A stretch of DNA of 64,000 nt, from assembly GCF_003208215.1 (NCBI RefSeq), contig NZ_QKLW01000004.1, forward strand, positions 1 to 64,000. Reading direction: 5' to 3'. The notes beneath the pieces were generated by a model. That model saw only the letters and a list, made by a program, of their open reading frames with translations. It had not been told where the DNA came from and made no database searches. The translations under genes and the position numbers were made by a program. This DNA comes from Marinomonas alcarazii (lineage in GTDB: Bacteria; Pseudomonadota; Gammaproteobacteria; Pseudomonadales; Marinomonadaceae). Shown here piece after piece: positions 1 to 64,000 of the stretch. Position 1 is the stretch's first letter. Each line of letters opens with the position of its first letter.

Positions 1-210
1 GGGCTTTTGTATTTATTCCCTCCCCTTATGAAGGGGAGGGCTAGGGTGGGGTTCTAGGGCTTTTTGACCCCCTCCCAACCTCCCCCTTGGCAGGGGGAGG
101 AGCTAAGGGCTTTTGTATTTATTCCCTCCCCTTATGAAGGGGAGGGCTAGGGTGGGGTTCTAGGGCTTTTTGACCCCCTCCCAACCTCCCCCTTGGCAGG
201 GAGGAGCTAA
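1..210. repeat. Two tandem copies of a ~106-bp G/C-tract inverted-repeat element
   Basis: Two near-identical units lie head to tail at 1-106 and 107-210; the second lacks two G residues near its end. Each contains two self-complementary blocks: a CCCTCCCC...GGGGAGGG hairpin (about 20-42 in the first copy) and a CCTCCCCC...GGGGGAGG hairpin (about 79-100). Paired C-tract/G-tract intergenic palindromes of this sort are dispersed in many proteobacterial genomes. The unit ends about 45 bp before ureG, so it sits inside or at the edge of the urease cluster and could affect upstream transcript ends. The left end is cut by the window, so there may be more copies. Confidence 0.85.
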
Positions 211-255
211 GAGCAGCAGAGATTTAATTATTTAGATAAGAACAAGGAATCCAGT

Positions 256-897
256 ATGAAAAAACAAACGTTACGAATTGGTGTGGGCGGTCCAGTAGGA
301 TCAGGCAAAACGGCATTGCTGCGTTCTTTATGTAGCGCGATGCGAGACCATTACAACATTGCCGTGGTGACCAATGATATTTATACCCAAGAAGATGCGA
401 AGTTCTTAACTCAGCATGAGGCGTTAGATGCCGATCGTATCTTGGGTGTCGAGACTGGCGGTTGCCCACATACGGCGATTCGTGAAGACGCGTCGATGAA
501 CTTGGCGGCGATTGACCAACTATTAGAGCGCCATGGCGAATTGGATGTGGTGTTTGTGGAAAGTGGTGGCGACAATCTGAGCGCGACTTTTAGTCCAGAG
601 TTATCCGATTTTACGATTTATGTGATCGATGTCTCCGCTGGTGACAAAATTCCACGAAAAGGTGGTCCAGGTATTACCAAGTCCGATTTGTTGATTATTA
701 ATAAAACTGACCTAGCCCCTTTGGTTGGCGCGTCTTTGGATGTGATGGCACACGATGCCAAGATTCAACGCGGTTATCGTCCGTTTATTTTTTCAAATCT
801 TAAAAAAGCCCAAGGTTTGGATGAAATTATTCAGATTATTGTGTCGGAAGGTATGTTGGAAGCGAAAGAAATACCAGCAGCGAAAGCCGTTGTTTAA
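256..897 (+). CDS. ureG: Urease accessory GTPase UreG
   Basis: 213 aa, the usual UreG length. UreG is the cytoplasmic SIMIBI-class GTPase that, with UreF/UreD(H) and UreE, uses GTP hydrolysis to deliver nickel to apo-urease. The P-loop GPVGSGKT is at residues 11-18, the Ni-binding Cys-Pro-His motif lies in [11 protein letters not shown] near residue 70, and the NKTD base-recognition motif is near 150. ATG at 256 follows an AAGGAA Shine-Dalgarno. No other urease gene lies downstream, so the rest of the cluster is presumably left of the window. HupE/UreJ follows after a 57-bp gap. The identification is secure. Confidence 0.97.
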
Positions 898-954
898 ACG
901 ACTACAGCGTTCTTAACGACGTTGAGCAGTATTCAGTATTAGGAGAAAGAGAGT

Positions 955-1539
955 ATGAATGCATTGAAAACAAAAGGTTTGTTGGTAGCGGCCTGCGTAT
1001 TAGCGTCAGGTTCTGTTCTGGCACATCCGGGGCATGAACAAGCTTCTAGCTTTATGACGGGATTTGCTCACCCAATGGGTGGTTTGGATCATCTTTTAGC
1101 GATGGTGGCGATTGGTCTTTGGGCCGCGAGCATGGGCGGTCGCGCTTTGTGGGCGATTCCGGCTGCGTTTGTTGTAACCATGTTGCTAGGCGGCGGTTTA
1201 GCTGTGGCAGGTTTGAATGTGCCATTTGTTGAGCAAGGTATTTTATTGTCTGTCATCGTTTTGGGGGCTTTGGTGTTGTTTGCTAAGCGTTTACCAACGG
1301 CGGTTTGCGTGGCGATTGCGGGTGGTTTTGCGTTATTCCATGGTGCTGCTCACGGTATGGAAATGCCTTTGAATGCCAATGGTCTGCAATATGCGCTGGG
1401 CTTTGCTTTGGCAACGGCTGGTTTACATGTGGTTGGTTTGGGTTTTGGTCAGTTAATGGCGAAAATCGGTACGTCTTTGGCGACGCGCATTAGTGGTTCT
1501 TTAATTGCGACAGCGGGTTTGTTTCTTGCTTTTGCATAA
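955..1539 (+). CDS. ureJ: HupE/UreJ family membrane protein, probable nickel transporter
   Basis: 194 aa. An N-terminal signal peptide or first helix is followed by the mature His-rich start HPGHEQ, then about six hydrophobic segments with the family hallmark HPMGGLDHLLAMVA (around residues 39-52) and a second histidine cluster, FHGAAHGMEMP (about 122-132). HupE/UreJ proteins are inner-membrane permeases found in hydrogenase and urease operons, where they import or retain nickel; the histidines are thought to contact metal. Its place directly after ureG supports nickel supply for urease. A good Shine-Dalgarno (AGGAGAAAGAG) precedes the ATG. Substrate is inferred from context, and cobalt cannot be excluded. 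Confidence 0.9.
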   Translation: MNALKTKGLLVAACVLASGSVLAHPGHEQASSFMTGFAHPMGGLDHLLAMVAIGLWAASMGGRALWAIPAAFVVTMLLGGGLAVAGLNVPFVEQGILLSVIVLGALVLFAKRLPTAVCVAIAGGFALFHGAAHGMEMPLNANGLQYALGFALATAGLHVVGLGFGQLMAKIGTSLATRISGSLIATAGLFLAFA

Positions 1540-1578
1540 GAAGATGGTCGGCATCTTGATGCCTAAGTCCGAGATATT

Positions 1579-4500
1579 ATGACCGCGGCACAAAAGATCT
1601 TTAAAGTGCGACGCCACTATAATAAATGGGTCGCCGACCAAACGATGGAAGACTATGCCTTGCGCTACACTTCCAAACAAGGTCATACCATGAGCATCGA
1701 GCGTGTCGGTCATACTGCGCTCGGTGCAACGGCGTTTTTGGCGTTGGAAGGTCTGGCAGCCGTTATTACTTTAGCTTATGGTTTTACCAACGCGGTGGCG
1801 GCCATTCTTACTGTGTTGGCGGTGTTTTTTATAACGGGTTTTCCCATTGCCTATTATTCTGCCAAGCATGGTTTAGATATAGACTTACTGACCAGAGGCG
1901 CGGGTTTTGGTTATCTCGGATCGACTATTACCTCGTTGATTTACGCGACTTTCACTTTTATATTCTTTGCCATTGAAGCGGCTATTTTGGCCTCTGCTAT
2001 GGAGGTTCTGTTAGGCATTCCCTTGGCCTTGGGTTACGCGCTTTCAGCAATATTTGTGATTCCCATCGTGACGCATGGTATTCGGGCTATTAGTCGTTTT
2101 CAAAACGGTACTCAATGGATTTGGTTGGTGTTGCAAGTGGCGGCTATCGGCGTGGTGGTTACGCAGGAATACCAAAACTTCGAAGGCTGGACTCAATATG
2201 CGCCGGTGGATTTACCACAAAGCACGCATTTCGATTGGATATTATTTGGCTCGGCGGCGTCTGTGTTATTTGCCTTGATGGCGCAGATTGGCGAGCAGGT
2301 CGACTATCTACGTTTTTTTCCAATCAAGAGTAAACAAAATCGTCGCCGCTGGTGGTTCTGGTTAATTTTAGCCGGTCCCGGTTGGGTGTTTATTGGCGCC
2401 ATCAAAATGCTGTTGGGCTCATTTTTGGCCTACTTGGCAATCTCCGATGGTGCTTCTGCGATACAAGCTACAGACCCAACTTACTTGTATCAGCGAATCT
2501 TTTTCTTTTTAACTACCTCTCCGACCACTGCGCTGATTTTAGCAGCGGTGTTTGTTTTTATCTGTCAGATGAAAATCAATTTAACTAACGCGTATGCGGG
2601 TTCTATTGCTTGGTCGAATTTTTTCTCACGTTTAACTCATTCTCATCCGGGCCGCGTGGTTTGGTTGGTCTTTAACGTGACTATTGCGCTATTGCTTATG
2701 GAGTTAGGCATTTATCAAGCGTTAAGTGCTATTTTAGGCGTGTTTGCCATTGCAGCAGTGAGTTGGTTAGGCAGCTTATCGGCGGATTTATTGATCAACA
2801 AGCCCTTAGGATTAAGCCCCAATTATGTGGAGTTCAAGAGGGCGCATTTATACGATATCAACCCAGTTGGAACGGGATCAATGCTAATCGCGACGACATT
2901 AGGGTTAATAAGTTATTTAGGAGTCTTTGGCGAAGTCGCAAAAAGCTTGTGTCATTTTATTTCTCTGGGTTCTTGCTTTGTGTTTGTGCCGTTGATTGCT
3001 TGGCTTACCAAGGGGAAGTATTACCTTGCGCGCCAAAGTCCTGAACTGATTCCAATGATTGAGCTAGCAAAGGAACGCAACCCTAAATATGTCACTCTAA
3101 CTTGTGGGATTTGTGAGAACGCTTTTGAAACTGAAGATATGAGTTTTTGCTCAGCCTATATGCAGCCTATTTGTTCCTTGTGTTGTTCTTTAGATGTGCG
3201 ATGTTTAGACAGTTGCAAGCCGAAGGCAAGCATTGGACAGCAAAGTGATTACTTTTTGAAGTTGTTTTTACCCAAGAGACTAGTGAAAGCGCTGAGCTCT
3301 CGCTTTGGCCGTTTTGCTTCCTTATTGCTAATAATCAATATTATCAATGCAGCACTGATGATGTTGATTTATACGCAAATGGCACCGAATTCAGCAAATG
3401 AAGTGGTTTTGTTAAAAGACACTATGTTGGCCTTATTCTTCACGCTATTGATCGTTTCTGGTGTGTTGTCATGGCTATTCGTATTGGCTCATGAAAGCCG
3501 TTTAGTGGCTCAGAAAGAGTCCAATCGTCAAACTCGAAAACTGATTCGCGAGATTGACGCTCACCAAGAAACGGATCGCGCATTACAAAATGCAAAAGAG
3601 CAAGCCGAGCAGGCAAACGAAGCAAAAAGCCGATATCTTACTGGTATTAGCCACGAATTACGCACGCCGCTGCAATCTATTATTGGTTATGCGCAACTCT
3701 TGTCCGAGAAAGCCAATACGCCATCAGGGCACCAGAACGGTTTGGATATCATTCATCGTAGTGGTTTGTATTTGGCGGATTTGATCGAAGGTTTGTTGGA
3801 TATTTCGAAGATAGAAGCGGGGCGCTTTGATCTATACCGCAATACGGTAGATCTGCCGAAATTGATCGATCAGTTAAACAGCATGTTTTCTATGCAGGCT
3901 CGTGACAAAGGTATTCAACTGCAATCTAAAATTCTCGCCCCTTTGCCTCAACACGTGGTGACAGACGAAAAGCGTTTGCGGCAAATCTTGATCAATCTGT
4001 TATCAAATGCGGTGAAATACACACCAAAAGGCTCGGTTTTGTTTGAAGTGAATTATCGCAACCAAGTGGCGGAGTTTGTGATTCGCGATACAGGTGTTGG
4101 TATTAAAGAAGGACATCTAAAACGTATTTTTGATCCCTTCGAGCGAGTCCGCGACATCAGCACTGGCAATTTACCCGGCACAGGCTTGGGCTTGACCATA
4201 GTGAAGCTGTTGACGGAAATTATGGGCGGTGATTTGCAGGCGCGCTCAGTGGTCGGCGAGGGCAGTGAGTTTCGCGTTAGTCTGATGTTGCCTTGGGTCA
4301 GTCAAGGAGACGGCTCTGCTTATGAATATAAACGCATCGTGAGTTACCGCGGTTATCAGCGCACTCTGATGGTAGTGGACGATGACCCAGTGGTACGTGG
4401 TTTGTTGTCGGATATTCTGGTGCCGCTGGGCTTTAATGTTCTGGAAGCCTCCGACGCTGAAGCTTGCTTGGATGAGCTGGATTCTTGCTCGCCAGATTTA

Positions 4501-5016
4501 TTCGTATTAGATGTCTCCATGCCCGGTATGGATGGGTTGAGTTTAGCTAAGTTGCTACGTGATCAAGCTTATAGTGCGCCAATTATTATGTTGTCTGCTG
4601 ATGCCAAAGAGAATCAGCGTAAGCCTGATGAGCAAGCGGCGTTTAATCAGTATTTAGTCAAACCGGTTAATAACAGCGCCTTGTTGGATGCGATTAAACA
4701 TTGGTTGGTGCTTGATTGGGTTTATCAAGAAACAGAATTAGACACCTTAGCACCGACTGTCATTCAGAAGCTTTCAGGAAGCAGCGAAGAGCAAGAGCAA
4801 AAAGTGTTAGATGAACCGACCATTCCAGACCATGAAAGTGTGCGTGAACTAATGGCGTTCGCAGAAATGGGTTATAAAAAGGGCGTGCGTGGTGTGCTGG
4901 ATCAATTGGCTAAAACAGACGTAATCGCTCCGAATCATTTGCAGCACTTAGAAAGTTTGTATCAAAGTTTTCAGTTCGATGCGATTGCCCAATATATACA
5001 AAAAAGTCATGTTTAA
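1579..5016 (+). CDS. NCS1/cytosine-permease-like transporter fused to hybrid histidine kinase-receiver
   Basis: 1145 aa with three parts. Residues about 30-480 are a polytopic (12-TM-like) domain resembling purine-cytosine (NCS1) permeases. A cysteine-rich linker of about 508-545 (eight or more Cys, starting CGIC) could bind metal or an Fe-S cluster. Two more TM segments and a coiled coil (~640-680) follow. The kinase has a HisKA box with phospho-acceptor H692 in SHELRTP, a HATPase domain with N box, DTGVGI and GTGLGL, and a receiver with phospho-acceptor D978 in VLDVSMPGMDG. It resembles CbrA-type transporter-kinase fusions but with a different transporter family. It lies 39 bp after ureJ and 27 bp before a response regulator, which suggests sensing of a nitrogen compound such as a purine, pyrimidine or urea. 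The ligand is unknown. Confidence 0.88.
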   Translation: MTAAQKIFKVRRHYNKWVADQTMEDYALRYTSKQGHTMSIERVGHTALGATAFLALEGLAAVITLAYGFTNAVAAILTVLAVFFITGFPIAYYSAKHGLDIDLLTRGAGFGYLGSTITSLIYATFTFIFFAIEAAILASAMEVLLGIPLALGYALSAIFVIPIVTHGIRAISRFQNGTQWIWLVLQVAAIGVVVTQEYQNFEGWTQYAPVDLPQSTHFDWILFGSAASVLFALMAQIGEQVDYLRFFPIKSKQNRRRWWFWLILAGPGWVFIGAIKMLLGSFLAYLAISDGASAIQATDPTYLYQRIFFFLTTSPTTALILAAVFVFICQMKINLTNAYAGSIAWSNFFSRLTHSHPGRVVWLVFNVTIALLLMELGIYQALSAILGVFAIAAVSWLGSLSADLLINKPLGLSPNYVEFKRAHLYDINPVGTGSMLIATTLGLISYLGVFGEVAKSLCHFISLGSCFVFVPLIAWLTKGKYYLARQSPELIPMIELAKERNPKYVTLTCGICENAFETEDMSFCSAYMQPICSLCCSLDVRCLDSCKPKASIGQQSDYFLKLFLPKRLVKALSSRFGRFASLLLIINIINAALMMLIYTQMAPNSANEVVLLKDTMLALFFTLLIVSGVLSWLFVLAHESRLVAQKESNRQTRKLIREIDAHQETDRALQNAKEQAEQANEAKSRYLTGISHELRTPLQSIIGYAQLLSEKANTPSGHQNGLDIIHRSGLYLADLIEGLLDISKIEAGRFDLYRNTVDLPKLIDQLNSMFSMQARDKGIQLQSKILAPLPQHVVTDEKRLRQILINLLSNAVKYTPKGSVLFEVNYRNQVAEFVIRDTGVGIKEGHLKRIFDPFERVRDISTGNLPGTGLGLTIVKLLTEIMGGDLQARSVVGEGSEFRVSLMLPWVSQGDGSAYEYKRIVSYRGYQRTLMVVDDDPVVRGLLSDILVPLGFNVLEASDAEACLDELDSCSPDLFVLDVSMPGMDGLSLAKLLRDQAYSAPIIMLSADAKENQRKPDEQAAFNQYLVKPVNNSALLDAIKHWLVLDWVYQETELDTLAPTVIQKLSGSSEEQEQKVLDEPTIPDHESVRELMAFAEMGYKKGVRGVLDQLAKTDVIAPNHLQHLESLYQSFQFDAIAQYIQKSHV

Positions 5017-5043
5017 TCCGTGGTGTAAGTGAGAAATCTAATT

Positions 5044-5955
5044 ATGAATCCGAGTAGTAAAAGTGACATTGTATTAGTGGTTGACGACTCACCAGATGCG
5101 TTGAGCCTGATTCATGACACCTTGGAAACAGCTAATATGGATGTGCTTGTCGCCCTTGAGGGAAAGCAGGCTTTAACCATCGCCCGACGGATTCGTCCTG
5201 ACATTATTTTGCTCGATGCCCTTATGCCGAACATGGATGGTTTTGAAACTTGTCGAGCGCTTAAAGCCGACCAAAGTTTGGCGTCGATTCCGGTTATTTT
5301 TATGACGGGGTTGAGCGATACCGATGATATTGTGCGTGGCTTAGAAGCGGGTGGTGTGGATTATCTCACTAAGCCAATTCAACCCAATGAGCTAATTGCT
5401 CGCATGCGCGTGCACTTGTCTAATGCTCGTTTAAGCAATAACGCGCAATCGGCTCTTGATAGCATGGGGCAATATTTGATGACAACGACTTACGCAGGCG
5501 AAATTGCTTGGGCGACGCCACAAACCTACGCCTTGCTTGCCAAAGCTCGCGCCAGCAGTGAATGGCAAAATACGGAATTAGCCCTACAAATACGACTTTG
5601 GTTAGCTCATCACCCCGTGGTCGGAAACGTCTTGAAACTCAGCGGCTTGGAATACCCTTTGGCGTTGAAAATGATGGGAATTACTGAGCAAAAAGAAGTG
5701 CTTCTAAGATTGGAAGATGGTGATAAACCGACAGGCCCTGCATTATTAAAGAAAGAACTGGATCTAACTGATCGCGAGTCCGAAGTATTGCACTGGATCG
5801 CCAATGGTAAAACCAATCGAGAAATCGCCGAAATCCTAGAGATGAGCCCGCGTACAGTCAACAAACACCTAGAGCAAATTTTCCCTAAGCTTGGTGTTGA
5901 AAATCGGACCTCCGCTGCAGGTGTGGCTTTGCGAATTTTATCGGCAGATCGATAG
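5044..5955 (+). CDS. Response regulator, receiver plus LuxR-type HTH
   Basis: 303 aa from the ATG at 5044; an in-frame GTG at 5029 is possible, but AAGTGAG sits at a suitable distance from the ATG. The N-terminal receiver has the acidic pair VVDDS, phospho-acceptor D58 in LDALMPNMDG, and the conserved Lys in TKPIQ. A middle region of about 90 residues has no recognised motif. The C-terminal LuxR/GerE HTH includes LTDRESEVLHWIANGKTNREIA and SPRTVNKHLEQIF. It is the obvious partner of the preceding transporter-kinase and probably activates genes for uptake or breakdown of the sensed compound. The targets are not visible here. Confidence 0.9.
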   Translation: MNPSSKSDIVLVVDDSPDALSLIHDTLETANMDVLVALEGKQALTIARRIRPDIILLDALMPNMDGFETCRALKADQSLASIPVIFMTGLSDTDDIVRGLEAGGVDYLTKPIQPNELIARMRVHLSNARLSNNAQSALDSMGQYLMTTTYAGEIAWATPQTYALLAKARASSEWQNTELALQIRLWLAHHPVVGNVLKLSGLEYPLALKMMGITEQKEVLLRLEDGDKPTGPALLKKELDLTDRESEVLHWIANGKTNREIAEILEMSPRTVNKHLEQIFPKLGVENRTSAAGVALRILSADR

Positions 5956-6070
5956 TTTTGGTAGGGTGTTTGCTATTGTTTAGGCTTAACTTTAGGTAAG
6001 CATTTACTTATTTTATAAACGCACAGATTACTCTATGCTGCCATTTTACCGCATCGAAGAAGGTGTTCTA

Positions 6071-6514
6071 ATGTCTATTGAGAAATCCATCGAGTTATCG
6101 CTTCCCGTTGTTTACAAGGTGAATCAGGCTATAACGGCTAAGCAGTTTGTTGAGTTGCTGGCAAAAACGACATTGGGCGCGCGTCGTCCTATCGATGAGA
6201 CTGTAACAATAGAGGCTATGTTGGAAAATGCTAATTTATTGATTACGGCATGGCAAGGCGAGGCCTTGGTCGGCGTGGCGCGTTCAGTGACGGATTTTGC
6301 CTTTTGTTGTTACTTATCGGACTTGGCGGTGGACGAATCTGTTCAGGCGTCGGGCATTGGTAAAACGCTGATCCGAATGACCAAGGAAGCCTTACAACCT
6401 AAATGTTCCTTGATTCTATTGTCAGCTCCTCTGGCCGTGGATTACTACCCTAAAATTGGTTTTACTCAACATAATAGTGCTTGGGTGTTGACGAATGTTG
6501 ATGACTTGAAATGA
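6071..6514 (+). CDS. GNAT family N-acetyltransferase
   Basis: 147 aa from the ATG at 6071; an in-frame ATG at 6035 would add 12 residues, but the GAAGAAGG sequence favours the second start. The GNAT fold is recognised by DLAVDESVQASGIGKTLI, the acetyl-CoA pyrophosphate-binding Q/R-x-x-G-x-G/A loop around residues 85-100, and the C-terminal YPKIGF motif. Substrate cannot be predicted; small GNATs of this kind act on amines, amino acids or protein N-termini. It stands alone, with about 100 bp of noncoding DNA on both sides. Confidence 0.85.
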   Translation: MSIEKSIELSLPVVYKVNQAITAKQFVELLAKTTLGARRPIDETVTIEAMLENANLLITAWQGEALVGVARSVTDFAFCCYLSDLAVDESVQASGIGKTLIRMTKEALQPKCSLILLSAPLAVDYYPKIGFTQHNSAWVLTNVDDLK

Positions 6515-6619
6515 TTTTTCTTGACCAAACAGCTTACCTAACGCCTACTACCGCTCATGTCATGCCGCTTAAATGGTGCGGTATTGTCTTATCAATAAAA
6601 GGCTTTTAAGGCGCTGGTT

Positions 6620-6949
6620 ATGAAGATTACAGATTTACCCTTTGGCATTACCGATTGGCAAGGTGTGGAAAAAACGACCCACAAGGGCGAGAGCGGTTTT
6701 GCCTATTGGCAGACTAAGCAGTTCGGCGATATTCGAGTGAGAATCGTGACTTATTCTGCGGGTTATTTAGCAGATCATTGGTGTACCAAAGGACACATTC
6801 TTTTTTGCATGAGTGGCGAGCTGAAAACGGTATTAAAAGACGGTCGTACTTTTGTTTTATCCGCAGGCATGAGCTATCAAGTGGCGGATGATGCTGAGCC
6901 GCATCGTTCATCCACCTCGGAAGGGGCAACGCTATTTATTGTCGATTGA
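6620..6949 (+). CDS. Small cupin protein (DHCW-motif type)
   Basis: 109 aa forming a single cupin barrel. The motif region LADHWCTKGHILFCMSGEL (about residues 49-67) corresponds to the variant cupin motif 1 of the small 'DHCW motif' cupin family, in which Asp/His/Cys replace the usual GX5HXH ligands; here the order reads D-H-W-C. The second half has a Gly-rich turn (LSAGMSYQVADDAEPHRS) with a possible motif-2 histidine. No catalytic role is established for the family. The gene is monocistronic and ends just before a bidirectional-looking terminator. Confidence 0.8.
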   Translation: MKITDLPFGITDWQGVEKTTHKGESGFAYWQTKQFGDIRVRIVTYSAGYLADHWCTKGHILFCMSGELKTVLKDGRTFVLSAGMSYQVADDAEPHRSSTSEGATLFIVD

Positions 6950-6979
6950 GTTGCGTCGATTCCATAGTAATGATTAATA

Positions 6980-7012
6980 AAAAGCAAAATCATCCTGTGG
7001 TTTTGCTTTTTG
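6980..7012. terminator. Rho-independent terminator between cupin gene and GlxA-type regulator
   Basis: A perfect 10-bp stem AAAAGCAAAA/TTTTGCTTTT (6980-6989 with 7001-7010) around an 11-nt loop, with A and T tracts outside. It lies between convergent genes and could stop transcription from both sides. Confidence 0.75.
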
Positions 7013-7035
7013 CGTTGTTCACTGTATTGGCCCGA

Positions 7036-7980
7036 TTAGCGGGGTAAAGAAGAAACAAAACGTTTGCGAAAAGCGCTGGGCGTTAATCCCATTATTTTCT
7101 GAAAGGTTTTACGGCAACTTCCCACATCTTCATATCCTACCTGCAACGCGATACTCTCGAACGGCAGCGTTGTTTGCTCTAACGCATCGCAAGCAGCTTG
7201 AATGCGGATACGTTGTAAGTATTCATTTGGGTTTAACCCTGTGCATTTAGCAAAGTGTCTTAAGAATGTTCTTGGTGTGAGTTTGGCAAAAGCGGCCATG
7301 TTTTCGGTGCTTTTTAGTTCGGCAAAATGGCCTTGTAAATAATGCTGAACAGCTAGAATAGCGGCATCGCCATGGTCGAAATTAGGCTGAAACTGTTGGT
7401 AGTAGCGTTGCTCTCTTTTGCCAGTATCGATTACCAAGGTTTTGCTAAGCTGGCGAACGATATGAGCATTTGTCAGAGCTTGTACTAATTCCAGCGCCAG
7501 ATCCATCCAAGACATCATTCCGCCGGCACTGATGATATCGCCTTGATTGATCAAAATCTTCGACGTATCTATCGCTTGTTTTGGGAAGCGTTCCTTGAAC
7601 AATGCCTCCAATGCCCAGTGTGTTGTCATCTGGCGTTTTTCTGTTAGGCCTGAGTAAGCCAAAAAGAACGCGCCAGCGCAGGCGCTGCAAAGTATGGCTC
7701 CATGTTGATGTTGTGCAATTAAAAAATTATTGATGATGGTGTTTTTCACACTGTAGCTGGCTTTGTTTAGAGTCGGGGGCAACAAAACCGCGTGATAGTG
7801 CGATTGCGTGTCTAATTCTGCCTGCAGGTCTTCCATGTGTAAAATATGCGTAGTAATACGAACTTCTAACCCCGTTGTTTTGCAGGCTTCATTGGCTAGT
7901 TCGAAGGTTTCTGCAAAACCATAAACAGCCGATAAAAGGGAGTGGGGATAAGCAAGCACAGCGATTTGATAATGTTTCAA
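7036..7980 (-). CDS. GlxA family transcriptional regulator (DJ-1/PfpI domain plus AraC HTH)
   Basis: 314 aa from a TTG start at 7980. The N-terminal DJ-1/PfpI-like amidotransferase fold (about residues 1-180) contains a nucleophile-elbow-like CSACAGAFFLA stretch. The C-terminal AraC domain (~215-314) has two HTH motifs ending in VGYEDVGSCRKTFQKIMGLTPS. The reading frame stays open upstream to 8118, but that part overlaps the divergent hydrolase gene. The only strong Shine-Dalgarno (AGGAGG, 8006-8011) serves an ATG in another frame, which ends after seven codons in a TGA overlapping this TTG. The start is therefore uncertain: coupled reinitiation, or a frame error near the 5' end. It probably controls the divergent isochorismatase-family gene. 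Confidence 0.85.
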   Translation of the reverse strand: MKHYQIAVLAYPHSLLSAVYGFAETFELANEACKTTGLEVRITTHILHMEDLQAELDTQSHYHAVLLPPTLNKASYSVKNTIINNFLIAQHQHGAILCSACAGAFFLAYSGLTEKRQMTTHWALEALFKERFPKQAIDTSKILINQGDIISAGGMMSWMDLALELVQALTNAHIVRQLSKTLVIDTGKREQRYYQQFQPNFDHGDAAILAVQHYLQGHFAELKSTENMAAFAKLTPRTFLRHFAKCTGLNPNEYLQRIRIQAACDALEQTTLPFESIALQVGYEDVGSCRKTFQKIMGLTPSAFRKRFVSSLPR

Positions 7981-8000
7981 GGTTTTATCCTGCTTGTCAT
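7977..8000 (-). other. Seven-codon leader ORF (MTSRIKP) overlapping regulator start
   Basis: ATG at 8000 has a consensus AGGAGG five bases upstream, yet its frame closes after Met-Thr-Ser-Arg-Ile-Lys-Pro at TGA 7979-7977. That stop shares two bases with the TTG at 7980 (sequence TTGA), a geometry typical of translational coupling. It may be a genuine leader peptide, or the true start of the regulator with an indel in the AAAACC stretch. Confidence 0.45.
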
Positions 8001-8015
8001 TTATGCCTCCTAATA

Positions 8016-8029
8016 TGTCAAATTTGACA
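8016..8029. promoter_or_regulatory. Perfect 14-bp palindrome in the divergent intergenic region
   Basis: TGTCAAATTTGACA is perfectly self-complementary. It lies between the GlxA-type regulator and the hydrolase, immediately upstream of the regulator's AGGAGG. Its right half contains TTGACA, which could be a -35 hexamer for the hydrolase promoter, so a bound protein could repress. The binder is unknown; the neighbouring regulator is one candidate. Confidence 0.5.
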
Positions 8030-8092
8030 CTGTGATGGAATCTATTGTTTTGCGATGCTAACGTTTTAAACGCAACCCTATAGGAGTTAACA

Positions 8093-8611
8093 ATGAGCCG
8101 CACTGCATTATTAGTCATCGACCCACAAAACGACTACTTCACTAATGGTAGCTTTCCTCTATGGAATGCCGATGAAGCCCTGAAAGAAATAATCAACGCC
8201 ATTCAAGCCGCGAAAGAGCAAGATGCCGCTGTGATCCTTGTGCAACATGTGGCTGCAAGCGAGTCACCATTATTTGCTGAAGGCAGCGAAGGGGCAAAGC
8301 TTCATCACGCGATTCTTGAAGCGGCACCTGATGCACCAGTGATCACGAAAAAACACGCCGATGCGTTTCAGGACACCAACCTAACGCAAGTGTTAGAAGA
8401 ATTGGAAGTTGATCGTTTAGTCATCTGCGGCATGATGACGCAAAACTGTGTGACTCATACCGCCATCTCGGATGCGGCCTATCTTTATCAAGTCAGCATA
8501 TTGCCTGATGCTTGTACTACCCGTGAACAACTATTGCACCTAATCGCTTTAGAGGCGATTAAGGCTAAAGTGACCTATACCGACATTCAGCACGCTTTTG
8601 AGCGAGTTTAG
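8093..8611 (+). CDS. Isochorismatase-family cysteine hydrolase
   Basis: 172 aa. The family catalytic triad is visible: D10 in LLVIDPQNDYF, a Lys at 86/87 in VITKKHADAF, and nucleophile C119 in CGMMTQNCVTHTA, followed by the conserved D(A)C region near the end. Members hydrolyse amides or vinyl ethers (nicotinamide, N-carbamoyl compounds, isochorismate). The substrate cannot be decided from sequence. ATG 8093 follows TAGGAG. It is divergent from the GlxA-type regulator, a common pairing for this family. Confidence 0.9.
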   Translation: MSRTALLVIDPQNDYFTNGSFPLWNADEALKEIINAIQAAKEQDAAVILVQHVAASESPLFAEGSEGAKLHHAILEAAPDAPVITKKHADAFQDTNLTQVLEELEVDRLVICGMMTQNCVTHTAISDAAYLYQVSILPDACTTREQLLHLIALEAIKAKVTYTDIQHAFERV

Positions 8612-8744
8612 GTGGGAACTTTTAACGAGAATGAGAAAGCGTTGAAAGGCAGAAAATAAGAGGGCTGTGTAAGAGGTTGGTTGAAAAATAGCCTGTTAAT
8701 CAACTACTTTCGAAGATTTATTACACATAAATTGCATCGACTTC

Positions 8745-8773
8745 TTGGCAAGCGGCGAGCATGTCGCTATAAT
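8745..8773 (+). promoter_or_regulatory. Sigma-70 promoter of the tRNA gene
   Basis: TTGGCA (8745-8750), a 17-bp spacer and a consensus TATAAT (8768-8773) end about 14 bp before the tRNA 5' end. This is a strong promoter of the kind expected for a stable RNA gene. Confidence 0.8.
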
Positions 8774-8787
8774 CTGCAACGCTTTTA

Positions 8788-8864
8788 GGGCCTGTAGCTC
8801 AGTTGGTTAGAGCATCCGACTCATAATCGGCAGGTCCCCAGTTCAAGTCTGGGCAGGCCCACCA
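8788..8864 (+). tRNA. tRNA with CAT anticodon, probably tRNA-Ile2 (lysidine type)
   Basis: 77 nt including encoded CCA. The acceptor stem GGGCCTG pairs with CAGGCCC; the D loop, a T arm with GTTCAAGT, and the anticodon loop CTCATAA are all present. CAT reads Met or, after TilS modification, the Ile codon AUA. The acceptor pairs C4-G69 and C5-G68 match determinants known for TilS recognition in E. coli tRNA-Ile2, unlike elongator tRNA-Met, so Ile2 is preferred. The 3' part from 8819 is the attachment site of the downstream element, and the tRNA is kept intact. Confidence 0.9.
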
Positions 8865-8878
8865 TATAAAATAAGCCT
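8819..8878 (+). repeat. attL: 60-bp direct repeat, 3' part of tRNA plus terminator arm
   Basis: Identical over 60 bp to 23355-23414. It runs from the anticodon loop through the CCA end into TATAAAATAAGCCT, the first arm of the tRNA terminator. The sequences diverge on both sides (G versus A before, CT versus TA after), which defines the repeat as the product of tyrosine-recombinase integration. Confidence 0.93.
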
Positions 8879-8917
8879 CTAGAGAGTTAGTGAATGCTAA
8901 TCTCTAGAGGCTTTTTT
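8873..8917 (+). terminator. Element-supplied terminator of the tRNA
   Basis: The 13-bp stem AAGCCTCTAGAGA/TCTCTAGAGGCTT (8873-8885 with 8901-8913) has an inner TTAG/CTAA extension and a T tail. Its first six bases are in attL and the rest is element DNA, so the integrated element provides a new terminator for the tRNA. Confidence 0.85.
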
Positions 8918-8927
8918 ATTTGTTGTG

Positions 8928-10289
8928 CTACACGGGTGCTACAGTGTAGTACAGTGCCTTCTCAATTGTATGGCCTTCCTTCAACATCTTTGGTACAACT
9001 TTTTTAATATTTGAAAGAGATATAGGTTCATTTTTGTCGTGTCCTTCGTTTATCTCTGAATTAAGTATCTCGACATAAGACATATTGAGCCCTATCTTTT
9101 TGTAAAACCAACGTTCATTGCGTACCAATAAGCGGTCTGTTGTGACTAGACGTTCTCTTCGAGATAGCATTGCTTCTAGTACAATTGCGTTGATGAGCCA
9201 GAAAGGGTGTTGTGAGGCTTCGTAGTGATTGTTTAAAAGGCCTTCAGAGTATAATGTTTTACTTAGATCTTTTAGTGAGGATGCGTTTGAGATGGCTTCG
9301 TTTAACCCGTTGGGTAAGTCTGGCAGCGAAGCCGCAAACTCTTGAAATTTTGAGATGTTAACATTACTCCAATGCTCTTGTTTTAGATCATATACCATTG
9401 AATGTATAAATGAGTTCGTTGGTAGTGCAGGAGTTTCTGTATCAGGAACCTCTTCAATCATAAAGTTGCTATGAAGTCGGAAATCATTATGTTGTACCAA
9501 GTTTCTCTTAAGCTTGTAGTTATCTAGCATTTTTTTTTCATCAGGCTCCAATGCTTCAAATACTATTTTCCCTAATCTATTTGATTTGTTTGAATCTACA
9601 ATCGATGTTTGATGCTTAGGACAAAGCCCACTATTATTCGCTACTCTATAGCAAAACTTGCAGAGTAAGAAATCTGTAGATTTTAGAAGATGAGAGCTAA
9701 GCTTGTTTTTTTCTACTTCTTGAGAAAAATTATTTAAATATGAATGAGTATTTCGTTTAGAAATTATTTCATGGGAATCTTTTAAGAGTAAGTAACAAAG
9801 CTTTGATTCTGCTAATAGAAATTCGAGTTGCGGTGTACTACTTAACAGTAAATAGTTGTCTTTGATCTCTTGTCGATAGGTTTTAATTTGATTCAATATT
9901 GAAAATATTTTACTACTTTTTGTTTTCCCCCATTCTTTCGATGACCAACTTTCGTGATTTGATATTTCTATTAAGGCTTGTTGTAAGCTACGAAAATCTA
10001 TTTTTATATTTTCATTTATAATAAATGGGAATAACCCATAACTTTTTAATTTATCAGAATGATTTGAAAGTATTTTCAATAAATTATTTTCTAAAATACG
10101 AAGATATGATCTTGTGCTGTTTCGTTGTTCAAAAGATATATAGAATTTTTCAACTGAAAAATAGTCGGAAATTTCTTTTAAACATGTAGAGCAATATTCA
10201 CCTATTTCATCTTCAAACTCTTTAAATTGTCTATAAAAAATCAATGATAACTCTGACTTGATTTCATTTGTTTTATGCTCGTTTGACAT
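8928..10289 (-). CDS. Hypothetical protein with a Cys/His cluster, adjacent to attL
   Basis: 453 aa, not recognised. It has a highly charged, AT-rich, largely helical N-terminal half and one probable zinc knuckle near residues 210-228: CKFC followed by CPKH. A separate CSTC pair lies near residue 35. No P-loop, nuclease triad or membrane segment is evident. It is transcribed towards attL, opposite to the mobilisation genes, with an AGAGGA Shine-Dalgarno before its ATG, and it begins about 95 bp from the divergent excisionase-like gene, so the two may share a control region. It could be accessory cargo or an element-maintenance factor. Confidence 0.75.
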   Translation of the reverse strand: MSNEHKTNEIKSELSLIFYRQFKEFEDEIGEYCSTCLKEISDYFSVEKFYISFEQRNSTRSYLRILENNLLKILSNHSDKLKSYGLFPFIINENIKIDFRSLQQALIEISNHESWSSKEWGKTKSSKIFSILNQIKTYRQEIKDNYLLLSSTPQLEFLLAESKLCYLLLKDSHEIISKRNTHSYLNNFSQEVEKNKLSSHLLKSTDFLLCKFCYRVANNSGLCPKHQTSIVDSNKSNRLGKIVFEALEPDEKKMLDNYKLKRNLVQHNDFRLHSNFMIEEVPDTETPALPTNSFIHSMVYDLKQEHWSNVNISKFQEFAASLPDLPNGLNEAISNASSLKDLSKTLYSEGLLNNHYEASQHPFWLINAIVLEAMLSRRERLVTTDRLLVRNERWFYKKIGLNMSYVEILNSEINEGHDKNEPISLSNIKKVVPKMLKEGHTIEKALYYTVAPV

Positions 10290-10383
10290 AAAAAATCCTC
10301 TTGGCTACTTTTTTGTAAACTTTCCCACGTGACCCCAAAAAATATCATCATTAGTCTATAGCTGTCTAACAACGAGGACTTAG

Positions 10384-10629
10384 ATGATGAAAGAAAAAGA
10401 TAGATCTAATTTGATTTCCACTAATGGAAAACAAGGTTTGTTGAGTCGTAATGAAGCAGCCCAATTTTTGGGTGTACGTCACCAAACTTTGAGTACTTGG
10501 GCTTGCAATGGGCGCTACGGATTGCGTTATGTGAAGATTGGACGTAGAGCAATGTATCGTGTTTCTGATCTAGAGGATTTTTTAGACCGTCGTACGATTA
10601 CTCATTGTGGGGAGTTGAGAGATGAGTAA
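10384..10629 (+). CDS. Excisionase-like MerR-type helix-turn-helix protein
   Basis: 81 aa. A single winged HTH of the excisionase/HTH_17 type spans about residues 18-70, with LLSRNEAAQFLGVRHQTLS as the HTH and a basic wing (KIGRRAMYRVSDLEDFLDRR). Such proteins steer integrase towards excision or activate element promoters (Xis/AlpA-like). ATG 10384 lies downstream of ACGAGGACT; a second ATG follows directly. It is the first gene of the rightward mobilisation cluster and is divergent from the 453-aa protein. Confidence 0.82.
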   Translation: MMKEKDRSNLISTNGKQGLLSRNEAAQFLGVRHQTLSTWACNGRYGLRYVKIGRRAMYRVSDLEDFLDRRTITHCGELRDE

Positions 10630-10723
10630 ATTAACAGCTTTTCTATCAGACCCCAACGCACCTGACGATGCATTCAGTGTCTTATGGAAATCGGAGCTAT
10701 CGCTTGAGTCTCTCACAGAGTAG
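10622..10723 (+). CDS. Small ORF (33 aa) overlapping end of excisionase-like gene
   Basis: ATG 10622 overlaps the last codons of the preceding gene by 8 bases and runs 33 codons to TAG 10721-10723. GGGGAGTTGAGAG just upstream may act as a Shine-Dalgarno. The peptide is acidic with a Trp and a Leu/Ser-rich tail (SELSLESLTE). No family is recognised. The overlap and clean end suggest coupled translation, but a chance ORF is possible. Confidence 0.35.
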   Translation: MSKLTAFLSDPNAPDDAFSVLWKSELSLESLTE

Positions 10724-10738
10724 CTGATTTCAGTTAGA

Positions 10739-10809
10739 GAATTGATTTCTCAATTCCATTATTAAAAGTTTAACTAATTCAATTGTTTAAGGCGGATTTC
10801 ATTGAAATC
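10739..10809. promoter_or_regulatory. Inverted-repeat cluster upstream of the relaxosome gene: candidate oriT/operator
   Basis: Two perfect inverted repeats lie in the 103-bp gap before the ribbon-helix-helix gene: GAATTGA-4-TCAATTC (10739-10756) and GATTTCA-1-TGAAATC (10795-10809). Relaxases usually nick beside such repeats, near the gene for the accessory DNA-binding protein, and those proteins also repress their own promoters. The AT-rich spacer between them fits an oriT. No nic site can be assigned. Confidence 0.4.
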
Positions 10810-10826
10810 ACGCTCAGGGAATTTTT

Positions 10827-11102
10827 ATGTCTAAAAAAAGTGTAAGTCGAGCAATCACAGTACGTTTTTCAGCGTCAGATTATAACCGTATCGTAAACGA
10901 TGCTGAACAAAAAAATGAGTCAGTCGCGGAGCATATTCGAACCATCATTTCAGCAAATGATGAACAGCTATCTCTAGATCAACGATTTGTAAATTTAGAA
11001 CGTCGTATTACTAATCGAATGTTTTCAATTGTATGTGCTGTTGCAAATATTAGTGATCATGAGCGTGAGATTGCTAGACAGCGCTTAAATGGAGGTAACT
11101 AG
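10827..11102 (+). CDS. Ribbon-helix-helix relaxosome accessory protein (MobC/TraJ-like)
   Basis: 91 aa. The N-terminal part (SRAITVRFSASDYNRI, then a helix with EHIRTII at about 35-43) has the strand-helix-helix pattern of RHH DNA-binding proteins of relaxosomes. The C-terminal half (about 50-88) is helical and may dimerise or contact the relaxase. It ends in GGAGGT, which supplies the Shine-Dalgarno for the next gene. Its position before coupling-protein and relaxase genes supports a role in oriT recognition and autoregulation. The family is inferred from pattern and context. Confidence 0.75.
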   Translation: MSKKSVSRAITVRFSASDYNRIVNDAEQKNESVAEHIRTIISANDEQLSLDQRFVNLERRITNRMFSIVCAVANISDHEREIARQRLNGGN

Positions 11103-11104
11103 TG

Positions 11105-12826
11105 ATGAGAACTACACCAAACGAAAAAACACAGGATTGGAATTCAATTTTCTTGTCATTTGGGATTTTTTTTGTATTTTTTTATTGCTTTATTATATGG
11201 CTAACATGGAATTGGCTTACTGGATGGGGTGATATTTCTGAATATTATGAATATTTTTTAAGCTTCTTTAAAAAGGTAGCGTTAGGTGGTTCTGGTTATG
11301 ATTGGATTCAGTACTGGAATTGGTTAGAAAGAGAAAGTTTAGTATTGCATTTCTATATTCATTTGATAGCTCCATTATTATTTTCATTTCTGGTTTCTTA
11401 TAAATTAACAAAGAAACTAGTTTGGGAAGAAGGTGGTCGTGATCTTAGTAGGCATGTTGAGGGTTCTAAGTTATATATAGGGAAACGAGCTATATCTGTT
11501 ATTAAGAAAAAAACAAAAAAATCTCTGAAAAAGGCAGGATGGAAAAGTAGAGGGATTACTATTTATCCAAATTCTTCCCTAACAAAAAAAGAGGAACAGT
11601 CAAATGTTTTAATTTTAGGTACTGCGGGTGGAGGTAAAACTACAGTTATTTTGCCAATGATGGATCAGGTCATAAATAGAAATGATAAAGCTTTTATTTA
11701 TGATGAGAAAAAGGAGTTTACAACTTTTTTCTTGAACAACAAATCGATCTTGATCGCGCCTTGGGATGATAGGTCATTTAGGTGGGCTATCGAAAACGAT
11801 ATTCAGAATGAACATGACGCTGAAATGATAGCAGCTAATTTAATTCCAGATGGCAATTCACATGATCCGATGTGGATAAAAGGAGCGCGGCTTATTTTTA
11901 CCGGAATGCTGGTTAGTCTCTTGGAGGAAGGTGAGCCTTGGGGCTGGGGTAGTATCAATCAACGTATTCAGCTACCCCAATCTGATATGTTATCTCTATT
12001 ACAGCGTTACTATCCAATTGCAGCATCATTTGTAATCGATGGTTCTAAAACTACACAGGGGTTCTATGTGAATTTGATAGCGGAGCTTAGCTGGATTGAG
12101 ACTTTAGCGGTTGCATGGCGGGATTCAGATAGGCCAAGGTTTTCTATTCGAGAGTGGGTGAATAGCAATCATAAAAAAGGACGAAATACGCTTATTGTGC
12201 AGTCTGATCCTCGATATAAATCGATTGGAGCACCATTATGTAACGCGTTATTGTCGCTGATGACAAAGCATTTTCTATCCCAATCAATGAAAAATGTTCG
12301 GGACACTTGGTTGTTCATTGATGAAATGGCAAACCTTCCGCCAAATCCGAGTATCAAAATGTGGCTGGAGCTAGCGCGAGCGCGTGGAGGGCGTGCCGTT
12401 TTTGGAACTCAATCAATTTCACAGATTAAGAAAAATTATCAAAATGATGCTGATACGATTTTAAATCTATTCTCTGTTGTGGTTGCTATGCGTGTAGGTA
12501 GTGCTGGAGGAGAATCTGAATATGTTTCCAATATGTTCGGAGATCGCATTGTTGAGCGACCGTCACAGGTTGGTAACGAAAAAACATGGCAGCGGTCTAT
12601 TGAGGCAATTGTTAGTGAACATGATTTAACTCACATTGAAATGCCATCAAAAAAAGGCGTAATTGGCTATCTCATGGTGCCTAGCTGGGAAGGTGTATTC
12701 CGTTTGCAATGGCCTCTTTTCAAGAAAAAGCCTATTGCGGAGGAGCATGTTCCTGCGAAATGGTTAACTGAACGTCCCAAAAAAGAGAGTAGGCCTGAAA
12801 ATAAACTGTTCGGAGGTCGTCCATAA
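11105..12826 (+). CDS. traD: Type IV coupling protein, TraD/VirD4-like
   Basis: 573 aa from ATG 11105 (the TAG of the previous gene ends at 11102; GGAGGT lies 8 bases upstream). Two N-terminal TM segments (about residues 15-36 and 78-95) anchor it in the inner membrane. The cytoplasmic ATPase has Walker A GTAGGGKTT (172-180) and Walker B LFIDEMAN with D406/E407, then a conserved arginine-rich ARARGGRAVFGTQS region. TraD-family proteins bring the relaxase-DNA complex to the type IV secretion channel. The stop overlaps the ATG of the relaxase gene (TAATG), so the two are translationally coupled. No secretion genes follow, so the channel must come from elsewhere. Confidence 0.92.
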   Translation: MRTTPNEKTQDWNSIFLSFGIFFVFFYCFIIWLTWNWLTGWGDISEYYEYFLSFFKKVALGGSGYDWIQYWNWLERESLVLHFYIHLIAPLLFSFLVSYKLTKKLVWEEGGRDLSRHVEGSKLYIGKRAISVIKKKTKKSLKKAGWKSRGITIYPNSSLTKKEEQSNVLILGTAGGGKTTVILPMMDQVINRNDKAFIYDEKKEFTTFFLNNKSILIAPWDDRSFRWAIENDIQNEHDAEMIAANLIPDGNSHDPMWIKGARLIFTGMLVSLLEEGEPWGWGSINQRIQLPQSDMLSLLQRYYPIAASFVIDGSKTTQGFYVNLIAELSWIETLAVAWRDSDRPRFSIREWVNSNHKKGRNTLIVQSDPRYKSIGAPLCNALLSLMTKHFLSQSMKNVRDTWLFIDEMANLPPNPSIKMWLELARARGGRAVFGTQSISQIKKNYQNDADTILNLFSVVVAMRVGSAGGESEYVSNMFGDRIVERPSQVGNEKTWQRSIEAIVSEHDLTHIEMPSKKGVIGYLMVPSWEGVFRLQWPLFKKKPIAEEHVPAKWLTERPKKESRPENKLFGGRP

Positions 12827-15336
12827 TGATGACGATATCGCCGATTAGAACGATTTCCTATTATACCAACCTCGCAGCCGAGGATTACTACCTCGGCTCA
12901 GGAGAGCCGCCTGGTGAATGGTATGGGTTAGGTTGTCGTCACCTCAAACTATACGGTGAAACAGTAGAAAAAGAGTCATTAGAGGCTTTGATCAATGGAG
13001 GTGCGCCTTCGGGCGCTCCTCTTGTTCAGAATGCATATTCAGATAAACGTCGATTAGGTTGGGATTGCACGTTTAGTGCGCCTAAATCGGTCTCTGTTGT
13101 GTGGGCTAGAGCAGAAGAGGGTCTTTGAGCAAAAATTCAGGAAGCACAGACTACCGCAGCTAAACGCGGCATTGATGCATTGGAACGGTATGCATCTTTT
13201 ACTAGACGAGGTAAAGGGGGTGAAACGTTAGAGCGTACCGCTGGTCTAGTCGCGGCGACTTTTAATCATTGCACTTCTAGGGAGCAAGACCCACAGCTTC
13301 ATATACACGCTGTTATATGTAATGTCGCCCCTCGTGCTGACGATAGCTGGGGAAGCTTGGAATCTCGAAAAATTTACCAGTGGCAAAAGGCAGCGGGTGC
13401 TATTTATAGAGCTGAATTGGCCGCTCAGATGAAAGAGCTAGGTTTTCAGGTGGAACGAGAGGAAGACTCCTTTCATGTGTCTGGTGTCGATAAAGAGGTT
13501 TGTGAGCATTTCTCAAAAAGATCAAAAATGATTCGTGAAGAGCTGAAAAAACAGGGAGTCGGGAGCAGTGCGAGTAAGGCGGGGGATCTAATAAAACTTG
13601 ATACTAGAAAAGACAAAGGCCTAGTCGACCACCATGTTCTTCTAGAAAGCTGGCAAGGTGAAATGGATCAACAGGGCTTTTCTAAAGAGCACTTAAACCA
13701 GATACATTCACATGAACAAGTTTGTTTAAATGAATTGAATGAAGATAGCTCTCTCCTTTCGATTACTGACAAAAAAGCAATCTTCAAACCTCAAGATTTG
13801 TTCTACCAAATTGCAATCGACTCGGTGGGTTCAGGTATTAATGCGACTAGTGTAGAAAGCATTTCTAAGCGTTTATTAAAAGACGCTGAGGTGGTCGAGC
13901 TTCCTACAGAATACGCATTTGATCCTAAATACACGACTGAATCGGTTCTGGCCTGTGAACGTATGATGGTTCAGTCGGCTAAAACACTCGCTAGTAGAAC
14001 AACTAAGCAAATACCTAATACTCAAATTGCAAGTGCGATTGCCTCCGCTGAAAATCAGCTTGGTTTTGCATTTGACGACGAACAGCTAGAAGCAACTTAC
14101 TCCATGCTATCAGGCGGCGATTTTTCAATTATCCAAGGCAGCGCGGGCGCGGGTAAAACAACGGCTATGTTGGCGGCAAATCATGCTTTTCAAAATAGAG
14201 GTTATCGCGTTCAGGGTGCGAGTATTGCTAAGCGCGCAGCCGATAACTTGCAGCAAGAAACGGGCATAGAGTCCGTCACTATTGCATCCTTGACCAGTAA
14301 GATAGTTGAAGGTGCGAATCCGCTATCCAATTTAGATGTATTGGTTGTCGACGAAGCAGGGCAATTACCCAGTACAGATCTGCAAAAGCTTACTCACTGT
14401 GCGGAGCAAGCTAATTGTAAAATTGTTTTGACTGGAGAAGATAAACAATTAGATGCCATCAACCGTGGCGGTGCTCTTAAGTATCTATCCAAACCAGAAA
14501 TAATCGGAACTACTCGAATAGAAACCATCAAAAGGCAGCGGACTGAATGGGCGCGTCAGGTCGTCGCGGACTTACGAGATGGTCACATGGAAAAAGCGTT
14601 CAACACCTTGAATGATAAAGGTTGCTTGCACTTTGGGGAGGATCAAGAGGCTGCAAGGAAGATGCTAGTCGAAGATTGGCATAACTTTCAAAAGACTCAT
14701 CCAAACAAGAAGTCACTTGTTATTGCTCAGAAATGGAGTGATGTCCAAGAACTAAGCAAGCTTATACGTGATATCCACATTTCAGAGGGACGGGTAGGGC
14801 ATGAAAATATAGAGTTGGATTGCAGCGTAGCAGGGAAAACCTTCAAAACTGAGTTTTCTAAAGGGGATAGGATCAAGTTTTGTCGAAATGACTATCGAGA
14901 TTTGAAGGTATCCAATGGTACATTAGGAACAATAAGTGGTATAAGAAAAACAGAAAGTCTTGAAACCGAGCTGACAGTGAAAGCTGATGATGGGCGTTTG
15001 TTGTCTTTCTTAGCGTCAGACTATGCCGATGAAAAAGGGGCTTACCTTTGTCATGCATATGCACTGACAGTTTATAGTTCACAAGGTGTGACAGTTGATG
15101 GAAATACGTTTGTATACGGAGATGCTGGGATGGATCGTGTTAATTCATATGTATCATTAAGCCGCCACAAAGATCTTTCAAATTTATATGTTACTCAAGA
15201 TGAAGTAGATTTTTTGACTAGAGTATACGAACAAGAAAACATTATAGAAAGTAATCTTACATCTCGTCATCTTGGCACGGTTGTTCCCCGACAAAAGTCA
15301 TCAGCTCTAGCAATTGAGGAACAGTTGAGTTGCTAA
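12826..15336 (+). pseudogene. traI: MobF relaxase-helicase TraI, interrupted by an in-frame TGA
   Basis: 836 codons in one frame, broken only by TGA at codon 101 (13126-13128). The upstream part has the TrwC/TraI N-terminus with paired tyrosines Y12/Y13 and Y21/Y22. The downstream part has the metal-binding triad H148, H159, H161 (sequence DPQLHIH), then a RecD-like SF1 helicase with Walker A GSAGAGKTT (438-446), VVDEAGQLP and the C-terminal SSQG and SLSRHK motifs. The stop separates nucleophile and triad, so neither half alone can nick oriT, although a helicase-only product could start near the TTG at 13180. One base change (CGA to TGA, for instance) explains it. Possibilities are a recent nonsense mutation, a sequencing error or stop readthrough. 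Confidence 0.85.
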
Positions 15337-15483
15337 GAGGATAGGTGAAAGAGGTTTCTGGATGTGGGGTTTTTAGGATATGTCACAAGGCTTTATATTA
15401 GGGTAGCTATATTGAAACTGCGTTTTTTAGGGGACAATTCGCTATCTCTACTTATGTATTTAATTACGTTTAAGGAGAGAAAT

Positions 15484-15816
15484 ATGGATTTTTTAACGAG
15501 CAGTATACTATCAGGGGTGCTCTATGATGGTTTTAGACGAGGCGCCTCGATATCATCTACTTTTTTGAAAGAGAAGCTTCAGGGTTGGATTCTAGATGAT
15601 GTTCTATTGGAAGGCTTAACAGCTAAAGTGAACGAGCTTAAATTGCAAGATTATGGTGAGCATGTCATTGAGCGTAAGTTAGATGAATCTGAGTCATTGC
15701 AAAAAATTTTAGAGCAGATCAAACCAGATCAAAATACAACAATTGGATCAGTGACTCAAAATCATAGCGGTTCAGGTGACAACATTGTCGGGAACAAAAC
15801 TGTTTATCATAAGTAG
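15484..15816 (+). CDS. Small partner protein of a two-gene module, with C-terminal GSGDN motif
   Basis: 110 aa from ATG 15484, chosen because AAGGAGAG lies 5-12 bases upstream; an open frame from 15364 lacks such a site. The N-terminus is hydrophobic and Gly-rich (residues 1-40, including SGVLYDGFRRGA), the middle is helical and charged (40-80), and the tail repeats a short motif, HSGSGDNIVGNK (94-105), that recurs in the next protein at 23-34. No enzyme motif is seen. The partner starts only 12 bp downstream. The pair recalls two-component anti-phage systems with a small companion plus a TPR/PIN effector (GAPS6-like, from memory and untested). Confidence 0.7.
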   Translation: MDFLTSSILSGVLYDGFRRGASISSTFLKEKLQGWILDDVLLEGLTAKVNELKLQDYGEHVIERKLDESESLQKILEQIKPDQNTTIGSVTQNHSGSGDNIVGNKTVYHK

Positions 15817-15828
15817 GTAGATTATTTG

Positions 15829-18800
15829 ATGGTGGAGCAGGATGATACCTTTATTGGTGACAATGTTGTGGGTGGGAACAATGCGACTCAGAGCCATACA
15901 GGATCTGGTGACAATGTTTTGGGTAACAAATACGAGAACATAGTTCGCAGCATTAAATCTGGCGACCTTATGTTGGTTACCACAAGTATTATGAAAGATA
16001 TTTGTTATAGAGATCTAGATAAAGCTCATGAAACGTTGAATGTTTTAAGTGAGATTGGGGGACTAGAAGTTGATGTTCAATTGTTGCTCAAAGCCTTAAA
16101 ACTCAAAGCCGAACTTGTAAATACATCTGATTTACCATCAAAGAGTGATCTCTTAACATTGGTGAAGAGTGATGGTCTTCCTAACGATATTTGTGATGTA
16201 GTTACTTCTATCTTAATTGATCTGGAGTCAAGGTCCTCAGCGGATTTAGCTAGAAAAAGATATGCCGATTTATCTTTTGAAGGCGTATATTGCAAAGAAG
16301 TTTTCTATGAATTCTTAGCATCTGAGGAAGAGCTAAAAGATGCCTACCAAAACGCTAAAGTCTACAATCTGTCCGAGCAAGAGTTGACAGGGTTGATTCG
16401 TGGTGTATTAAGGGTTAACAATTTTGAGTTTGCCTTTGAGATCGCTAAGTGTCTACATGAACATTTTTTTTCAAGTAACTCTACAGCCCTTTTGTTATAT
16501 GTAGAAACTTGCACATTGTGTAGTTCCAATCAGAAATTGCACTATTTTTCTTTCAATAAGAAAAAGAAAAGTGATGTGGATAGACTAATTAAACAGCTTA
16601 TAAATGATATCTCTGATAAAAAAGATTCTAGGCATATTGCTGCCCTAGCGAATTTGCTTAACCTTACGAACTTCTCTGATAAACGATTATTTGATCTTGG
16701 AAAATTACATCTTGATTCAATCAATAAAATCGTCCCAGAGTGCTCGGAAAGGATTGAACTACTTGCTGGAGAGACCGTTAGTTCAAAGGAGAAAATTGAT
16801 TTAGCTAATAGTTTTCTGAATTTAGAGCAATTCGAATACCTTGATATTGCTCTAAATAATAATGAATTTAAGGTTAGTACTCTGCGAATTTGGCTTGAGC
16901 GCGGAGGAGAAGTTCTTACAGATGATGATTCTATTAGCTCTTTTGGTAATTTATATCTAAATGCTTGGGTGTGCTCATCTGATAATAATGAGCTACAAAA
17001 CCTAGATAGAAAAGCGAAAGACTTTTTAGATTTATATGAGGATAAACTTCTTAAATTTAATCCTTATATAATTGTTAGACTATGTATGAAGTTTATCGAG
17101 CTGAAGCTTCCTTTGCAGGCTGTCAAATTCTTGGAACCTTTTTTATCAGATGAGGCTTGGGTATCACCACTTTTTCATTGCTATCTTGATGCATTATTTG
17201 CTAGTGAGAAGTTTGACTTACTCTTGTCCAAAGTAAGTCATTTAAGTCTTGCGGATAAAACGCCAGATATTTACTTAAGAGAAGCCCGAGTATATGAACG
17301 CCTAAGTGACTATCCCTCTTCCATTGCATCTACAAGGGCTTCAATTTTAATTGAGCCGGACATACCGTATGCGTGGCAATTGTTGCTGCACGTATCCAGA
17401 GAAAATGAAGCTAGCCAAGAGCAGTTGGCTAATATTGTTCGTGAAATACCAGAGATAATGTTCTCAAGTTACCATGAATCCTCAGTACCGTTAGTTAATG
17501 AAATAGCAACTTATGCAGACGTTAATTTTGCAGATAGAGTGCTTGTTGATTGGTTTGCTCAAGACCCTGATAAATCAGCTACAGCCCTAACGCAAATTTA
17601 TTTTAATTCTTTGCGCAATAGGCCTGATGTTACTGTCAATCCTTACGAACCACTATATTGTTGTGATGGAGTTAGATACAACGATGGATTTGAGACCTTT
17701 TCCCGATTGCTTGTTCGTGAGGTCGCTGTAGATCACCCCTTATTACTAGATATAGAATCTCCTCTGGGGAACAAGCTGAGTGTTATGCAAGTGGGGGAAA
17801 CGCTAGATGATCTTAAATTGCTTGAGCGTTTACCGCCATTTGTTGCTGCTTTTAGGTATGCCGCAGATATCCGGCATAAAGGGAATGATGGGACGGATGC
17901 TTTTAAGATGTTTAATGTTCCTAGTAACGAAGAGGATTTTTTTCCTTATTTTGAAAAGGTATTGAGGCGCTTTTCCCCGGAAGAAAACAGATCAAATGAA
18001 GCTTTTAATAACCCTAACCTACCTTTGATGATGAGAGCTCATTATACGGATAGAGGAAAACCGCTTCGAGGAGCCATAGTAAACCTTCATTCAAATGACG
18101 CGACTCAACATATGAAGCTGTTCAATAAAGGTGAAGAGCATTTTAAGAGAGTTATTGTTGATGTATATACGGCTGTATATTTATCTATGATGGGCTTTAT
18201 TCCGAGTGTAATTGACCTACATTGTAAAATAGTACTATGTCGAAATACAAAGAGAGTTCTAGAGAAGTGGCTTGAAGATATTTCAAAAGACGACTTCATA
18301 CTTATGGGCGTGTCAGAGCAAGGTCTACATAAAACTACATCTGATAGCTTTCAAAAAGAGTTTCGTATCCTTATTGAAGGTATTAAAATTCTACTTGAGA
18401 TTTCGACAGTCGAGTCATTAAAACCTTTGAATACCCCTGAGTTCTTAATAAAAATTAGAGATGTTGTAGATGAGACAGTATTTTCAACCTTTCAGCTCTC
18501 GTTTGCTAATGATATTCCGTTGCTTTGTATAGATCATTTGATGGCTGAGTTGGTGTATAAATCTGGACTACGTGTTGTCAATATGGCCTCTATTATCCAG
18601 AGTTCTATTAATTCGCTATCACTGAAAGATAGAAAAAAAAGTATCGAATGTAGCTTATACCTTGGGGTGCCGTGTTCTATTTTTTACAATGACATTATAA
18701 CGCTTAGTCGCTCATCAGAGCTCGATGACACTCGCTTGGTTTCTAAATTTTTAGATAAGTATGGCGATCAAATTATTCAAACTGATTACCCTCTAGAGTT

Positions 18801-19128
18801 TTTAGCTCGTATTGCCAAAAATGTAGTAGTCATAGCTAATCTTGATGGAGAGATTGTACGGAGGGGAGCAACTAGTCCTAGATATCGTGGACATGCAGTG
18901 AAAACTTTTAACTCATGTTGTCGTTTGGCAATGAATACTAATATTGGTCAAACCTCAGAACAAAGATTGGCGATACTCATCTACGGTATCATTAACTTAT
19001 CAAACCAGTCTCAAGAATTAATCAGACTTATCTCTTATTTAGTTACTGAGTTTGCTAAAGGCCACTTTTTAGATGTTGAAGCTTGCTATCGAGAGCTACA
19101 GTCCTGTTTTGATAGTGGAGGCGGTTAA
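15829..19128 (+). CDS. Large TPR-rich protein with GSGDN N-terminal motif; possible GreA/B-C-like and PIN-like C-terminal domains
   Basis: 1099 aa from ATG 15829; a TTG three bases earlier is possible. The N-terminus has a two-fold Gly/Asn motif, FIGDNVVGGNN (8-18) and HTGSGDNVLGNK (23-34), shared with the upstream small protein. Residues ~40-610 are helical-repeat-like, TPR style. Near 640-665, ESPLGNKLSVMQVGET resembles the C-terminal domain of GreA/GreB elongation factors. From ~775, VIVDVYTAVYLSMMGF with D778 and a later acidic helix (DHLMAELV) resemble a PIN ribonuclease fold. These two domain calls are tentative. I infer an RNA-targeting conflict protein whose partner binds through the motif. 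It is cargo in a mobile element, next to DarTG. Confidence 0.75.
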   Translation: MVEQDDTFIGDNVVGGNNATQSHTGSGDNVLGNKYENIVRSIKSGDLMLVTTSIMKDICYRDLDKAHETLNVLSEIGGLEVDVQLLLKALKLKAELVNTSDLPSKSDLLTLVKSDGLPNDICDVVTSILIDLESRSSADLARKRYADLSFEGVYCKEVFYEFLASEEELKDAYQNAKVYNLSEQELTGLIRGVLRVNNFEFAFEIAKCLHEHFFSSNSTALLLYVETCTLCSSNQKLHYFSFNKKKKSDVDRLIKQLINDISDKKDSRHIAALANLLNLTNFSDKRLFDLGKLHLDSINKIVPECSERIELLAGETVSSKEKIDLANSFLNLEQFEYLDIALNNNEFKVSTLRIWLERGGEVLTDDDSISSFGNLYLNAWVCSSDNNELQNLDRKAKDFLDLYEDKLLKFNPYIIVRLCMKFIELKLPLQAVKFLEPFLSDEAWVSPLFHCYLDALFASEKFDLLLSKVSHLSLADKTPDIYLREARVYERLSDYPSSIASTRASILIEPDIPYAWQLLLHVSRENEASQEQLANIVREIPEIMFSSYHESSVPLVNEIATYADVNFADRVLVDWFAQDPDKSATALTQIYFNSLRNRPDVTVNPYEPLYCCDGVRYNDGFETFSRLLVREVAVDHPLLLDIESPLGNKLSVMQVGETLDDLKLLERLPPFVAAFRYAADIRHKGNDGTDAFKMFNVPSNEEDFFPYFEKVLRRFSPEENRSNEAFNNPNLPLMMRAHYTDRGKPLRGAIVNLHSNDATQHMKLFNKGEEHFKRVIVDVYTAVYLSMMGFIPSVIDLHCKIVLCRNTKRVLEKWLEDISKDDFILMGVSEQGLHKTTSDSFQKEFRILIEGIKILLEISTVESLKPLNTPEFLIKIRDVVDETVFSTFQLSFANDIPLLCIDHLMAELVYKSGLRVVNMASIIQSSINSLSLKDRKKSIECSLYLGVPCSIFYNDIITLSRSSELDDTRLVSKFLDKYGDQIIQTDYPLEFLARIAKNVVVIANLDGEIVRRGATSPRYRGHAVKTFNSCCRLAMNTNIGQTSEQRLAILIYGIINLSNQSQELIRLISYLVTEFAKGHFLDVEACYRELQSCFDSGGG

Positions 19129-19213
19129 AGTACATACTGGGAAGTGCAGTGTTTACCAAAACATCAGATCGAAACCATTGCACTAATTATGTTGTCTATA
19201 TTTGAGGAACGCT

Positions 19214-19900
19214 ATGACGATGCCAAGACCTGTTCGCTTGTTTCATATAACGGCAATCGATAATTTAGATATGATATGTCAGCAAGGTGCCTTGTTTAGT
19301 AAAACCAGAAGTCAGCAGCTTGGTTTGCATTATCATAATATCGCTCATGGCGGAGCTCAAGGAGCGAGAGCGGTAAAGTCTGTGACTAACCCTCCTGGTG
19401 GTTTGGTGCATGAGTTTGTTCCTTTTTATTTTGCCCCTCGATCACCTATGCTTTCGGCCATTCATCATGGGCAGGTTCAAAACTGTCAGTATGATCAAAC
19501 GGGTATCATCTATTTTGAAACAACGATTGAAATAGCCCGTCAAAACGGGCTACAAGAGTTTGTTTTTTATGATCGAAACGCAACATTAGATTACAGCCAA
19601 TGCTTTACGGACTTAAGTTCATTAGAAAGCTCTGTAGATTGGCCTACGATGACTGCATACCCTCAACTAGACGGTTTTTGTAAGTACTTTTTTGATAATC
19701 CAAGAGATGAGCGATACGTAGACAGAATGGAAAAGCGCCAAGCGGAGTTCTTAATCAAAGAACAAGTTCCGTTAAGTTGGATAACTAGAATTGGTGTGAT
19801 AGATGAAGTTAGAGCACAAGAGGTCAATGTCATTTTAGCTCGTAACAATGTAAACTTAATAGTAGATGCAATGACTGACTGGTACTTTCTGGGGCAATGA
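19214..19900 (+). CDS. darT: DarT: DNA thymidine ADP-ribosyltransferase toxin
   Basis: 228 aa from ATG 19214, preceded by GAGGA; an in-frame TTG at 19202 is less likely. DarT transfers ADP-ribose from NAD+ to thymidines in specific motifs of single-stranded DNA and blocks replication; several DarTG systems stop phages. The family signature is visible: an N-terminal RLFHITAIDNLDMI, the conserved VPFYFAPRSPMLSAIHHG block, and the C-terminal RQAEFLIKEQVPL with catalytic Glu E178. The catalytic Arg is probably in the ARAVK segment near residue 55. DarG follows after one base. It is a full-length, intact-looking toxin. Confidence 0.93.
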   Translation: MTMPRPVRLFHITAIDNLDMICQQGALFSKTRSQQLGLHYHNIAHGGAQGARAVKSVTNPPGGLVHEFVPFYFAPRSPMLSAIHHGQVQNCQYDQTGIIYFETTIEIARQNGLQEFVFYDRNATLDYSQCFTDLSSLESSVDWPTMTAYPQLDGFCKYFFDNPRDERYVDRMEKRQAEFLIKEQVPLSWITRIGVIDEVRAQEVNVILARNNVNLIVDAMTDWYFLGQ

Positions 19901-19901
19901 T

Positions 19902-20939
19902 ATGACGATAATCTCAGCTAAAGGTGATTTGCTAAAGCAGCAAGATGTTGATGCTATTGTGAATACTGTCAATTGCGTAGGGGTAATGGGCAAAGGTATT
20001 GCATTGCAGTTTAAGAAAAAGTGGCCTGACAATTTCAAAGCCTATGCTGCAGCCTGCAAAAACAAAGACGTAAAGCTAGGTCAAATGTTTATTTTTGAGC
20101 TAGGGGTTCTTGCTACGCCTCGTTACATTGTGAACTTCCCTACAAAAGATCATTGGCGAAGTGCCTCTAAGATAGAAGATATTGAGTCCGGCTTACAAAG
20201 CTTGGTCCTGCATATACAAAAGTTCGATATTCGCTCTATTGCTATTCCACCTTTAGGTTGTGGCTTAGGCGGCTTACCTTGGGTTGATGTGAAAGCATTA
20301 ATTGTAAAGTACTTAGGTGAGTTAGATAATTTAGAAATTCGACTATTTGAACCTAATGATGAGATCAAAGCGTCTGATATTGAAATAAACACTGCAAAAC
20401 CAAAGATGACGGCAGGAAGAGCGGCTATTCTCGCTCTGTTAGAAAGCTACCGCTCAGTTAACTTTGGCTTATCTAAAATTGAAGTTCAGAAACTGGCTTA
20501 TTTTTTACAAGAGGCGGGTGAAAGTATGAGGCTTCAATTCACCAAAGATGCATACGGGCCTTATGCCGACGCTTTAAGACATGCACTGAATACAATGGAT
20601 GGTCATTATATTCAAGGTGTTGGTGACGGTGTTGTTGAGTCTGAGATAAGACCGATAACTTCGGCATTAAAAGATGCAAAGCAATTTATAGCCGACTCAA
20701 ACGAAGGTATTCATTCAAGAATTCAACGAGTCACTGAACTTATTGATGGCTATCAATCTCCCTATGGGGTTGAGCTTTTAGCTACAGTTCATTGGGTTGC
20801 TAAAAATGAGGGAGCCTCTAATCCCACTGAAGCTCATCAAGCGATCCAAGTTTGGAATGATCGTAAAAAAGCATTAATGACGCCACAGCATATAGAAGCT
20901 GCATGGGGTCGACTTAAACAAAATGGATGGATCCAGTAG
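19902..20939 (+). CDS. darG: DarG: macrodomain antitoxin, DNA ADP-ribosylglycohydrolase
   Basis: 345 aa. The N-terminal macrodomain (about 1-155) has the ADP-ribose-binding features AIVNTVNCVGVMGKGIALQF and PPLGCGLGGLPW; it removes ADP-ribose from DNA and so reverses DarT. The C-terminal domain (~170-345), starting near SKIEVQKLAYFLQEAGE, is the part expected to bind and mask DarT. It looks similar to SocA/Panacea (DUF4065)-type antitoxin domains, an impression I cannot test. The ATG is two bases past the darT stop, so the two are coupled. A nuclease gene starts at its 3' end. Confidence 0.93.
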   Translation: MTIISAKGDLLKQQDVDAIVNTVNCVGVMGKGIALQFKKKWPDNFKAYAAACKNKDVKLGQMFIFELGVLATPRYIVNFPTKDHWRSASKIEDIESGLQSLVLHIQKFDIRSIAIPPLGCGLGGLPWVDVKALIVKYLGELDNLEIRLFEPNDEIKASDIEINTAKPKMTAGRAAILALLESYRSVNFGLSKIEVQKLAYFLQEAGESMRLQFTKDAYGPYADALRHALNTMDGHYIQGVGDGVVESEIRPITSALKDAKQFIADSNEGIHSRIQRVTELIDGYQSPYGVELLATVHWVAKNEGASNPTEAHQAIQVWNDRKKALMTPQHIEAAWGRLKQNGWIQ

Positions 20940-20944
20940 TTTTT

Positions 20945-21967
20945 ATGGCGATATATCAAGTAACAGATAACGAAATTAAATCAATTTCACGTACTACTTT
21001 TTCTCAATCAGGATTAAAAGAACGTGAAGACCTTCAGCGTTTGCTAAAACATCAAATCCAAATCATTTCACCAGACACTCTAGTTGTTGCAGAAGAGTTT
21101 GGTGAATGGGATGAAAGTCGTAGACGTATTGATTTATTAGGTATTGATAAGAAAGCTAATATCGTTGTTATCGAATTAAAGCGTACCGAAGATGGTGGCC
21201 ATATGGAGCTTCAGGCAGTTCGATATGCAGCTATGGTTTCAACGCTCACGTTTGATCGTTTAGTTGATATATATGCTGACTATCTAAAAGCAAACAGTCT
21301 TGAATTAGATGCTGAAGCATCACTATTGGATTTCTTAGGTTGGAGCAAAAAAGACGAAGATGAATTCGGGCAAGAAGTTAAGATAGTCTTAGCGTCTGCT
21401 GAATTCTCTCGAGAGTTAACAACAACCGTTATGTGGCTCAATGATTACGGTTTATCTATTCGCTGCGTGCGTATGCACCCATATATAAGTGATGGGAAAA
21501 TTCTATTAGATATACAGTCCGTAATACCTATTCCTGAAATCGAAGATTACCAAGTTAAGATTCGCGAGAAACGCCAAAAAGAAAGAGCTTCACGTTCTAG
21601 TAGTAGGGATACGAGCCGTTATTCTATTTACTTTAATGGTGAGCAAGTTTATGCCCATATCCAGAAATCAGATATTGGTTACTGCACAGTACAGTTGCTT
21701 GACGAGAAAGGCTTGATTGATCATGGCGTATTTGAGTTTTTGAGAGCGGATAATACCTGTGCATTTCAGTTAATTAAATTAGAGTCGGAAGTAACTGAAA
21801 CCAATAAAAAGTATAACAAGTATCGTGTTTCTCGTGATCCAGAGCTGATTTATGATGGCGAAGAGTATTACGTTGCACGTAACTGGGGTAAGGAGAGTGC
21901 CCAAGCCTTCACTGTTAAAATAAGTAATCGGTTTCCTTTAGTTTCTTATGAAATGCATGCTGAGTAG
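20945..21967 (+). CDS. PD-(D/E)XK nuclease-family protein (NucS/DUF91-like)
   Basis: 340 aa from ATG 20945; an in-frame ATG at 20927 would overlap darG by 13 bp. The nuclease core is at the N-terminus: D63 in RRRIDLLGID and E77-x-K79 in IVVIELKR, with a Glu (E50/E51) upstream and a helical segment ELQAVRYAAMVS after it, the layout of the restriction-endonuclease fold. The C-terminal part (~220-340) has no recognised motif and could bind DNA or a partner. It is tightly linked to DarTG and so may be a third component or an independent defence nuclease. It ends 36 bp before the convergent integrase gene. Confidence 0.82.
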   Translation: MAIYQVTDNEIKSISRTTFSQSGLKEREDLQRLLKHQIQIISPDTLVVAEEFGEWDESRRRIDLLGIDKKANIVVIELKRTEDGGHMELQAVRYAAMVSTLTFDRLVDIYADYLKANSLELDAEASLLDFLGWSKKDEDEFGQEVKIVLASAEFSRELTTTVMWLNDYGLSIRCVRMHPYISDGKILLDIQSVIPIPEIEDYQVKIREKRQKERASRSSSRDTSRYSIYFNGEQVYAHIQKSDIGYCTVQLLDEKGLIDHGVFEFLRADNTCAFQLIKLESEVTETNKKYNKYRVSRDPELIYDGEEYYVARNWGKESAQAFTVKISNRFPLVSYEMHAE

Positions 21968-22003
21968 TACTAGTTTTTTAAAATAGATAATGTCTAACTT
22001 GCT

Positions 22004-23191
22004 TTACTTGTTAAGCAATTTATTTTCTATTATTTCGCATGAGGGTTTTAACTCTTCAGCTGTAAGAATTGTATAGCCTGCAGTTACATCGTTTCTACCC
22101 GTTTTATGATTAAGTAAACGCTTAATCGTATAAGTGCCGACTCGTAAGAGTTCTGCTGTGCTTGTGAATGTTCTTCTAAGGTCATGAAGTGTAAAGCTAA
22201 CCCCTGTTTCATCTATAATTTTCTGTATTGATTTTTTTGGCTCTCGAACGTATCCATAATCGTTTTCCGCTTGAAATACATACTCATTGTTGGTCATTGT
22301 TTGTCGTCTCTCAAAAATAGAATGTAAATGACCTGCCATTGGTAGTTCTAACGCATCACCATTTTTTGTCTCTAAAATTCGGAAAGTTCGTTCTTCAAGA
22401 TTTACCTGTTCCCATTTCAAGTTTAGTAGTTCTGATTTTCTCAATCCTGTGAATAGGGCTATTTCAACAAAGTCACAGACCGCAAACAAAAATGTGTCTG
22501 CGGTTTCACGAATAATATTTAGGCCGCTCAATAATTTAGGGATTTCAGATCGGGTGAGGCGTGTTTGTTTGCGTGGTACGTGATTCCATTGCCTTTTATG
22601 ACTAAGTATTTGAACTGGGTTGTAGAGAAAAATTGGTTTGTCTTGAGCGTTTTTATATTCAAATTGAGCAAAGTTGTACAAAGCTCTGAGTACTCTCATG
22701 CAATAGTCGGCTTGCGCTCGACTAGTGCATGAGAGACTCGCGTGTTTTTCTTTGATCATGCTCTCTGTAATGTCTGCAAGGGCCGATTTATGCCAGTCAG
22801 CAAGATAGGATCGCATTATTTGGTTATAGCCGCGTAGGCTCGACTCAGACAGCTCCTTTTGTGATATGTAGTCATCATAAACTTCTATTAATGTGATTTT
22901 TGACTTTGCATCGGCTTTGGCTTGTTCATTTGGGTTGATGCCATGTGCAAGCTTGGATAATTCCTCTAGTGCTTTTTTTCGAGCGTTCTCAATGGTTAAA
23001 GAAGGGAATTGGCCTAGTGTAATGCTTACAGGAGAGGTTTGTCCTTTGAGGCGTTTGTAGACACGAAATGATTTTCTACCAGAAGGAAGCACTTCTATTA
23101 CTAAACCATCGACCTTAGCATCTTGAATACGTTGTCTTTTATCTGACGGTTCTATGGCGGCAATGATCTCTTTAGTGAACTTCAATTTCAT
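22004..23191 (-). CDS. int: P4-type tyrosine recombinase (integrase) of the element
   Basis: 395 aa. An N-terminal DUF4102-type arm-binding domain (about 1-90, with DGLVIEVLPSGRKSFRVYKR) and a SAM-like core-binding domain (~100-200) precede the catalytic domain. Active-site residues are R251 (TGLRKSE), H336-x-x-R339 (HDLRR), H362 (LLNHK) and nucleophile Y373 (AGYTIL). The second catalytic residue, normally a Lys, cannot be fixed by eye. It lies next to attR and is transcribed inward. Integrases of this class use tRNA 3' ends, consistent with the 60-bp repeats here. It looks intact. Confidence 0.95.
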   Translation of the reverse strand: MKLKFTKEIIAAIEPSDKRQRIQDAKVDGLVIEVLPSGRKSFRVYKRLKGQTSPVSITLGQFPSLTIENARKKALEELSKLAHGINPNEQAKADAKSKITLIEVYDDYISQKELSESSLRGYNQIMRSYLADWHKSALADITESMIKEKHASLSCTSRAQADYCMRVLRALYNFAQFEYKNAQDKPIFLYNPVQILSHKRQWNHVPRKQTRLTRSEIPKLLSGLNIIRETADTFLFAVCDFVEIALFTGLRKSELLNLKWEQVNLEERTFRILETKNGDALELPMAGHLHSIFERRQTMTNNEYVFQAENDYGYVREPKKSIQKIIDETGVSFTLHDLRRTFTSTAELLRVGTYTIKRLLNHKTGRNDVTAGYTILTAEELKPSCEIIENKLLNK

Positions 23192-23354
23192 ATGATACCT
23201 AAATTACGTGCTACAGATGTGCTACATAATCTATCAATATAGGTATAGTTAAGTAAAGCTGAATTAAGTAGTTTTATATTTAAGTATTTGATATATATAA
23301 TTAAATATATTTCAATCAATCTGCGTAAAGCTATATCAACCACTAGAGATTAAA

Positions 23355-23414
23355 ACTCATAATCGGCAGGTCCCCAGTTCAAGTCTGGGCAGGCCCACCA
23401 TATAAAATAAGCCT
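23355..23414 (+). repeat. attR: 60-bp tRNA 3'-end copy
   Basis: Identical to 8819-8878. It carries the tRNA anticodon loop to CCA but no 5' half, so it is not a functional tRNA. The region 23192-23354, between the integrase and attR, is AT-rich and noncoding and probably contains integrase arm sites and promoter; I could not assign specific sites. Confidence 0.93.
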
Positions 23415-23447
23415 TAGTAGGTTAGTACTTACTAAGGCTTTTTTTAT
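23409..23447. terminator. Original tRNA terminator, now at the right junction
   Basis: The 11-bp stem AAGCCTTAGTA/TACTAAGGCTT (23409-23419 with 23430-23440) with a T7 tail. Its first six bases belong to attR. In the uninserted chromosome this hairpin would follow the tRNA. It now sits between attR and the convergent HD-GYP gene. Confidence 0.82.
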
Positions 23448-23471
23448 TCCTTTTTTATTGATCTGGTCGGA

Positions 23472-25916
23472 TCATTCCTCTAAATATTCCTCTAAATTCA
23501 CTTCATCATGCAGTTCTTTAGGTAGGAATCGCTCGGCGTATGTTAAGTAAGTACCGCTGGTTAGAAAGAAGCGGAACAGTTGTAGGTCGAGGTGTCCTTC
23601 TTTGCACATGTTAAACATAATGTCGACGGCAACGCTGAGTGGTTTGGCCTTTTTATAAGGACGGTCAGCGGCGGTGAGGGCTTCGAAAACATCGGCGATC
23701 ATTAGAACTCTGTCGGGAATGCTGAGCTGTTCTGCATTGAGTTTTCGTGGGTAACCTTTGCCGTCCATTCTTTCATGGTGAGTGGAGGCATAAAGCGGTA
23801 CTCGACTTAACTCTGGCGGGAAAGGCAGTTTGTCTAGCATAGTAATGGTGCTGATGATGTGTTCGTTGATTTTGAATCTGTCCTCTTCGGTGAGTGTGCC
23901 TTTTTGTATGGTGAGATTGTAAATCTCACCTTGGTTATATTGATGCTCGGGGATTGTCATCTTGATGCCTAGGGATTCATCAAACTTGACTTCTTTATGC
24001 CGAGGAATGATGTGTTCAGGCTTGTCTGATAATAGGGTTTCTATGGCGTTATGTGGATCCCTGTGCTGGTCTTGCTCTGCATGCATCATTTCTTCTGCAG
24101 GGGATAATCCTAAGCGATTATTGAAATGGCGAGTCCATTCTTGTGCACCAATGGCTTTGATCTTGTTTTGCTCTTTTTCACTCATGAATTCACTGCCAAC
24201 GTTGGCTTTGGCTACTAATGCAAATTCCTCTTGAAGCCTTGCTTGATTTTCTTGCCATGTTGCTAAGGCGATACTTGGGTCTTGTTTTTCAATATGTACA
24301 GAGCGTAAGTAGTCTATTTCCGCATCGCGCCATAAGACTTCAAATCGTGTGCGAATCTCATGAATGCGATTATAGATACATTCGAGTTTTGAGCCTTTGT
24401 CGATGATGTGTTCTGGCATGGTGATTTTGCCGCAGTCGTGTAACCAAGCAGCAATACGAAATTCTAGGCGTTCATTGTCATTGGCAAATTGGAAGTTTTT
24501 ATAAGGGCCTTCTTCGGCTTTTTCTAAAGCGCCGGACAGCATGAGCCCTAGTTCTGGAACTCGATAGCAGTGGCCGCCAGTATGAGCGGATTTGTCATCT
24601 ATGGCCGTGGCGATAAGGCGGATTAATGCCTCCATAAACTCTTTTTGGCTGGCTTCATGCCGCTTGATGTCTTGAGACATAGAGACGAAGGAGTTAGACA
24701 GTTGCCAGATTTCTTTAATGTGTGAGTCTGTGAAGGTGACATCATCAAACTGGCGTCGTTTGATTTTCTCTGTTTCGAGTTGTAGTTGTCGAATCGGGCG
24801 AACGATGGGGGCGCTAAAAAGCCAGATAATGGGTAATAAGATGATCATTACCAGCGCATTTAACAATGTGGAATGAAGCGCTTCTTTGGTGGCTTGTTGA
24901 AACAAGACGTCCTTTGGCAGAGTAACGGCGATGTATTGTTGATTGAGTATGTCGTTGCCGATGGCGGTAATAAATGCATAGTATCGAGGAGAATTTTCTT
25001 TTTCGATAAGGGTTGGCTGTTTTGCGTTTGGGTTGTTGGCAATGTCGATGAGTCTTTTTGATTCTATGCCAAGGTAATCTTGAATGTATTGATGATACGA
25101 CGATGTGTCTGAGTCGCTATCCGTTATATTTGAGGCAATGATTTTGCCGTTTTGGTTGAATAAAAAGGCCTGCTCCTGACCATTTATCAGTTTTGTTGAA
25201 GATAAAGTCAGTTGATCTGATAAAGACGATAAAAGTATATCTAATCCGATTACCTGTTCTGTGTTGCGAATTCTCTTTGCGTAGGTTTGTCCAGATATTT
25301 GTAAGTGTTCAAAAGTATAAGGTGGGGTTGTAACGATATTATTTTGTTCTGATGCCGCAAACCATGGTCGCTTTGTAGGGGAGAAACTACTCTTCTCTGT
25401 TTGTTGGTGATTTAGGCGAAAGGTATTCGAGTAAAAATAGGTGCGGCGTAAGCGCTTTTCGCCATCCCCTGAAATATGTACAGCGGCCCAGCGGTCATCC
25501 GCTTGCGCCCCCATTCGTTGTCTTGTGTCTTTGGCTGAGTTTAGGTTAATGAGCTGAAAAAAGTTTTCTTGCTTGTCACCAACATAAAGGCTGTATAGCT
25601 CGGGACGCTTTTGTAGAAACTGAGCAAATAGGCTGCTTTTGTGTTCTATGCTGATGTTGGATAAATCTGAGCTGATGAGCTCGGAAAGTAAATTAACGGC
25701 TTGTTTGGCGTCGCTGTCTAGGCTTTGAACACTGTCGCTCATATGATCGGAGAGTAGATCGATGCTTGATAGCATGTGATCGACAGCGGTTTTTTTGCTG
25801 GTGCTATACTGCAGAGAAATAGCAATGCCTGCGGTAATGACGATTGCCAGAAGAAACATATTGGCAACAAGAATTCTGATCGATAATCGCTTGGGTCTTC
25901 GCTGCTTGCTAGTCAC
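23472..25916 (-). CDS. Membrane sensor with HD-GYP domain, probable c-di-GMP phosphodiesterase
   Basis: 814 aa. TM1 (about 13-32), a periplasmic dCache-like sensor (about 40-340), TM2 (~350-370), a HAMP-like segment (VRPIRQLQLETEKIKRR), then a C-terminal HD-GYP domain. HD is H493/D494 in LHDCGK, the next metal-site His is H686 (KINEH), and HHERMDGKGYP is at about 711-724. The family cleaves the second messenger c-di-GMP, which controls motility and biofilm. Unusually, about 160 residues separate the HD motif and H686 compared with the short spacing in typical HD-GYP proteins. The insert is charged and His-rich. The periplasmic ligand is unknown. It is monocistronic and just outside the element. 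Confidence 0.9.
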   Translation of the reverse strand: MTSKQRRPKRLSIRILVANMFLLAIVITAGIAISLQYSTSKKTAVDHMLSSIDLLSDHMSDSVQSLDSDAKQAVNLLSELISSDLSNISIEHKSSLFAQFLQKRPELYSLYVGDKQENFFQLINLNSAKDTRQRMGAQADDRWAAVHISGDGEKRLRRTYFYSNTFRLNHQQTEKSSFSPTKRPWFAASEQNNIVTTPPYTFEHLQISGQTYAKRIRNTEQVIGLDILLSSLSDQLTLSSTKLINGQEQAFLFNQNGKIIASNITDSDSDTSSYHQYIQDYLGIESKRLIDIANNPNAKQPTLIEKENSPRYYAFITAIGNDILNQQYIAVTLPKDVLFQQATKEALHSTLLNALVMIILLPIIWLFSAPIVRPIRQLQLETEKIKRRQFDDVTFTDSHIKEIWQLSNSFVSMSQDIKRHEASQKEFMEALIRLIATAIDDKSAHTGGHCYRVPELGLMLSGALEKAEEGPYKNFQFANDNERLEFRIAAWLHDCGKITMPEHIIDKGSKLECIYNRIHEIRTRFEVLWRDAEIDYLRSVHIEKQDPSIALATWQENQARLQEEFALVAKANVGSEFMSEKEQNKIKAIGAQEWTRHFNNRLGLSPAEEMMHAEQDQHRDPHNAIETLLSDKPEHIIPRHKEVKFDESLGIKMTIPEHQYNQGEIYNLTIQKGTLTEEDRFKINEHIISTITMLDKLPFPPELSRVPLYASTHHERMDGKGYPRKLNAEQLSIPDRVLMIADVFEALTAADRPYKKAKPLSVAVDIMFNMCKEGHLDLQLFRFFLTSGTYLTYAERFLPKELHDEVNLEEYLEE

Positions 25917-26178
25917 TATTCATTCCCTTGTAATGAGTATTGAGTACATACATTTGTGCAAATCCATCAATGTGATGATTTGTTATCTCTTATGCCTTCA
26001 TTCTTGATTCAAATTTTTTCCTTATTTGTTTTTCTTATATAAGGTAATCATTTTTCCTTCTTATCCATTTAGTCAACATTTTGTTAAGATGGCGCCAACT
26101 TGCCGATCAGACCTGTTGATTGATGTTTAGGTGAACGGGCGTCGGTGTTCTAAGGTTTATTTTTTTAAGGTTTTCCTC

Positions 26179-27570
26179 ATGTTGTATCCCATTATTAACT
26201 TAGTGGTTTTCGCTTTGTTAATTGTATTGCTGTTTAAGCTTCAAAAAGCAAAAAAGACACTGTCTACCCAAGTGTTTACTGGTTTGGGCTTAGGTGTTGC
26301 CTTTGGTGCTGCGCTGCAATTTATCTATGGTGTTGGCAGTGCAGAAGCAAGCGCCACGCTAGAGTATGTAAATATAGTTGGTTATGGCTATGTTAGCTTG
26401 CTGAAAATGATCATTATGCCGTTAATTTTGGTGTCTATTATTGGCGCTATCATTAAGGTGAAAGACACGGGCTCTTTGGGCAAGATGTCTGGCGGTATTA
26501 TCGGTATCTTGTTAGCAACTACCGCAGCTTCTGCCTTGATTGGTGTTTTTGTCAGCAATTTATTTGGTTTGTCTGCAGATGGTATCGTACAGGGCGCTCG
26601 TGAAATGGCGCGTGGTGCGGCATTAGAGACACGTCTTGATGGTCTGGCTAGTGTGTCTTTTGCTGACATGATTACGTCTTTCTTCCCTGGTAATCCTTTT
26701 GCTGATTTGGCGGGTAGTCGTCCGACTTCTACAATCGCTGTGGTGATTTTTGCTGCCTTCGTCGGTATCGCTGGGGTGACAGTTGCCCGCTCTGAGCCAG
26801 AATTAGGCGCAAGTTTTGAACGTTTTGTTGATGTAGCTCAATCAATTGTTAGAACCTTGGTTCGTATGGTGCTAAGCCTTACGCCATATGGTATTTTGGC
26901 TCTGATGACTAAGGTCGTTGCTGGTTCTAATGTTGATGACATACTGACGCTGCTTAACTTTGTTGTGGCCTCTTATGTTGGTTTGGCACTCATTTTAGTC
27001 ATGCATTTATGTTTATTGGCTTTCAATGGTATTTCACCTCTGCGTTACTTTAAGAAAGTCTTGCCAGTATTGTTGTTTGCCTTTACTTCCCGTTCGAGTG
27101 CGGGAACGATCCCGCTAAACATCGATACTCAGGTAAAACGTCTGGGTAACGGTGAGGGTGAGTCAAACTTTTCGGCTTCTTTTGGTGCGACGATGGGCCA
27201 AAATGGTTGTGCTGGTTTGTATCCAGCCATGTTGGCCGTGATGATCGCGCCAACTGTGGGCATTAACCCGTTGGATCCAAGCTTCATCATTTCATTGATT
27301 GCCATTGTGACGGTTAGCTCGTTCGGTATTGCAGGTATTGGTGGTGGCGCGACATTCGCTGCATTGATTGTCTTATCCGCTTTAGATATGCCAGTTGCAT
27401 TAGCGGGTTTGTTAATTTCTATTGAGCCTTTGATCGATATGGGGCGAACAGCCGTAAATGTGAATGGGGCAATGACTGCCGGTAGTATTACATCTAAATG
27501 GCTTGGTCATTCAGATTCGAGTGTGTTTGAACAAGATGAAGTGCCTGAAGCAGAGCTGAAAAACAGTTAA
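26179..27570 (+). CDS. tcyP: Dicarboxylate/amino acid:cation symporter, TcyP-type (L-cystine)
   Basis: 463 aa from ATG 26179 (AAGG eight bases upstream); a longer open frame from 26131 lacks support. It belongs to the DAACS/glutamate-transporter fold, with about eight TM helices and re-entrant loops. The conserved substrate/Na+ site segments are FAFTSRSSAGTIPLN, the MGQNGCAGLYPAM stretch and the late DMGRTAVNVNGAMTA motif. Residue pattern and length resemble the L-cystine uptake protein TcyP/YdjN. Substrate is inferred. The 262-bp upstream gap (25917-26178), shared with the divergent HD-GYP gene, is AT-rich with no structured site I can name. Confidence 0.85.
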   Translation: MLYPIINLVVFALLIVLLFKLQKAKKTLSTQVFTGLGLGVAFGAALQFIYGVGSAEASATLEYVNIVGYGYVSLLKMIIMPLILVSIIGAIIKVKDTGSLGKMSGGIIGILLATTAASALIGVFVSNLFGLSADGIVQGAREMARGAALETRLDGLASVSFADMITSFFPGNPFADLAGSRPTSTIAVVIFAAFVGIAGVTVARSEPELGASFERFVDVAQSIVRTLVRMVLSLTPYGILALMTKVVAGSNVDDILTLLNFVVASYVGLALILVMHLCLLAFNGISPLRYFKKVLPVLLFAFTSRSSAGTIPLNIDTQVKRLGNGEGESNFSASFGATMGQNGCAGLYPAMLAVMIAPTVGINPLDPSFIISLIAIVTVSSFGIAGIGGGATFAALIVLSALDMPVALAGLLISIEPLIDMGRTAVNVNGAMTAGSITSKWLGHSDSSVFEQDEVPEAELKNS

Positions 27571-27601
27571 TGATATAGGGCTGCAATATTTTGTTTATAT
27601 A

Positions 27602-27627
27602 AAACCACCTTCGGGTGGTTTTTTTAT
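27602..27627 (+). terminator. Terminator after the symporter
   Basis: AACCACC-TTCG-GGTGGTT stem with a UUCG tetraloop, then seven T residues: a textbook intrinsic terminator. Confidence 0.93.
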
Positions 27628-27766
27628 GAATTTTTTTGGAGAAGTATTAACTGCGGTAGTTAATAAAAGAGCGCAAATTTTTTGCTGATCTATATTAATG
27701 ATATTGGGCATGCAAAGTGCATGATTTCGTCTAAGCTTGCTTTATAACAACGACAAGGAGAGGCTA

Positions 27767-29758
27767 GTGTCCTTATTTTCAAATCTAAAAGTATCTCATT
27801 CGGTTGCCATTGTTGGCATATTACCCTCACTTTTTGCGATTATTATCGTGGCGTTTTTGGTCACAGATCTTAATGAACAAGTGGATGAGGGGGTGCTTGC
27901 GGAAGACATGGTAAAGCTATCAACTATTCTTGATGGGGTAGCACATAATTATGCTGTAGAGCGTGGTTTGAGTGCAGGTTTTTTGGGAAGCAAAGGCAGT
28001 AATGGCGCCGAGGCATTATTAGCTCAGCGTAAGGTGGCTGATAGTGCAGAAGAAGCCCTTCGCAATATTGATGAAGATGCTTTTGAAGAATTGTCGTTAG
28101 ATCGTTTGAATCGCTTGCGAAATCCTGTTTTAAATTTGCTAAAGGATAAGAGTCAGATCCGTCAAAAAGTGGATGCGTTAGCCGCGGATAATGGCGCTTT
28201 TGATTTTTATTCTGAGGTCAACCGTAAAGCTCTTGGTTCGATAGAGCGTGTTATTTTAGATGTGAGTAATCGCGATATTGCTAAAGCACTTGAAGCTCGC
28301 TTAAGTTTGTTGTGGATGAAGGAGCGAGTCGGTCAGTATCGTGGTGCACTGAATGGCGTCTATGCCGCTAAGACGACAACCTTAATGCGCCAGTCTCAGA
28401 TTGCGGCTTTTATTATTGATGAGGAGCATCAATTAGAACACTTTATGGTGACGTCATCCGATAAGGAGCAAGCCTTGCTGGACACGGCGATGAAAAATGC
28501 AAAATGGCAGGCGGTCGACCAAGCGACTAAGAATTTTTTGGCGTTACAGGATGTGTCCTCTGTGAACGGCCCCGCTGATTGGTTTGCGCTTGCGACGGCG
28601 AAGATAGGTTTGATTAAAGGTGTTGCTGATCAGGTTAGTACAGAGATCAAAACGTTAAGTAGCGCCATGACAGCGCAAAGTAAGCTGTATCGTAATGGGC
28701 TGGTGATTGGCTTTATTGTACTGATTACACCGGTTATTTTGTTGGCATTTTCGTTGACTCGTTCCCTAACAAAACGTGTGGAAGAAATTAGCCGAGCATT
28801 ATCTAATGTCTCTGTAGAACGTAATTTAGTCGGCCGAATTGAAAATACGTCGAAAGACGAATTGGGTGAAATTATCCAATATCTCAATGTTCACTTAGAT
28901 CATCTGAGTGAGTCATTTCATCTGATGGTGGATATGGCATCAGAATCAAAAGAAAGCATGAATGTATTAAGTGGCTATTCTAAAACTGCATTAGAGGAAA
29001 CCAAAGACCAGTTTAATCAAACCGATCTTATGGCTTCTGCTGTAGAGGAGATGTCTCTGACCAGCAACACTATTTCTCAGGATATGCAATCCTCAGCGGA
29101 GGCGACGGAAAGTATTCGTCAGCAGAGTACCCAAGGTTCAGAACGTATGCAGAGTATTCTGCAATCTATCGCAAATTTATCATCTGAAGTGGAAGGTGGT
29201 CATAAAGCGGTACAGTCTGTGACGGATCATACGGAAGAAATTAGCAGTATTCTGCAAACCATCGAATCTATTGCTGAACAAACGAATTTGTTAGCCCTTA
29301 ATGCCGCAATCGAGGCGGCTCGAGCAGGAGAGCAAGGTCGAGGTTTTGCGGTAGTGGCAGACGAAGTTAGAACGCTGGCGCAGCGTACACAAAATTCGAC
29401 GGAAGAGATTCGTTCGATGATAGAAGCCTTGGTAGGTTCTGGTAAGAGTGCGCTTCAATCAATGGGGCAATGTGCCAACATGGCAACGGAAACATCGAAT
29501 GTAGTGACTGAGAACGTCACTATGATGCAAGGCTTATTTGAGGCCATAGAGCATTTGGCTCAAACAATTGAACGAGTTGCTACCGCGTCTGAAGAACAAT
29601 CACAGGTCTCTGAAGAAATTAATAAGAACATTCAAAATGTCAGCGAACGTTCCGAACGAATTCTGGACATGGTGAATAAAACCGATGAAGGGGCAGGTCA
29701 AGCCAAGCAGCGTTTTGAAAACGTATTGAAAGAGATTAGCTCTTACAAGTTGAGTTAG
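27767..29758 (+). CDS. Methyl-accepting chemotaxis protein with NIT sensor domain
   Basis: 663 aa from GTG 27767, preceded by AAGGAGAGG; an upstream in-frame TTG lacks such a site. TM1 (~10-32), a periplasmic helical nitrate/nitrite-sensing (NIT) domain (~40-300) recognised by the [11 protein letters not shown] motif, TM2 (~310-330), HAMP (~330-385), then the coiled-coil signalling domain with the conserved tip [20 protein letters not shown] (about 500-520). It would report an extracellular signal, perhaps nitrate or nitrite, to CheA/CheW. No CheR/CheB-tethering pentapeptide is seen at the C-terminus (SYKLS). Confidence 0.92.
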
Positions 29759-29769
29759 TTTTTCCTCAC

Positions 29770-29808
29770 GATGACATCTGGTTCTAGCGTTGAGAGGCAG
29801 ATGTCATC
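29770..29808. terminator. Hairpin after the chemoreceptor
   Basis: The 11-bp perfect stem GATGACATCTG/CAGATGTCATC (29770-29780 with 29798-29808) lies between convergent genes. It has no strong T tract, so termination is likely but not certain. Confidence 0.5.
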
Positions 29809-29813
29809 TTAGT

Positions 29814-30227
29814 TTAATAGGTTTGCTCAATGTTGTTTTCTTCCATGAAGGCTTCGCTGCTAAAAGCGCCGATCAATGTGCCTAAAGAAATTGACAATGC
29901 GATGATGAAGATAAGCGATTTGATGGATGGGTTTTTAATGCGTTTTCTTAGGGTGAAGTAAGAGAGTAGTGCAGCTAAATATAAAACAGCGGCATTTAGG
30001 TTAAAGAGGAAGTAGAACATAATCTCGAATGTCCAAAGAGATTCGCTGCTTTTGAATTCATTAAGAGACAGAGTTGTGTAAGCGAAGGCGAGGAATATAG
30101 CGGTAATGGTAGGTAGAATTTTATAGACAAAAAGCTTTTCTTCTTTCAATAGGACGTAGCCTATTCGTAGAGAGTAAAGGAAGCTGATCGCCCAGAATAA
30201 AAACAGAGGAAGAATGATAATTCCCAT
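29814..30227 (-). CDS. Small hypothetical membrane protein
   Basis: 137 aa with four hydrophobic segments (about residues 2-26, 37-56, 66-93 and 101-122) and short polar loops, so it is probably a four-helix inner-membrane protein. The C-terminus is acidic (SEAFMEENNIEQTY). No family was recognised and no catalytic residues stand out. It lies downstream of the RhlE-like gene in the same direction with a ~110-bp gap, and converges on the chemoreceptor gene. The function is unknown. Confidence 0.7.
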   Translation of the reverse strand: MGIIILPLFLFWAISFLYSLRIGYVLLKEEKLFVYKILPTITAIFLAFAYTTLSLNEFKSSESLWTFEIMFYFLFNLNAAVLYLAALLSYFTLRKRIKNPSIKSLIFIIALSISLGTLIGAFSSEAFMEENNIEQTY

Positions 30228-30337
30228 GACACGTCCTTGATGTAAGTGAGTTGTTATTTAATCTTATGCGCTGTTCAAAGAAAAGACACAGTAGCGGTAT
30301 GCTCACTGTGGCTTTATTTTAGCAGACTCACTGAAAA

Positions 30338-31687
30338 TTAGTCTGGCTTACGGTTACGACGCGCTGGCGCTAATGGTTTGCTACGTAGACCTTGTCCAGG
30401 TGTCATTTCTGCTTTCGGTGCTGCAGGGCGACGTTTGCCAGATTTAGGCGCGTTACCTTGCTTTGCTCCAGCGTGTTGATCGCGTGGGGCTTTCGGTTTT
30501 TTCGGCTTTTTGGGTTTAATTGGGCGCGTATCAAGGGTGGTATCAGGCAACATGTGTGTTGGAATGAAGTCATCTTCATAACGACGCTCAATCAGCTTTT
30601 GAGTCAGGCGCTCAATGGCACGTAATTGATCCAGTTCGTCAGCTGCAACCAATGAAATTGCTTTGCCTGTCGCACCAGCGCGGCCAGTACGACCGATGCG
30701 GTGAACGTAATCTTCAGCCACATCAGGTAAATCAAAGTTGACAACGTGAGGCAGCTGTTCGATGTCTAGACCACGAGCGGCAATGTCGGTTGCAACGAGA
30801 ATGCGAATGCGGCCTTCTTTAAAATCGGCTAGGGCACGGGTGCGTGCGCCTTGGCTTTTATTGCCGTGAATAGCACTAGCACGAATGCCAGCGTCTTCTA
30901 ATTGTTTGGTGATCTTGTTGGCGCCGTGTTTGGTGCGAGAAAATACCAAGGCTTGATCCCAGCGACCTTGGGCTATAAGTTGAATCAATAATTCCGATTT
31001 ACGTTTTTTGTCTACTGGGTGTAACCACTGCTCAACAGAAACGGCTGTCGCATTACGTGGCGTGACAGAGATTTCAACAGGGTTGTTGACTAAGCCTTTC
31101 GCTAGTTGGCGAATCTCTGGAGAGAAGGTCGCAGAGAACAATAGGTTCTGGCGTTTTTTCGGTAAGATGGCTAGGATCTTTTTGATGTCATGAATGAAGC
31201 CCATGTCTAACATTCGATCGGCTTCATCTAAAACCAGCACTTCCAATTTATCGAAACGCACGGCTTTTTGGTTGTATAAATCCATCATACGACCAGGCGT
31301 CGCAATAAGAATATCTGCGCCGCGTCGAAGGGCCATCATTTGAGGGTTGATTTTGACGCCACCAAATACAACGGTCGACTTAAGACCTAGGTGCTGGCCG
31401 TAGTTCTTTACGCTTTCAGCGACTTGAGCGGCGAGTTCTCGTGTTGGTGTTAACACCAAAGCACGAACCTGATTATTTTGCGCATGCTCGCCTTTACTCA
31501 GAATTTCAAGCAAGGGTAGGGTAAAACCGGCTGTTTTGCCTGTCCCTGTTTGGGCCGCGGCCATCACATCTTGGCCTTCAAGAATGGCTGGTATTGCCTG
31601 AGCTTGAATTGCAGACGGCTCAGTATAGCCTTGATCTTCAATGGCTTTTAGGATGGGGGCAGAAAGCCCAAGTTTGTTGAAACTCAT
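30338..31687 (-). CDS. rhlE: DEAD-box RNA helicase, RhlE-like
   Basis: 449 aa from the ATG at 31687, the usual MSFNKLGL start; an ATG four codons upstream is also possible. All SF2 motifs are present: the Q motif (GYTEPSAIQ), motif I AQTGTGKT, Ia PTRELA, motif II DEAD, motif III SAT, and motif [12 protein letters not shown]. The C-terminal tail from about residue 385 is Lys/Pro/Arg-rich ([12 protein letters not shown]), probably an RNA-binding extension. RhlE-group helicases remodel rRNA and act in ribosome assembly or mRNA turnover, often at low temperature. Assignment to RhlE rather than SrmB or DeaD rests on size and tail. Confidence 0.92.
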
Positions 31688-31755
31688 AGATGTTCTCATG
31701 TTTTATAAAGGCAGGTGCAAAGCTGAAAAATCAGGTTATGCAAGAATTTCGCGAA

Positions 31756-31793
31756 GCTTACCTTATATCGGCTCTACATGCTATGTGGTAAGC
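31756..31793 (-). promoter_or_regulatory. Hairpin in the 5' region of the RhlE-like gene
   Basis: GCTTACC/GGTAAGC (31756-31762 with 31787-31793) forms a 7-bp stem with a 24-nt loop in the 299-bp gap 31688-31986. It may lie in a leader RNA; long structured leaders are known for cold-induced helicase mRNAs. The remainder of the gap is AT-rich promoter-like DNA for this gene and the divergent monooxygenase. Confidence 0.3.
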
Positions 31794-31986
31794 CTCTTAC
31801 TGAAATTTAACAGTATGCATATTAGTCTATTTTAAACATGTTTTAACAAGGTGTTGTTTTTGAGGTTGGCTATTTTTAGGCTCATTTTATCATTAGTGAC
31901 ATGGGTCGGTTTTATTTCAACGGAAAGTCGCTACTATGCCCTGTAGATTGTTTATAAAAATCTCATTTTAAAAGAGAGGGTGTTAT

Positions 31987-33180
31987 TTGAAGCAGGTTAA
32001 TCGTGTTGTGATTGCAGGTGCTGGGATTGGTGGCTTGTGTGCAGCATTAGCTTTGGCAAAGCGTGATATTCAAGTGGTGGTTTGTGAGCAAGCCGTAAGT
32101 CTTGGTGAGGTGGGGGCGGGTTTACAAATGAGCCCGAATGCCATGAAGGTTCTGCGTGAACTGGGTTTAGAAGCAGAGCTAAGCGCTTTTGCTTTTGTGC
32201 CTCAGAACGCTGCGATTCGACATTATAAAACGGGTGAATATTACCTTAAATCTCCTTTGGCGGAGCAAGCCGAAGTGCGATATGGCGCGCCTTATTGGCA
32301 TTTGCACCGCGCTGATTTGCATCAGGTATTGGCGCAAGCCTGTTCCCAAGCGGGTGTGGAATTAGTGCTCAATTCAACGGTAGATTCTTACCGCGAAGAT
32401 AAGGCGCTAAATCAAGTTTGTGTGTCCCTTGATGGTGGACGTGAAATTTGGGGGGATTTACTGATTGGTGCGGATGGCATTCGCTCAAAAGTACGTGAGC
32501 AAATGCTTGGCAAGGAGCGCCCTACTTTTATGGGGCAGGTGGCATGGCGTGGTGTTATTCCTGTGAGTGATCTGACAGTTAATGTGAAGCCGGATGCCTG
32601 TGTTTGGGCGGGGCCTGGTCGGCATTTTGTCAGTTATTATCTGCGTGGTGGTGATTACGTTAACTTTGTTGCGGTTGAAGAGCGCAGTGATTGGCTGTCC
32701 GAATCTTGGCGTGAAGAGGGGGACATAGCCGAATTGAAACGAGTTTTTGCTGATTGGCACCCTGAGGTTAGCCAGTTGATTGCTTGTGCGAAAAGTACTT
32801 TTTTATGGGCTCTGAATGGGCGTGACGAATTACCTACTTGGCATCAGGGACGAGTGGTTTTGTTAGGTGATGCTTGTCATCCAATGTTGCCTTTTATGGC
32901 ACAAGGAGCGGCTATGGCAATTGAGGATGCGTATGTTTTGGCTGAAAATTTAGCTCGCCACGAATGCCATGCAGCATTGGTTGAGTATGAGCAAATTCGA
33001 AAGCCAAGAGCAACCAAAGTTCAGCAGATGTCGAAAGCCAACGCTGGTCTCTATCATATGCAGGGCGGTGTATTTGGCAAGGCGAAATTAAGAGCGCTCC
33101 AGGCCGCAGGTCGCTTTGTTCCTAATGTTATTCAATCTAAGTTGGATGCTGTTTATGGCCATGATGTAACGCAGGGGTGA
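31987..33180 (+). CDS. FAD-dependent aromatic hydroxylase (salicylate/3-hydroxybenzoate hydroxylase-like)
   Basis: 397 aa from a TTG start preceded by GAGAGGG. It is a group A flavoprotein monooxygenase: the Rossmann GAGIGGL (10-16) binds the ADP part of FAD, the DG motif GADGIRSKVR (about 160-170) contacts FAD/NADPH, and the GD motif LLGDACHPMLPFMAQG (about 293-308) binds the ribityl chain. Such enzymes add oxygen to an aromatic ring with NAD(P)H. The closest look is to salicylate 1- or 3-hydroxybenzoate 6-hydroxylases, but no degradation genes flank it, so the substrate is open. Confidence 0.88.
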   Translation: MKQVNRVVIAGAGIGGLCAALALAKRDIQVVVCEQAVSLGEVGAGLQMSPNAMKVLRELGLEAELSAFAFVPQNAAIRHYKTGEYYLKSPLAEQAEVRYGAPYWHLHRADLHQVLAQACSQAGVELVLNSTVDSYREDKALNQVCVSLDGGREIWGDLLIGADGIRSKVREQMLGKERPTFMGQVAWRGVIPVSDLTVNVKPDACVWAGPGRHFVSYYLRGGDYVNFVAVEERSDWLSESWREEGDIAELKRVFADWHPEVSQLIACAKSTFLWALNGRDELPTWHQGRVVLLGDACHPMLPFMAQGAAMAIEDAYVLAENLARHECHAALVEYEQIRKPRATKVQQMSKANAGLYHMQGGVFGKAKLRALQAAGRFVPNVIQSKLDAVYGHDVTQG

Positions 33181-33358
33181 GGAGTATCGCCTTTTAAATA
33201 TGTAAGAAAAAAGTCTATTTTGTCATTTTGTGCTCTAAACTTTTCCTTTGAAATGTAATCATCTATGGTAAATAGGTAGCTTGACGGCTTTCAGTGCTCG
33301 TTTGGCATTTGTGCTCCTGAATTAAATGAATGAATCAAACACAAAGGGATGAGTTTAT

Positions 33359-35695
33359 ATGATAATTCTTTCGGTACTTTTTTTAGCAATAGGGCTAGCG
33401 TTGCTATTCGGTGGCGGTTGGTTAGTGGCACTTGACGGTAGTTCTTACTACGTTGTTGCTGGTGTTGCATTTATCGCTGTTGCTCTATTGCTAAGAAAGC
33501 GTAATAAAATAGCTAACCTTATTTATGCGCTCTTATTAGTGGGAACCTTGATTTGGTCGATTATGGAATCCGGTTTGAGCTGGTGGCCATTGGCGACTCG
33601 AATGGGGCTTTTCTTAGTTCTAGCGATTCCTCTTCTTTTATTCGCTTTCTTCAAACGTCCTGCCGGTGGACGCTTGTTATTTCCTGTTTGGTTAGCGACT
33701 GCCTTGGTGACTATATCGCCTCTATTTATGACATCTCCAACGACGATCGAAGGGCAAATGACTCGCTCTGTTAGCATTCCTGACGCCGACATGGGGGATG
33801 TGAATCAAGGGGAGTGGAATGCGTATGGACGCAGTAACTTAGGCCAGCGTTTTTCGCCTTTGGCGCAGATAACCCCTGATAATGCTGATCAGCTTCAAGT
33901 TGCTTGGCAGTATCAAACAGGTGATAAAAAAGGTCCAAAAGACGTTGGTGAGACGACTTATGAGGCAACTCCGTTAAAGTTGGCGAATGCTCTTTATGTG
34001 TGTACGCCACATAACTGGATTGTGGCTTTAGATGCCGATACTGGTGAAGAACAATGGGTTTATGATGCAAAAGTTCCTGAAGAAAGTCAGCGTCAGCATC
34101 AGACTTGCCGTGGTGTATCTTATTTACCGCCTTCGAATGCGCCTCTTCCTCCTGTTCAAAAATCATCTGTACCTGCTGAAAGCTTAACGAGTATGCAATG
34201 TGATGCTCAGTTGTTTTTACCTACGTCTGATGCTCGTCTAGTGGCTGTGGATCCAACCACTGGTGCCCGTTGTGCTAACTTTGCTGATAATGGTGAATTG
34301 GACTTAATGCACAATATGCCATTCAAACAGTCTGGTTATTATTATTCTACGTCGCCGCCAATAGTGGCTGGTGGTGTGGTGATTGTCGCGGGATCGGTGA
34401 ATGATAATTATGCGGTGAACTCGCCTTCAGGTGTGATCCGTGCTTATGATGTAAAAACAGGTGAGTTGATGTGGAACTGGGATTCAGGCCATCCAGATGA
34501 CACAACACCGATTGGTCCTAATGAAACCTATGCGACAAGCTCACCAAACAGTTGGTCTGTTGCCAGTGCTGATGAAGATCTAGGTTTGGTGTATTTCCCA
34601 ATGGGGAACCGCACGCCGGATCAACTGGGTATGTACCGTTCTCCTGCGGAAGAAAAATACGCAACCTCTGTTGTGGCTCTGAGCCTTGAAACGGGTCAGG
34701 TTGCTTGGGTTCAACAATTTGTTCATCACGATTTATGGGATATGGACACCCCTGCCCAACCCGCGTTGTTGGATTTAGATACGCCAACGGGTAAGCAGCC
34801 TGCTCTGGTGGTGCCCACTAAGCAAGGTGATGTGTACGTATTGAATAGGAAAACGGGCGAGCCGATTTTCCCTATTACAGAAGAGCCTGCGCCACAGGGC
34901 ACGATTCCTGGAGATTATGCTGCGAAAACCCAACCCACTTCGGCGTTGACGTTTAAGCCAGCTAAATTGACAGAGGCTGATATGTGGGGTGGTACACCTT
35001 TGGACCAGCTCATGTGCCGAATCCAGTTTAAGCAGTTACGTTATGAGGGCCGATACACTCCGCCTTCGTTGCAGGGAACCATCGTCTATCCTGGTAATTT
35101 TGGGGTATTCAACTGGGGCAGCATTGCCGTTGACCCTAAACGTCAGCAAATGTTTGGTATGCCGCTTTATCTAGCCTTTACATCAACCCTAGTGCCAAAA
35201 GATGGTGTTGATTTGGGAGAATCAAATAAGGGCGAGCAGGGCCTAAACTCAAATGAAGGCGCAGATTATGCGGTTGAGTTGAAACCTTTCTTATCGCCAT
35301 TAGGCGTGCCTTGTCAGCAGCCACCTTGGGGTTATGTTGCTGGTGTCGATCTTAAAACGGGCAAAACGGTGTGGAAGCATAAAAACGGCACAATTGAAGA
35401 TATGACGCCACTTAAGCTACCAATCGAAATGGGTATGCCTGGAATTGGCGGTCCCGTTATCACGGATGGTGGTGTTGTCTTTATGGCAGCAGCCGTGGAT
35501 AACTATTTGCGAGCTTATGATTTGTCTACGGGTAAAGAGTTATGGAAAGGGCGTTTGCCAGCAGGTGGTCAAGCAACACCAATGACATATTTGAACAGCA
35601 AAGGCGAGCAAATGGTTGTTCAGGTAGCTGGTGGACACGGTTCTATTGGCACCACGATTGGAGACTATGTCGTCGCTTATAAACTGAAAAAATAA
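33359..35695 (+). CDS. gcd: Membrane-bound PQQ-dependent glucose dehydrogenase
   Basis: 778 aa, close to the usual ~800. Five N-terminal TM segments (about residues 1-135) anchor an eight-bladed beta-propeller in the periplasm. Family features include the propeller opener GEWNAYGRSNLGQRFSPL, repeated W-motifs (VALDADTGEEQWVYD, IRAYDVKTGELMWNWD, VAGVDLKTGKTVWK), HDLWDMDTPAQP and the GVFNWGS block. It oxidises glucose and other aldoses to lactones and gives electrons to ubiquinone. PQQ biosynthesis genes are not in the window. A GGATGAG sequence lies before ATG 33359. Confidence 0.95.
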   Translation: MIILSVLFLAIGLALLFGGGWLVALDGSSYYVVAGVAFIAVALLLRKRNKIANLIYALLLVGTLIWSIMESGLSWWPLATRMGLFLVLAIPLLLFAFFKRPAGGRLLFPVWLATALVTISPLFMTSPTTIEGQMTRSVSIPDADMGDVNQGEWNAYGRSNLGQRFSPLAQITPDNADQLQVAWQYQTGDKKGPKDVGETTYEATPLKLANALYVCTPHNWIVALDADTGEEQWVYDAKVPEESQRQHQTCRGVSYLPPSNAPLPPVQKSSVPAESLTSMQCDAQLFLPTSDARLVAVDPTTGARCANFADNGELDLMHNMPFKQSGYYYSTSPPIVAGGVVIVAGSVNDNYAVNSPSGVIRAYDVKTGELMWNWDSGHPDDTTPIGPNETYATSSPNSWSVASADEDLGLVYFPMGNRTPDQLGMYRSPAEEKYATSVVALSLETGQVAWVQQFVHHDLWDMDTPAQPALLDLDTPTGKQPALVVPTKQGDVYVLNRKTGEPIFPITEEPAPQGTIPGDYAAKTQPTSALTFKPAKLTEADMWGGTPLDQLMCRIQFKQLRYEGRYTPPSLQGTIVYPGNFGVFNWGSIAVDPKRQQMFGMPLYLAFTSTLVPKDGVDLGESNKGEQGLNSNEGADYAVELKPFLSPLGVPCQQPPWGYVAGVDLKTGKTVWKHKNGTIEDMTPLKLPIEMGMPGIGGPVITDGGVVFMAAAVDNYLRAYDLSTGKELWKGRLPAGGQATPMTYLNSKGEQMVVQVAGGHGSIGTTIGDYVVAYKLKK

Positions 35696-35741
35696 CCTAA
35701 GAGTTCTTTGCTTTATAGCTAGGTGGTTTTATAGCTAAAAG

Positions 35742-35797
35742 AAAAACCCAAGGTTAAGGCTAGCCAATAATGGTTTGTCTTAATGATTGGGTTTTTT
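35742..35797 (+). terminator. Terminator after gcd
   Basis: An interrupted stem AAAACCCAA.GTTAAGGC/GTCTTAATGATTGGGTTTT ending in a T run. It occupies the middle of the 303-bp gap 35696-35998; the remainder is AT-rich and probably holds the promoter of the antiporter gene. Confidence 0.7.
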
Positions 35798-35998
35798 ATT
35801 GCTTGTGAGTTCTAGTATTGTGTATATGTCTATATTGAATAAAAAGGTGATATATTTGATTTTTTGGTTATAACGTTTTGTGACAACGACATTGCTAATT
35901 ATTATTGGTCTCGTTGACGACTTTTTACTATCATTCGCGCCTTTCTTCCCTAAGACCAAAAGTTGCAGGGTTAACTTAATCTGGAATCCTCAGACGAT

Positions 35999-37324
35999 AT
36001 GACTTCTAAATCTCCTTTGGCATTGTTGCCATTGTTACTTTTCCTTGTTCTTTTTGTTGGCAGTGGCCTTTGGTATCAGTCTGAAGGTGTCGATTTCGCC
36101 TTCTATCAGATCTCTGCACCTGTCGCTATTTTACCTGCGATTGCCTTGGCTATTTTGTTAGGTAAAGGACACTTCAATCAGCGTATTGAGACTTTTATTC
36201 AAGGCGTAGGTGATAACACGATTATCACTATGATCTTGATTTATTTGTTGGCGGGCGCTTTTGCCAGCGTAGCAAAAAGCGTTGGCGGAGTGGATGCAAC
36301 GGTTAACTTTGGTTTGAGCATTGTACCTGCCTCTTTATTATTGCCGGGCTTGTTTGTTATCACCGCATTCGTTGCAACGTCGATGGGGACTTCCATGGGA
36401 ACCATTGCCGCTATTGCGCCAATTGCTATTGGTGTTGCGGAAGCTGCGGATTTGCCTTTGTTATTGACAGTAGGGACTGTGATTGGCGGTGCGATGTTTG
36501 GTGATAACTTGTCGATTATCTCCGATACCACAATCGCGGCAACGAGAACGCAAGGCTGTGATATGCGAGATAAATTTCGCATGAACTTTAAAATTGCTTT
36601 GCCAGCGGCACTGGCGGCTTTGGTGTGGTTATTTTTTCAGAGTGAAGAAGCGCATATTGCCGATGTTCAAGATTACGAGCTGATTCGAGTGTTGCCTTAT
36701 GTGGCCGTTTTGGGCTTGGCTGTGGCTGGGGTGAATGTCATTTTAGTCTTGTTTAGTGGCATTATCTTGGCAGGTGTGATTGGTCTGACGATGCAGCCTG
36801 ACTATTCAGTGGCTTCTTGGTCCGCGGATATTTATGCGGGTTACACTGGGATGCAAGAGATTCTGATTTTATCTTTGTTAATTGGTGGTCTTGCTGGATT
36901 AATGAAATCACAAGGCGGCTTGGCTTGGTTGGTTGGTGCGATTGAGCGTATTAGCCGTGGCCTAGGAGCGAAAGAAGGCTCTACTCGTGCTGGAGAGTTG
37001 AGTATCAGTGCTGCTGTCGCGTTGACTAATTTATGCACAGCCAACAATACGGTGTCTATTTTAATTAATGGTTCAGTCGCAAAAGATATTGCTGAGCGCT
37101 ACAATGTTGATTCGAAACGCAGTGCTAGCTTGTTGGATATTTTCTCTTGTGTGGTACAAGGTATCTTGCCTTATGGCGCGCAAATCTTATTGGCTTCTTC
37201 TTTAGCGAAGGTGTCACCATTAGAACTAATTAGTTATGTCCAATACAGTTGGTTATTGGCCGTTGCCGCTTTGATTTCTATTTTTATTAGCTGGCCTAAA
37301 GGTACGAAAGCAAATAAGGTTTAG
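35999..37324 (+). CDS. NhaC-family Na+/H+ antiporter-like membrane protein
   Basis: 441 aa with about 11-12 TM segments. The conserved core GTSMGTIAAIAPIAIGVAE and the loop GGAMFGDNLSIISDTTIAATRTQGC (GDN and SDT) are hallmarks of the NhaC/ion transporter superfamily, in which Asp residues bind Na+ or H+. A second-half counterpart is NLCTANNTVSILINGSVAKDIA. It may exchange Na+ for H+, or carry an organic anion/amino acid as some relatives do. It is monocistronic with its own terminator. Confidence 0.87.
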   Translation: MTSKSPLALLPLLLFLVLFVGSGLWYQSEGVDFAFYQISAPVAILPAIALAILLGKGHFNQRIETFIQGVGDNTIITMILIYLLAGAFASVAKSVGGVDATVNFGLSIVPASLLLPGLFVITAFVATSMGTSMGTIAAIAPIAIGVAEAADLPLLLTVGTVIGGAMFGDNLSIISDTTIAATRTQGCDMRDKFRMNFKIALPAALAALVWLFFQSEEAHIADVQDYELIRVLPYVAVLGLAVAGVNVILVLFSGIILAGVIGLTMQPDYSVASWSADIYAGYTGMQEILILSLLIGGLAGLMKSQGGLAWLVGAIERISRGLGAKEGSTRAGELSISAAVALTNLCTANNTVSILINGSVAKDIAERYNVDSKRSASLLDIFSCVVQGILPYGAQILLASSLAKVSPLELISYVQYSWLLAVAALISIFISWPKGTKANKV

Positions 37325-37343
37325 TAACAAGCAATAAATTTTT

Positions 37344-37391
37344 AAAGCCTGCGAACTTAGTGATAGCTCACTCGGTATGCAGGCTTTTTTG
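37344..37391 (+). terminator. Terminator after the antiporter
   Basis: The 9-bp stem AAAGCCTGC/GCAGGCTTT (37344-37352 with 37379-37387) with a 26-nt loop containing an inner TGATAGCTCA hairpin, followed by T residues. Confidence 0.85.
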
Positions 37392-37458
37392 TGTCTTGCA
37401 TTTGGTAGGGGGAGCGCCTTTTCTGTCCAACATTATTATTTTTAAGTAAGGAAAGCTC

Positions 37459-38349
37459 TTGAAACAAGGGACTCATCTGAAAGCTGAATTGATTTTAGTC
37501 TTCGTCACTATTTTGGCGGGGTTTGGTTGGATCTTTTCAAAAGAAGCCATCTCAGGAATGCCACCGCAGTTTTTTATGGGGGTACGTTTTCTTGTTGCGG
37601 GTTTTGTTTTGTATCTTGCTGGGTTGAAATATTTTCAGGGGCTAAACTGGCAGGATGTTAAGCGGGCGGGGTTGGTCGGTTTGGTGATGGGGATCACCAT
37701 GATGTTTTGGGTGAAAGGCTTAGATCAAGGTTCGAACTTAGGAGTGGGGGCTTTTATCGCCAGCCTAGGGGTTGTCTTGGTGCCTTTGATTGCGCGATTT
37801 ATGTTTGGCGCTAGGCCACCATTGAGTATCTGGCTTGCCTTGCCTGTGGCTGTTTTAGGCTTGGCTTTTTTGGCATTGGATAATGGCTTGGATTTCGAAT
37901 TTGCCCATGTGTACTTTTTTTGTTCGGCGTTAGGCTTGGCGTTTCAGCTTAATTTATTGTCGCGTTTTTCTATGCGTATGCATGTTTTAGTATTAACGAC
38001 GATTCAGTTATTGGCGGCAGGCTGTGTCTTATTGTTGCTATCACTGTTAACAGAATCGCTTCCGCACAGCATTAGTCTTGAGGTGGCCGGTTGGTTCCTT
38101 GCGAGTACTTTGATTGCCAGTAGTCTGAGGTTTTTATTACAAGCTTATGGGATGAGTTTGACGCCAGTAAGTCATGCGGCAGTTATTATGAATTTGGAGC
38201 CTGTTTGGACTGCTATCTTTGCGGTATTTTGGTTTAGGGAGTCGATGTCGGGTGGTCAGATATTTGGCTGTTTTTTGATCTTTGTTGCGATGTTAATTAG
38301 CCGCTGGCCTCAAATTAGGGGCATATTCAAAACGCGTAAATATTCATGA
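37459..38349 (+). CDS. DMT superfamily transporter (EamA family)
   Basis: 296 aa from a TTG at 37459 with AAGGAAAG upstream. It has ten TM helices in two EamA repeats, with the typical N-terminal FGWIFSKEAISGMPPQFFMGVRFLVAG and the second-repeat AAVIMNLEPVWTAIFAVFWFRES. EamA proteins export metabolites such as amino acids or nucleosides. No neighbour indicates the substrate. The gene converges on the TetR regulator 28 bp downstream. Confidence 0.88.
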   Translation: MKQGTHLKAELILVFVTILAGFGWIFSKEAISGMPPQFFMGVRFLVAGFVLYLAGLKYFQGLNWQDVKRAGLVGLVMGITMMFWVKGLDQGSNLGVGAFIASLGVVLVPLIARFMFGARPPLSIWLALPVAVLGLAFLALDNGLDFEFAHVYFFCSALGLAFQLNLLSRFSMRMHVLVLTTIQLLAAGCVLLLLSLLTESLPHSISLEVAGWFLASTLIASSLRFLLQAYGMSLTPVSHAAVIMNLEPVWTAIFAVFWFRESMSGGQIFGCFLIFVAMLISRWPQIRGIFKTRKYS

Positions 38350-38376
38350 GAGAGTTTTAAACTTCTGAGTGAATAT

Positions 38377-38949
38377 TTAATCGGGCAGAATCGTGTCTAA
38401 AGTTTGCTGATAGATTAACTGCGTTTCTTCGTTAAAAGGTCTGTTCTGTGAGTCCCATCTGGCCAGTAAGCCTTCAGTAAGCGTAACGAGTATTTCAATA
38501 CGTGCGATGATTTCTGCTTTTGCCATTTTGGGGTATTGAGATTGAAGAATTTTTACCGCGCGAGCTTGTAAGCGGTTATTGGATTCCATATAGATTTTCT
38601 CGATAACAGGGTTACGTGATGCTTCCGCTTGGATTTCATAGTGCATCACTCTCATGCTATGAGTGTCTTGATTTTCTTCAGAAAAGTGTCGGTTTAGCCA
38701 ATCTTTTTTATCTAAAAAAGACGCCATAAACTGTAATCTTTTTTCGGTAAATTGGTCTACTAAAGCGCAGATAATGTCATCTTTGTGTGCAAAGTATCGA
38801 TAAATTTGGCCAACACTCAGTCCAGCTGTTTTGGCAATTTCGCTCATACTGGCTTTATGAAAGCCTTTCACAAGGGCGTGTTGTTCAGTGGCATCAATAA
38901 TGCATTGCTTTCGCTGATCGCTGTGACATGGCGGCTTAATAGATCTCAT
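38377..38949 (-). CDS. TetR family regulator of the divergent RND pump
   Basis: 190 aa. The N-terminal HTH (about residues 13-60) reads ATEQHALVKGFHKASMSEIAKTAGLSVGQIYRYFAHKDD, with the standard TetR turn. The C-terminal helical domain binds an effector and is variable, as expected. It is divergent from the efflux operon with a 93-bp spacer to the membrane-fusion gene containing a promoter and a palindrome, so it is very probably the local repressor, relieved by a pump substrate. Confidence 0.9.
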   Translation of the reverse strand: MRSIKPPCHSDQRKQCIIDATEQHALVKGFHKASMSEIAKTAGLSVGQIYRYFAHKDDIICALVDQFTEKRLQFMASFLDKKDWLNRHFSEENQDTHSMRVMHYEIQAEASRNPVIEKIYMESNNRLQARAVKILQSQYPKMAKAEIIARIEILVTLTEGLLARWDSQNRPFNEETQLIYQQTLDTILPD

Positions 38950-38962
38950 TTATTTGCACGTT

Positions 38963-39015
38963 TTGACATATATTAGGTACATTTCTTGTATTATAGTGCT
39001 AGTGAATGGTCATTC
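38963..39015 (+). promoter_or_regulatory. Efflux operon promoter region with GAATG-GT-CATTC palindrome
   Basis: TTGACA (38963-38968) could be a -35; candidate -10 hexamers are TTGTAT (38986-38991, 17-bp spacer) and TATTAT (38989-38994, 20-bp spacer). The 12-bp palindrome GAATGGTCATTC (39004-39015) lies right downstream, where TetR binding would block transcription. Confidence 0.5.
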
Positions 39016-39042
39016 TCAATATCTCGAAAGGAAGTTTCCTCA

Positions 39043-40230
39043 ATGTTGTCTAAATCTAAATATGCTTTAAGCGTGTTAGTTATTTTTTTGTTGGCTGGTT
39101 GTCAGGAAGAGGCTGCTGAGTCTGCTTCTGCAAAACCACCGGCTCCGAAAGTGCAAGTGGGAGTCGTTAGTATTGAAGCCCAAAAAACAGATCTAATTGC
39201 TGAATTACCTGGACGTACCACTTCAAGCTTGGTCGCAGAAATTCGTCCGCAGGTGGGTGGAATCGTTAAGAAGCGTTTTTTTGAGGAAGGTCAAAATGTT
39301 AAAGCAGGTGATTTGCTTTACGAATTGGATGACTCTACTTATGTTTCTTCTTATAACCAAGCTCAAGCGGACTTAGAGTCAGCGAATGCAAGCCTCAAAT
39401 CTGCGCAGTTGAAACTGCAACGCTACACAGAGCTGCGTAAGCAAAATAATGTTTCTCAGCAAGATTTAGATGATGCGCAAGTGGCTTTTCTAGAAGCTAA
39501 AGCAAGGCAAAAAGGGTCTGAAGCCGCGTTAGAAAACGCCAAAATCAATTTAGGTTACACTAAAATCAAATCCCCTATCGATGGTCGAATCGGTATCTCT
39601 CGCGTTACTGTAGGTGCCTTGGTGACGGGTAGTCAGGCTGCCGTTATGACAACGGTTCGTTCATTGGACCCTATTTTTGTAGACTTATCTCAAACAAGTT
39701 TGGATCAGCTTAAACAGCGTACGTTTTTAACGAAAGAGGGTGTTGAGCGTGGCTCAAATCAAGTTTCTTTGATTCTAGAAGATGGCACAGAGTACCAATA
39801 TAAAGGTAGTTTGAAAGCCAGAGAAATAAGCGTAGATGAGTCCACCGGTAGTGTCACGTTGCGTGCTGAATTTCCAAATCCAGATAACCTTCTTTTGCCG
39901 GGAATGTTTGTTCGTGGCTTGATTAATGAGCTAACACATAATTCAGCGATTCTAGTGCCTCAGCAAGCCGTTTCTCGTGACGTTAAAGGCAATCCTGTTG
40001 CCTTGGTTGTTAACGATAAAAATGTGGTTGAGCGCCGTATTTTGAACATTGAACGCTCTTTGGGTAATCAGTGGTTGGTTCTCTCTGGTATTCAATCGGG
40101 TGAAAAAGTCATTGTTGAAGGTTCTATGAAGGCAAAACCAGGCACTGAAGTCGTGCCGTTTGCAATGAAACGAGATAGTGAGACTGGTGCTATTGTCGAT
40201 GCCAGCGGTTCTTCGACTCAAGGGAATTAA
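39043..40230 (+). CDS. RND efflux periplasmic adaptor (AcrA/MexA-like lipoprotein)
   Basis: 395 aa from ATG 39043 (AAAGGAAG upstream). It has a lipoprotein signal peptide with lipobox LLAGC, then the adaptor pattern: a lipoyl half GRTTSSLVAEIRPQVGGIV, an alpha-hairpin coiled coil (about 95-165, QADLESANASLKSAQLKLQ), a second lipoyl half with IKSPIDGRIG, a beta-barrel and a membrane-proximal domain. It links the inner-membrane pump to a TolC-type channel. The pump gene follows after three bases. There is no outer-membrane factor nearby. Confidence 0.94.
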   Translation: MLSKSKYALSVLVIFLLAGCQEEAAESASAKPPAPKVQVGVVSIEAQKTDLIAELPGRTTSSLVAEIRPQVGGIVKKRFFEEGQNVKAGDLLYELDDSTYVSSYNQAQADLESANASLKSAQLKLQRYTELRKQNNVSQQDLDDAQVAFLEAKARQKGSEAALENAKINLGYTKIKSPIDGRIGISRVTVGALVTGSQAAVMTTVRSLDPIFVDLSQTSLDQLKQRTFLTKEGVERGSNQVSLILEDGTEYQYKGSLKAREISVDESTGSVTLRAEFPNPDNLLLPGMFVRGLINELTHNSAILVPQQAVSRDVKGNPVALVVNDKNVVERRILNIERSLGNQWLVLSGIQSGEKVIVEGSMKAKPGTEVVPFAMKRDSETGAIVDASGSSTQGN

Positions 40231-40233
40231 TCT

Positions 40234-43200
40234 ATGTTAGCTCATTTTTTTATCAATCGTCCGGTATTCGCGTGGGTTATTTCCATTGCGATTATGCTGG
40301 CAGGTCTTGGTGCAATAACGGCCTTACCAATCTCTCAATACCCTAATGTAGCGCCACCTACGATTAGTATTTCAGCAACGTATTCTGGTGCTTCAGCTGA
40401 AACGGTTGAAAACAGTGTTACTCAAGTATTAGAGCAGCAATTGACTGGCCTTGACGGTCTTTTATATTTCTCGTCTTCCAGTAGCTCAAGTGGTCGTGCA
40501 AGTATAAATGTTACTTTTGAGCAAGGTACAGATGCTGATATTGCACAAGTACAAGTGCAAAATAAAATTCAGCAAATTACGTCCAATTTGCCAACGTCTG
40601 TTCAGCAAAACGGTGTGACTGTTCGCAAAGCGAACTCAGACTTTTTGATGGTAGCGTCTGTTTATGATGAGACAGATAGAGATACAGCAAATGATATTTC
40701 TGACTTTTTAGTGTCAAGCATTCAGGACCCTGTTTCTCGTGTTGATGGTGTTGGTAGTATCCAAGTATTTGGTGCGGCTTACGCCATGCGCGTTTGGTTG
40801 GATCCACTGAAATTGGCCTCTTATAAGTTGATGCCTTCTGATATCGCAGCAGCAATTAATGCTCAAAATACTCAGGTTGCTGCAGGTAGCCTTGGTGCTT
40901 ACCCGATTGTTAAAGGGCAAGAACTTAACGTCACAGTCACCGCTCAGTCTAAATTACAAACGGCAGAGCAGTTTAAAGACATCATACTGACTTATGATGA
41001 CAGTGGTGCAACGGTTCGTTTGAGTGATGTTGCAAGGGTTGAACTTGGTAGTGAGTCTTATGGCTACATTCCCCGTTTGAATAAACACCCTGCCTCTGGT
41101 TTGGCTGTGATGTTGGCGCCAGGCGCAAATGCCTTATCGACGTCGGAAGCGGTGAAAAAGACGTTGAATGATTTGTCTGGCAGTTTGCCTGAAGGGTATA
41201 AATTTTCATTCCCTGTTGATAATACTGACTTTATTAAAATATCCATCGAAGAAGTGGTCAAAACTCTCTTTGAAGCCATTGCTTTGGTAATCATTGTGAT
41301 GTTCGTCTTTTTGCAGAACTGGCGTGCGACGCTCATTCCTGCAATTGCAGTGCCTGTTGTACTTTTAGGTACATTTGGTGTGTTGGAGGTATTTGGTTTC
41401 TCGATCAACACGCTGACCATGTTCGGTATCGTACTCTCTATCGGTTTGCTTGTTGATGACGCCATCGTTGTGGTTGAGAACGTTGAGCGAGTCATGGAAG
41501 AAGAAAAGCTGTCTCCTAAAGAGGCGACGATCAAGTCCATGAAGGAGATAACAAGTGCCCTTATCGGTATTGCGGTCGTTTTGTCTGCGGTATTTTTACC
41601 GATGGCGTTCTTTAGTGGTTCTACGGGGGTTATTTATCGACAGTTTTCGGTAACCATCGTTGCTGCCATGGTTTTGTCTGTGATTGTGGCATTAACCTTA
41701 ACGCCAGCTTTGTGTGCGACTCTGTTAAAACCAAAAGATCATTCAGATGAATATAAGGGTCTTGGTGGTTGGTTTAATCGAAACTTTGACCGCTTTACGG
41801 GCAAATATTTTAATGGTGTTAGTCGTATCATTAAAAAGCCTGTTCGCTGGATGCTGGTATACGGCATGATCGTTGCCGGTTTAAGCGGCTTGATGTTGAA
41901 TTTGCCTTCTGGTTTCTTGCCAACCGAAGACCAAGGTCGAGTGATGGTTATGGTGTCTTTGCCTGAAGGCGCCTCTATGTCTCGTACTGATAAGGTCATG
42001 CAGGAAGTGGAAAACTATTTCCTCGAAACTGAGAAAGACAATGTTAATGACGTGTTCACTATTTCTGGCTTTAACTTTATGGGCAGTGGCCAAAACGCAG
42101 GTTTGGCGTTCATTGCGTTAAAAGATTGGAGTGAGCGAATTGGCCCTGCGAATAGTGCTAGCGCTATCGTTGGTCGTTCTTATGGTGCTTTTGCAGGTAT
42201 ACGTGATGCGCAAATCTTCTCTCTAATTCCGCCTTCAATCCAAGGTTTGGGTCAGAGTAGTGGCTTTACTTTCCAGCTTCAGGCAACCGGTAACACTGAT
42301 CGTGAAACCTTGCTTGAGATGCGAAATAATTTGCTTAACGATGCTAATGCAAGCCCGTTATTGACTGGTGTTCGCTTGGGTTCACAGTCTGAAGGGCCGC
42401 AACTGCATATTGATATAGACCAAGAAAAAGCGTCTGCGCTTGGCTTGTCTTTATCTGATATCAGCTCAACCTTGAGCAGCGCGTGGGCTGGTCGTTATAT
42501 CAATGACTTTATCGACCGTGGTCGTGTTAAGACTGTTTATATGCAAGGTGAAGCGGAATACCGTTCTGCTCCTGAAGATTTACAGCACTGGTATGTTCGA
42601 AGTAATGACAATACGATGACGCCATTTTCTGCTTTTGCTAAAAGCGAATGGACATATGGACCGAAGAGTTTGTCTCGTTTTAACGGCCTCGCTTCTTATG
42701 AAATTCAAGGTTCAGGAGCTCCTGGCGTGAGTTCGGGTGAGTCCATGGATGAATTGCAGCGTATTACGAACAACTTACCTGGTGTAACAGGCTCTTGGAG
42801 TGGTTTGTCTTATCAAGAGCGTTTATCGAGTGGGCAGACGCAATTGTTGTACGCCATTTCGATTTTGGTTGTATTCCTATGTCTTGCAGCCTTGTATGAG
42901 AGCTGGACTGTGCCTTTCTCGGTGATCATGGTTATTCCTCTTGGGGTAATAGGTTCTGCTGCAGCGGCGCATTTGCGAGGCTTGGAAAACGATGTGTATT
43001 TTCAGGTTGCGTTATTAACCACCATAGGTTTGTCGTCTAAGAATGCGATCTTGATCATAGAGTTCGCTGAAGCGGCTTATCGACGAGGACTTGGGGTGTG
43101 GGATGCTGCTGCTCAAGCTGCTCGCTTGCGCTTACGTCCTATTATCATGACGTCTTTGGCGTTTATGGTGGGTACTTTACCGCTAGCGCTTTCTTCTGGT

Positions 43201-43362
43201 GCGGGTGCAAATAGTCGAATTTCTATAGGTTCAGGTATCGTGGGCGGTACTTTGACGGCAACTGTATTGGCTATTTTCTTTGTGCCTTTATTCTTTGTTG
43301 TTGTTCGTCGGATCTTTCCGAAACGTCCAGATGGATTAGTAACTGAAGAAAACGCAGAGTAA
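40234..43362 (+). CDS. RND multidrug efflux pump, HAE1 family (AcrB/MexB-like)
   Basis: 1042 aa, full length. TM1 and the N-terminal motif FFINRPVFAWVISI, periplasmic PN1/PN2/PC1/PC2 porter and DN/DC docking domains, and the proton-relay aspartates D408/D409 in LSIGLLVDDAIVVVENVERVM match AcrB. TM10-12 include GLSSKNAILIIEFAE with the relay Lys. It exports hydrophobic drugs, detergents or bile-like compounds driven by the proton gradient. A serine run (SSSSSSSGRA, near residue 81) aligns with the porter domain. Expression is probably controlled by the divergent TetR protein. Only the outer-membrane partner is missing. Confidence 0.96.
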   Translation: MLAHFFINRPVFAWVISIAIMLAGLGAITALPISQYPNVAPPTISISATYSGASAETVENSVTQVLEQQLTGLDGLLYFSSSSSSSGRASINVTFEQGTDADIAQVQVQNKIQQITSNLPTSVQQNGVTVRKANSDFLMVASVYDETDRDTANDISDFLVSSIQDPVSRVDGVGSIQVFGAAYAMRVWLDPLKLASYKLMPSDIAAAINAQNTQVAAGSLGAYPIVKGQELNVTVTAQSKLQTAEQFKDIILTYDDSGATVRLSDVARVELGSESYGYIPRLNKHPASGLAVMLAPGANALSTSEAVKKTLNDLSGSLPEGYKFSFPVDNTDFIKISIEEVVKTLFEAIALVIIVMFVFLQNWRATLIPAIAVPVVLLGTFGVLEVFGFSINTLTMFGIVLSIGLLVDDAIVVVENVERVMEEEKLSPKEATIKSMKEITSALIGIAVVLSAVFLPMAFFSGSTGVIYRQFSVTIVAAMVLSVIVALTLTPALCATLLKPKDHSDEYKGLGGWFNRNFDRFTGKYFNGVSRIIKKPVRWMLVYGMIVAGLSGLMLNLPSGFLPTEDQGRVMVMVSLPEGASMSRTDKVMQEVENYFLETEKDNVNDVFTISGFNFMGSGQNAGLAFIALKDWSERIGPANSASAIVGRSYGAFAGIRDAQIFSLIPPSIQGLGQSSGFTFQLQATGNTDRETLLEMRNNLLNDANASPLLTGVRLGSQSEGPQLHIDIDQEKASALGLSLSDISSTLSSAWAGRYINDFIDRGRVKTVYMQGEAEYRSAPEDLQHWYVRSNDNTMTPFSAFAKSEWTYGPKSLSRFNGLASYEIQGSGAPGVSSGESMDELQRITNNLPGVTGSWSGLSYQERLSSGQTQLLYAISILVVFLCLAALYESWTVPFSVIMVIPLGVIGSAAAAHLRGLENDVYFQVALLTTIGLSSKNAILIIEFAEAAYRRGLGVWDAAAQAARLRLRPIIMTSLAFMVGTLPLALSSGAGANSRISIGSGIVGGTLTATVLAIFFVPLFFVVVRRIFPKRPDGLVTEENAE

Positions 43363-43396
43363 TTGAGCTTAGCTAAAAGCAAAGCTAATAAGTAAA

Positions 43397-43424
43397 AAAG
43401 GAGCCGTCTTTGGCTCCTTTTTTT
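43397..43424 (+). terminator. Terminator of the efflux operon
   Basis: AAAGGAGCC-GTCT-TGGCTCCTTT-type stem (43397-43420) followed by a long T run. Confidence 0.92.
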
Positions 43425-43591
43425 GTGCAGTAAACTGTTTACTGAAGAGAGTTAAAGTAAGCGTTTGCGAATAATTCGTAGAGCATTGATTGTTTATAAC
43501 GTCGAGATCAGCGAAAATAGGCGTATAGAATCCAAGATTAACATCACGGGGCTTTATAATAAGCTCGCGTATAACCTAAAAGAACACTTTA

Positions 43592-45178
43592 ATGGCAGAC
43601 CAGAATTTCCTTAATGAAGTAAGCGATAGACGTACTTTCGCTATTATCTCCCACCCAGACGCCGGTAAAACTACTATCACTGAAAAATTGCTGTTACTAG
43701 GGCAGCTGATACAGACTGCAGGTTCAGTGAAAGGGCGTAAAGGTGATAAGCATGCCACATCAGATTGGATGGCAATGGAGAAGCAGCGTGGTATCTCGAT
43801 TACCTCTTCTGTGATGCAGTTTCCTTATAGAGATCGTACGGTTAACTTGCTGGACACCCCTGGGCACGAAGATTTCTCTGAAGATACCTACCGAACGTTA
43901 ACAGCTGTTGATTCTGTGTTGATGGTGATCGACGGTGCGAAGGGTGTAGAGGATCGCACGATCAAGTTGATGGATGTTTGTCGTCTTCGTGATACGCCTA
44001 TTTTATCTTTCATTAACAAAATGGACCGCGATATTCGTGATCCGATTGAGTTGCTTGACGAAGTGGAAGATGTATTGAAAATTGCCGCGGCTCCTATCAC
44101 GTGGCCCATAGGTATGAGTGATTTCTTTAAAGGGGTTTATAACCTTTATACTGATACTATCCACGTATTTGTTCGTGGACGTGGTCATACTTTGATGGAT
44201 GACATTCGTATTGAAGGGTTAGAGTCTGATGAAGCTAAGGAGTTGCTTGGTGATGATTGGGAAGCGTACGTTGAAGAGATCGAGTTAGTTCGTGGTGCTA
44301 GTCATGAGTTTGATCATGATGCGTATCTTGCTGGTGAATTAACGCCTGTGTTCTTTGGTACGGCGTTGTCTAACTTTGGTGTTCGCGAAATGCTGGACGG
44401 CTTTGTTGAGTGGGCTCCCGCACCGATCGATCGCGAAACAAACTCTCGTACAGTTGCCGCGAAAGAAGAAAAGTTCTCTGGTTTTATCTTTAAAATCCAA
44501 GCCAATATGGATCCAAAGCACCGTGACCGTATTGCGTTTATGCGAGTGTGTTCAGGAACCTACAGCCGCGGCATGAAAATGCGTCACTGTCGCATTGGAA
44601 AAGATATTAAGGTGACGGATGCGGTGTCTTTCACCGCTGGCGATCGTGAGGGTGTTGATGAGGCATTTTCTGGTGATATCATTGGTTTGCATAACCATGG
44701 CACGATTCAAATCGGTGATACCTTTACAGAAGGTGAGGATTTGAAATTTACAGGTATTCCTCACTTTGCCCCAGAATTGTTTCGCCGTGTACGCTTGAAA
44801 GATCCAATGAAAATGAAAGCGTTACAGAAAGGGTTGCAGCAGCTTTCCGAAGAAGGTTCTACTCAGCTATTTATGCCACAACGCAATAATGAACTGATTG
44901 TTGGTGCGGTAGGTCAGTTGCAATATGAAGTTGTGGCTTATCGTTTAAAAGACGAATACAAAGTTGAGTGCATTTACGAACCCGTTAACGTTAATACCGC
45001 TCGCTGGGTTGAATGTGATGATGCTAAGAAGTTTGAAGAATTTAAGAACAAATGTCGTGATAATTTGGCGATTGATGGCGGTGGCCATTTAACTTATTTA
45101 GCGCCAACAAGAGTAAATCTGATGATGGCCGAAGAGAAATGGCCTGAAGTACGTTTCCGTTCTACTCGAGAGCACTGA
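43592..45178 (+). CDS. prfC: Peptide chain release factor 3 (RF3)
   Basis: 528 aa, matching E. coli RF3. It is a translational GTPase that dissociates RF1/RF2 after termination. G1 is SHPDAGKTT (21-29), G2 lies in [11 protein letters not shown]3 is [16 protein letters not shown], and G4 is NKMDRD. The EF-Tu-like domains II/III follow, ending with the RF3-specific [24 protein letters not shown]. It stands alone as a single gene upstream of erpA. The call is confident. Confidence 0.98.
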
Positions 45179-45181
45179 TCT

Positions 45182-45206
45182 ATACTTGACTAAATTACTC
45201 GGATAA
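45182..45206 (+). promoter_or_regulatory. IscR type 1-like operator overlapping the erpA promoter
   Basis: By hand, the 25-bp stretch matches the published IscR type 1 consensus ATASYYGACT...RRSTAT at 22 positions, including ATAC-TTGACTA and the paired downstream half. It contains TTGACT (45186-45191) as a -35, with GATAAT (45210-45215) as a -10. IscR with a [2Fe-2S] cluster represses such sites, and erpA is a known IscR target in enterics. Confidence 0.6.
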
Positions 45207-45247
45207 GCGGATAATTCATTTATTGAAATGGTTTTAGTGGTATTGAA

Positions 45248-45595
45248 ATGAGCATGGTTGAATCGATTGATCCTATCGAGTTTACAGACGCAGCTGCGGC
45301 TAAGTTGCAATCTTTGATTGAAGAAGAAGAGAACGATCGACTCATGTTGCGAGTTTATGTAACAGGGGGCGGTTGCTCTGGCTTTCAGTATGGTTTTACG
45401 TTTGATGAAGAGCATCAAGAAGACGATACAGAAGTTAAGCGTAATGGAGTGACTTTAGTGGTCGATCCGTTGAGCTTCCAATACTTAGTTGGCTCTGAAG
45501 TAGACTATAAAGAAAACTTAGAAGGCTCGCGCTTTGTGGTGCAGAACCCTAATGCCACATCAACGTGTGGTTGTGGCGCAAGCTTTAGTATTTAA
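45248..45595 (+). CDS. erpA: Iron-sulfur cluster insertion protein ErpA
   Basis: 115 aa A-type carrier. The three cluster cysteines are visible: one in [11 protein letters not shown] and two in STCGCGASF near the C-terminus. ErpA receives [4Fe-4S] clusters from IscU/NfuA-type donors and passes them to target enzymes such as IspG/IspH, so it is often essential. It is preceded by an IscR type 1-like site and followed by a strong terminator. Monocistronic. Confidence 0.97.
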
Positions 45596-45614
45596 CTCTA
45601 GTGTTTTGTTACTG

Positions 45615-45650
45615 AAACCCTTCAAGCTTCTGGCTTGAAGGGTTTTTTAT
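45615..45650. terminator. Bidirectional terminator after erpA
   Basis: AACCCTTCAAGC-TTCTG-GCTTGAAGGGTT: a 12-bp perfect stem with A and T tracts outside, between convergent genes. Confidence 0.93.
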
Positions 45651-45666
45651 TGGCTGGCGTTTACAA

Positions 45667-46587
45667 TTAGGCTTTGGTATAGAGATTGGATGCTTGTCTA
45701 GCGCTTTGCTCTACGCTGTGAATGTTGCCTTCTAGTGCTGTGTAGTGACCGACAAAAAGCAGGCCTATTTTATTACTTCCTAATACTATCGGTGTTAGGG
45801 CGTTGTTCTTGGCTCGCCAAATTCTTAAACCAAACATCTGCTTTGGCAGTGAACTTTCTTCAGCTAACTTACTTTGATTAACATGAGCATAGAGGGCTGA
45901 GAGCTGATCTGGCTCGCCATCTTGATCCAGTAAAATGTGGTGATGCCTGGTTTGCTGATCCAAAAATTCTGGCGGATACGGTGTTTTTAGTACAGGCAGA
46001 GAATTTTCTTTAGGGAGCGAGTGAAAAAGCTCTAATGTTTCAGGGGAGCCGTTATGTGGCGATAAAAGTAGGGTCATTTCCACAGGTATTCCGTATGAAG
46101 GCTTAACCGGAATGTGGAAAATGAGTTGTTTTGCTGGTGGTCGTCGATGAATCTCTGGTGCCATGTATCCCGCTGTTTTGTTGTTTTTGTTTGCGTGTAT
46201 AGGGGGGACTTGTAAAAAAAGACGCCATTCTTTTTTGTCTAAGTCGAGTTCTTCTGGTGAATGAATGTGGAACTTAGCTTCAAATATGTGGCTGAGTACG
46301 TGTTCAATTAGGTTGGCAAATATACTGGTTGAGGCCGTAAGCGATTCTTTATTTTGGCTATCTAGGTATATTTCTTTTACCTGATGCGCAGCAGAGCTTA
46401 GGTCAACTGAATCTTGATTACTGGTTATAGGGCGATATTTGACCCGAGAAATGGTTTTTCTCTCGCTCGGTTGATTTGATGCTCGATTGAGCGCCTCTAT
46501 GAACAGCATAATACGACTCCTTGATTCGCTATCAAGAGTATCGGCCATATCGTTGAAGAGTTTAGAGATAGTCTGTTTTTTGTTCAA
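45667..46587 (-). CDS. Conserved-looking hypothetical protein
   Basis: 306 aa, not recognised. It is hydrophilic with no signal peptide or TM segment. The N-terminus is helical (KLFNDMADTLDSESRSRIMLFIEAL), the middle contains a long segment with several His-Pro pairs (PPIHANKNNK, PEIHRRPPAK), and the C-terminus has a short hydrophobic strand GLLFVGHYTALEGNIHSVEQSA. It lies 22 bp downstream of yhbY in the same direction, so it is probably co-transcribed, and converges on erpA. No cofactor motif is evident. Confidence 0.7.
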   Translation of the reverse strand: MNKKQTISKLFNDMADTLDSESRSRIMLFIEALNRASNQPSERKTISRVKYRPITSNQDSVDLSSAAHQVKEIYLDSQNKESLTASTSIFANLIEHVLSHIFEAKFHIHSPEELDLDKKEWRLFLQVPPIHANKNNKTAGYMAPEIHRRPPAKQLIFHIPVKPSYGIPVEMTLLLSPHNGSPETLELFHSLPKENSLPVLKTPYPPEFLDQQTRHHHILLDQDGEPDQLSALYAHVNQSKLAEESSLPKQMFGLRIWRAKNNALTPIVLGSNKIGLLFVGHYTALEGNIHSVEQSARQASNLYTKA

Positions 46588-46609
46588 AAAAGACTATCTC
46601 ATGGTGTAT

Positions 46610-46912
46610 TTAGCGAAGAAGATTCGAAAGCTTTGGGTTTGGCTCTAAAGCTGCACGGTAAAAAAGTGCTACTTTGCCAATAGTCTGAACAGTTTCGCAT
46701 TTCATGATTTTACTGATTTCTGCAATAAGAGCGGTACGAACTTCGCGATCCGCGATGCTAATGCGTACTTTAATAAGCTCGTGATCTTCTAATGCGCGAT
46801 CTACTTCAGTTAATACGGCTTCAGTTAAACCGTTGCCCGCAATCATAACCACAGGATTTAGCGCGTGGCCGATTAGGCGATATTGCTTTTTTTGGGCGTT
46901 TGTTAGACTCAT
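46610..46912 (-). CDS. yhbY: YhbY: CRM-domain RNA-binding protein
   Basis: 100 aa comprising a single CRM domain: the N-terminal TNAQKKQYRLIGHALNPVVMIAGNGLTEAVLTEVDRALEDHELIKVRI, containing the conserved GxxG-like loop (AGNGLT), then a helix with a basic end. YhbY binds pre-50S ribosomal particles. It is divergent from rlmE, another 50S factor, a conserved arrangement in gammaproteobacteria; both help 23S rRNA maturation. The 306-aa gene follows. Confidence 0.95.
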   Translation of the reverse strand: MSLTNAQKKQYRLIGHALNPVVMIAGNGLTEAVLTEVDRALEDHELIKVRISIADREVRTALIAEISKIMKCETVQTIGKVALFYRAALEPNPKLSNLLR

Positions 46913-47011
46913 AGTTAAATTTTCTCATATTAGTTGACCCTCTTTATTGGAGGCTTAAGAGGTTAAGCGATATTATAGCGGAATATTGACTAATTTAGGT
47001 ATGATGAAAAC

Positions 47012-47632
47012 GTGGCAAGATCAAAAAGTAGTAATAATTGGATGAAGGAACATTTTGACGATCCATATGTCAAAAAGTCCCAGCAAGATGGTTATCGCTC
47101 TAGAGCCAGTTATAAGCTGATAGAGATTAACGATAAAGACAAGCTATTCAAACCCGCTATGCGAGTTGTGGATCTTGGCGCTGCTCCTGGTGGTTGGTCA
47201 CAAGTGGCAGCAAAACTTGTTGGGGATCATGGAACAATTGTGGCTTCTGATATATTGGAGATGGCACCCTTGCCGGGCGTGCGTTTTGTTCAGGGTGATT
47301 TTACTGAGCAGGAAGTGTACGAGGCTATTTTGGCTGAAATTGGAGATGAGAAAGCAGATCTTGTAATTTCAGATATGGCCCCCAATATGAGTGGTAACAG
47401 TTCTTCTGATCAGCCACAAGCTATGTATCTTGTAGAACTTGCTTTGGATATGGCGGCACAAGTATTGCGTCCAGGTGGGAATTTTCTGGTAAAAGTGTTT
47501 CAGGGTGAAGGGTTCGAAGAATACCTGAAAACTATGCGGGCTCAATTTGGGTCAGTAGTAACACGTAAACCAGATGCATCGCGAGCAAGAAGTCGTGAAG
47601 TTTACTTATTAGGAAGACAATATAAAGGTTAA
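47012..47632 (+). CDS. rlmE: 23S rRNA (uridine-2552-2'-O)-methyltransferase RlmE (FtsJ)
   Basis: 206 aa from GTG 47012. The SAM-binding motif I is [15 protein letters not shown] (about 50-64). The catalytic K-D-K-E set fits K37-38 ([11 protein letters not shown]), D in [11 protein letters not shown] in [11 protein letters not shown], and E in REVYLLGRQ. It methylates U2552 of 23S rRNA late in 50S assembly. It precedes ftsH, the order found in E. coli. Confidence 0.97.
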
Positions 47633-47692
47633 TGGGATATGTTCTGGTATGATTACCAGATACATTTTAAATAACCGTTTAGAGGTGTGCTC

Positions 47693-49669
47693 TTGAACGA
47701 TATGCTGAAAAATATACTGTTGTGGTTGGTAATAGCAGCTGTACTACTAACTGTATTTAATAATTTTAATACGACATCTGATACGAACCGAATTTCATAC
47801 TCTGAATTTGTAAAAGAAGTTCAGGATGGTCGTATTGCCAAAGTGGTTGTTGATGGTTACACCATTAGTGGTAGTAGAACCAGTGGCGACACCTTTGATA
47901 CTGTGCGTCCAGCGGCAGCTGATCCAAAAATTATGGACGACTTGCTGAGTAATAATGTGGTTGTTGAAGGGCGTATGCCTGAGCAGCAAAGCATTTGGAC
48001 TCAATTGCTTGTCGCCAGTTTTCCTATTCTTCTTATTCTTGCCATCTTCATGTTTTTCATGCGCCAAATGCAAGGCGGTGGCGGCGGCAAGGGCGGACCA
48101 ATGTCTTTTGGTAAGTCAAAAGCGCGTCTGTTACCTGAAGACCAGATTAAAACAACCTTTGCCGATGTGGCTGGTTGTGATGAGGCGAAAGAAGATACCG
48201 AAGAGCTTGTCGATTTCTTAAGAGAGCCAAGTAAGTTTCAACGCCTTGGTGGTAAAATTCCACGTGGTATCTTGATGTGCGGTCCTCCGGGTACGGGTAA
48301 AACCTTGCTGGCAAAAGCGATTGCTGGTGAAGCTAAGGTGCCTTTCTTTACTATTTCGGGCTCTGATTTCGTTGAAATGTTTGTGGGTGTTGGTGCGTCT
48401 CGTGTTCGTGATATGTTTGAACAAGCTAAAAAACACGCACCATGCATTATCTTTATCGATGAGATCGATGCCGTAGGTCGTAACCGTGGTTCCGGTATGG
48501 GAGGCGGTAACGATGAGCGCGAGCAGACATTGAACCAGCTATTGGTAGAAATGGATGGTTTTGAAGGTAACGAAGGTATTATCGTTATTGCGGCGACTAA
48601 CCGCCCAGACGTATTGGACCCAGCATTGTTGCGTCCAGGCCGTTTTGACCGTCAGGTTCAAGTTGGTTTGCCAGACATTCGTGGTCGTGAACAGATTCTT
48701 AAGGTGCATTTGCGTAAAGTGCCTTGTGATGATGATGTTGAGCCAAAAAACATCGCTCGTGGTACACCAGGGTTTTCTGGTGCAGACTTAGCGAACTTGA
48801 TAAACGAAGCGGCATTGTTTGCAGCTCGTTCTAATCGTCGATTAGTGAATATGGAGTTGCTTGAGTTAGCGAAAGATAAAATCCTCATGGGTGCTGAACG
48901 TAAGACCATGGTGATGAGTGATAAAGAAAAGTTAAACACGGCATACCATGAAGCGGGTCATACCATTATTGGTTACTTGATGCCTGAACATGATCCTGTT
49001 TATAAAGTGTCTATTATTCCTCGTGGTCGTGCTTTAGGTGTCACCATGTATCTTCCAGAGGAAGATAAATACAGTATCAGTAAGCGCGGTCTTGAAAGTC
49101 AGGTTTGTAGTTTGTACGGCGGTCGTATCGCTGAAGAAATGATTCATGGCTTTGATGGTGTTTCAACGGGCGCTTCAAATGATATTGAACGCGCTACTAG
49201 TATTGCTCGCAACATGGTTACCAAGTGGGGCTTGTCTGAAAAACTAGGTCCTTTCGCGTACGAAGAAGATGACAATAGTGGTAGCTTTATTTCTGGGCCA
49301 ACGGGCAGTAAATCGAACTATTTCTCGCCTGAGACAGGTAAGGTTATTGATGCTGAGGTTCAGGATATTATTAGTCGTTGTTATGAGACTGCGACAAAGA
49401 TTTTGGTTGAAAATCGTTCAAAACTGGATGTTATGGCAGAAGCCTTGATGCAGTATGAAACGATTGATGCTAAGCAAATTAAAGAAATCATGGACGGAAA
49501 AAAACCGTCACCGCCTGAAGGCTGGTCTGATCCAGGTTCCAAGGCTCCTAAAGCAGAAGATGCTGATCAAGTTAAGGATGATGCGGTTTTATCGTCTGAT
49601 GATGACGTGAAAGCGGATGATGCAGATGCAACTTCTGGTCAGGTGTCGCCTAAATCAACAGGTGAGTGA
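47693..49669 (+). CDS. ftsH: ATP-dependent zinc metalloprotease FtsH
   Basis: 658 aa from TTG 47693, giving MNDMLKN as in relatives; GAGGT lies 8-12 bases upstream. Two TM helices (about 5-25 and 98-120) flank a periplasmic loop. The AAA domain has Walker A GPPGTGKT (about 196), Walker [13 protein letters not shown] and the second region of homology [19 protein letters not shown]. The protease zinc site is HEAGH (H419, E420, H423). The tail from about 600 is acidic and disordered. FtsH degrades LpxC, sigma-32 and unassembled membrane proteins. It forms the ftsH-folP-glmM cluster. Confidence 0.97.
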
Positions 49670-49701
49670 TTTCAAATAGTACTTTTTGATATGGTTTTTT
49701 C

Positions 49702-50535
49702 ATGTCGTTAATGTCATTTGGGGATAAGTCGTTAGACTTATCCCTTCCTCATGTTATGGGGATATTAAATATAACCCCAGATTCCTTTTCAGATGGTGGT
49801 GCTTTCAACTCATTAGATGCGGCATTGCGTCAATCTGAAGTGATGATCCAAGAAGGCGCTAGTATTATTGATGTCGGTGGCGAATCCACGCGCCCTGGTG
49901 CCGAAATTGTATCCACTCAGCAAGAGATGGATCGTGTCTTACCTGTTGTTGAAGCGATCAAGCGTCGCTTTGATATTATTGTCTCTGTTGATACGAGCAC
50001 CCCGGATGTCATTCGAGCAGCTTCGGCTCTTGGTATGGGGCTGATTAATGATGTAAGGGCGCTTGAGCGTGAAGGGGCTTTGCTGGCCGCTGCTGAGACA
50101 AATTTACCTATCTGTTTGATGCATATGAAAGGTGCACCTCAAACAATGCAGGATCGACCTGATTACACTTCTGTGGTGGGCGATGTGGTTGGGTATTTGA
50201 TGTCTAGGGTTGCTGCGTGTGAGTCGGTTGGAATTGATCGCTCTAGACTTATTTTGGACCCTGGTATTGGCTTTGGAAAGACGCTTTCCCATAACTTATC
50301 ATTGTTGAGTCATACTGATACTTTAAAGTCATTAGGTTTTGAGGTGCTGATGGGGCTTTCTAGGAAAACCATGATAGGTGATGTACTAGGGAATCCTGTG
50401 GAAGAAAGACTTTATGGCACCATGGGAGCAAATGCTTCTGCTTATTTGAAGGGTGCACGTATATTTAGAGTTCATGATGTTAGGCCGCATGTAGAAATGT
50501 TGGCGTTAATGTCTCGTATTGAGGGAGCGGTTTAA
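49702..50535 (+). CDS. folP: Dihydropteroate synthase
   Basis: 277 aa TIM barrel. The pterin-binding signatures are [17 protein letters not shown] (about 19-35) and [17 protein letters not shown] (about 53-69), plus [15 protein letters not shown] and the [10 protein letters not shown] region with loop lysines. It condenses 6-hydroxymethyl-7,8-dihydropterin pyrophosphate with p-aminobenzoate, the target of sulfonamides. The stop overlaps the glmM start (TAATG), so the two are coupled. The Shine-Dalgarno is weak, and an in-frame ATG at 49711 is an alternative start. Confidence 0.97.
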
Positions 50536-51881
50536 TGCGTAAGTATTTTGGTACAGATGGGATTCGAGGTAAGGTCGGGACAGCGCCTATAACACCTGAG
50601 TTCATGTTGAAGTTGGGTTGGGCAGCAGGTCAGGTTTTTAAAGAACATGATAAGAAAATCTTGATTGGTAAAGATACCCGTATTTCTGGTTATATGTTTG
50701 AATCTGCGCTGGAATCAGGAATTGTTGCTGCTGGGGCGGATGTGCGCCTAGTGGGTCCAATGCCGACACCGGCAATTGCGTATTTAACGCGAACGTTTCG
50801 TGCCAGTGCAGGCATTGTTATTAGTGCTTCACATAACCCTTACACTGACAATGGGATTAAATTTTTCTCAGCTGAAGGTGGCAAGATTTCTGATGAAATT
50901 GAAGAGCGCATAGAGTATTTCCTAGAGCAGCCGATGGAGGTTGTTGAATCCAGTCTTATTGGCCGAGCGAAGCGTATTGATGATGCCGCTGGTCGATATA
51001 TCGAGTATTGCAAGGGTACTTTTCCTATTGGGCTGCAGCTTAGCGGTTTAAAAATCGTTGTCGATTGTGCTGATGGTGCAACTTATCATGTCGCTCCTCG
51101 CGTGTTTTCTGAATTAGGCGCCGAAGTAATTCCAATTGGTATCAATCCTGATGGGTTAAATATCAATGAATTCTGTGGTGCAACTAAGCCTGAATTGTTG
51201 CGTAAAAACGTCTTAGCTGAAGAGGCCGATTTAGGTATCGCGTTAGATGGTGATGGTGACCGTCTAATACTGGTGGATCGCCATGGCGTCGTGCGTGATG
51301 GTGATGATATTTTGTATATCATTGCGAATCATCTGATGCGCACAGGTCGCTTCAGTGGTGGTGTTGTGGGGACGTTAATGAGTAACTTCGGCCTAGAGCT
51401 AGCATTTTCTGAAACTGGAATTGGTTTCAGCCGGGCAGCTGTTGGTGACCGTTATGTAAACGAGAAGCTGATGCAACACGGCTGGGTGTTGGGTGGTGAG
51501 CCTTCTGGGCATATCGTCTGTCGCTCTATTACCACTACAGGTGACGGTATTATCGCTGCTTTACAGGTTCTTCGTGCCATGGTTGAAGAGGGTAAGGCCC
51601 TTGATGAACTGCTTGTCGGTTTGGTTAAGTTTCCTCAAAAGCTAAAGAATATTCGTGTCGCTAAACGGTTTATTCCAAATGAAGAGCCAGCTTTGCAAAA
51701 GGCCATTGCGGTTGCGAATGAGCGTTTGAATGGGCTTGGTCGTGTATTACTTAGAGCGTCTGGAACAGAACCTTTGATCAGGGTAATGGTTGAGGGGCGT
51801 GATAATGATACGGTCGATGAGTTGGTTGAATATCTTGTTGACGAAGTGAACGCTATTGTTGAGTCAAAGAGCGGCGAATAA
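50535..51881 (+). CDS. glmM: Phosphoglucosamine mutase
   Basis: 448 aa. The FGTDGIRG start, phosphoserine loop [15 protein letters not shown] (phospho-Ser near residue 99), metal-binding DGDGDR (about 239-244), sugar-binding GGEPSGH and the C-terminal phosphate loop [13 protein letters not shown] are all present. It converts glucosamine-6-P to glucosamine-1-P for peptidoglycan and LPS. Its first base is the last base of the folP stop. Confidence 0.98.
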
Positions 51882-51910
51882 AGTGATTTGTGAATTGAAA
51901 AAATAAATGC

Positions 51911-51939
51911 TTGAAACCAAAGCGTCCATTCCATAGAAT
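51911..51939 (+). promoter_or_regulatory. Promoter upstream of tpiA
   Basis: TTGAAA (51911-51916), a 17-bp spacer, then TAGAAT (51934-51939), 28 bp before the ATG. A CCATTC-CATA-GAATGG inverted repeat (51926-51941) overlaps the -10 and might be an operator or a weak hairpin ending the glmM transcript. Confidence 0.5.
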
Positions 51940-51966
51940 GGGCGCCTCGAATTTAGGGGTTAGAAT

Positions 51967-52716
51967 ATGATTCGTCAAAAGATAGTTGCTGGTAACTGGA
52001 AAATGAATGGCTCAAAAGAGAGCATTTCTGCACTTGTTAATGGCCTTCTTGAGATGGATGGTTCTGGCTCTGAAGTAGTTATTGCTCCTTCGTTTCCTTA
52101 TTTATCTCAGGTCGACAGCCTTATTTCTGGTAGCCATATTGTTTTGGCGGCTCAGAATGCAAGCCAAGAGATAAAAGGCGCTTTTACTGGAGAAGTTTCG
52201 GCTTCTATGTTGAGTGATTTTGGAGTTAAGTACGTTTTAGTTGGTCATTCAGAGCGTCGCTCTCTTTATGGAGAATCTGACGAGCTGGTTGCAGCCAAAG
52301 TGAAAACGATACTTGAATTGGGTCTGACTCCAATGTTGTGTATCGGCGAAACATTAGCTGAGCGTGAGTCGGGCAAAACTCTTGAAGTTTGTGAACGTCA
52401 AATTCAAGCGGTTATTGATTTAGTTGGTATTTCTGCATTTGAAAAGCTAGTTGTTGCTTATGAGCCGGTTTGGGCTATAGGAACAGGTCTATCAGCAAGT
52501 GCAGAACAAGCTCAAGACGTTCATGAGTCAATTAGAGCCTTTTTGGCTAAGTCATCTAAATCTGTTTCTGAGAAAGTTCAGATTTTGTATGGCGGAAGTG
52601 TTAAAGCATCAACCAGCTCGGCTTTATTTAAAATGCCTGATGTAGATGGTGCTCTTGTTGGTGGTGCATCACTTGATGCAAAAGAATTTATCGCGATTGT
52701 AAAAACAGCAGGTTAA
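51967..52716 (+). CDS. tpiA: Triosephosphate isomerase
   Basis: 249 aa TIM barrel. Substrate-binding NWKMNG (N11, K13), the catalytic His in VGHSERR (near 96), the catalytic Glu in AYEPVWAIGTG (near 168) and the phosphate loop GGSVKA/VGGASL are present. It interconverts DHAP and glyceraldehyde-3-P. secG follows after three bases, so they are one transcript, as in many gammaproteobacteria. Confidence 0.98.
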   Translation: MIRQKIVAGNWKMNGSKESISALVNGLLEMDGSGSEVVIAPSFPYLSQVDSLISGSHIVLAAQNASQEIKGAFTGEVSASMLSDFGVKYVLVGHSERRSLYGESDELVAAKVKTILELGLTPMLCIGETLAERESGKTLEVCERQIQAVIDLVGISAFEKLVVAYEPVWAIGTGLSASAEQAQDVHESIRAFLAKSSKSVSEKVQILYGGSVKASTSSALFKMPDVDGALVGGASLDAKEFIAIVKTAG

Positions 52717-52719
52717 TAA

Positions 52720-53073
52720 ATGGAAGCACTTATTTTAGTTTTGCATGTACTAGCAGCGGTATTAATTATCGCGTTGGTTTTGTTGCAGCAAGGCAAAGGT
52801 GCGGATGCCGGTGCCTCTTTTGGTGGTGGAGCATCCCAAACAGTATTTGGTAGCCAAGGTGGCGGCAGCTTCTTTGGGAAAATGACCGCAGTCTTCGCTT
52901 TGGTTTTCTTTTTGACCAGTTTTGGTTTGGCGTTTTTTGCCAGTGAGAAAGCGAAAGGTGTTTCTGGCGCGGTTGATTTTGTTCCTTCAGCTCCTCAGGT
53001 TGAAGAAACGACAGGATTGCCAGAGTTAGGTGAAAAGAATAAAACAAATTCTGATATTCCAGTGACTGAGTAA
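52720..53073 (+). CDS. secG: Protein translocase subunit SecG
   Basis: 117 aa with two TM helices (about 3-22 and 51-73) linked by the Gly-rich cytoplasmic loop [21 protein letters not shown], the SecG signature. The C-terminal tail (75-117) is acidic and variable. SecG assists the SecYEG channel by easing SecA cycling. It is followed by tRNA-Leu(GAG), as in E. coli. Confidence 0.96.
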
Positions 53074-53125
53074 TAATTTCATTTAGTTTCTGGCGTTTTG
53101 TACTGAAGAGTTTGGAAAGAGTTTT

Positions 53126-53211
53126 GCGGATGTGGCGGAATTGGTAGACGCGCCACCTTGAGGGGGTGGTGAGCTATGCTCGTGGGGGTTCGAGTCCCCC
53201 CATCCGCACCA
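53126..53211 (+). tRNA. tRNA-Leu (anticodon GAG)
   Basis: 86-nt class II tRNA with CCA encoded. The acceptor GCGGATG pairs with CATCCGC; the anticodon loop is TTGAGGG between CCACC and GGTGG, and a long variable arm (GAGCTATGCTC) marks Leu. Located between secG and the rimP operon, as in E. coli leuU. Confidence 0.96.
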
Positions 53212-53543
53212 ATATTGAATTGATATCGTATTTTGTGTATGATGTCGAAATATTGATGCAGAGTAATCTGGTTTGTTGAAAGTGTTATGTGTTTTTGTAT
53301 TCGCTTTCTGTTTGTTTTCCTATCTTAGGTAAGCGCACCAGCTTGTTCTTAGAGTATTTAGTGTCAGGATTGACAACCTTCTTCTGGAAGGCTTCTCTCT
53401 CAATTTATTTTGAAGGGAGTGCTAAGAACCCCTATATGGGGTTTTTTGTTATCTGTACTGCTGCACTAAGTTTTTAATGTAAATGGGCCTTGAGCCCGTT
53501 TTTTGTTTCTGCGTTTTACAAAAATGATATTCGGAGAAAACGA
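53212..53543 (+). promoter_or_regulatory. Leader region of the rimP-nusA operon with two hairpins
   Basis: 332 bp without a convincing gene. It contains AACCCC-TATAT-GGGGTT plus T tail (53427-53447) and, 35 bp later, a GGGC-CTTGA-GCCC hairpin with six T (53482-53504), the second ending about 40 bp before rimP. The first probably ends the tRNA transcript; the second looks like an attenuator, fitting known feedback control of nusA operons. In E. coli a second tRNA gene lies here; none is seen. Confidence 0.6.
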
Positions 53544-54005
53544 TTGTCAGCGAAATACACGATTTTAGAAGAGCTCATTCGACCAGTTGTTGAAGGGTTA
53601 GGTTTTGAGTTTTGGGGAATGGAATATTTATCACTAGGTAAAGATTCTGTGCTTCGTATTTTTATTGAGACCGATGATGAGAAAGGAATTGATGTTGAGG
53701 ATTGCGCTCGTGTCAGTCGTCAGGTTAGTTCTATTCTAGATGTTGAAGACCCTATCACAGGGGAATATAACCTAGAAGTCTCGTCACCAGGTTTAGATCG
53801 GCCTTTATTCAGTTTGGCTCAGTATCAGGCTTATATCGGTTCTATTGTTTCTTTGCGTTTGCGAGTGCCTTTCGATGGCCGTCGTAAATTCAAAGGGCAA
53901 CTAATGGGGATCGAAAGCGAAGATATTGTTATTCGTGTAGATCAAGAAGAATACTTGTTGCCTATCGATTTGATTGATAAGGCAAATGTAGTTCCACAAT
54001 TTTAA
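53544..54005 (+). CDS. rimP: Ribosome maturation factor RimP
   Basis: 153 aa from TTG 53544 (GGAGA seven bases upstream), giving MSAKYTILEELIRPVVEGLGFEF-type N-terminus as in the family; a longer frame from 53490 would run through the attenuator hairpin. The two alpha/beta domains show the conserved DCARVSRQVSSILDVEDPI and YNLEVSSPGLDRPLF motifs. RimP binds pre-30S particles early in assembly. First gene of the rimP-nusA-infB-rbfA-truB operon. Confidence 0.96.
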   Translation: MSAKYTILEELIRPVVEGLGFEFWGMEYLSLGKDSVLRIFIETDDEKGIDVEDCARVSRQVSSILDVEDPITGEYNLEVSSPGLDRPLFSLAQYQAYIGSIVSLRLRVPFDGRRKFKGQLMGIESEDIVIRVDQEEYLLPIDLIDKANVVPQF

Positions 54006-54033
54006 AAATTAACCTTGAAGAGAGGCTAAAAGG

Positions 54034-55524
54034 ATGAGCAAAGAAATTCTTTTGGTAGTAGAAGCCGTTTCCAACGAGAAAGATGTTCCGAAACAAGTTA
54101 TTTTCGAAGCCGTTGAAATTGCTTTAGCTAGTGCTGCCAAACGCCGTTTTGAAGAAGACGCATTAATTCGTGTATCTATTGATCAACGTACGGGCGATTA
54201 CAAAACATACCGTCAATGGAATATTGTTGCGGATGAAGATTATTCTGCTCCTGCTTCCGAGTTAACAATTGATGATTCTGAAGAGCAAAATCTTGGCGTT
54301 GCTATTGGCGAGATTTACGAAGAAGAAGTTGAGTCTGAGGCGTTTGGACGCATTGCTGCACAAACAGCAAAACAGGTTATCGTACAGAAAGTACGTGAAG
54401 CTGAACGCGCTAAAATGGTCGCTTTGTATTCTGAGAAAGTGGGCAAACTTGTTCACGGTCAAGTGAAGAAAGTGACTCGCGATAGCTTGATTATTGATTT
54501 GGGTGAGAATGCTGAAGCATCTTTGCCAAAAGATCAGTTGATTGCTCGTGAAAGCTTCAGAATGAATGACAGAATTCGTGCATTGTTGCTTGAGATTCGT
54601 GAAGACAGCCGTGGTGCTCAGTTGATTCTGTCACGTAACGCCCCTGCGTTTATGGTTGAACTGTTCCGTCTTGAAGTGCCAGAAATTTCAGAAGAAGTTA
54701 TTGAGATTCGCAGCGCTTCACGCGATCCAGGTCTAAGAGCAAAAATAGCGGTTAAAACGAATGATCGTCGTATTGATCCTATTGGTGCTTGTGTTGGTAT
54801 GCGTGGTGCTCGAGTTCAGGCTGTTTCTAACGAAATGAATGGTGAGCGTGTTGATATCGTGCTTTGGGATGATAACCCAGCGCAATTGGTTATCAATGCG
54901 ATGGCGCCTGCTGAAGTTGATTCTATTGTGATTGATGAAGACGCTCATTCTATGGATGTCGCAGTTAAGAGTGATAATTTAGCTCAGGCGATTGGCCGTA
55001 ATGGGCAAAACGTTCGATTGGCCTCCGCTCTAACAGGTTGGTCTTTGAATGTGATGACCAGCGAAGATGCTGAAGCGAAGCAGCAAGAAGAGTCGCAAAA
55101 ACTAATCGATATCTTTGTTACTGGATTAGATATTGATGATGATTTAGCGATTCAGATGGTCGATGAGGGATTCACTTCTTTAGAAGAAGTGGCGTATGTC
55201 CCAATGGAAGAAATGTTAGATATTGACGGATTTGATGAAGATTTAGTGAATGAACTTCGTTCACGAGCAAAAGAAGCTCTTTTGAATAAAGCACTTCAAG
55301 CAGAAGAACAATTAGATGATGCCAAACCAGCAGCTGACTTATTAGCTATGGATGGAATGGATAATCACCTTGCATTGGTTCTTGCCTCTATGGGGGTAAT
55401 TACAATGGAAGATTTGGCTGAACAATCAGTTGATGAATTGCTTGATGTTGAAGGTATGACAGAAGAGCGTGCAGCTAGTCTTATTTTGACTGCTCGCGCA
55501 CCTTGGTTTGCTGAATCTGAATAA
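54034..55524 (+). CDS. nusA: Transcription termination/antitermination protein NusA
   Basis: 496 aa. N-terminal RNA polymerase-binding domain (1-125), S1 domain (about 135-200, starting [20 protein letters not shown]), two KH domains (about 205-345, with [14 protein letters not shown] and the [13 protein letters not shown] loop), and two acidic repeats at the C-terminus (about 365-425 and 440-495). NusA controls pausing, termination and antitermination. The start at ATG 54034 has AGAGAGGCTAAAAGG upstream. Confidence 0.98.
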
Positions 55525-55550
55525 AATCTGAGTACATAAGGGGGAACTTA

Positions 55551-58121
55551 ATGACAGTTCAAACCGTAAAGATACTATCCGAATTGGTAAATACGCCAGT
55601 CGATAAGCTACTGGCTCAGATGAAAGACGCTGGTTTGCCTCAAACAAGTGCGAGCCAAGAAGTCTCTGAAGTAGAAAAGCAAGTTCTGTTGAACTATTTA
55701 AAGCGTCAGCATGGTGAAGAAAGCGATACAAGTCAGCGTATTACTTTGCAGCGTAAAACCACTAGTACTTTGTCTCGTGGTGACGGCGGAAAAGCGGTTA
55801 ATGTTGCGGTAAAGAAAAAACGCACCTATGTTAAACGCGATGATGCAGACGAAGAAGCTCAAAAGCAGGAAGAATTGCTGTCGAAACGTCTTGCGGAAGA
55901 GCAAGAGCGTTTAGCGGCTGAAGAGAAAGCACGCCTAGAAGCAGAGCGTAAGTTAGAAGAAGAGAAGGCAGCTAAAGCAAAAGCTGAAGCTGAAGAAAAA
56001 GCGCGTCAAGAAGCAGCAGCGAAGCCTGCTAAAGCGGATGCTGGCGCGGTAAATGATACGGAGCAGTATGTTTCCGATATAGGAGCGGCAGAACCCGTGG
56101 AATCACCGAAGCAGCCAAAAAACCCGAAAAAAGCGTCTCAACCAGCAATGGACAGTAAAAAGTCAACTGTTGCGCCTAAAGGCAAAAAGGGTCCAGTTAG
56201 ACATGACAATGATAAAGACAAGCCTCGTGGTCGTGCTAATCCAGATAACAAACGTTCACGCGTAAACGTGAATGATGAAGATGAATTTACTCGTCGCGGT
56301 AAGTTAGGTCGTAAGAATAAGAAGCCTGCTAAACAAGAGCATGGTTTCCAGAAACCTACAGCGAAGATGATTCATGAAGTCGCTTTGCCAGAAAGTATTA
56401 CTGTTGCTGATCTTGCTGAGAAAATGGCAGTAAAAGGCGCAGAAGTTATTAAAATTATGTTCAAAATGGGCGCGATGGCGACCATTAACCAGACAATCGA
56501 CCGTGATACAGCAACGCTTGTTGTTGAAGAAATGGGCCATACGGTTAAGTTTATCGACGAAAATGCTGTCGAAAATGACATGATTGAAGCGATTGACTAT
56601 GAAGGTGAGGCGATTAAGCGTGCACCTGTAGTCACTGTAATGGGTCACGTTGACCACGGTAAAACATCATTGCTTGATTACATTCGTACTACTCGCGTTG
56701 CAGCGGGTGAGTCGGGTGGTATCACGCAGCACATTGGTGCTTATCACGTTGAAACACCTCATGGCATGGTTAGTTTCTTGGATACACCTGGACACGCTGC
56801 GTTTACTTCCATGCGTGCTCGTGGTGCTAAAGCAACGGATATCGTTATCCTTGTTTGTGCCGCTGATGATGGTGTAATGCCTCAGACTATTGAAGCGATT
56901 CAGCATGCTCGCGCTGCTGAAGTGCCTATGGTTGTTGCTATCACTAAGATAGATAAAGAAGGTGCGGACTTAGATCGTGTTAAAAACGAACTTGTTGCAC
57001 AAGAAGTTGTGCCAGAAGAATGGGGCGGTGACGTTCAGTTCGTAGGCGTATCGGCTAAATCTGGTGAAGGTATCGAAGAACTTCTAGAAGCGGTTCTTTT
57101 GCAATCTGAAGTACTTGAACTTACCGCTGTGCCTAGTGCTCCAGCTAAAGGTGTTGTGGTTGAGGCTCGCCTTGATCGTGGCCGTGGTTCTGTAGCGACA
57201 CTGCTTGTACAAAACGGTACTTTGAAGAAGGGCGACATTGTGTTGGCTGGTCTTCAAATGGGTCGTGTGCGTGCTTTGTTGGACGAAACTGGTAAAGCAA
57301 TTGATGCCGCTGGTCCTTCTATCCCTGTTGAGATTCTTGGTCTTGATGGAACACCGGAAGCGGGTGAAGAATTCATTGTGGTTGCTGATGAGCGTAAGGC
57401 TCGTGAAGTAGCTAACTTCCGTCAAGGTAAGTACCGTGAAGTGCGCTTTGCGCGTCAGCATTCTGCTAAGTTAGAGAACTTGTTCTCTGAAATGGGCAAA
57501 GACGAAGTTCGTACCTTGAACGTGGTTCTTAAAGCGGATGTTCGTGGTTCTCTTGAAGCTTTGATCAAGTCTTTGACTGACTTGAATACAGACGAAGTAA
57601 AAGTAAATGTTGTTTCTAGTGGTGTTGGTGGTATCACCGAGACTGACGCAACTTTGGCACTTGCTTCTGATGCGGTTATCTTCGGTTTCAACGTTCGTGC
57701 AGATAGCTCAGCTAAGCAGTTTATCGAGCGTGAAAGCATCGATCTTCGTTACTACAGTGTTATCTACAACATTATTGATGATGTGAAATCTGCATTGTCT
57801 GGCATGTTGTCTCCAGATCTTCGCGAGGACATCAAAGGTACTGCTGAAGTACGTGATGTATTCCGTTCGCCTAAGTTTGGTTTGATCGCTGGTTGTATGG
57901 TTATCGAAGGTACGGTTTACCGTAACAAGCAGATTCGTGTACTACGTGATGACGTTGTTATTTACGAAGGTGAGCTTGAGTCTCTTCGTCGCTTCAAAGA
58001 TGCTGTTAACGAAGTTAGCCGCGGTATGGAGTGTGGTATCGGCGTGAAGAACTACAACGATGTCAAAGTAGGCGATAAGATCGAGGTTTTTGAAACCGTC
58101 GAAGTAGCGCGTACGCTTTAA
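55551..58121 (+). CDS. infB: Translation initiation factor IF-2
   Basis: 856 aa. It has an IF2_N winged domain (about 1-55), a Lys/Glu/Ala-rich charged linker (about 100-265, coiled coil [20 protein letters not shown]), a second IF2_N-like domain (~275-345), the G domain with G1 GHVDHGKT (about 365-372), G3 DTPGH, and TKID in place of the commoner NKID for G4, then domains II-IV with the C-terminal fMet-tRNA-binding part. It delivers initiator tRNA to the 30S subunit. The linker is typical in marine gammaproteobacteria. Confidence 0.98.
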
Positions 58122-58133
58122 TAGGACAAAATC

Positions 58134-58523
58134 ATGGCAGGCGAATTTAGTCGTACTAGTCGGATTGGTGACCAGCTCCAAAAGGAGCTGGCGTCCTTGA
58201 TCCAGTTTGAAGTAAAAGATCCTCGTTTAGGGTTGGTTACTGTCAACGAAGTGCGTGTAGCAAAAGATTTAGGTTATGCGGATATTTACTATACCGTTCT
58301 TGGTAAAGATGATCAGCCAGAAGTATTGGCTGAGAACCAAGCAGCACTTGATAGTGCAAAAGGGTTCTTGCGTCGTCGTTTAGCACAAGAAGTAAAACTT
58401 CGTGTTATGCCGCATTTGCGTTTCCATTATGACCAGAGTGTTGTAAATGGCTCGCGCATGTCTGCTCTTATTGACGAAGCAATTCGTGATGATGAGACAA
58501 AAAACGGTAAAGAAGACGAGTAA
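58134..58523 (+). CDS. rbfA: 30S ribosome-binding factor RbfA
   Basis: 129 aa KH-like fold. The N-terminal SRTSRIGDQLQKELASLIQFEVKDPRLGLVTVNEVRV and the RRRLAQEVKLRVMPHLRFHYDQS segment are family signatures. It helps mature the 5' end of 16S rRNA and cold adaptation. It starts 12 bp after infB and truB starts 9 bp after it. Confidence 0.97.
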   Translation: MAGEFSRTSRIGDQLQKELASLIQFEVKDPRLGLVTVNEVRVAKDLGYADIYYTVLGKDDQPEVLAENQAALDSAKGFLRRRLAQEVKLRVMPHLRFHYDQSVVNGSRMSALIDEAIRDDETKNGKEDE

Positions 58524-58532
58524 TAAGTTCGT

Positions 58533-59459
58533 ATGGTTAAAGCAAAATGGCGTTCAGTGGACGGTATTGTCCTGCTGAATAAGCCGATAGGTTTAAGTTC
58601 TAACCAAGCCCTGCAGCGTGTCCGTCGTCTTTATCAGGCGGCAAAAGCTGGGCACACTGGGGCGCTTGATCCTTTGGCAACTGGAATGTTGCCATTATGT
58701 CTTGGTGAGGCGACTAAATTTTCTCAGTATTTATTGGATGCAGATAAGCGCTATTTAACCTGTATTCAACTGGGGAAAAGAACAACCACAGGCGATCGAG
58801 AGGGTGATGTGTTGACGGAAGAGTCGATACCGTCACTTACTGATGATGAGCTTGAGGCTGTTTTGGACAGATTTCGTGGTGAAATAGAGCAAATACCACC
58901 AATGTATTCTGCTTTAAAGCATGAAGGAAGACCTTTATATGAGTATGCTCGTCAGGGTATTGTCATTGAAAGGAAACGTCGTCGCGTTATTATTTCTAAT
59001 CTTACCCTTGTTTCAAGAACGGAAGATACACTGACTTTAGATATTCAGTGTTCTAAAGGTACTTATATTCGAACGATTGGTGAGGATATTGGTGAAGCAT
59101 TGGGCTGTGGTGCTCATCTTCATTCATTGCATCGTATTTCTACGGCAGGATACTTGCCTGAAAATATGATGACGTTGGAGGAGTTTGAGTCCATTGCAGA
59201 GCAAGGTTATGAAGCGTTAGATTCTCATCTAATTTCTATGGATACGGCCGTTGAGCATTTTGTTAAAGTGGATTTACCTAAAGTAGATTCGCTGGATATG
59301 ATGTTCGGTCGAACTGTCCAAAGTCCTGTTTCATTAGACCATGAAACGGTAATTAGAATGTACGATCATGAGTCTCAGCGATTCTTAGGTCTTGGTCAGA
59401 TTAAAGGGGCGACTATTCGTCCTTATCGATTAGTTAATACGAGTGAGTTCTCTTTATAA
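58533..59459 (+). CDS. truB: tRNA pseudouridine-55 synthase TruB
   Basis: 308 aa. The catalytic Asp is D46 in GHTGALDPLATGMLPLCLGEATK; other motifs include KRYLTCIQLGKRTTTGDREG and the YIRTIGEDIG strand. A C-terminal PUA-like domain (~250-308) binds the tRNA. It makes pseudouridine 55 in the T loop of elongator tRNAs. Last of the co-transcribed rimP block; rpsO follows after about 110 bp. Confidence 0.97.
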   Translation: MVKAKWRSVDGIVLLNKPIGLSSNQALQRVRRLYQAAKAGHTGALDPLATGMLPLCLGEATKFSQYLLDADKRYLTCIQLGKRTTTGDREGDVLTEESIPSLTDDELEAVLDRFRGEIEQIPPMYSALKHEGRPLYEYARQGIVIERKRRRVIISNLTLVSRTEDTLTLDIQCSKGTYIRTIGEDIGEALGCGAHLHSLHRISTAGYLPENMMTLEEFESIAEQGYEALDSHLISMDTAVEHFVKVDLPKVDSLDMMFGRTVQSPVSLDHETVIRMYDHESQRFLGLGQIKGATIRPYRLVNTSEFSL

Positions 59460-59570
59460 ATAGCAGTGAGTTCTGCTAAAAAGAGTGTTAAACTTGCTGG
59501 TCTAGGATAACTGAAAATATGCTCGGCTATCCTTTACTTTTAATAGCATATTAATTTGGAGATTAAGATT

Positions 59571-59840
59571 ATGGCATTGTCTGCAGAATCAAAAGCAGCG
59601 TTGGTAAAAGAGTTTCAAGTAGCGGAAGGCGACACTGGTTCTCCTGAAGTTCAAGTAGCATTGTTGACTAAGAACATCGAAGGTCTTCAAGGTCACTTTA
59701 AAGCTCATATCCACGACCATCATTCTCGTCGCGGTCTAATCCGTATGGTAAACCAGCGTCGTAAGTTGTTGGATTACCTTAAGCGTAAAGATGCAGCACG
59801 TTACACTAGTTTGATCAAAAAACTAGGTCTGCGTCGCTAA
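59571..59840 (+). CDS. rpsO: 30S ribosomal protein S15
   Basis: 89 aa from ATG 59571, the length of E. coli S15; GGAGATT precedes the start. The four-helix fold with [27 protein letters not shown], which contacts 16S helix 22, is clear. A terminator and a structured leader separate it from pnp, as in E. coli. Autoregulation by mRNA binding is known for rpsO but was not looked for at base level here. Confidence 0.98.
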
Positions 59841-59848
59841 GACTGAGA

Positions 59849-59879
59849 AAGGGCCATAAGTGATTATGGCCCTTTTTTT
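59849..59879 (+). terminator. Terminator after rpsO
   Basis: AAGGGCCATAA-GTGA-TTATGGCCCTT: a long perfect stem then T residues. Some readthrough into pnp is expected from known rpsO-pnp organisation. Confidence 0.92.
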
Positions 59880-59884
59880 ATTGG

Positions 59885-59991
59885 TCTCCCAAGGGACAGC
59901 CTGTACTTCATATACACTTTTTTCTCTCTGTAAGTGGGAGAAGCGAGAAGAGTTTATATGAGTACTGGCTTAAAAAGAGGTCTTTGGGAGA
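59885..59991 (+). promoter_or_regulatory. Long stem-loop in the pnp leader, probable RNase III/PNPase autoregulation site
   Basis: The outer stem TCTCCCAA/TTGGGAGA (59885-59892 with 59984-59991) encloses a long, nearly continuous stem: 59898-59917 pairs with 59952-59970 with only a few mismatches (AGCC.GTACT..CATATA.AC), capped by a shorter TTCTC/GAGAA stem. In E. coli a double-stranded leader of this kind before pnp is cut by RNase III and then degraded by PNPase, giving feedback. Position and shape match. Confidence 0.75.
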
Positions 59992-60020
59992 AGAATTATT
60001 TTTAATAAAAAGGAATACGC

Positions 60021-62129
60021 GTGAGTATTACTACAAAAACTTTTCAGTTCGGTAACGATACCGTAACGCTAGAAACAGGCCGCATTGCTCGTCAAGCAAC
60101 AGGTGCTGTTCTTTGTACAATTGGTGATGCGCAAGTACTTGCTACTGTTGTAGGTGCTAAATCAGCTAAACCAGGTCAAGACTTCTTCCCACTGTCTGTT
60201 CATTATCAAGAGCGTGCTTACGCTGTTGGTAAAATCCCAGGTGGTTTCCTAAAACGTGAAGGTCGCCCTTCTGAAAAAGAAACGCTAACTTCTCGTTTGA
60301 TCGACCGTCCAATTCGTCCATTGTTCCCTAAAGGGTTCATGAACGAAGTTCAGGTTGTTTGTACTGTTATGTCAACAAACACTGACCTAGACGCTGACAT
60401 TGCGGCTATGTTGGCAACGTCTGCAGCATTGACTATTTCTGGTATTCCATTCAACGGTCCTATTGGTGCTGCTCGTGTTGGCTTTAACGACGAGTCTGGT
60501 TATGTGCTTAACCCAAGCTACTCTGATCTAGACGGTTCTTTGCTAGACATGGTTGTTGCTGGTACTAAAGACGCGGTATTGATGGTTGAGTCTGAAGCAC
60601 AAGAGCTTACAGAAGACGAAATGCTAGGTGCGGTTCTTTATGCTCACAAAGAAATGCAAACGGCTATTTCAGCTATTACTGAATTTGCAGCTGAGTGCGC
60701 TAAGCCTCGTTGGGATTGGGAAGCTGAAGCGGCAAACGTTTCTTTGACTGACGCTCTAGAGTCTGGTTATGCAGCTCAAATTGAAGAAGCATACGGAATC
60801 AGTGAGAAAATGGCTCGTTACGCTCAACTAGGTGTTGTTCGTGACGCTGCTGTTGCTGCGCTTGTTGCTGAAGAAGGCGAATTTACAGAAGCTGACGTTG
60901 TTGGTGCTTTCTCTAAACTTGAAAAACGCATTGTTCGTCGTCGTGTAATCGATGGCAAGCCTCGTATTGATGGTCGTGACAACAAAACGGTTCGTCCAAT
61001 TGACGTAGAAGTGGGTTTGCTAAGCAAGACTCACGGTTCTGCTTTGTTCACTCGTGGCGAAACTCAGGCGATTGCAACTTGTACTCTAGGTACGAGCCGC
61101 GATTCACAAATGACAGATGGTTTGACTGGCGAAAGCAAAGACAGCTTCATGCTGCATTACAACTTCCCTCCATACTCTGTTGGTGAGTGTGGTCGTATGG
61201 GTGGTGTTGGTCGTCGTGAGATTGGTCACGGTCGTCTAGCGCGTCGTGGTGTTCAGGCTGTGTTGCCTTCTGAAGATGAATTCCCATACACAATCCGTGT
61301 GGTATCTGAGATCACTGAATCTAACGGTTCAAGCTCTATGGCCTCTGTTTGTGGTGCGTCTTTGTCTATGATGGATGCGGGTGTTCCTCTTAAAGCACCA
61401 GTTGCGGGTATCGCAATGGGTCTTATCAAAGAAGACGACGGCTTTGCAGTATTGACTGATATCTTGGGTGACGAAGATCACCTTGGCGATATGGACTTTA
61501 AAGTAGCGGGTACTGCAGAAGGTATCACTGCGCTTCAAATGGACATTAAAATCGAAGGCATCAACGAAGAAATTATGGACATCGCCTTGAGCCAAGCGCT
61601 TGAAGCTCGTACTCATATCCTTCGTGAAATGGCAAAAGTAATTGGTTACGCTCGTCCAGAAGTGTCTCCAAATGCGCCATCTATGGCGACGATCAAAATT
61701 GATCCAGAGAAAATTCGTGACGTTATCGGTAAAGGTGGTGCAACAATCCGTTCTATCACTGAGCAGACAGGTGCTTCTATCGATCTAGATGACGATGGTA
61801 CAGTGCGTATCTACGCGGCTGATAAAGCATCTTCTGACGCTGCTTTGCTTAAGATTCATGAAATCACTGCTGAAGCAGAAGTTGATAAGCTTTACAAAGG
61901 TAAAGTTGTTCGTCTTGCTGAGTTTGGCGCATTCGTAAATATCTTACCTGGTAAAGATGGTCTAGTTCATATTTCTCAAATCGCTGAAGAACGCATTCGT
62001 GCGGTTTCTGACTTCTTGTCAGAAGGCCAAGACGTGATTGTTAAAGTACTAGATGTTGATGCACGTGGTCGTATCAAGCTTTCTATGAAAGATGTAACTG
62101 AAGAAGAAAAAGCAGCTTATACTGAATAA
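60021..62129 (+). CDS. pnp: Polyribonucleotide nucleotidyltransferase (PNPase)
   Basis: 702 aa from GTG 60021 (AAAAAGGAA upstream). Two RNase PH domains (1-140 and about 310-545) with the [23 protein letters not shown] and [20 protein letters not shown] motifs, a helical linker, a KH domain (about 555-615, [15 protein letters not shown]) and an S1 domain (about 620-690). It degrades RNA 3' to 5' by phosphorolysis and partners RNase E. Regulation is probably through the upstream stem-loop. Confidence 0.98.
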
Positions 62130-62151
62130 TTTTTAGTGTAAATTGATGTAA

Positions 62152-62178
62152 AAGGGCGCTATTTATAGCGCCTTTTTT
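62152..62178 (+). terminator. Terminator after pnp
   Basis: GGCGCTA-TTTA-TAGCGCC stem followed by seven T residues. Confidence 0.94.
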
Positions 62179-62270
62179 TGTTTTTAATGGGTCTAATAGA
62201 CTAGAATGAAAACATCATAAATAACACTCTCATTTGTTGTTTGACTGACTTATTAAACAAGGAAAAGCGC

Positions 62271-62861
62271 ATGACGTTTAAAGTAGTAAGTGTATTGGCT
62301 GCCAGTTTGGTGTTGGCTGCCTGCAGTAAAGATGTAGTAAATACCCCTGTTGCTGATGTTCCTGATTGTGTGTTTGCTGATGGTTCAAATCAAGCGGCAC
62401 CAGAATGGGTGTGTGGTGCACCGGTTGAGGGTGTGGAATTATCTGCAGTTGGTTACAGTGAAAAGTCTGCAGCCGGCGCTAATTATATGAAGCAAATGGC
62501 AACGACAGCTGCACGCGTAGAATTAGCTCAAGTACTAAGTGTTGATTTGCAAAACATGGTTAAGCAATATGTTGAAACGACAGGCGCTGCCGATGCTGAA
62601 ACGGTTGATCGTGTTAACAGCGTGGTGACAAAACAAATAACTGAGCAAACCTTGATAGGATCTAAGGTCATTCGCCAGATGCCAACCCCAACGGGTGGTT
62701 TAGTGGTGTTGGTTGGTTTAGACCCATCTCAAGCTGAAGGTATTGCTGAAAGTATTTTGCGTACATCTATGAGAAATGAAGCGGCTTTATTTCAGAAATT
62801 AGAATCTGAAAAGAGTTTTGATGAATTGGCTTCTGAGATAGCAAAACGACGTGCTAATTAA
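62271..62861 (+). CDS. LPP20-like outer-membrane lipoprotein
   Basis: 196 aa from ATG 62271 (AAGGAAAAG upstream); an upstream in-frame ATG at 62241 is unlikely because it would place charged residues before the signal peptide. Signal peptide with lipobox LVLAAC, Cys near residue 18. The mature part has AVGYSEKSAAGANYMKQMATTAARVELAQVL, the LPP20-type core, and a helical tail. The role of this family is unclear. It is monocistronic. Confidence 0.78.
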   Translation: MTFKVVSVLAASLVLAACSKDVVNTPVADVPDCVFADGSNQAAPEWVCGAPVEGVELSAVGYSEKSAAGANYMKQMATTAARVELAQVLSVDLQNMVKQYVETTGAADAETVDRVNSVVTKQITEQTLIGSKVIRQMPTPTGGLVVLVGLDPSQAEGIAESILRTSMRNEAALFQKLESEKSFDELASEIAKRRAN

Positions 62862-62918
62862 TGGATGAACGATGGGAGACAGGGTTATCTTGTCTTCCAT
62901 CATTTTCCGGAATAGGTG

Positions 62919-63329
62919 TTAAACACCTTCTTCTTCGTCAAAGATGGGTGTCGGCTTTTTATTGCTGTCTACTGCCACAAAATTAAAATGCCCAGTGACG
63001 GCTTTTGTGCGTTTGTCGCTGTCGAGCTGTTCAAGAAAAATAGACACTTCTACTTTTAATGACGTTCTGCCAACGTGAACTACGCGGGCGATAAGTTCAA
63101 CCAGAATGCCAGATGGGATTGGTTGTTTAAAATCGACTTGCTCTGTTGAAATGGTAACCATGGTTTTTCTTGAAAACCGAGTGGCTGCAATGTAAGCAAC
63201 TTCGTCCATCCATTGTAAAGCGATGCCGCCAAATAATGTGTCGTAATGGTTTGTCGTGCCAGGGAAAACCATTTTGGCCACGCGTGTTTCTGAAATTTCT
63301 TCTCGTTTTTGGATGAGTAGCTTGTTCAT
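62919..63329 (-). CDS. Acyl-CoA thioesterase, hotdog fold (YciA-like)
   Basis: 136 aa, a single hotdog domain. The helix region NHYDTLFGGIALQWMDEVAYIAATRF contains the active-site Asp, and STEQVDFKQPIPSGILVELIARVVHVGRTSLKVEV is typical of the acyl-CoA hydrolase subfamily. It hydrolyses acyl-CoA to free acid and CoA; chain length cannot be judged. The ATG overlaps the start of the divergent lipoprotein gene (shared CATG). Confidence 0.88.
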   Translation of the reverse strand: MNKLLIQKREEISETRVAKMVFPGTTNHYDTLFGGIALQWMDEVAYIAATRFSRKTMVTISTEQVDFKQPIPSGILVELIARVVHVGRTSLKVEVSIFLEQLDSDKRTKAVTGHFNFVAVDSNKKPTPIFDEEEGV

Positions 63330-64000
63330 GTTAATAAAGCCTTTTCGTTCTTATCTTCTGTTGTTCGCTATTATACTCGTTGTTGGCGGTTGTGATACTC
63401 GCTTTAAAGGTGAAGCTTTTCTGAATGAATATGTCGTAGATTTAAATCGCTCTCAGTCATTGTCGATTTCTTCTCCTGCGATTGTTATGCCGAAAACGTT
63501 TCCTTCAGCACGATATAGACAGCAAACTTTAAGCCAATTTGATATTGGTTTATTGGATTTTCTTTCTCTACAGCAATGTGATGTAGGGGCTGTTGCCGGA
63601 AGAAAGAACAGTATTCTAGGTAAGGTAATGCCTGATAGTCAGCGATTTTTGTACGAACTAGATATTATTCGTGCGATTGAGTCCTGCGATATTAAGAATG
63701 AATCCTTGTCAGAAGAATTGCACCAAGTCGCTGCGCAGAAAAGACTTGAATTGTCTAAAGCGTTCTCAAATGCACTTTTTAATGGCGTAGAAAGCGATGC
63801 CTTTTTCAGCCTATCGAATGGTTATTTGCCACTTAATTACTCTACGGCGGAGCAGCAGGAGTTGTTAGATTCACTTAATCGATTGGTGGTGATTGGCGAG
63901 AATTTGCAAGATTTACCTGTGATTGATGCTGGGACTTTTGAGGATGATCTGAAGGTCTTGATAGACAGTGAATATGCTGGACGTTTATTGTATTCGTTAG
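63328..64000 (+). CDS. DUF3080-like lipoprotein, cut by the window end
   Basis: At least 224 codons from ATG 63328, open to the window end at 64000, so incomplete. Signal peptide with lipobox VVGGC (Cys near residue 22), then a soluble, Leu-rich, mostly helical domain (FLNEYVVDLNRSQSL, SQFDIGLLDFLSLQQCDVGAVAGRKNSILGKVM). The pattern resembles the DUF3080 family of gammaproteobacterial lipoproteins; function is unknown. Its start codon overlaps that of the divergent thioesterase by two bases, so the two genes must share or interleave promoters inside each other's coding region. Confidence 0.72.
   Translation, partial: MLIKPFRSYLLLFAIILVVGGCDTRFKGEAFLNEYVVDLNRSQSLSISSPAIVMPKTFPSARYRQQTLSQFDIGLLDFLSLQQCDVGAVAGRKNSILGKVMPDSQRFLYELDIIRAIESCDIKNESLSEELHQVAAQKRLELSKAFSNALFNGVESDAFFSLSNGYLPLNYSTAEQQELLDSLNRLVVIGENLQDLPVIDAGTFEDDLKVLIDSEYAGRLLYSL

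Follow-up and report, generated by a model that had tools for sequence, protein, structure and literature searches.

A hybrid histidine kinase with an NCS1-type transporter domain as a candidate urea or amide sensor in Pseudomonadota

Two adjacent genes of Marinomonas alcarazii, found in a stretch of 64,000 nucleotides that was analysed as a whole (the window), encode a hybrid histidine kinase of 1145 amino acids and its LuxR-type response regulator partner. Together they probably constitute a two-component system responsive to urea or a short amide, with the palindrome TACGTCAnnTGACGTA as the site through which it would govern the urtABCDE operon. In the proposed pathway the kinase would read urea, or a short amide closely related to it, with a permease domain of the NCS1 fold, in which the usual hydroxyl ligands of the sodium site are replaced. 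A structural cysteine finger, presumably binding zinc, and then a transmembrane hairpin would relay the conformational state of this domain to H692, from which phosphate would travel to D978 and then to D63 of the regulator, which would act on the urea/amide uptake operon through the palindrome. It therefore looks as if a transporter fold had been put to new use in sensing a nutrient. The features of the system are collected in Table 1.

Table 1. Features of the kinase, its regulator and the adjoining urease genes in the window.
Feature	Position	Strand	Evidence
ureG, urease operon end	256..897	+	NCBIfam TIGR00101, E 8.7e-98
hupE/ureJ-type gene, 39 bp before the kinase	955..1539	+	PF04955, E 2.6e-58
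Hybrid sensor kinase: NCS1-like domain, Cys finger, TM hairpin, HK and receiver	1579..5016	+	ORF list, Pfam, alignment, AlphaFold2 model
NCS1-fold transmembrane domain, about residues 22–486	1642..3036	+	AlphaFold2 model, structure match to CodB, hhalign
Eight-cysteine finger, residues 509–546, C-x2-C-x11-C-x7-C-x2-CC-x5-C-x3-C	3103..3216	+	Alignment
Predicted membrane helix pair after the finger, about residues 575–637	3301..3489	+	Model, and hydrophobicity by eye from the sequence
HisKA, residues 682–748, phospho-acceptor H692	3622..3822	+	Pfam, E 2.4e-16
HATPase_c, residues 795–903	3961..4287	+	Pfam, E 5.6e-25
Receiver domain (Response_reg), residues 931–1040, D978	4369..4698	+	Pfam, E 2.8e-24
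Cognate LuxR-type response regulator, 308 aa, D63	5029..5955	+	Pfam Response_reg, E 5.1e-29; GerE (LuxR HTH), E 7.4e-20

The original prediction of a permease-like sensor fused to a hybrid kinase, with a LuxR-type regulator of its own, is borne out by the Pfam domains of both proteins and by the fold match described below. An in-frame ATG lies at position 5044 inside the regulator reading frame. In an alignment of relatives the phospho-acceptor H692 is conserved in all 99 rows and D978 in 97 of them, being missing from two short kinases (L169 and L170). The AlphaFold2 model of the kinase has a mean pLDDT of 77, and in it the membrane helix pair (helices 575–601 and 606–679) runs on into a long signalling helix.

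Single-sequence and profile searches with the permease part gave nothing of weight against Pfam or the PDB, and none of 23 members had PF02133 among its Pfam families at E-values as high as 10, in a search where the HMMER filters drop most weak matches. The fold and intermediate homologues were therefore needed to place this domain. A profile of the permease part matches stand-alone NCS1-type proteins with an hhalign probability of 99.9 (E 6.5e-34); three of these five proteins (L112, L114 and L115) score above the Pfam Transp_cyt_pur (PF02133) cut-off and two (L113 and L116) below it, and their profile in turn matches CodB (E 8.8e-20) and Mhp1 (E 3e-10). When the model was compared with known structures, CodB (7qoa_A) was the best match, with Z 35.1 and rmsd 3.4 over 397 aligned residues of model positions 22–480, followed by Mhp1 at Z 26.4–29.8, while the next family reached 25.1. 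An SLC5 transporter domain was rejected, as SLC5-type structures (5nva, CHT1 and DUR3) gave Z 22–23 against 35.1 for CodB. The membrane domain is thus NCS1-like, as had been proposed, with the NCS1 version of the LeuT fold in the model and homology to NCS1 proteins via the intermediates. The proposal that the sensor is transporter-like (a transceptor) is also supported.

Residues of the kinase were mapped to CodB through a chain of sequence alignments rather than by structural superposition. On this mapping the CodB sodium ligands Thr278 and Thr279 align with K332 (99/99 rows) and I333 (98/99), so that the hydroxyl ligands of the CodB-type sodium (Na2) site appear to be replaced in the kinase. 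The stand-alone relative L112 has R-I at the same two positions, showing that the substitution is not confined to sensors, and the loss of the Na2 hydroxyls does not by itself exclude membership of the NCS1 family.

The finger that follows the membrane domain contains C509, C512, C524, C532, C535, C536, C542 and C546. A cysteine-rich linker had been predicted at about residues 508–545, and the actual span is one residue off at either end. All eight are conserved, far beyond chance, in each of the 80 covering rows and, in a wider set, in 99 of 99; of the small modules inspected, none is as invariant as the finger. Among the 397 genomes sampled it was found only in the fusion of NCS1 domain and kinase, all 71 strong matches lying just C-terminal to the permease part of 71 kinases. 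In the model the linker forms four strands and short helices and weakly resembles FYVE, PHD, RING and ZZ fingers (best Foldseek E 0.13, best Z 4.0), while its profile gave weak and partial matches only in the PDB, to C2H2 fingers and CRIPT. A zinc-binding role for the finger would be in keeping with these resemblances.

It is possible, if unlikely, that the pair controls urt in response to a cytosolic cue, such as nitrogen or energy status or the metal or redox state of the finger, with the NCS1 part serving as an anchor or low-capacity carrier. The SLC5 transporter domain of CbrA is reported, in passages of PMC9100948, not to be essential for signal perception; by the same token, sensing here may lie outside the NCS1 part, and the exceptional invariance of the finger would also suit such a role. 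Against this, the NCS1 domain is more conserved than a bare anchor would need, with 52–80% identity over residues 1–560 between the window kinase and 22 diverse relatives and many invariant residues in the alignment. Binding of the ligand by the NCS1 domain is the favored reading.

To what genes the kinase is linked was determined across 397 sampled Pseudomonadota genomes. At least 71 kinases were found in at least 65 genomes, about one in six; these are lower bounds, as no more than the best three candidates per genome were scored, and three further genomes with stand-alone hits only were left out. A regulator homologue adjoins the kinase at 40 of 43 distinct loci checked and at 70 of 80 loci in another set. 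Neighbors were searched again in the 65 genomes with up to 25 candidates each, the UrtA list covering the stronger matches, which makes the following counts minima. At least 60 of the 71 kinases have urtA within 15 kb (divergently oriented in 52, of which 44 lie within 1.5 kb), at least 42 have the formamidase gene fmdA within 20 kb, and at least 26 have ureC within 20 kb, or 27 if the window, where ureG and ureJ adjoin, is counted. One or more of the three genes lies near at least 67 kinases (68 with the ureG and ureJ of the window). In the 397-genome comparison, for which the best four UrtA and best three UreC candidates per genome were scored, UrtA occurs in at least 64 of the 65 kinase genomes versus at least 126 of the 332 others (p 1.7e-22, in a test that ignores kinship). 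Annotation covered the more frequent neighbors of the kinases, and the commonest of these are urea and amide genes. In Marinomonas the urease genes come after urt in the same co-directional run. The system is also present in 524 of 72,556 plasmid records, Klebsiella accounting for 342; such records label the protein as “ATP-binding protein,” “response regulator” or “ArcB.”

The predicted link with urea is thus supported by the neighboring genes, while the more specific tie to urease is not, ureC being near fewer kinases than fmdA or urtA. This bears on the suggestion that the cysteine cluster senses nickel (or redox state) and so tunes urease, for which the adjacent ureG and HupE/UreJ genes, the eight conserved cysteines and the presence of urease somewhere in at least 62 of the 65 kinase genomes could be cited. 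All eight cysteines are kept by the 40 kinases that have fmdA but no ureC within 20 kb, a point against nickel sensing specific to urease; the structural neighbors of the finger are mostly zinc fingers, weakly matched, and urtA has the sole high-identity box of the window's own genome. We consider nickel sensing very improbable, though slightly less so given the widespread urease genes. Homologues without urease linkage exist, as the original prediction had allowed might count against it, whereas homologues without the conserved cysteines, named in the same breath, are absent from the 99 rows.

The palindrome was found de novo as TACG-N8-CGTA in 23 of 31 divergent urtA/kinase intergenic regions, while no such palindrome appeared in more than six regions in any of 20 shuffles. 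With up to two mismatches the full consensus occurs in 28 of 30 distinct regions. Apart from the discovery set, the box was present at 28 of 30 named loci. In a further comparison kept separate from discovery, 17 of 20 kinase genomes carried TACGTCAnnTGACGTA upstream of urtA, against none of 20 that have urtA but yielded no kinase (Fisher p 2.6e-8, kinship being ignored and the control genomes coming from partly different families). The only site with at most one mismatch in the window's own genome lies 130 bp before urtA; within the window there is one site with three mismatches, at 28846, which is no more than chance (1.44 expected). The box is absent upstream of urtA in genomes G314, G286 and G361, and a variant sought in the first two was not found. 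It is also absent at L106 in G260, at the second system of G148 (L119) and at L059 and L077, and none was seen in Sinorhizobium medicae pSMED01. By eye, boxes of the form TACGCC...CGTA in family f11 (seven genomes) pair with a regulator recognition region P-A/M-T-x-K-K-H-L-E in place of PRTVNKHLE, and the locus of the second G148 regulator, which has PNTINAHLA, lacks the box. Recognition region and box thus appear to vary together in two cases, as would be expected if the regulator binds the box, where it presumably acts as an activator.

That the NCS1 domain instead binds a nucleobase or an allantoin-type catabolite upstream of urea, as in the purine/pyrimidine transceptor first suggested, is highly doubtful: its best fold matches are indeed cytosine and hydantoin carriers, but CodB Gln105 is replaced by Thr126 (99/99) and Trp108 by Phe129 (86 rows) or Leu (13), the recurrent annotated neighbors are urea and amide genes, the box before urtA points to a urea pump, and an NCS1 carrier for metformin, a biguanide, is described in the abstract of PMC13390362, so NCS1 proteins need not bind nucleobases. 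Columns separating urease-linked from fmdA-linked kinases were sought, and no clean pocket switch was found. At position 299, which probably sits in a loop, all four urease groups have D and fmdA-linked kinases mostly have E (34 of 43, with seven D and two Q), and nine of the 13 kinases with Leu at position 129 are urease-linked and of one clade; we claim no specificity residues from either position.

The best explanation by analogy is that the pair would work like CrbS/CrbR, on an NCS1 fold. According to passages of PMC5715377, CrbS/CrbR likewise combines a hybrid kinase of transporter fold with a LuxR-family regulator and an inverted repeat upstream of uptake and assimilation genes; it differs in its SLC5 fold, STAC linker, acetate signal and repeat, where the system described here has an NCS1 fold, an eight-cysteine finger and probably urea or amides. 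CbrA, an SLC5-STAC kinase for histidine (PMC13022988, in part), and RpuS (PMC9100948, in part) are also transceptor-type kinases, of a different family and linker. In CbrA K196 occupies the sodium site, as K332 aligns with a sodium ligand here, but the SLC5 lysine is on TM6 and K332 is on the helix aligned with CodB TM8. The ammonium sensor kinase Ks-Amt5 similarly reuses a transporter domain as a nitrogen sensor on a histidine kinase; it has the Amt fold and apparently only DHp and CA subdomains, and a cysteine finger goes unmentioned in the passages of PMC5764959. CodB and Mhp1 share fold and family with the sensor domain and are, in passages of PMC9379551, stand-alone sodium-coupled carriers, unlike the kinase with its replaced hydroxyl ligands. 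Passages of PMC13296017 describe a second urtABCDE operon in Ectopseudomonas guguanensis G3 beside LuxR-family two-component genes including a hybrid histidine kinase, with fmdA next by locus tag. Compared by this description, the locus is very likely a member of the NCS1-kinase family; it is given there as annotation, the passages containing no analysis of domains, finger or box.

No description of an NCS1-fold kinase or of the box was found in titles, abstracts and passages of the open-access literature, and an earlier one is possible. With about even confidence, we propose that this is the first recognised NCS1-fold kinase, in which a permease without sodium-site hydroxyls reads external urea or formamide and a zinc finger private to the family relays its movement, and that urease and formamidase operons have exchanged the module repeatedly, that Klebsiella plasmids have also acquired it, and that its control of the urea/amide pump via one conserved box has been retained throughout. 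If so, NCS1 would join SLC5 and Amt as transporter folds reused for kinase sensors, and the eight-cysteine finger would take the position of STAC as a new coupling module. The proposed signalling route for urea and amides would come with a candidate ligand class, a partner regulator and a DNA box, and the natural urease- and formamidase-partnered kinases would offer a direct route to how a permease pocket became a sensor. Its occurrence in about one in six sampled genomes and on Klebsiella plasmids would make it relevant to how marine, soil and clinical bacteria use nitrogen.

By sequence alone, residues 1–500 of the hybrid kinase return nothing of weight in Pfam or the PDB. A 23-row profile of the permease part (A1), searched in 397 sampled Pseudomonadota genomes, retrieved the full-length kinases along with a small number of stand-alone frames (437–552 codons). 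Three of five stand-alone frames pass the Transp_cyt_pur cut-off, and the kinase permease alignment matches the stand-alone alignment with an E-value of 6.5e-34 (hhalign). An AlphaFold2 model of residues 1–680 (50 rows, mean pLDDT 77) has CodB as its best structural match (Z 35.1, rmsd 3.4, 397 aligned), followed by Mhp1 (Z 26.4–29.8), with other LeuT-fold families at 25.1 or below; Foldseek likewise ranks CodB and Mhp1 at the top. Because of these matches and the hhalign result the NCS1 assignment is right, and with the Transp_cyt_pur passes they bear out the NCS1-like sensor of the original prediction.

Residues were mapped to CodB by chained alignment; the reference residues, from passages of PMC9379551, are the sodium ligands Thr278 and Thr279, and Asn280, Gln105 and Trp108. 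K332 and I333 align with the two sodium ligands, N334 with Asn280, T126 with Gln105 and F129 with Trp108. K332, N334, T126 and E133 are invariant in 99 kinases. Of these, 98 have Ile at position 333; at position 129, 86 have Phe and 13 have Leu. Since the stand-alone relative L112 carries Arg at 332, loss of the sodium ligands may be older than the fusion.

The eight finger cysteines are conserved in all 80 rows that cover them and in all 99 of a wider set. A 49-row finger profile gave 71 strong matches in the same 397 genomes (E 2.7e-18 or better), every one no more than 600 bases downstream of a kinase's permease part, and all 71 kinases have one; the next match (E 7.6e-5) lies in a 50-codon frame. 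Modelled alone (mean pLDDT 73.5), the finger resembles known structures only weakly (Foldseek E 0.13 and Z 4.0 at best), but many of the top rows are zinc fingers of the cross-brace or treble-clef type (PHD, FYVE, RING, ZZ). We read the finger as a putative structural zinc module, corresponding in position to the STAC linker of SLC5 kinases.

With up to three candidates scored per genome, A1 matches occur in at least 68 of the 397 genomes, and after removal of three with stand-alone hits only (G038, G160, G170) there are at least 71 kinases in at least 65 genomes. Of the 71 kinases, 60 have the uptake gene urtA no more than 15 kb away, 52 of them in divergent orientation; within 20 kb, the formamidase gene fmdA accompanies 42, ureC 26, and both genes two. 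Four kinases (G000, G111, G361, G147) have no urtA within 15 kb and no fmdA or ureC within 20 kb; that of G147 is on a 4,779-bp contig, and that of the window (G000) is at a contig end with ureG and ureJ adjoining. UrtA (E 1e-100 or better) is found in 64 of 65 kinase genomes versus 126 of 332 others, and UreC in 62 of 65 versus 116 of 332. A quick tree (100 rows, 14 of them in no group) needs 7 changes for urease linkage versus 24.8 with shuffled labels, and 6 versus 28.7 for fmdA linkage. The urease-linked kinases, as read off the tree, form four groups with fmdA-linked ones in between, and the module has thus probably swapped its partner hydrolase several times while retaining the UrtA-type pump. 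The sensor is encoded in 524 of 72,556 plasmid records (342 named Klebsiella, 78 Sinorhizobium); in a K. pneumoniae example, formamidase-urtEDCBA is divergent from the kinase. The K. pneumoniae IncFIB plasmid NZ_MH745929.1 (L173) has formamidase, urtEDCBA and the sensor kinase at 5909–15381, with clpK/hsp20 heat-survival genes nearby.

The window begins with the first base of C4, one of the 21 contigs of a 3.97 Mb genome, and the remaining urt-ure operon genes sit at the end of contig C5. Nearest named relatives are Marinomonas species (identity up to 97% over the queried part), and many Marinomonas loci have the single-direction order urtB-C-D-E-ureD-A-B-C-E-F-G-J-kinase-regulator. The identities of urtA, urtB, urtC, urtD and ureC come from NCBIfam (one representative each), while the other urt/ure labels are putative, given by order, size and likeness. 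A tandem repeat at the very end of C4 is probably what split the operon between the contigs. In one Marinomonas branch (L024–L029) kinase and regulator lie downstream of rhlE or other genes, with no labelled urt or ure gene within 10 kb. Farther into the window, two 71-bp direct repeats (93% alike) enclose integrase, relaxase, coupling-protein and DarT-like genes, an arrangement resembling a mobilizable element that sits in a tRNA gene.

Features of the kinase locus, the split operon and the neighbouring element (window positions unless marked C5)
Feature	Position	Strand	Remark
Tandem repeat	1–211		106-bp unit present twice, ahead of ureG
ureG	256–897		first of four co-directional genes from contig end
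hupE/ureJ gene	955–1539		co-directional with ureG
Hybrid kinase	1579–5016		co-directional with ureG
LuxR-type regulator	5029–5955		co-directional with ureG
ureC	C5:1350–3044	-	
urtA	C5:9291–10388	-	
Box	C5:10600–10615		130 bp ahead of urtA ATG
Apparent mobilizable element	8788–23414		
tRNA-Met gene	8788–8864		
71-bp direct repeats	8808–8878 and 23344–23414		
TrwB-type coupling protein	11102–12826		
TrwC-type relaxase	13180–15336		
DarT-like gene and macro-domain partner	19202–20939		
Tyrosine integrase	22004–23191	-	

Of 43 distinct loci checked, 40 have a regulator homologue adjoining the kinase. Short stretches gave 37 positives out of 40 (one of them in two pieces) and longer stretches 13 out of 13, with ten loci represented in both sets. 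No homologue was found next to the kinase at G354 and G091:C3, and G172 gave a weak receiver match only. Among named relatives the figure is 70 of 80 loci, some of the other ten being cut by contig ends. G172 (L117/L169) and G091 (L118/L170) have fmdA-linked short kinases of about 890 aa without a receiver; the G172 kinase adjoins a receiver-HisKA-HATPase protein, with no LuxR regulator found beside the kinase. Perhaps the pathway is branched in these cases.

A palindrome search of the intergenic regions between divergent urtA and kinase genes (31 regions, 30 of them distinct and several belonging to close kin) found TACG-N8-CGTA in 23, and in 20 shuffles no such palindrome occurred in more than 6 regions. 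Longer forms give the box TACGTCAnnTGACGTA. Scored as TACG-N8-CGTA or at most two mismatches to the 14 fixed bases, the box is present in 28 of the 30 distinct regions, the exceptions being L106 and L119. L119, a second, fmdA-type copy in G148 of the window's genus, has an altered regulator recognition region and no box; by eye, and in two events only (f11, a family of genomes, and this second G148 system), recognition region and box covary. Outside the discovery set, the 601 bp 5′ of urtA contain the box in 17 of 20 kinase genomes whose urtA is on a different contig from the kinase or no closer to it than 1.3 kb, versus 0 of 20 with UrtA but no kinase found (Fisher p 2.6e-8, with kinship uncontrolled, f11 being the only family common to both sets). 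Members of f11 make up 8 of the 20 kinase genomes, all with the box, and 2 of the 20 controls, without it; 9 of 400 shuffled sequences satisfied the rule. The kinase genomes with no box in these 601 bp are G314, G286 and G361. In G335, G190, G019 and G325 the box is present with 40–244 kb between urtA and the closest kinase of its contig; G190 and G325 have an additional fmdA-type kinase.

Among 30 named loci whose urtA could be reached, several of them close kin, the rule also holds in 28 and fails in L059 and L077. All 14 bases match in 23 loci and all but one in three, whereas L070 and L071 qualify through the half-site rule only. Whole-genome scans of 12 genomes (at most one mismatch) gave a single place in each of G000, G136, G148, G393, G217 and G253, always before urtA, and two in G360, one of them before urtA. 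Kinase-free G023 has one place and kinase-free G050, G352, G062 and G110 none; the reversed control pattern matches once each in G023 and G050. On plasmids, a Klebsiella site lying between the urtA and kinase genes carries one mismatch and a Chelatococcus pCO-6 site two, and no box was seen on Sinorhizobium medicae pSMED01.

Kinases with transporter folds are already known: CbrA (PMC13022988), CrbS (PMC5715377) and RpuS (PMC9100948) with SLC5-STAC, and Ks-Amt5 with an Amt domain (PMC5764959). CrbS/CrbR is closest in working plan, sharing a LuxR regulator and an inverted repeat. The NCS1-fold family has a different fold, linker and box from the known ones, and probably a different ligand class. 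The passages available on the Ectopseudomonas guguanensis genome report a two-component pair that lies next to a second urtABCDE operon and is not analysed there (PMC13296017). Judged by titles, abstracts and passages, no earlier description of the NCS1-fold kinase was found in the open-access literature.

Taken together, these findings are most economically read as a two-component system that responds to urea/amide and serves the urt operon. We infer that the NCS1 part senses the ligand, and go no further because the available passages of PMC9100948 report the transporter domain of CbrA as not essential for perception. The identity of T126, K332 and N334 in urease- and formamidase-linked kinases fits one putative class of small amide-type ligand, although position 129 does vary. 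The pair would sense urea or amide and act on the urt operon, and in Marinomonas on the urt-ure run; as the kinase itself ends that run, a feedback loop is predicted as likely in Marinomonas.
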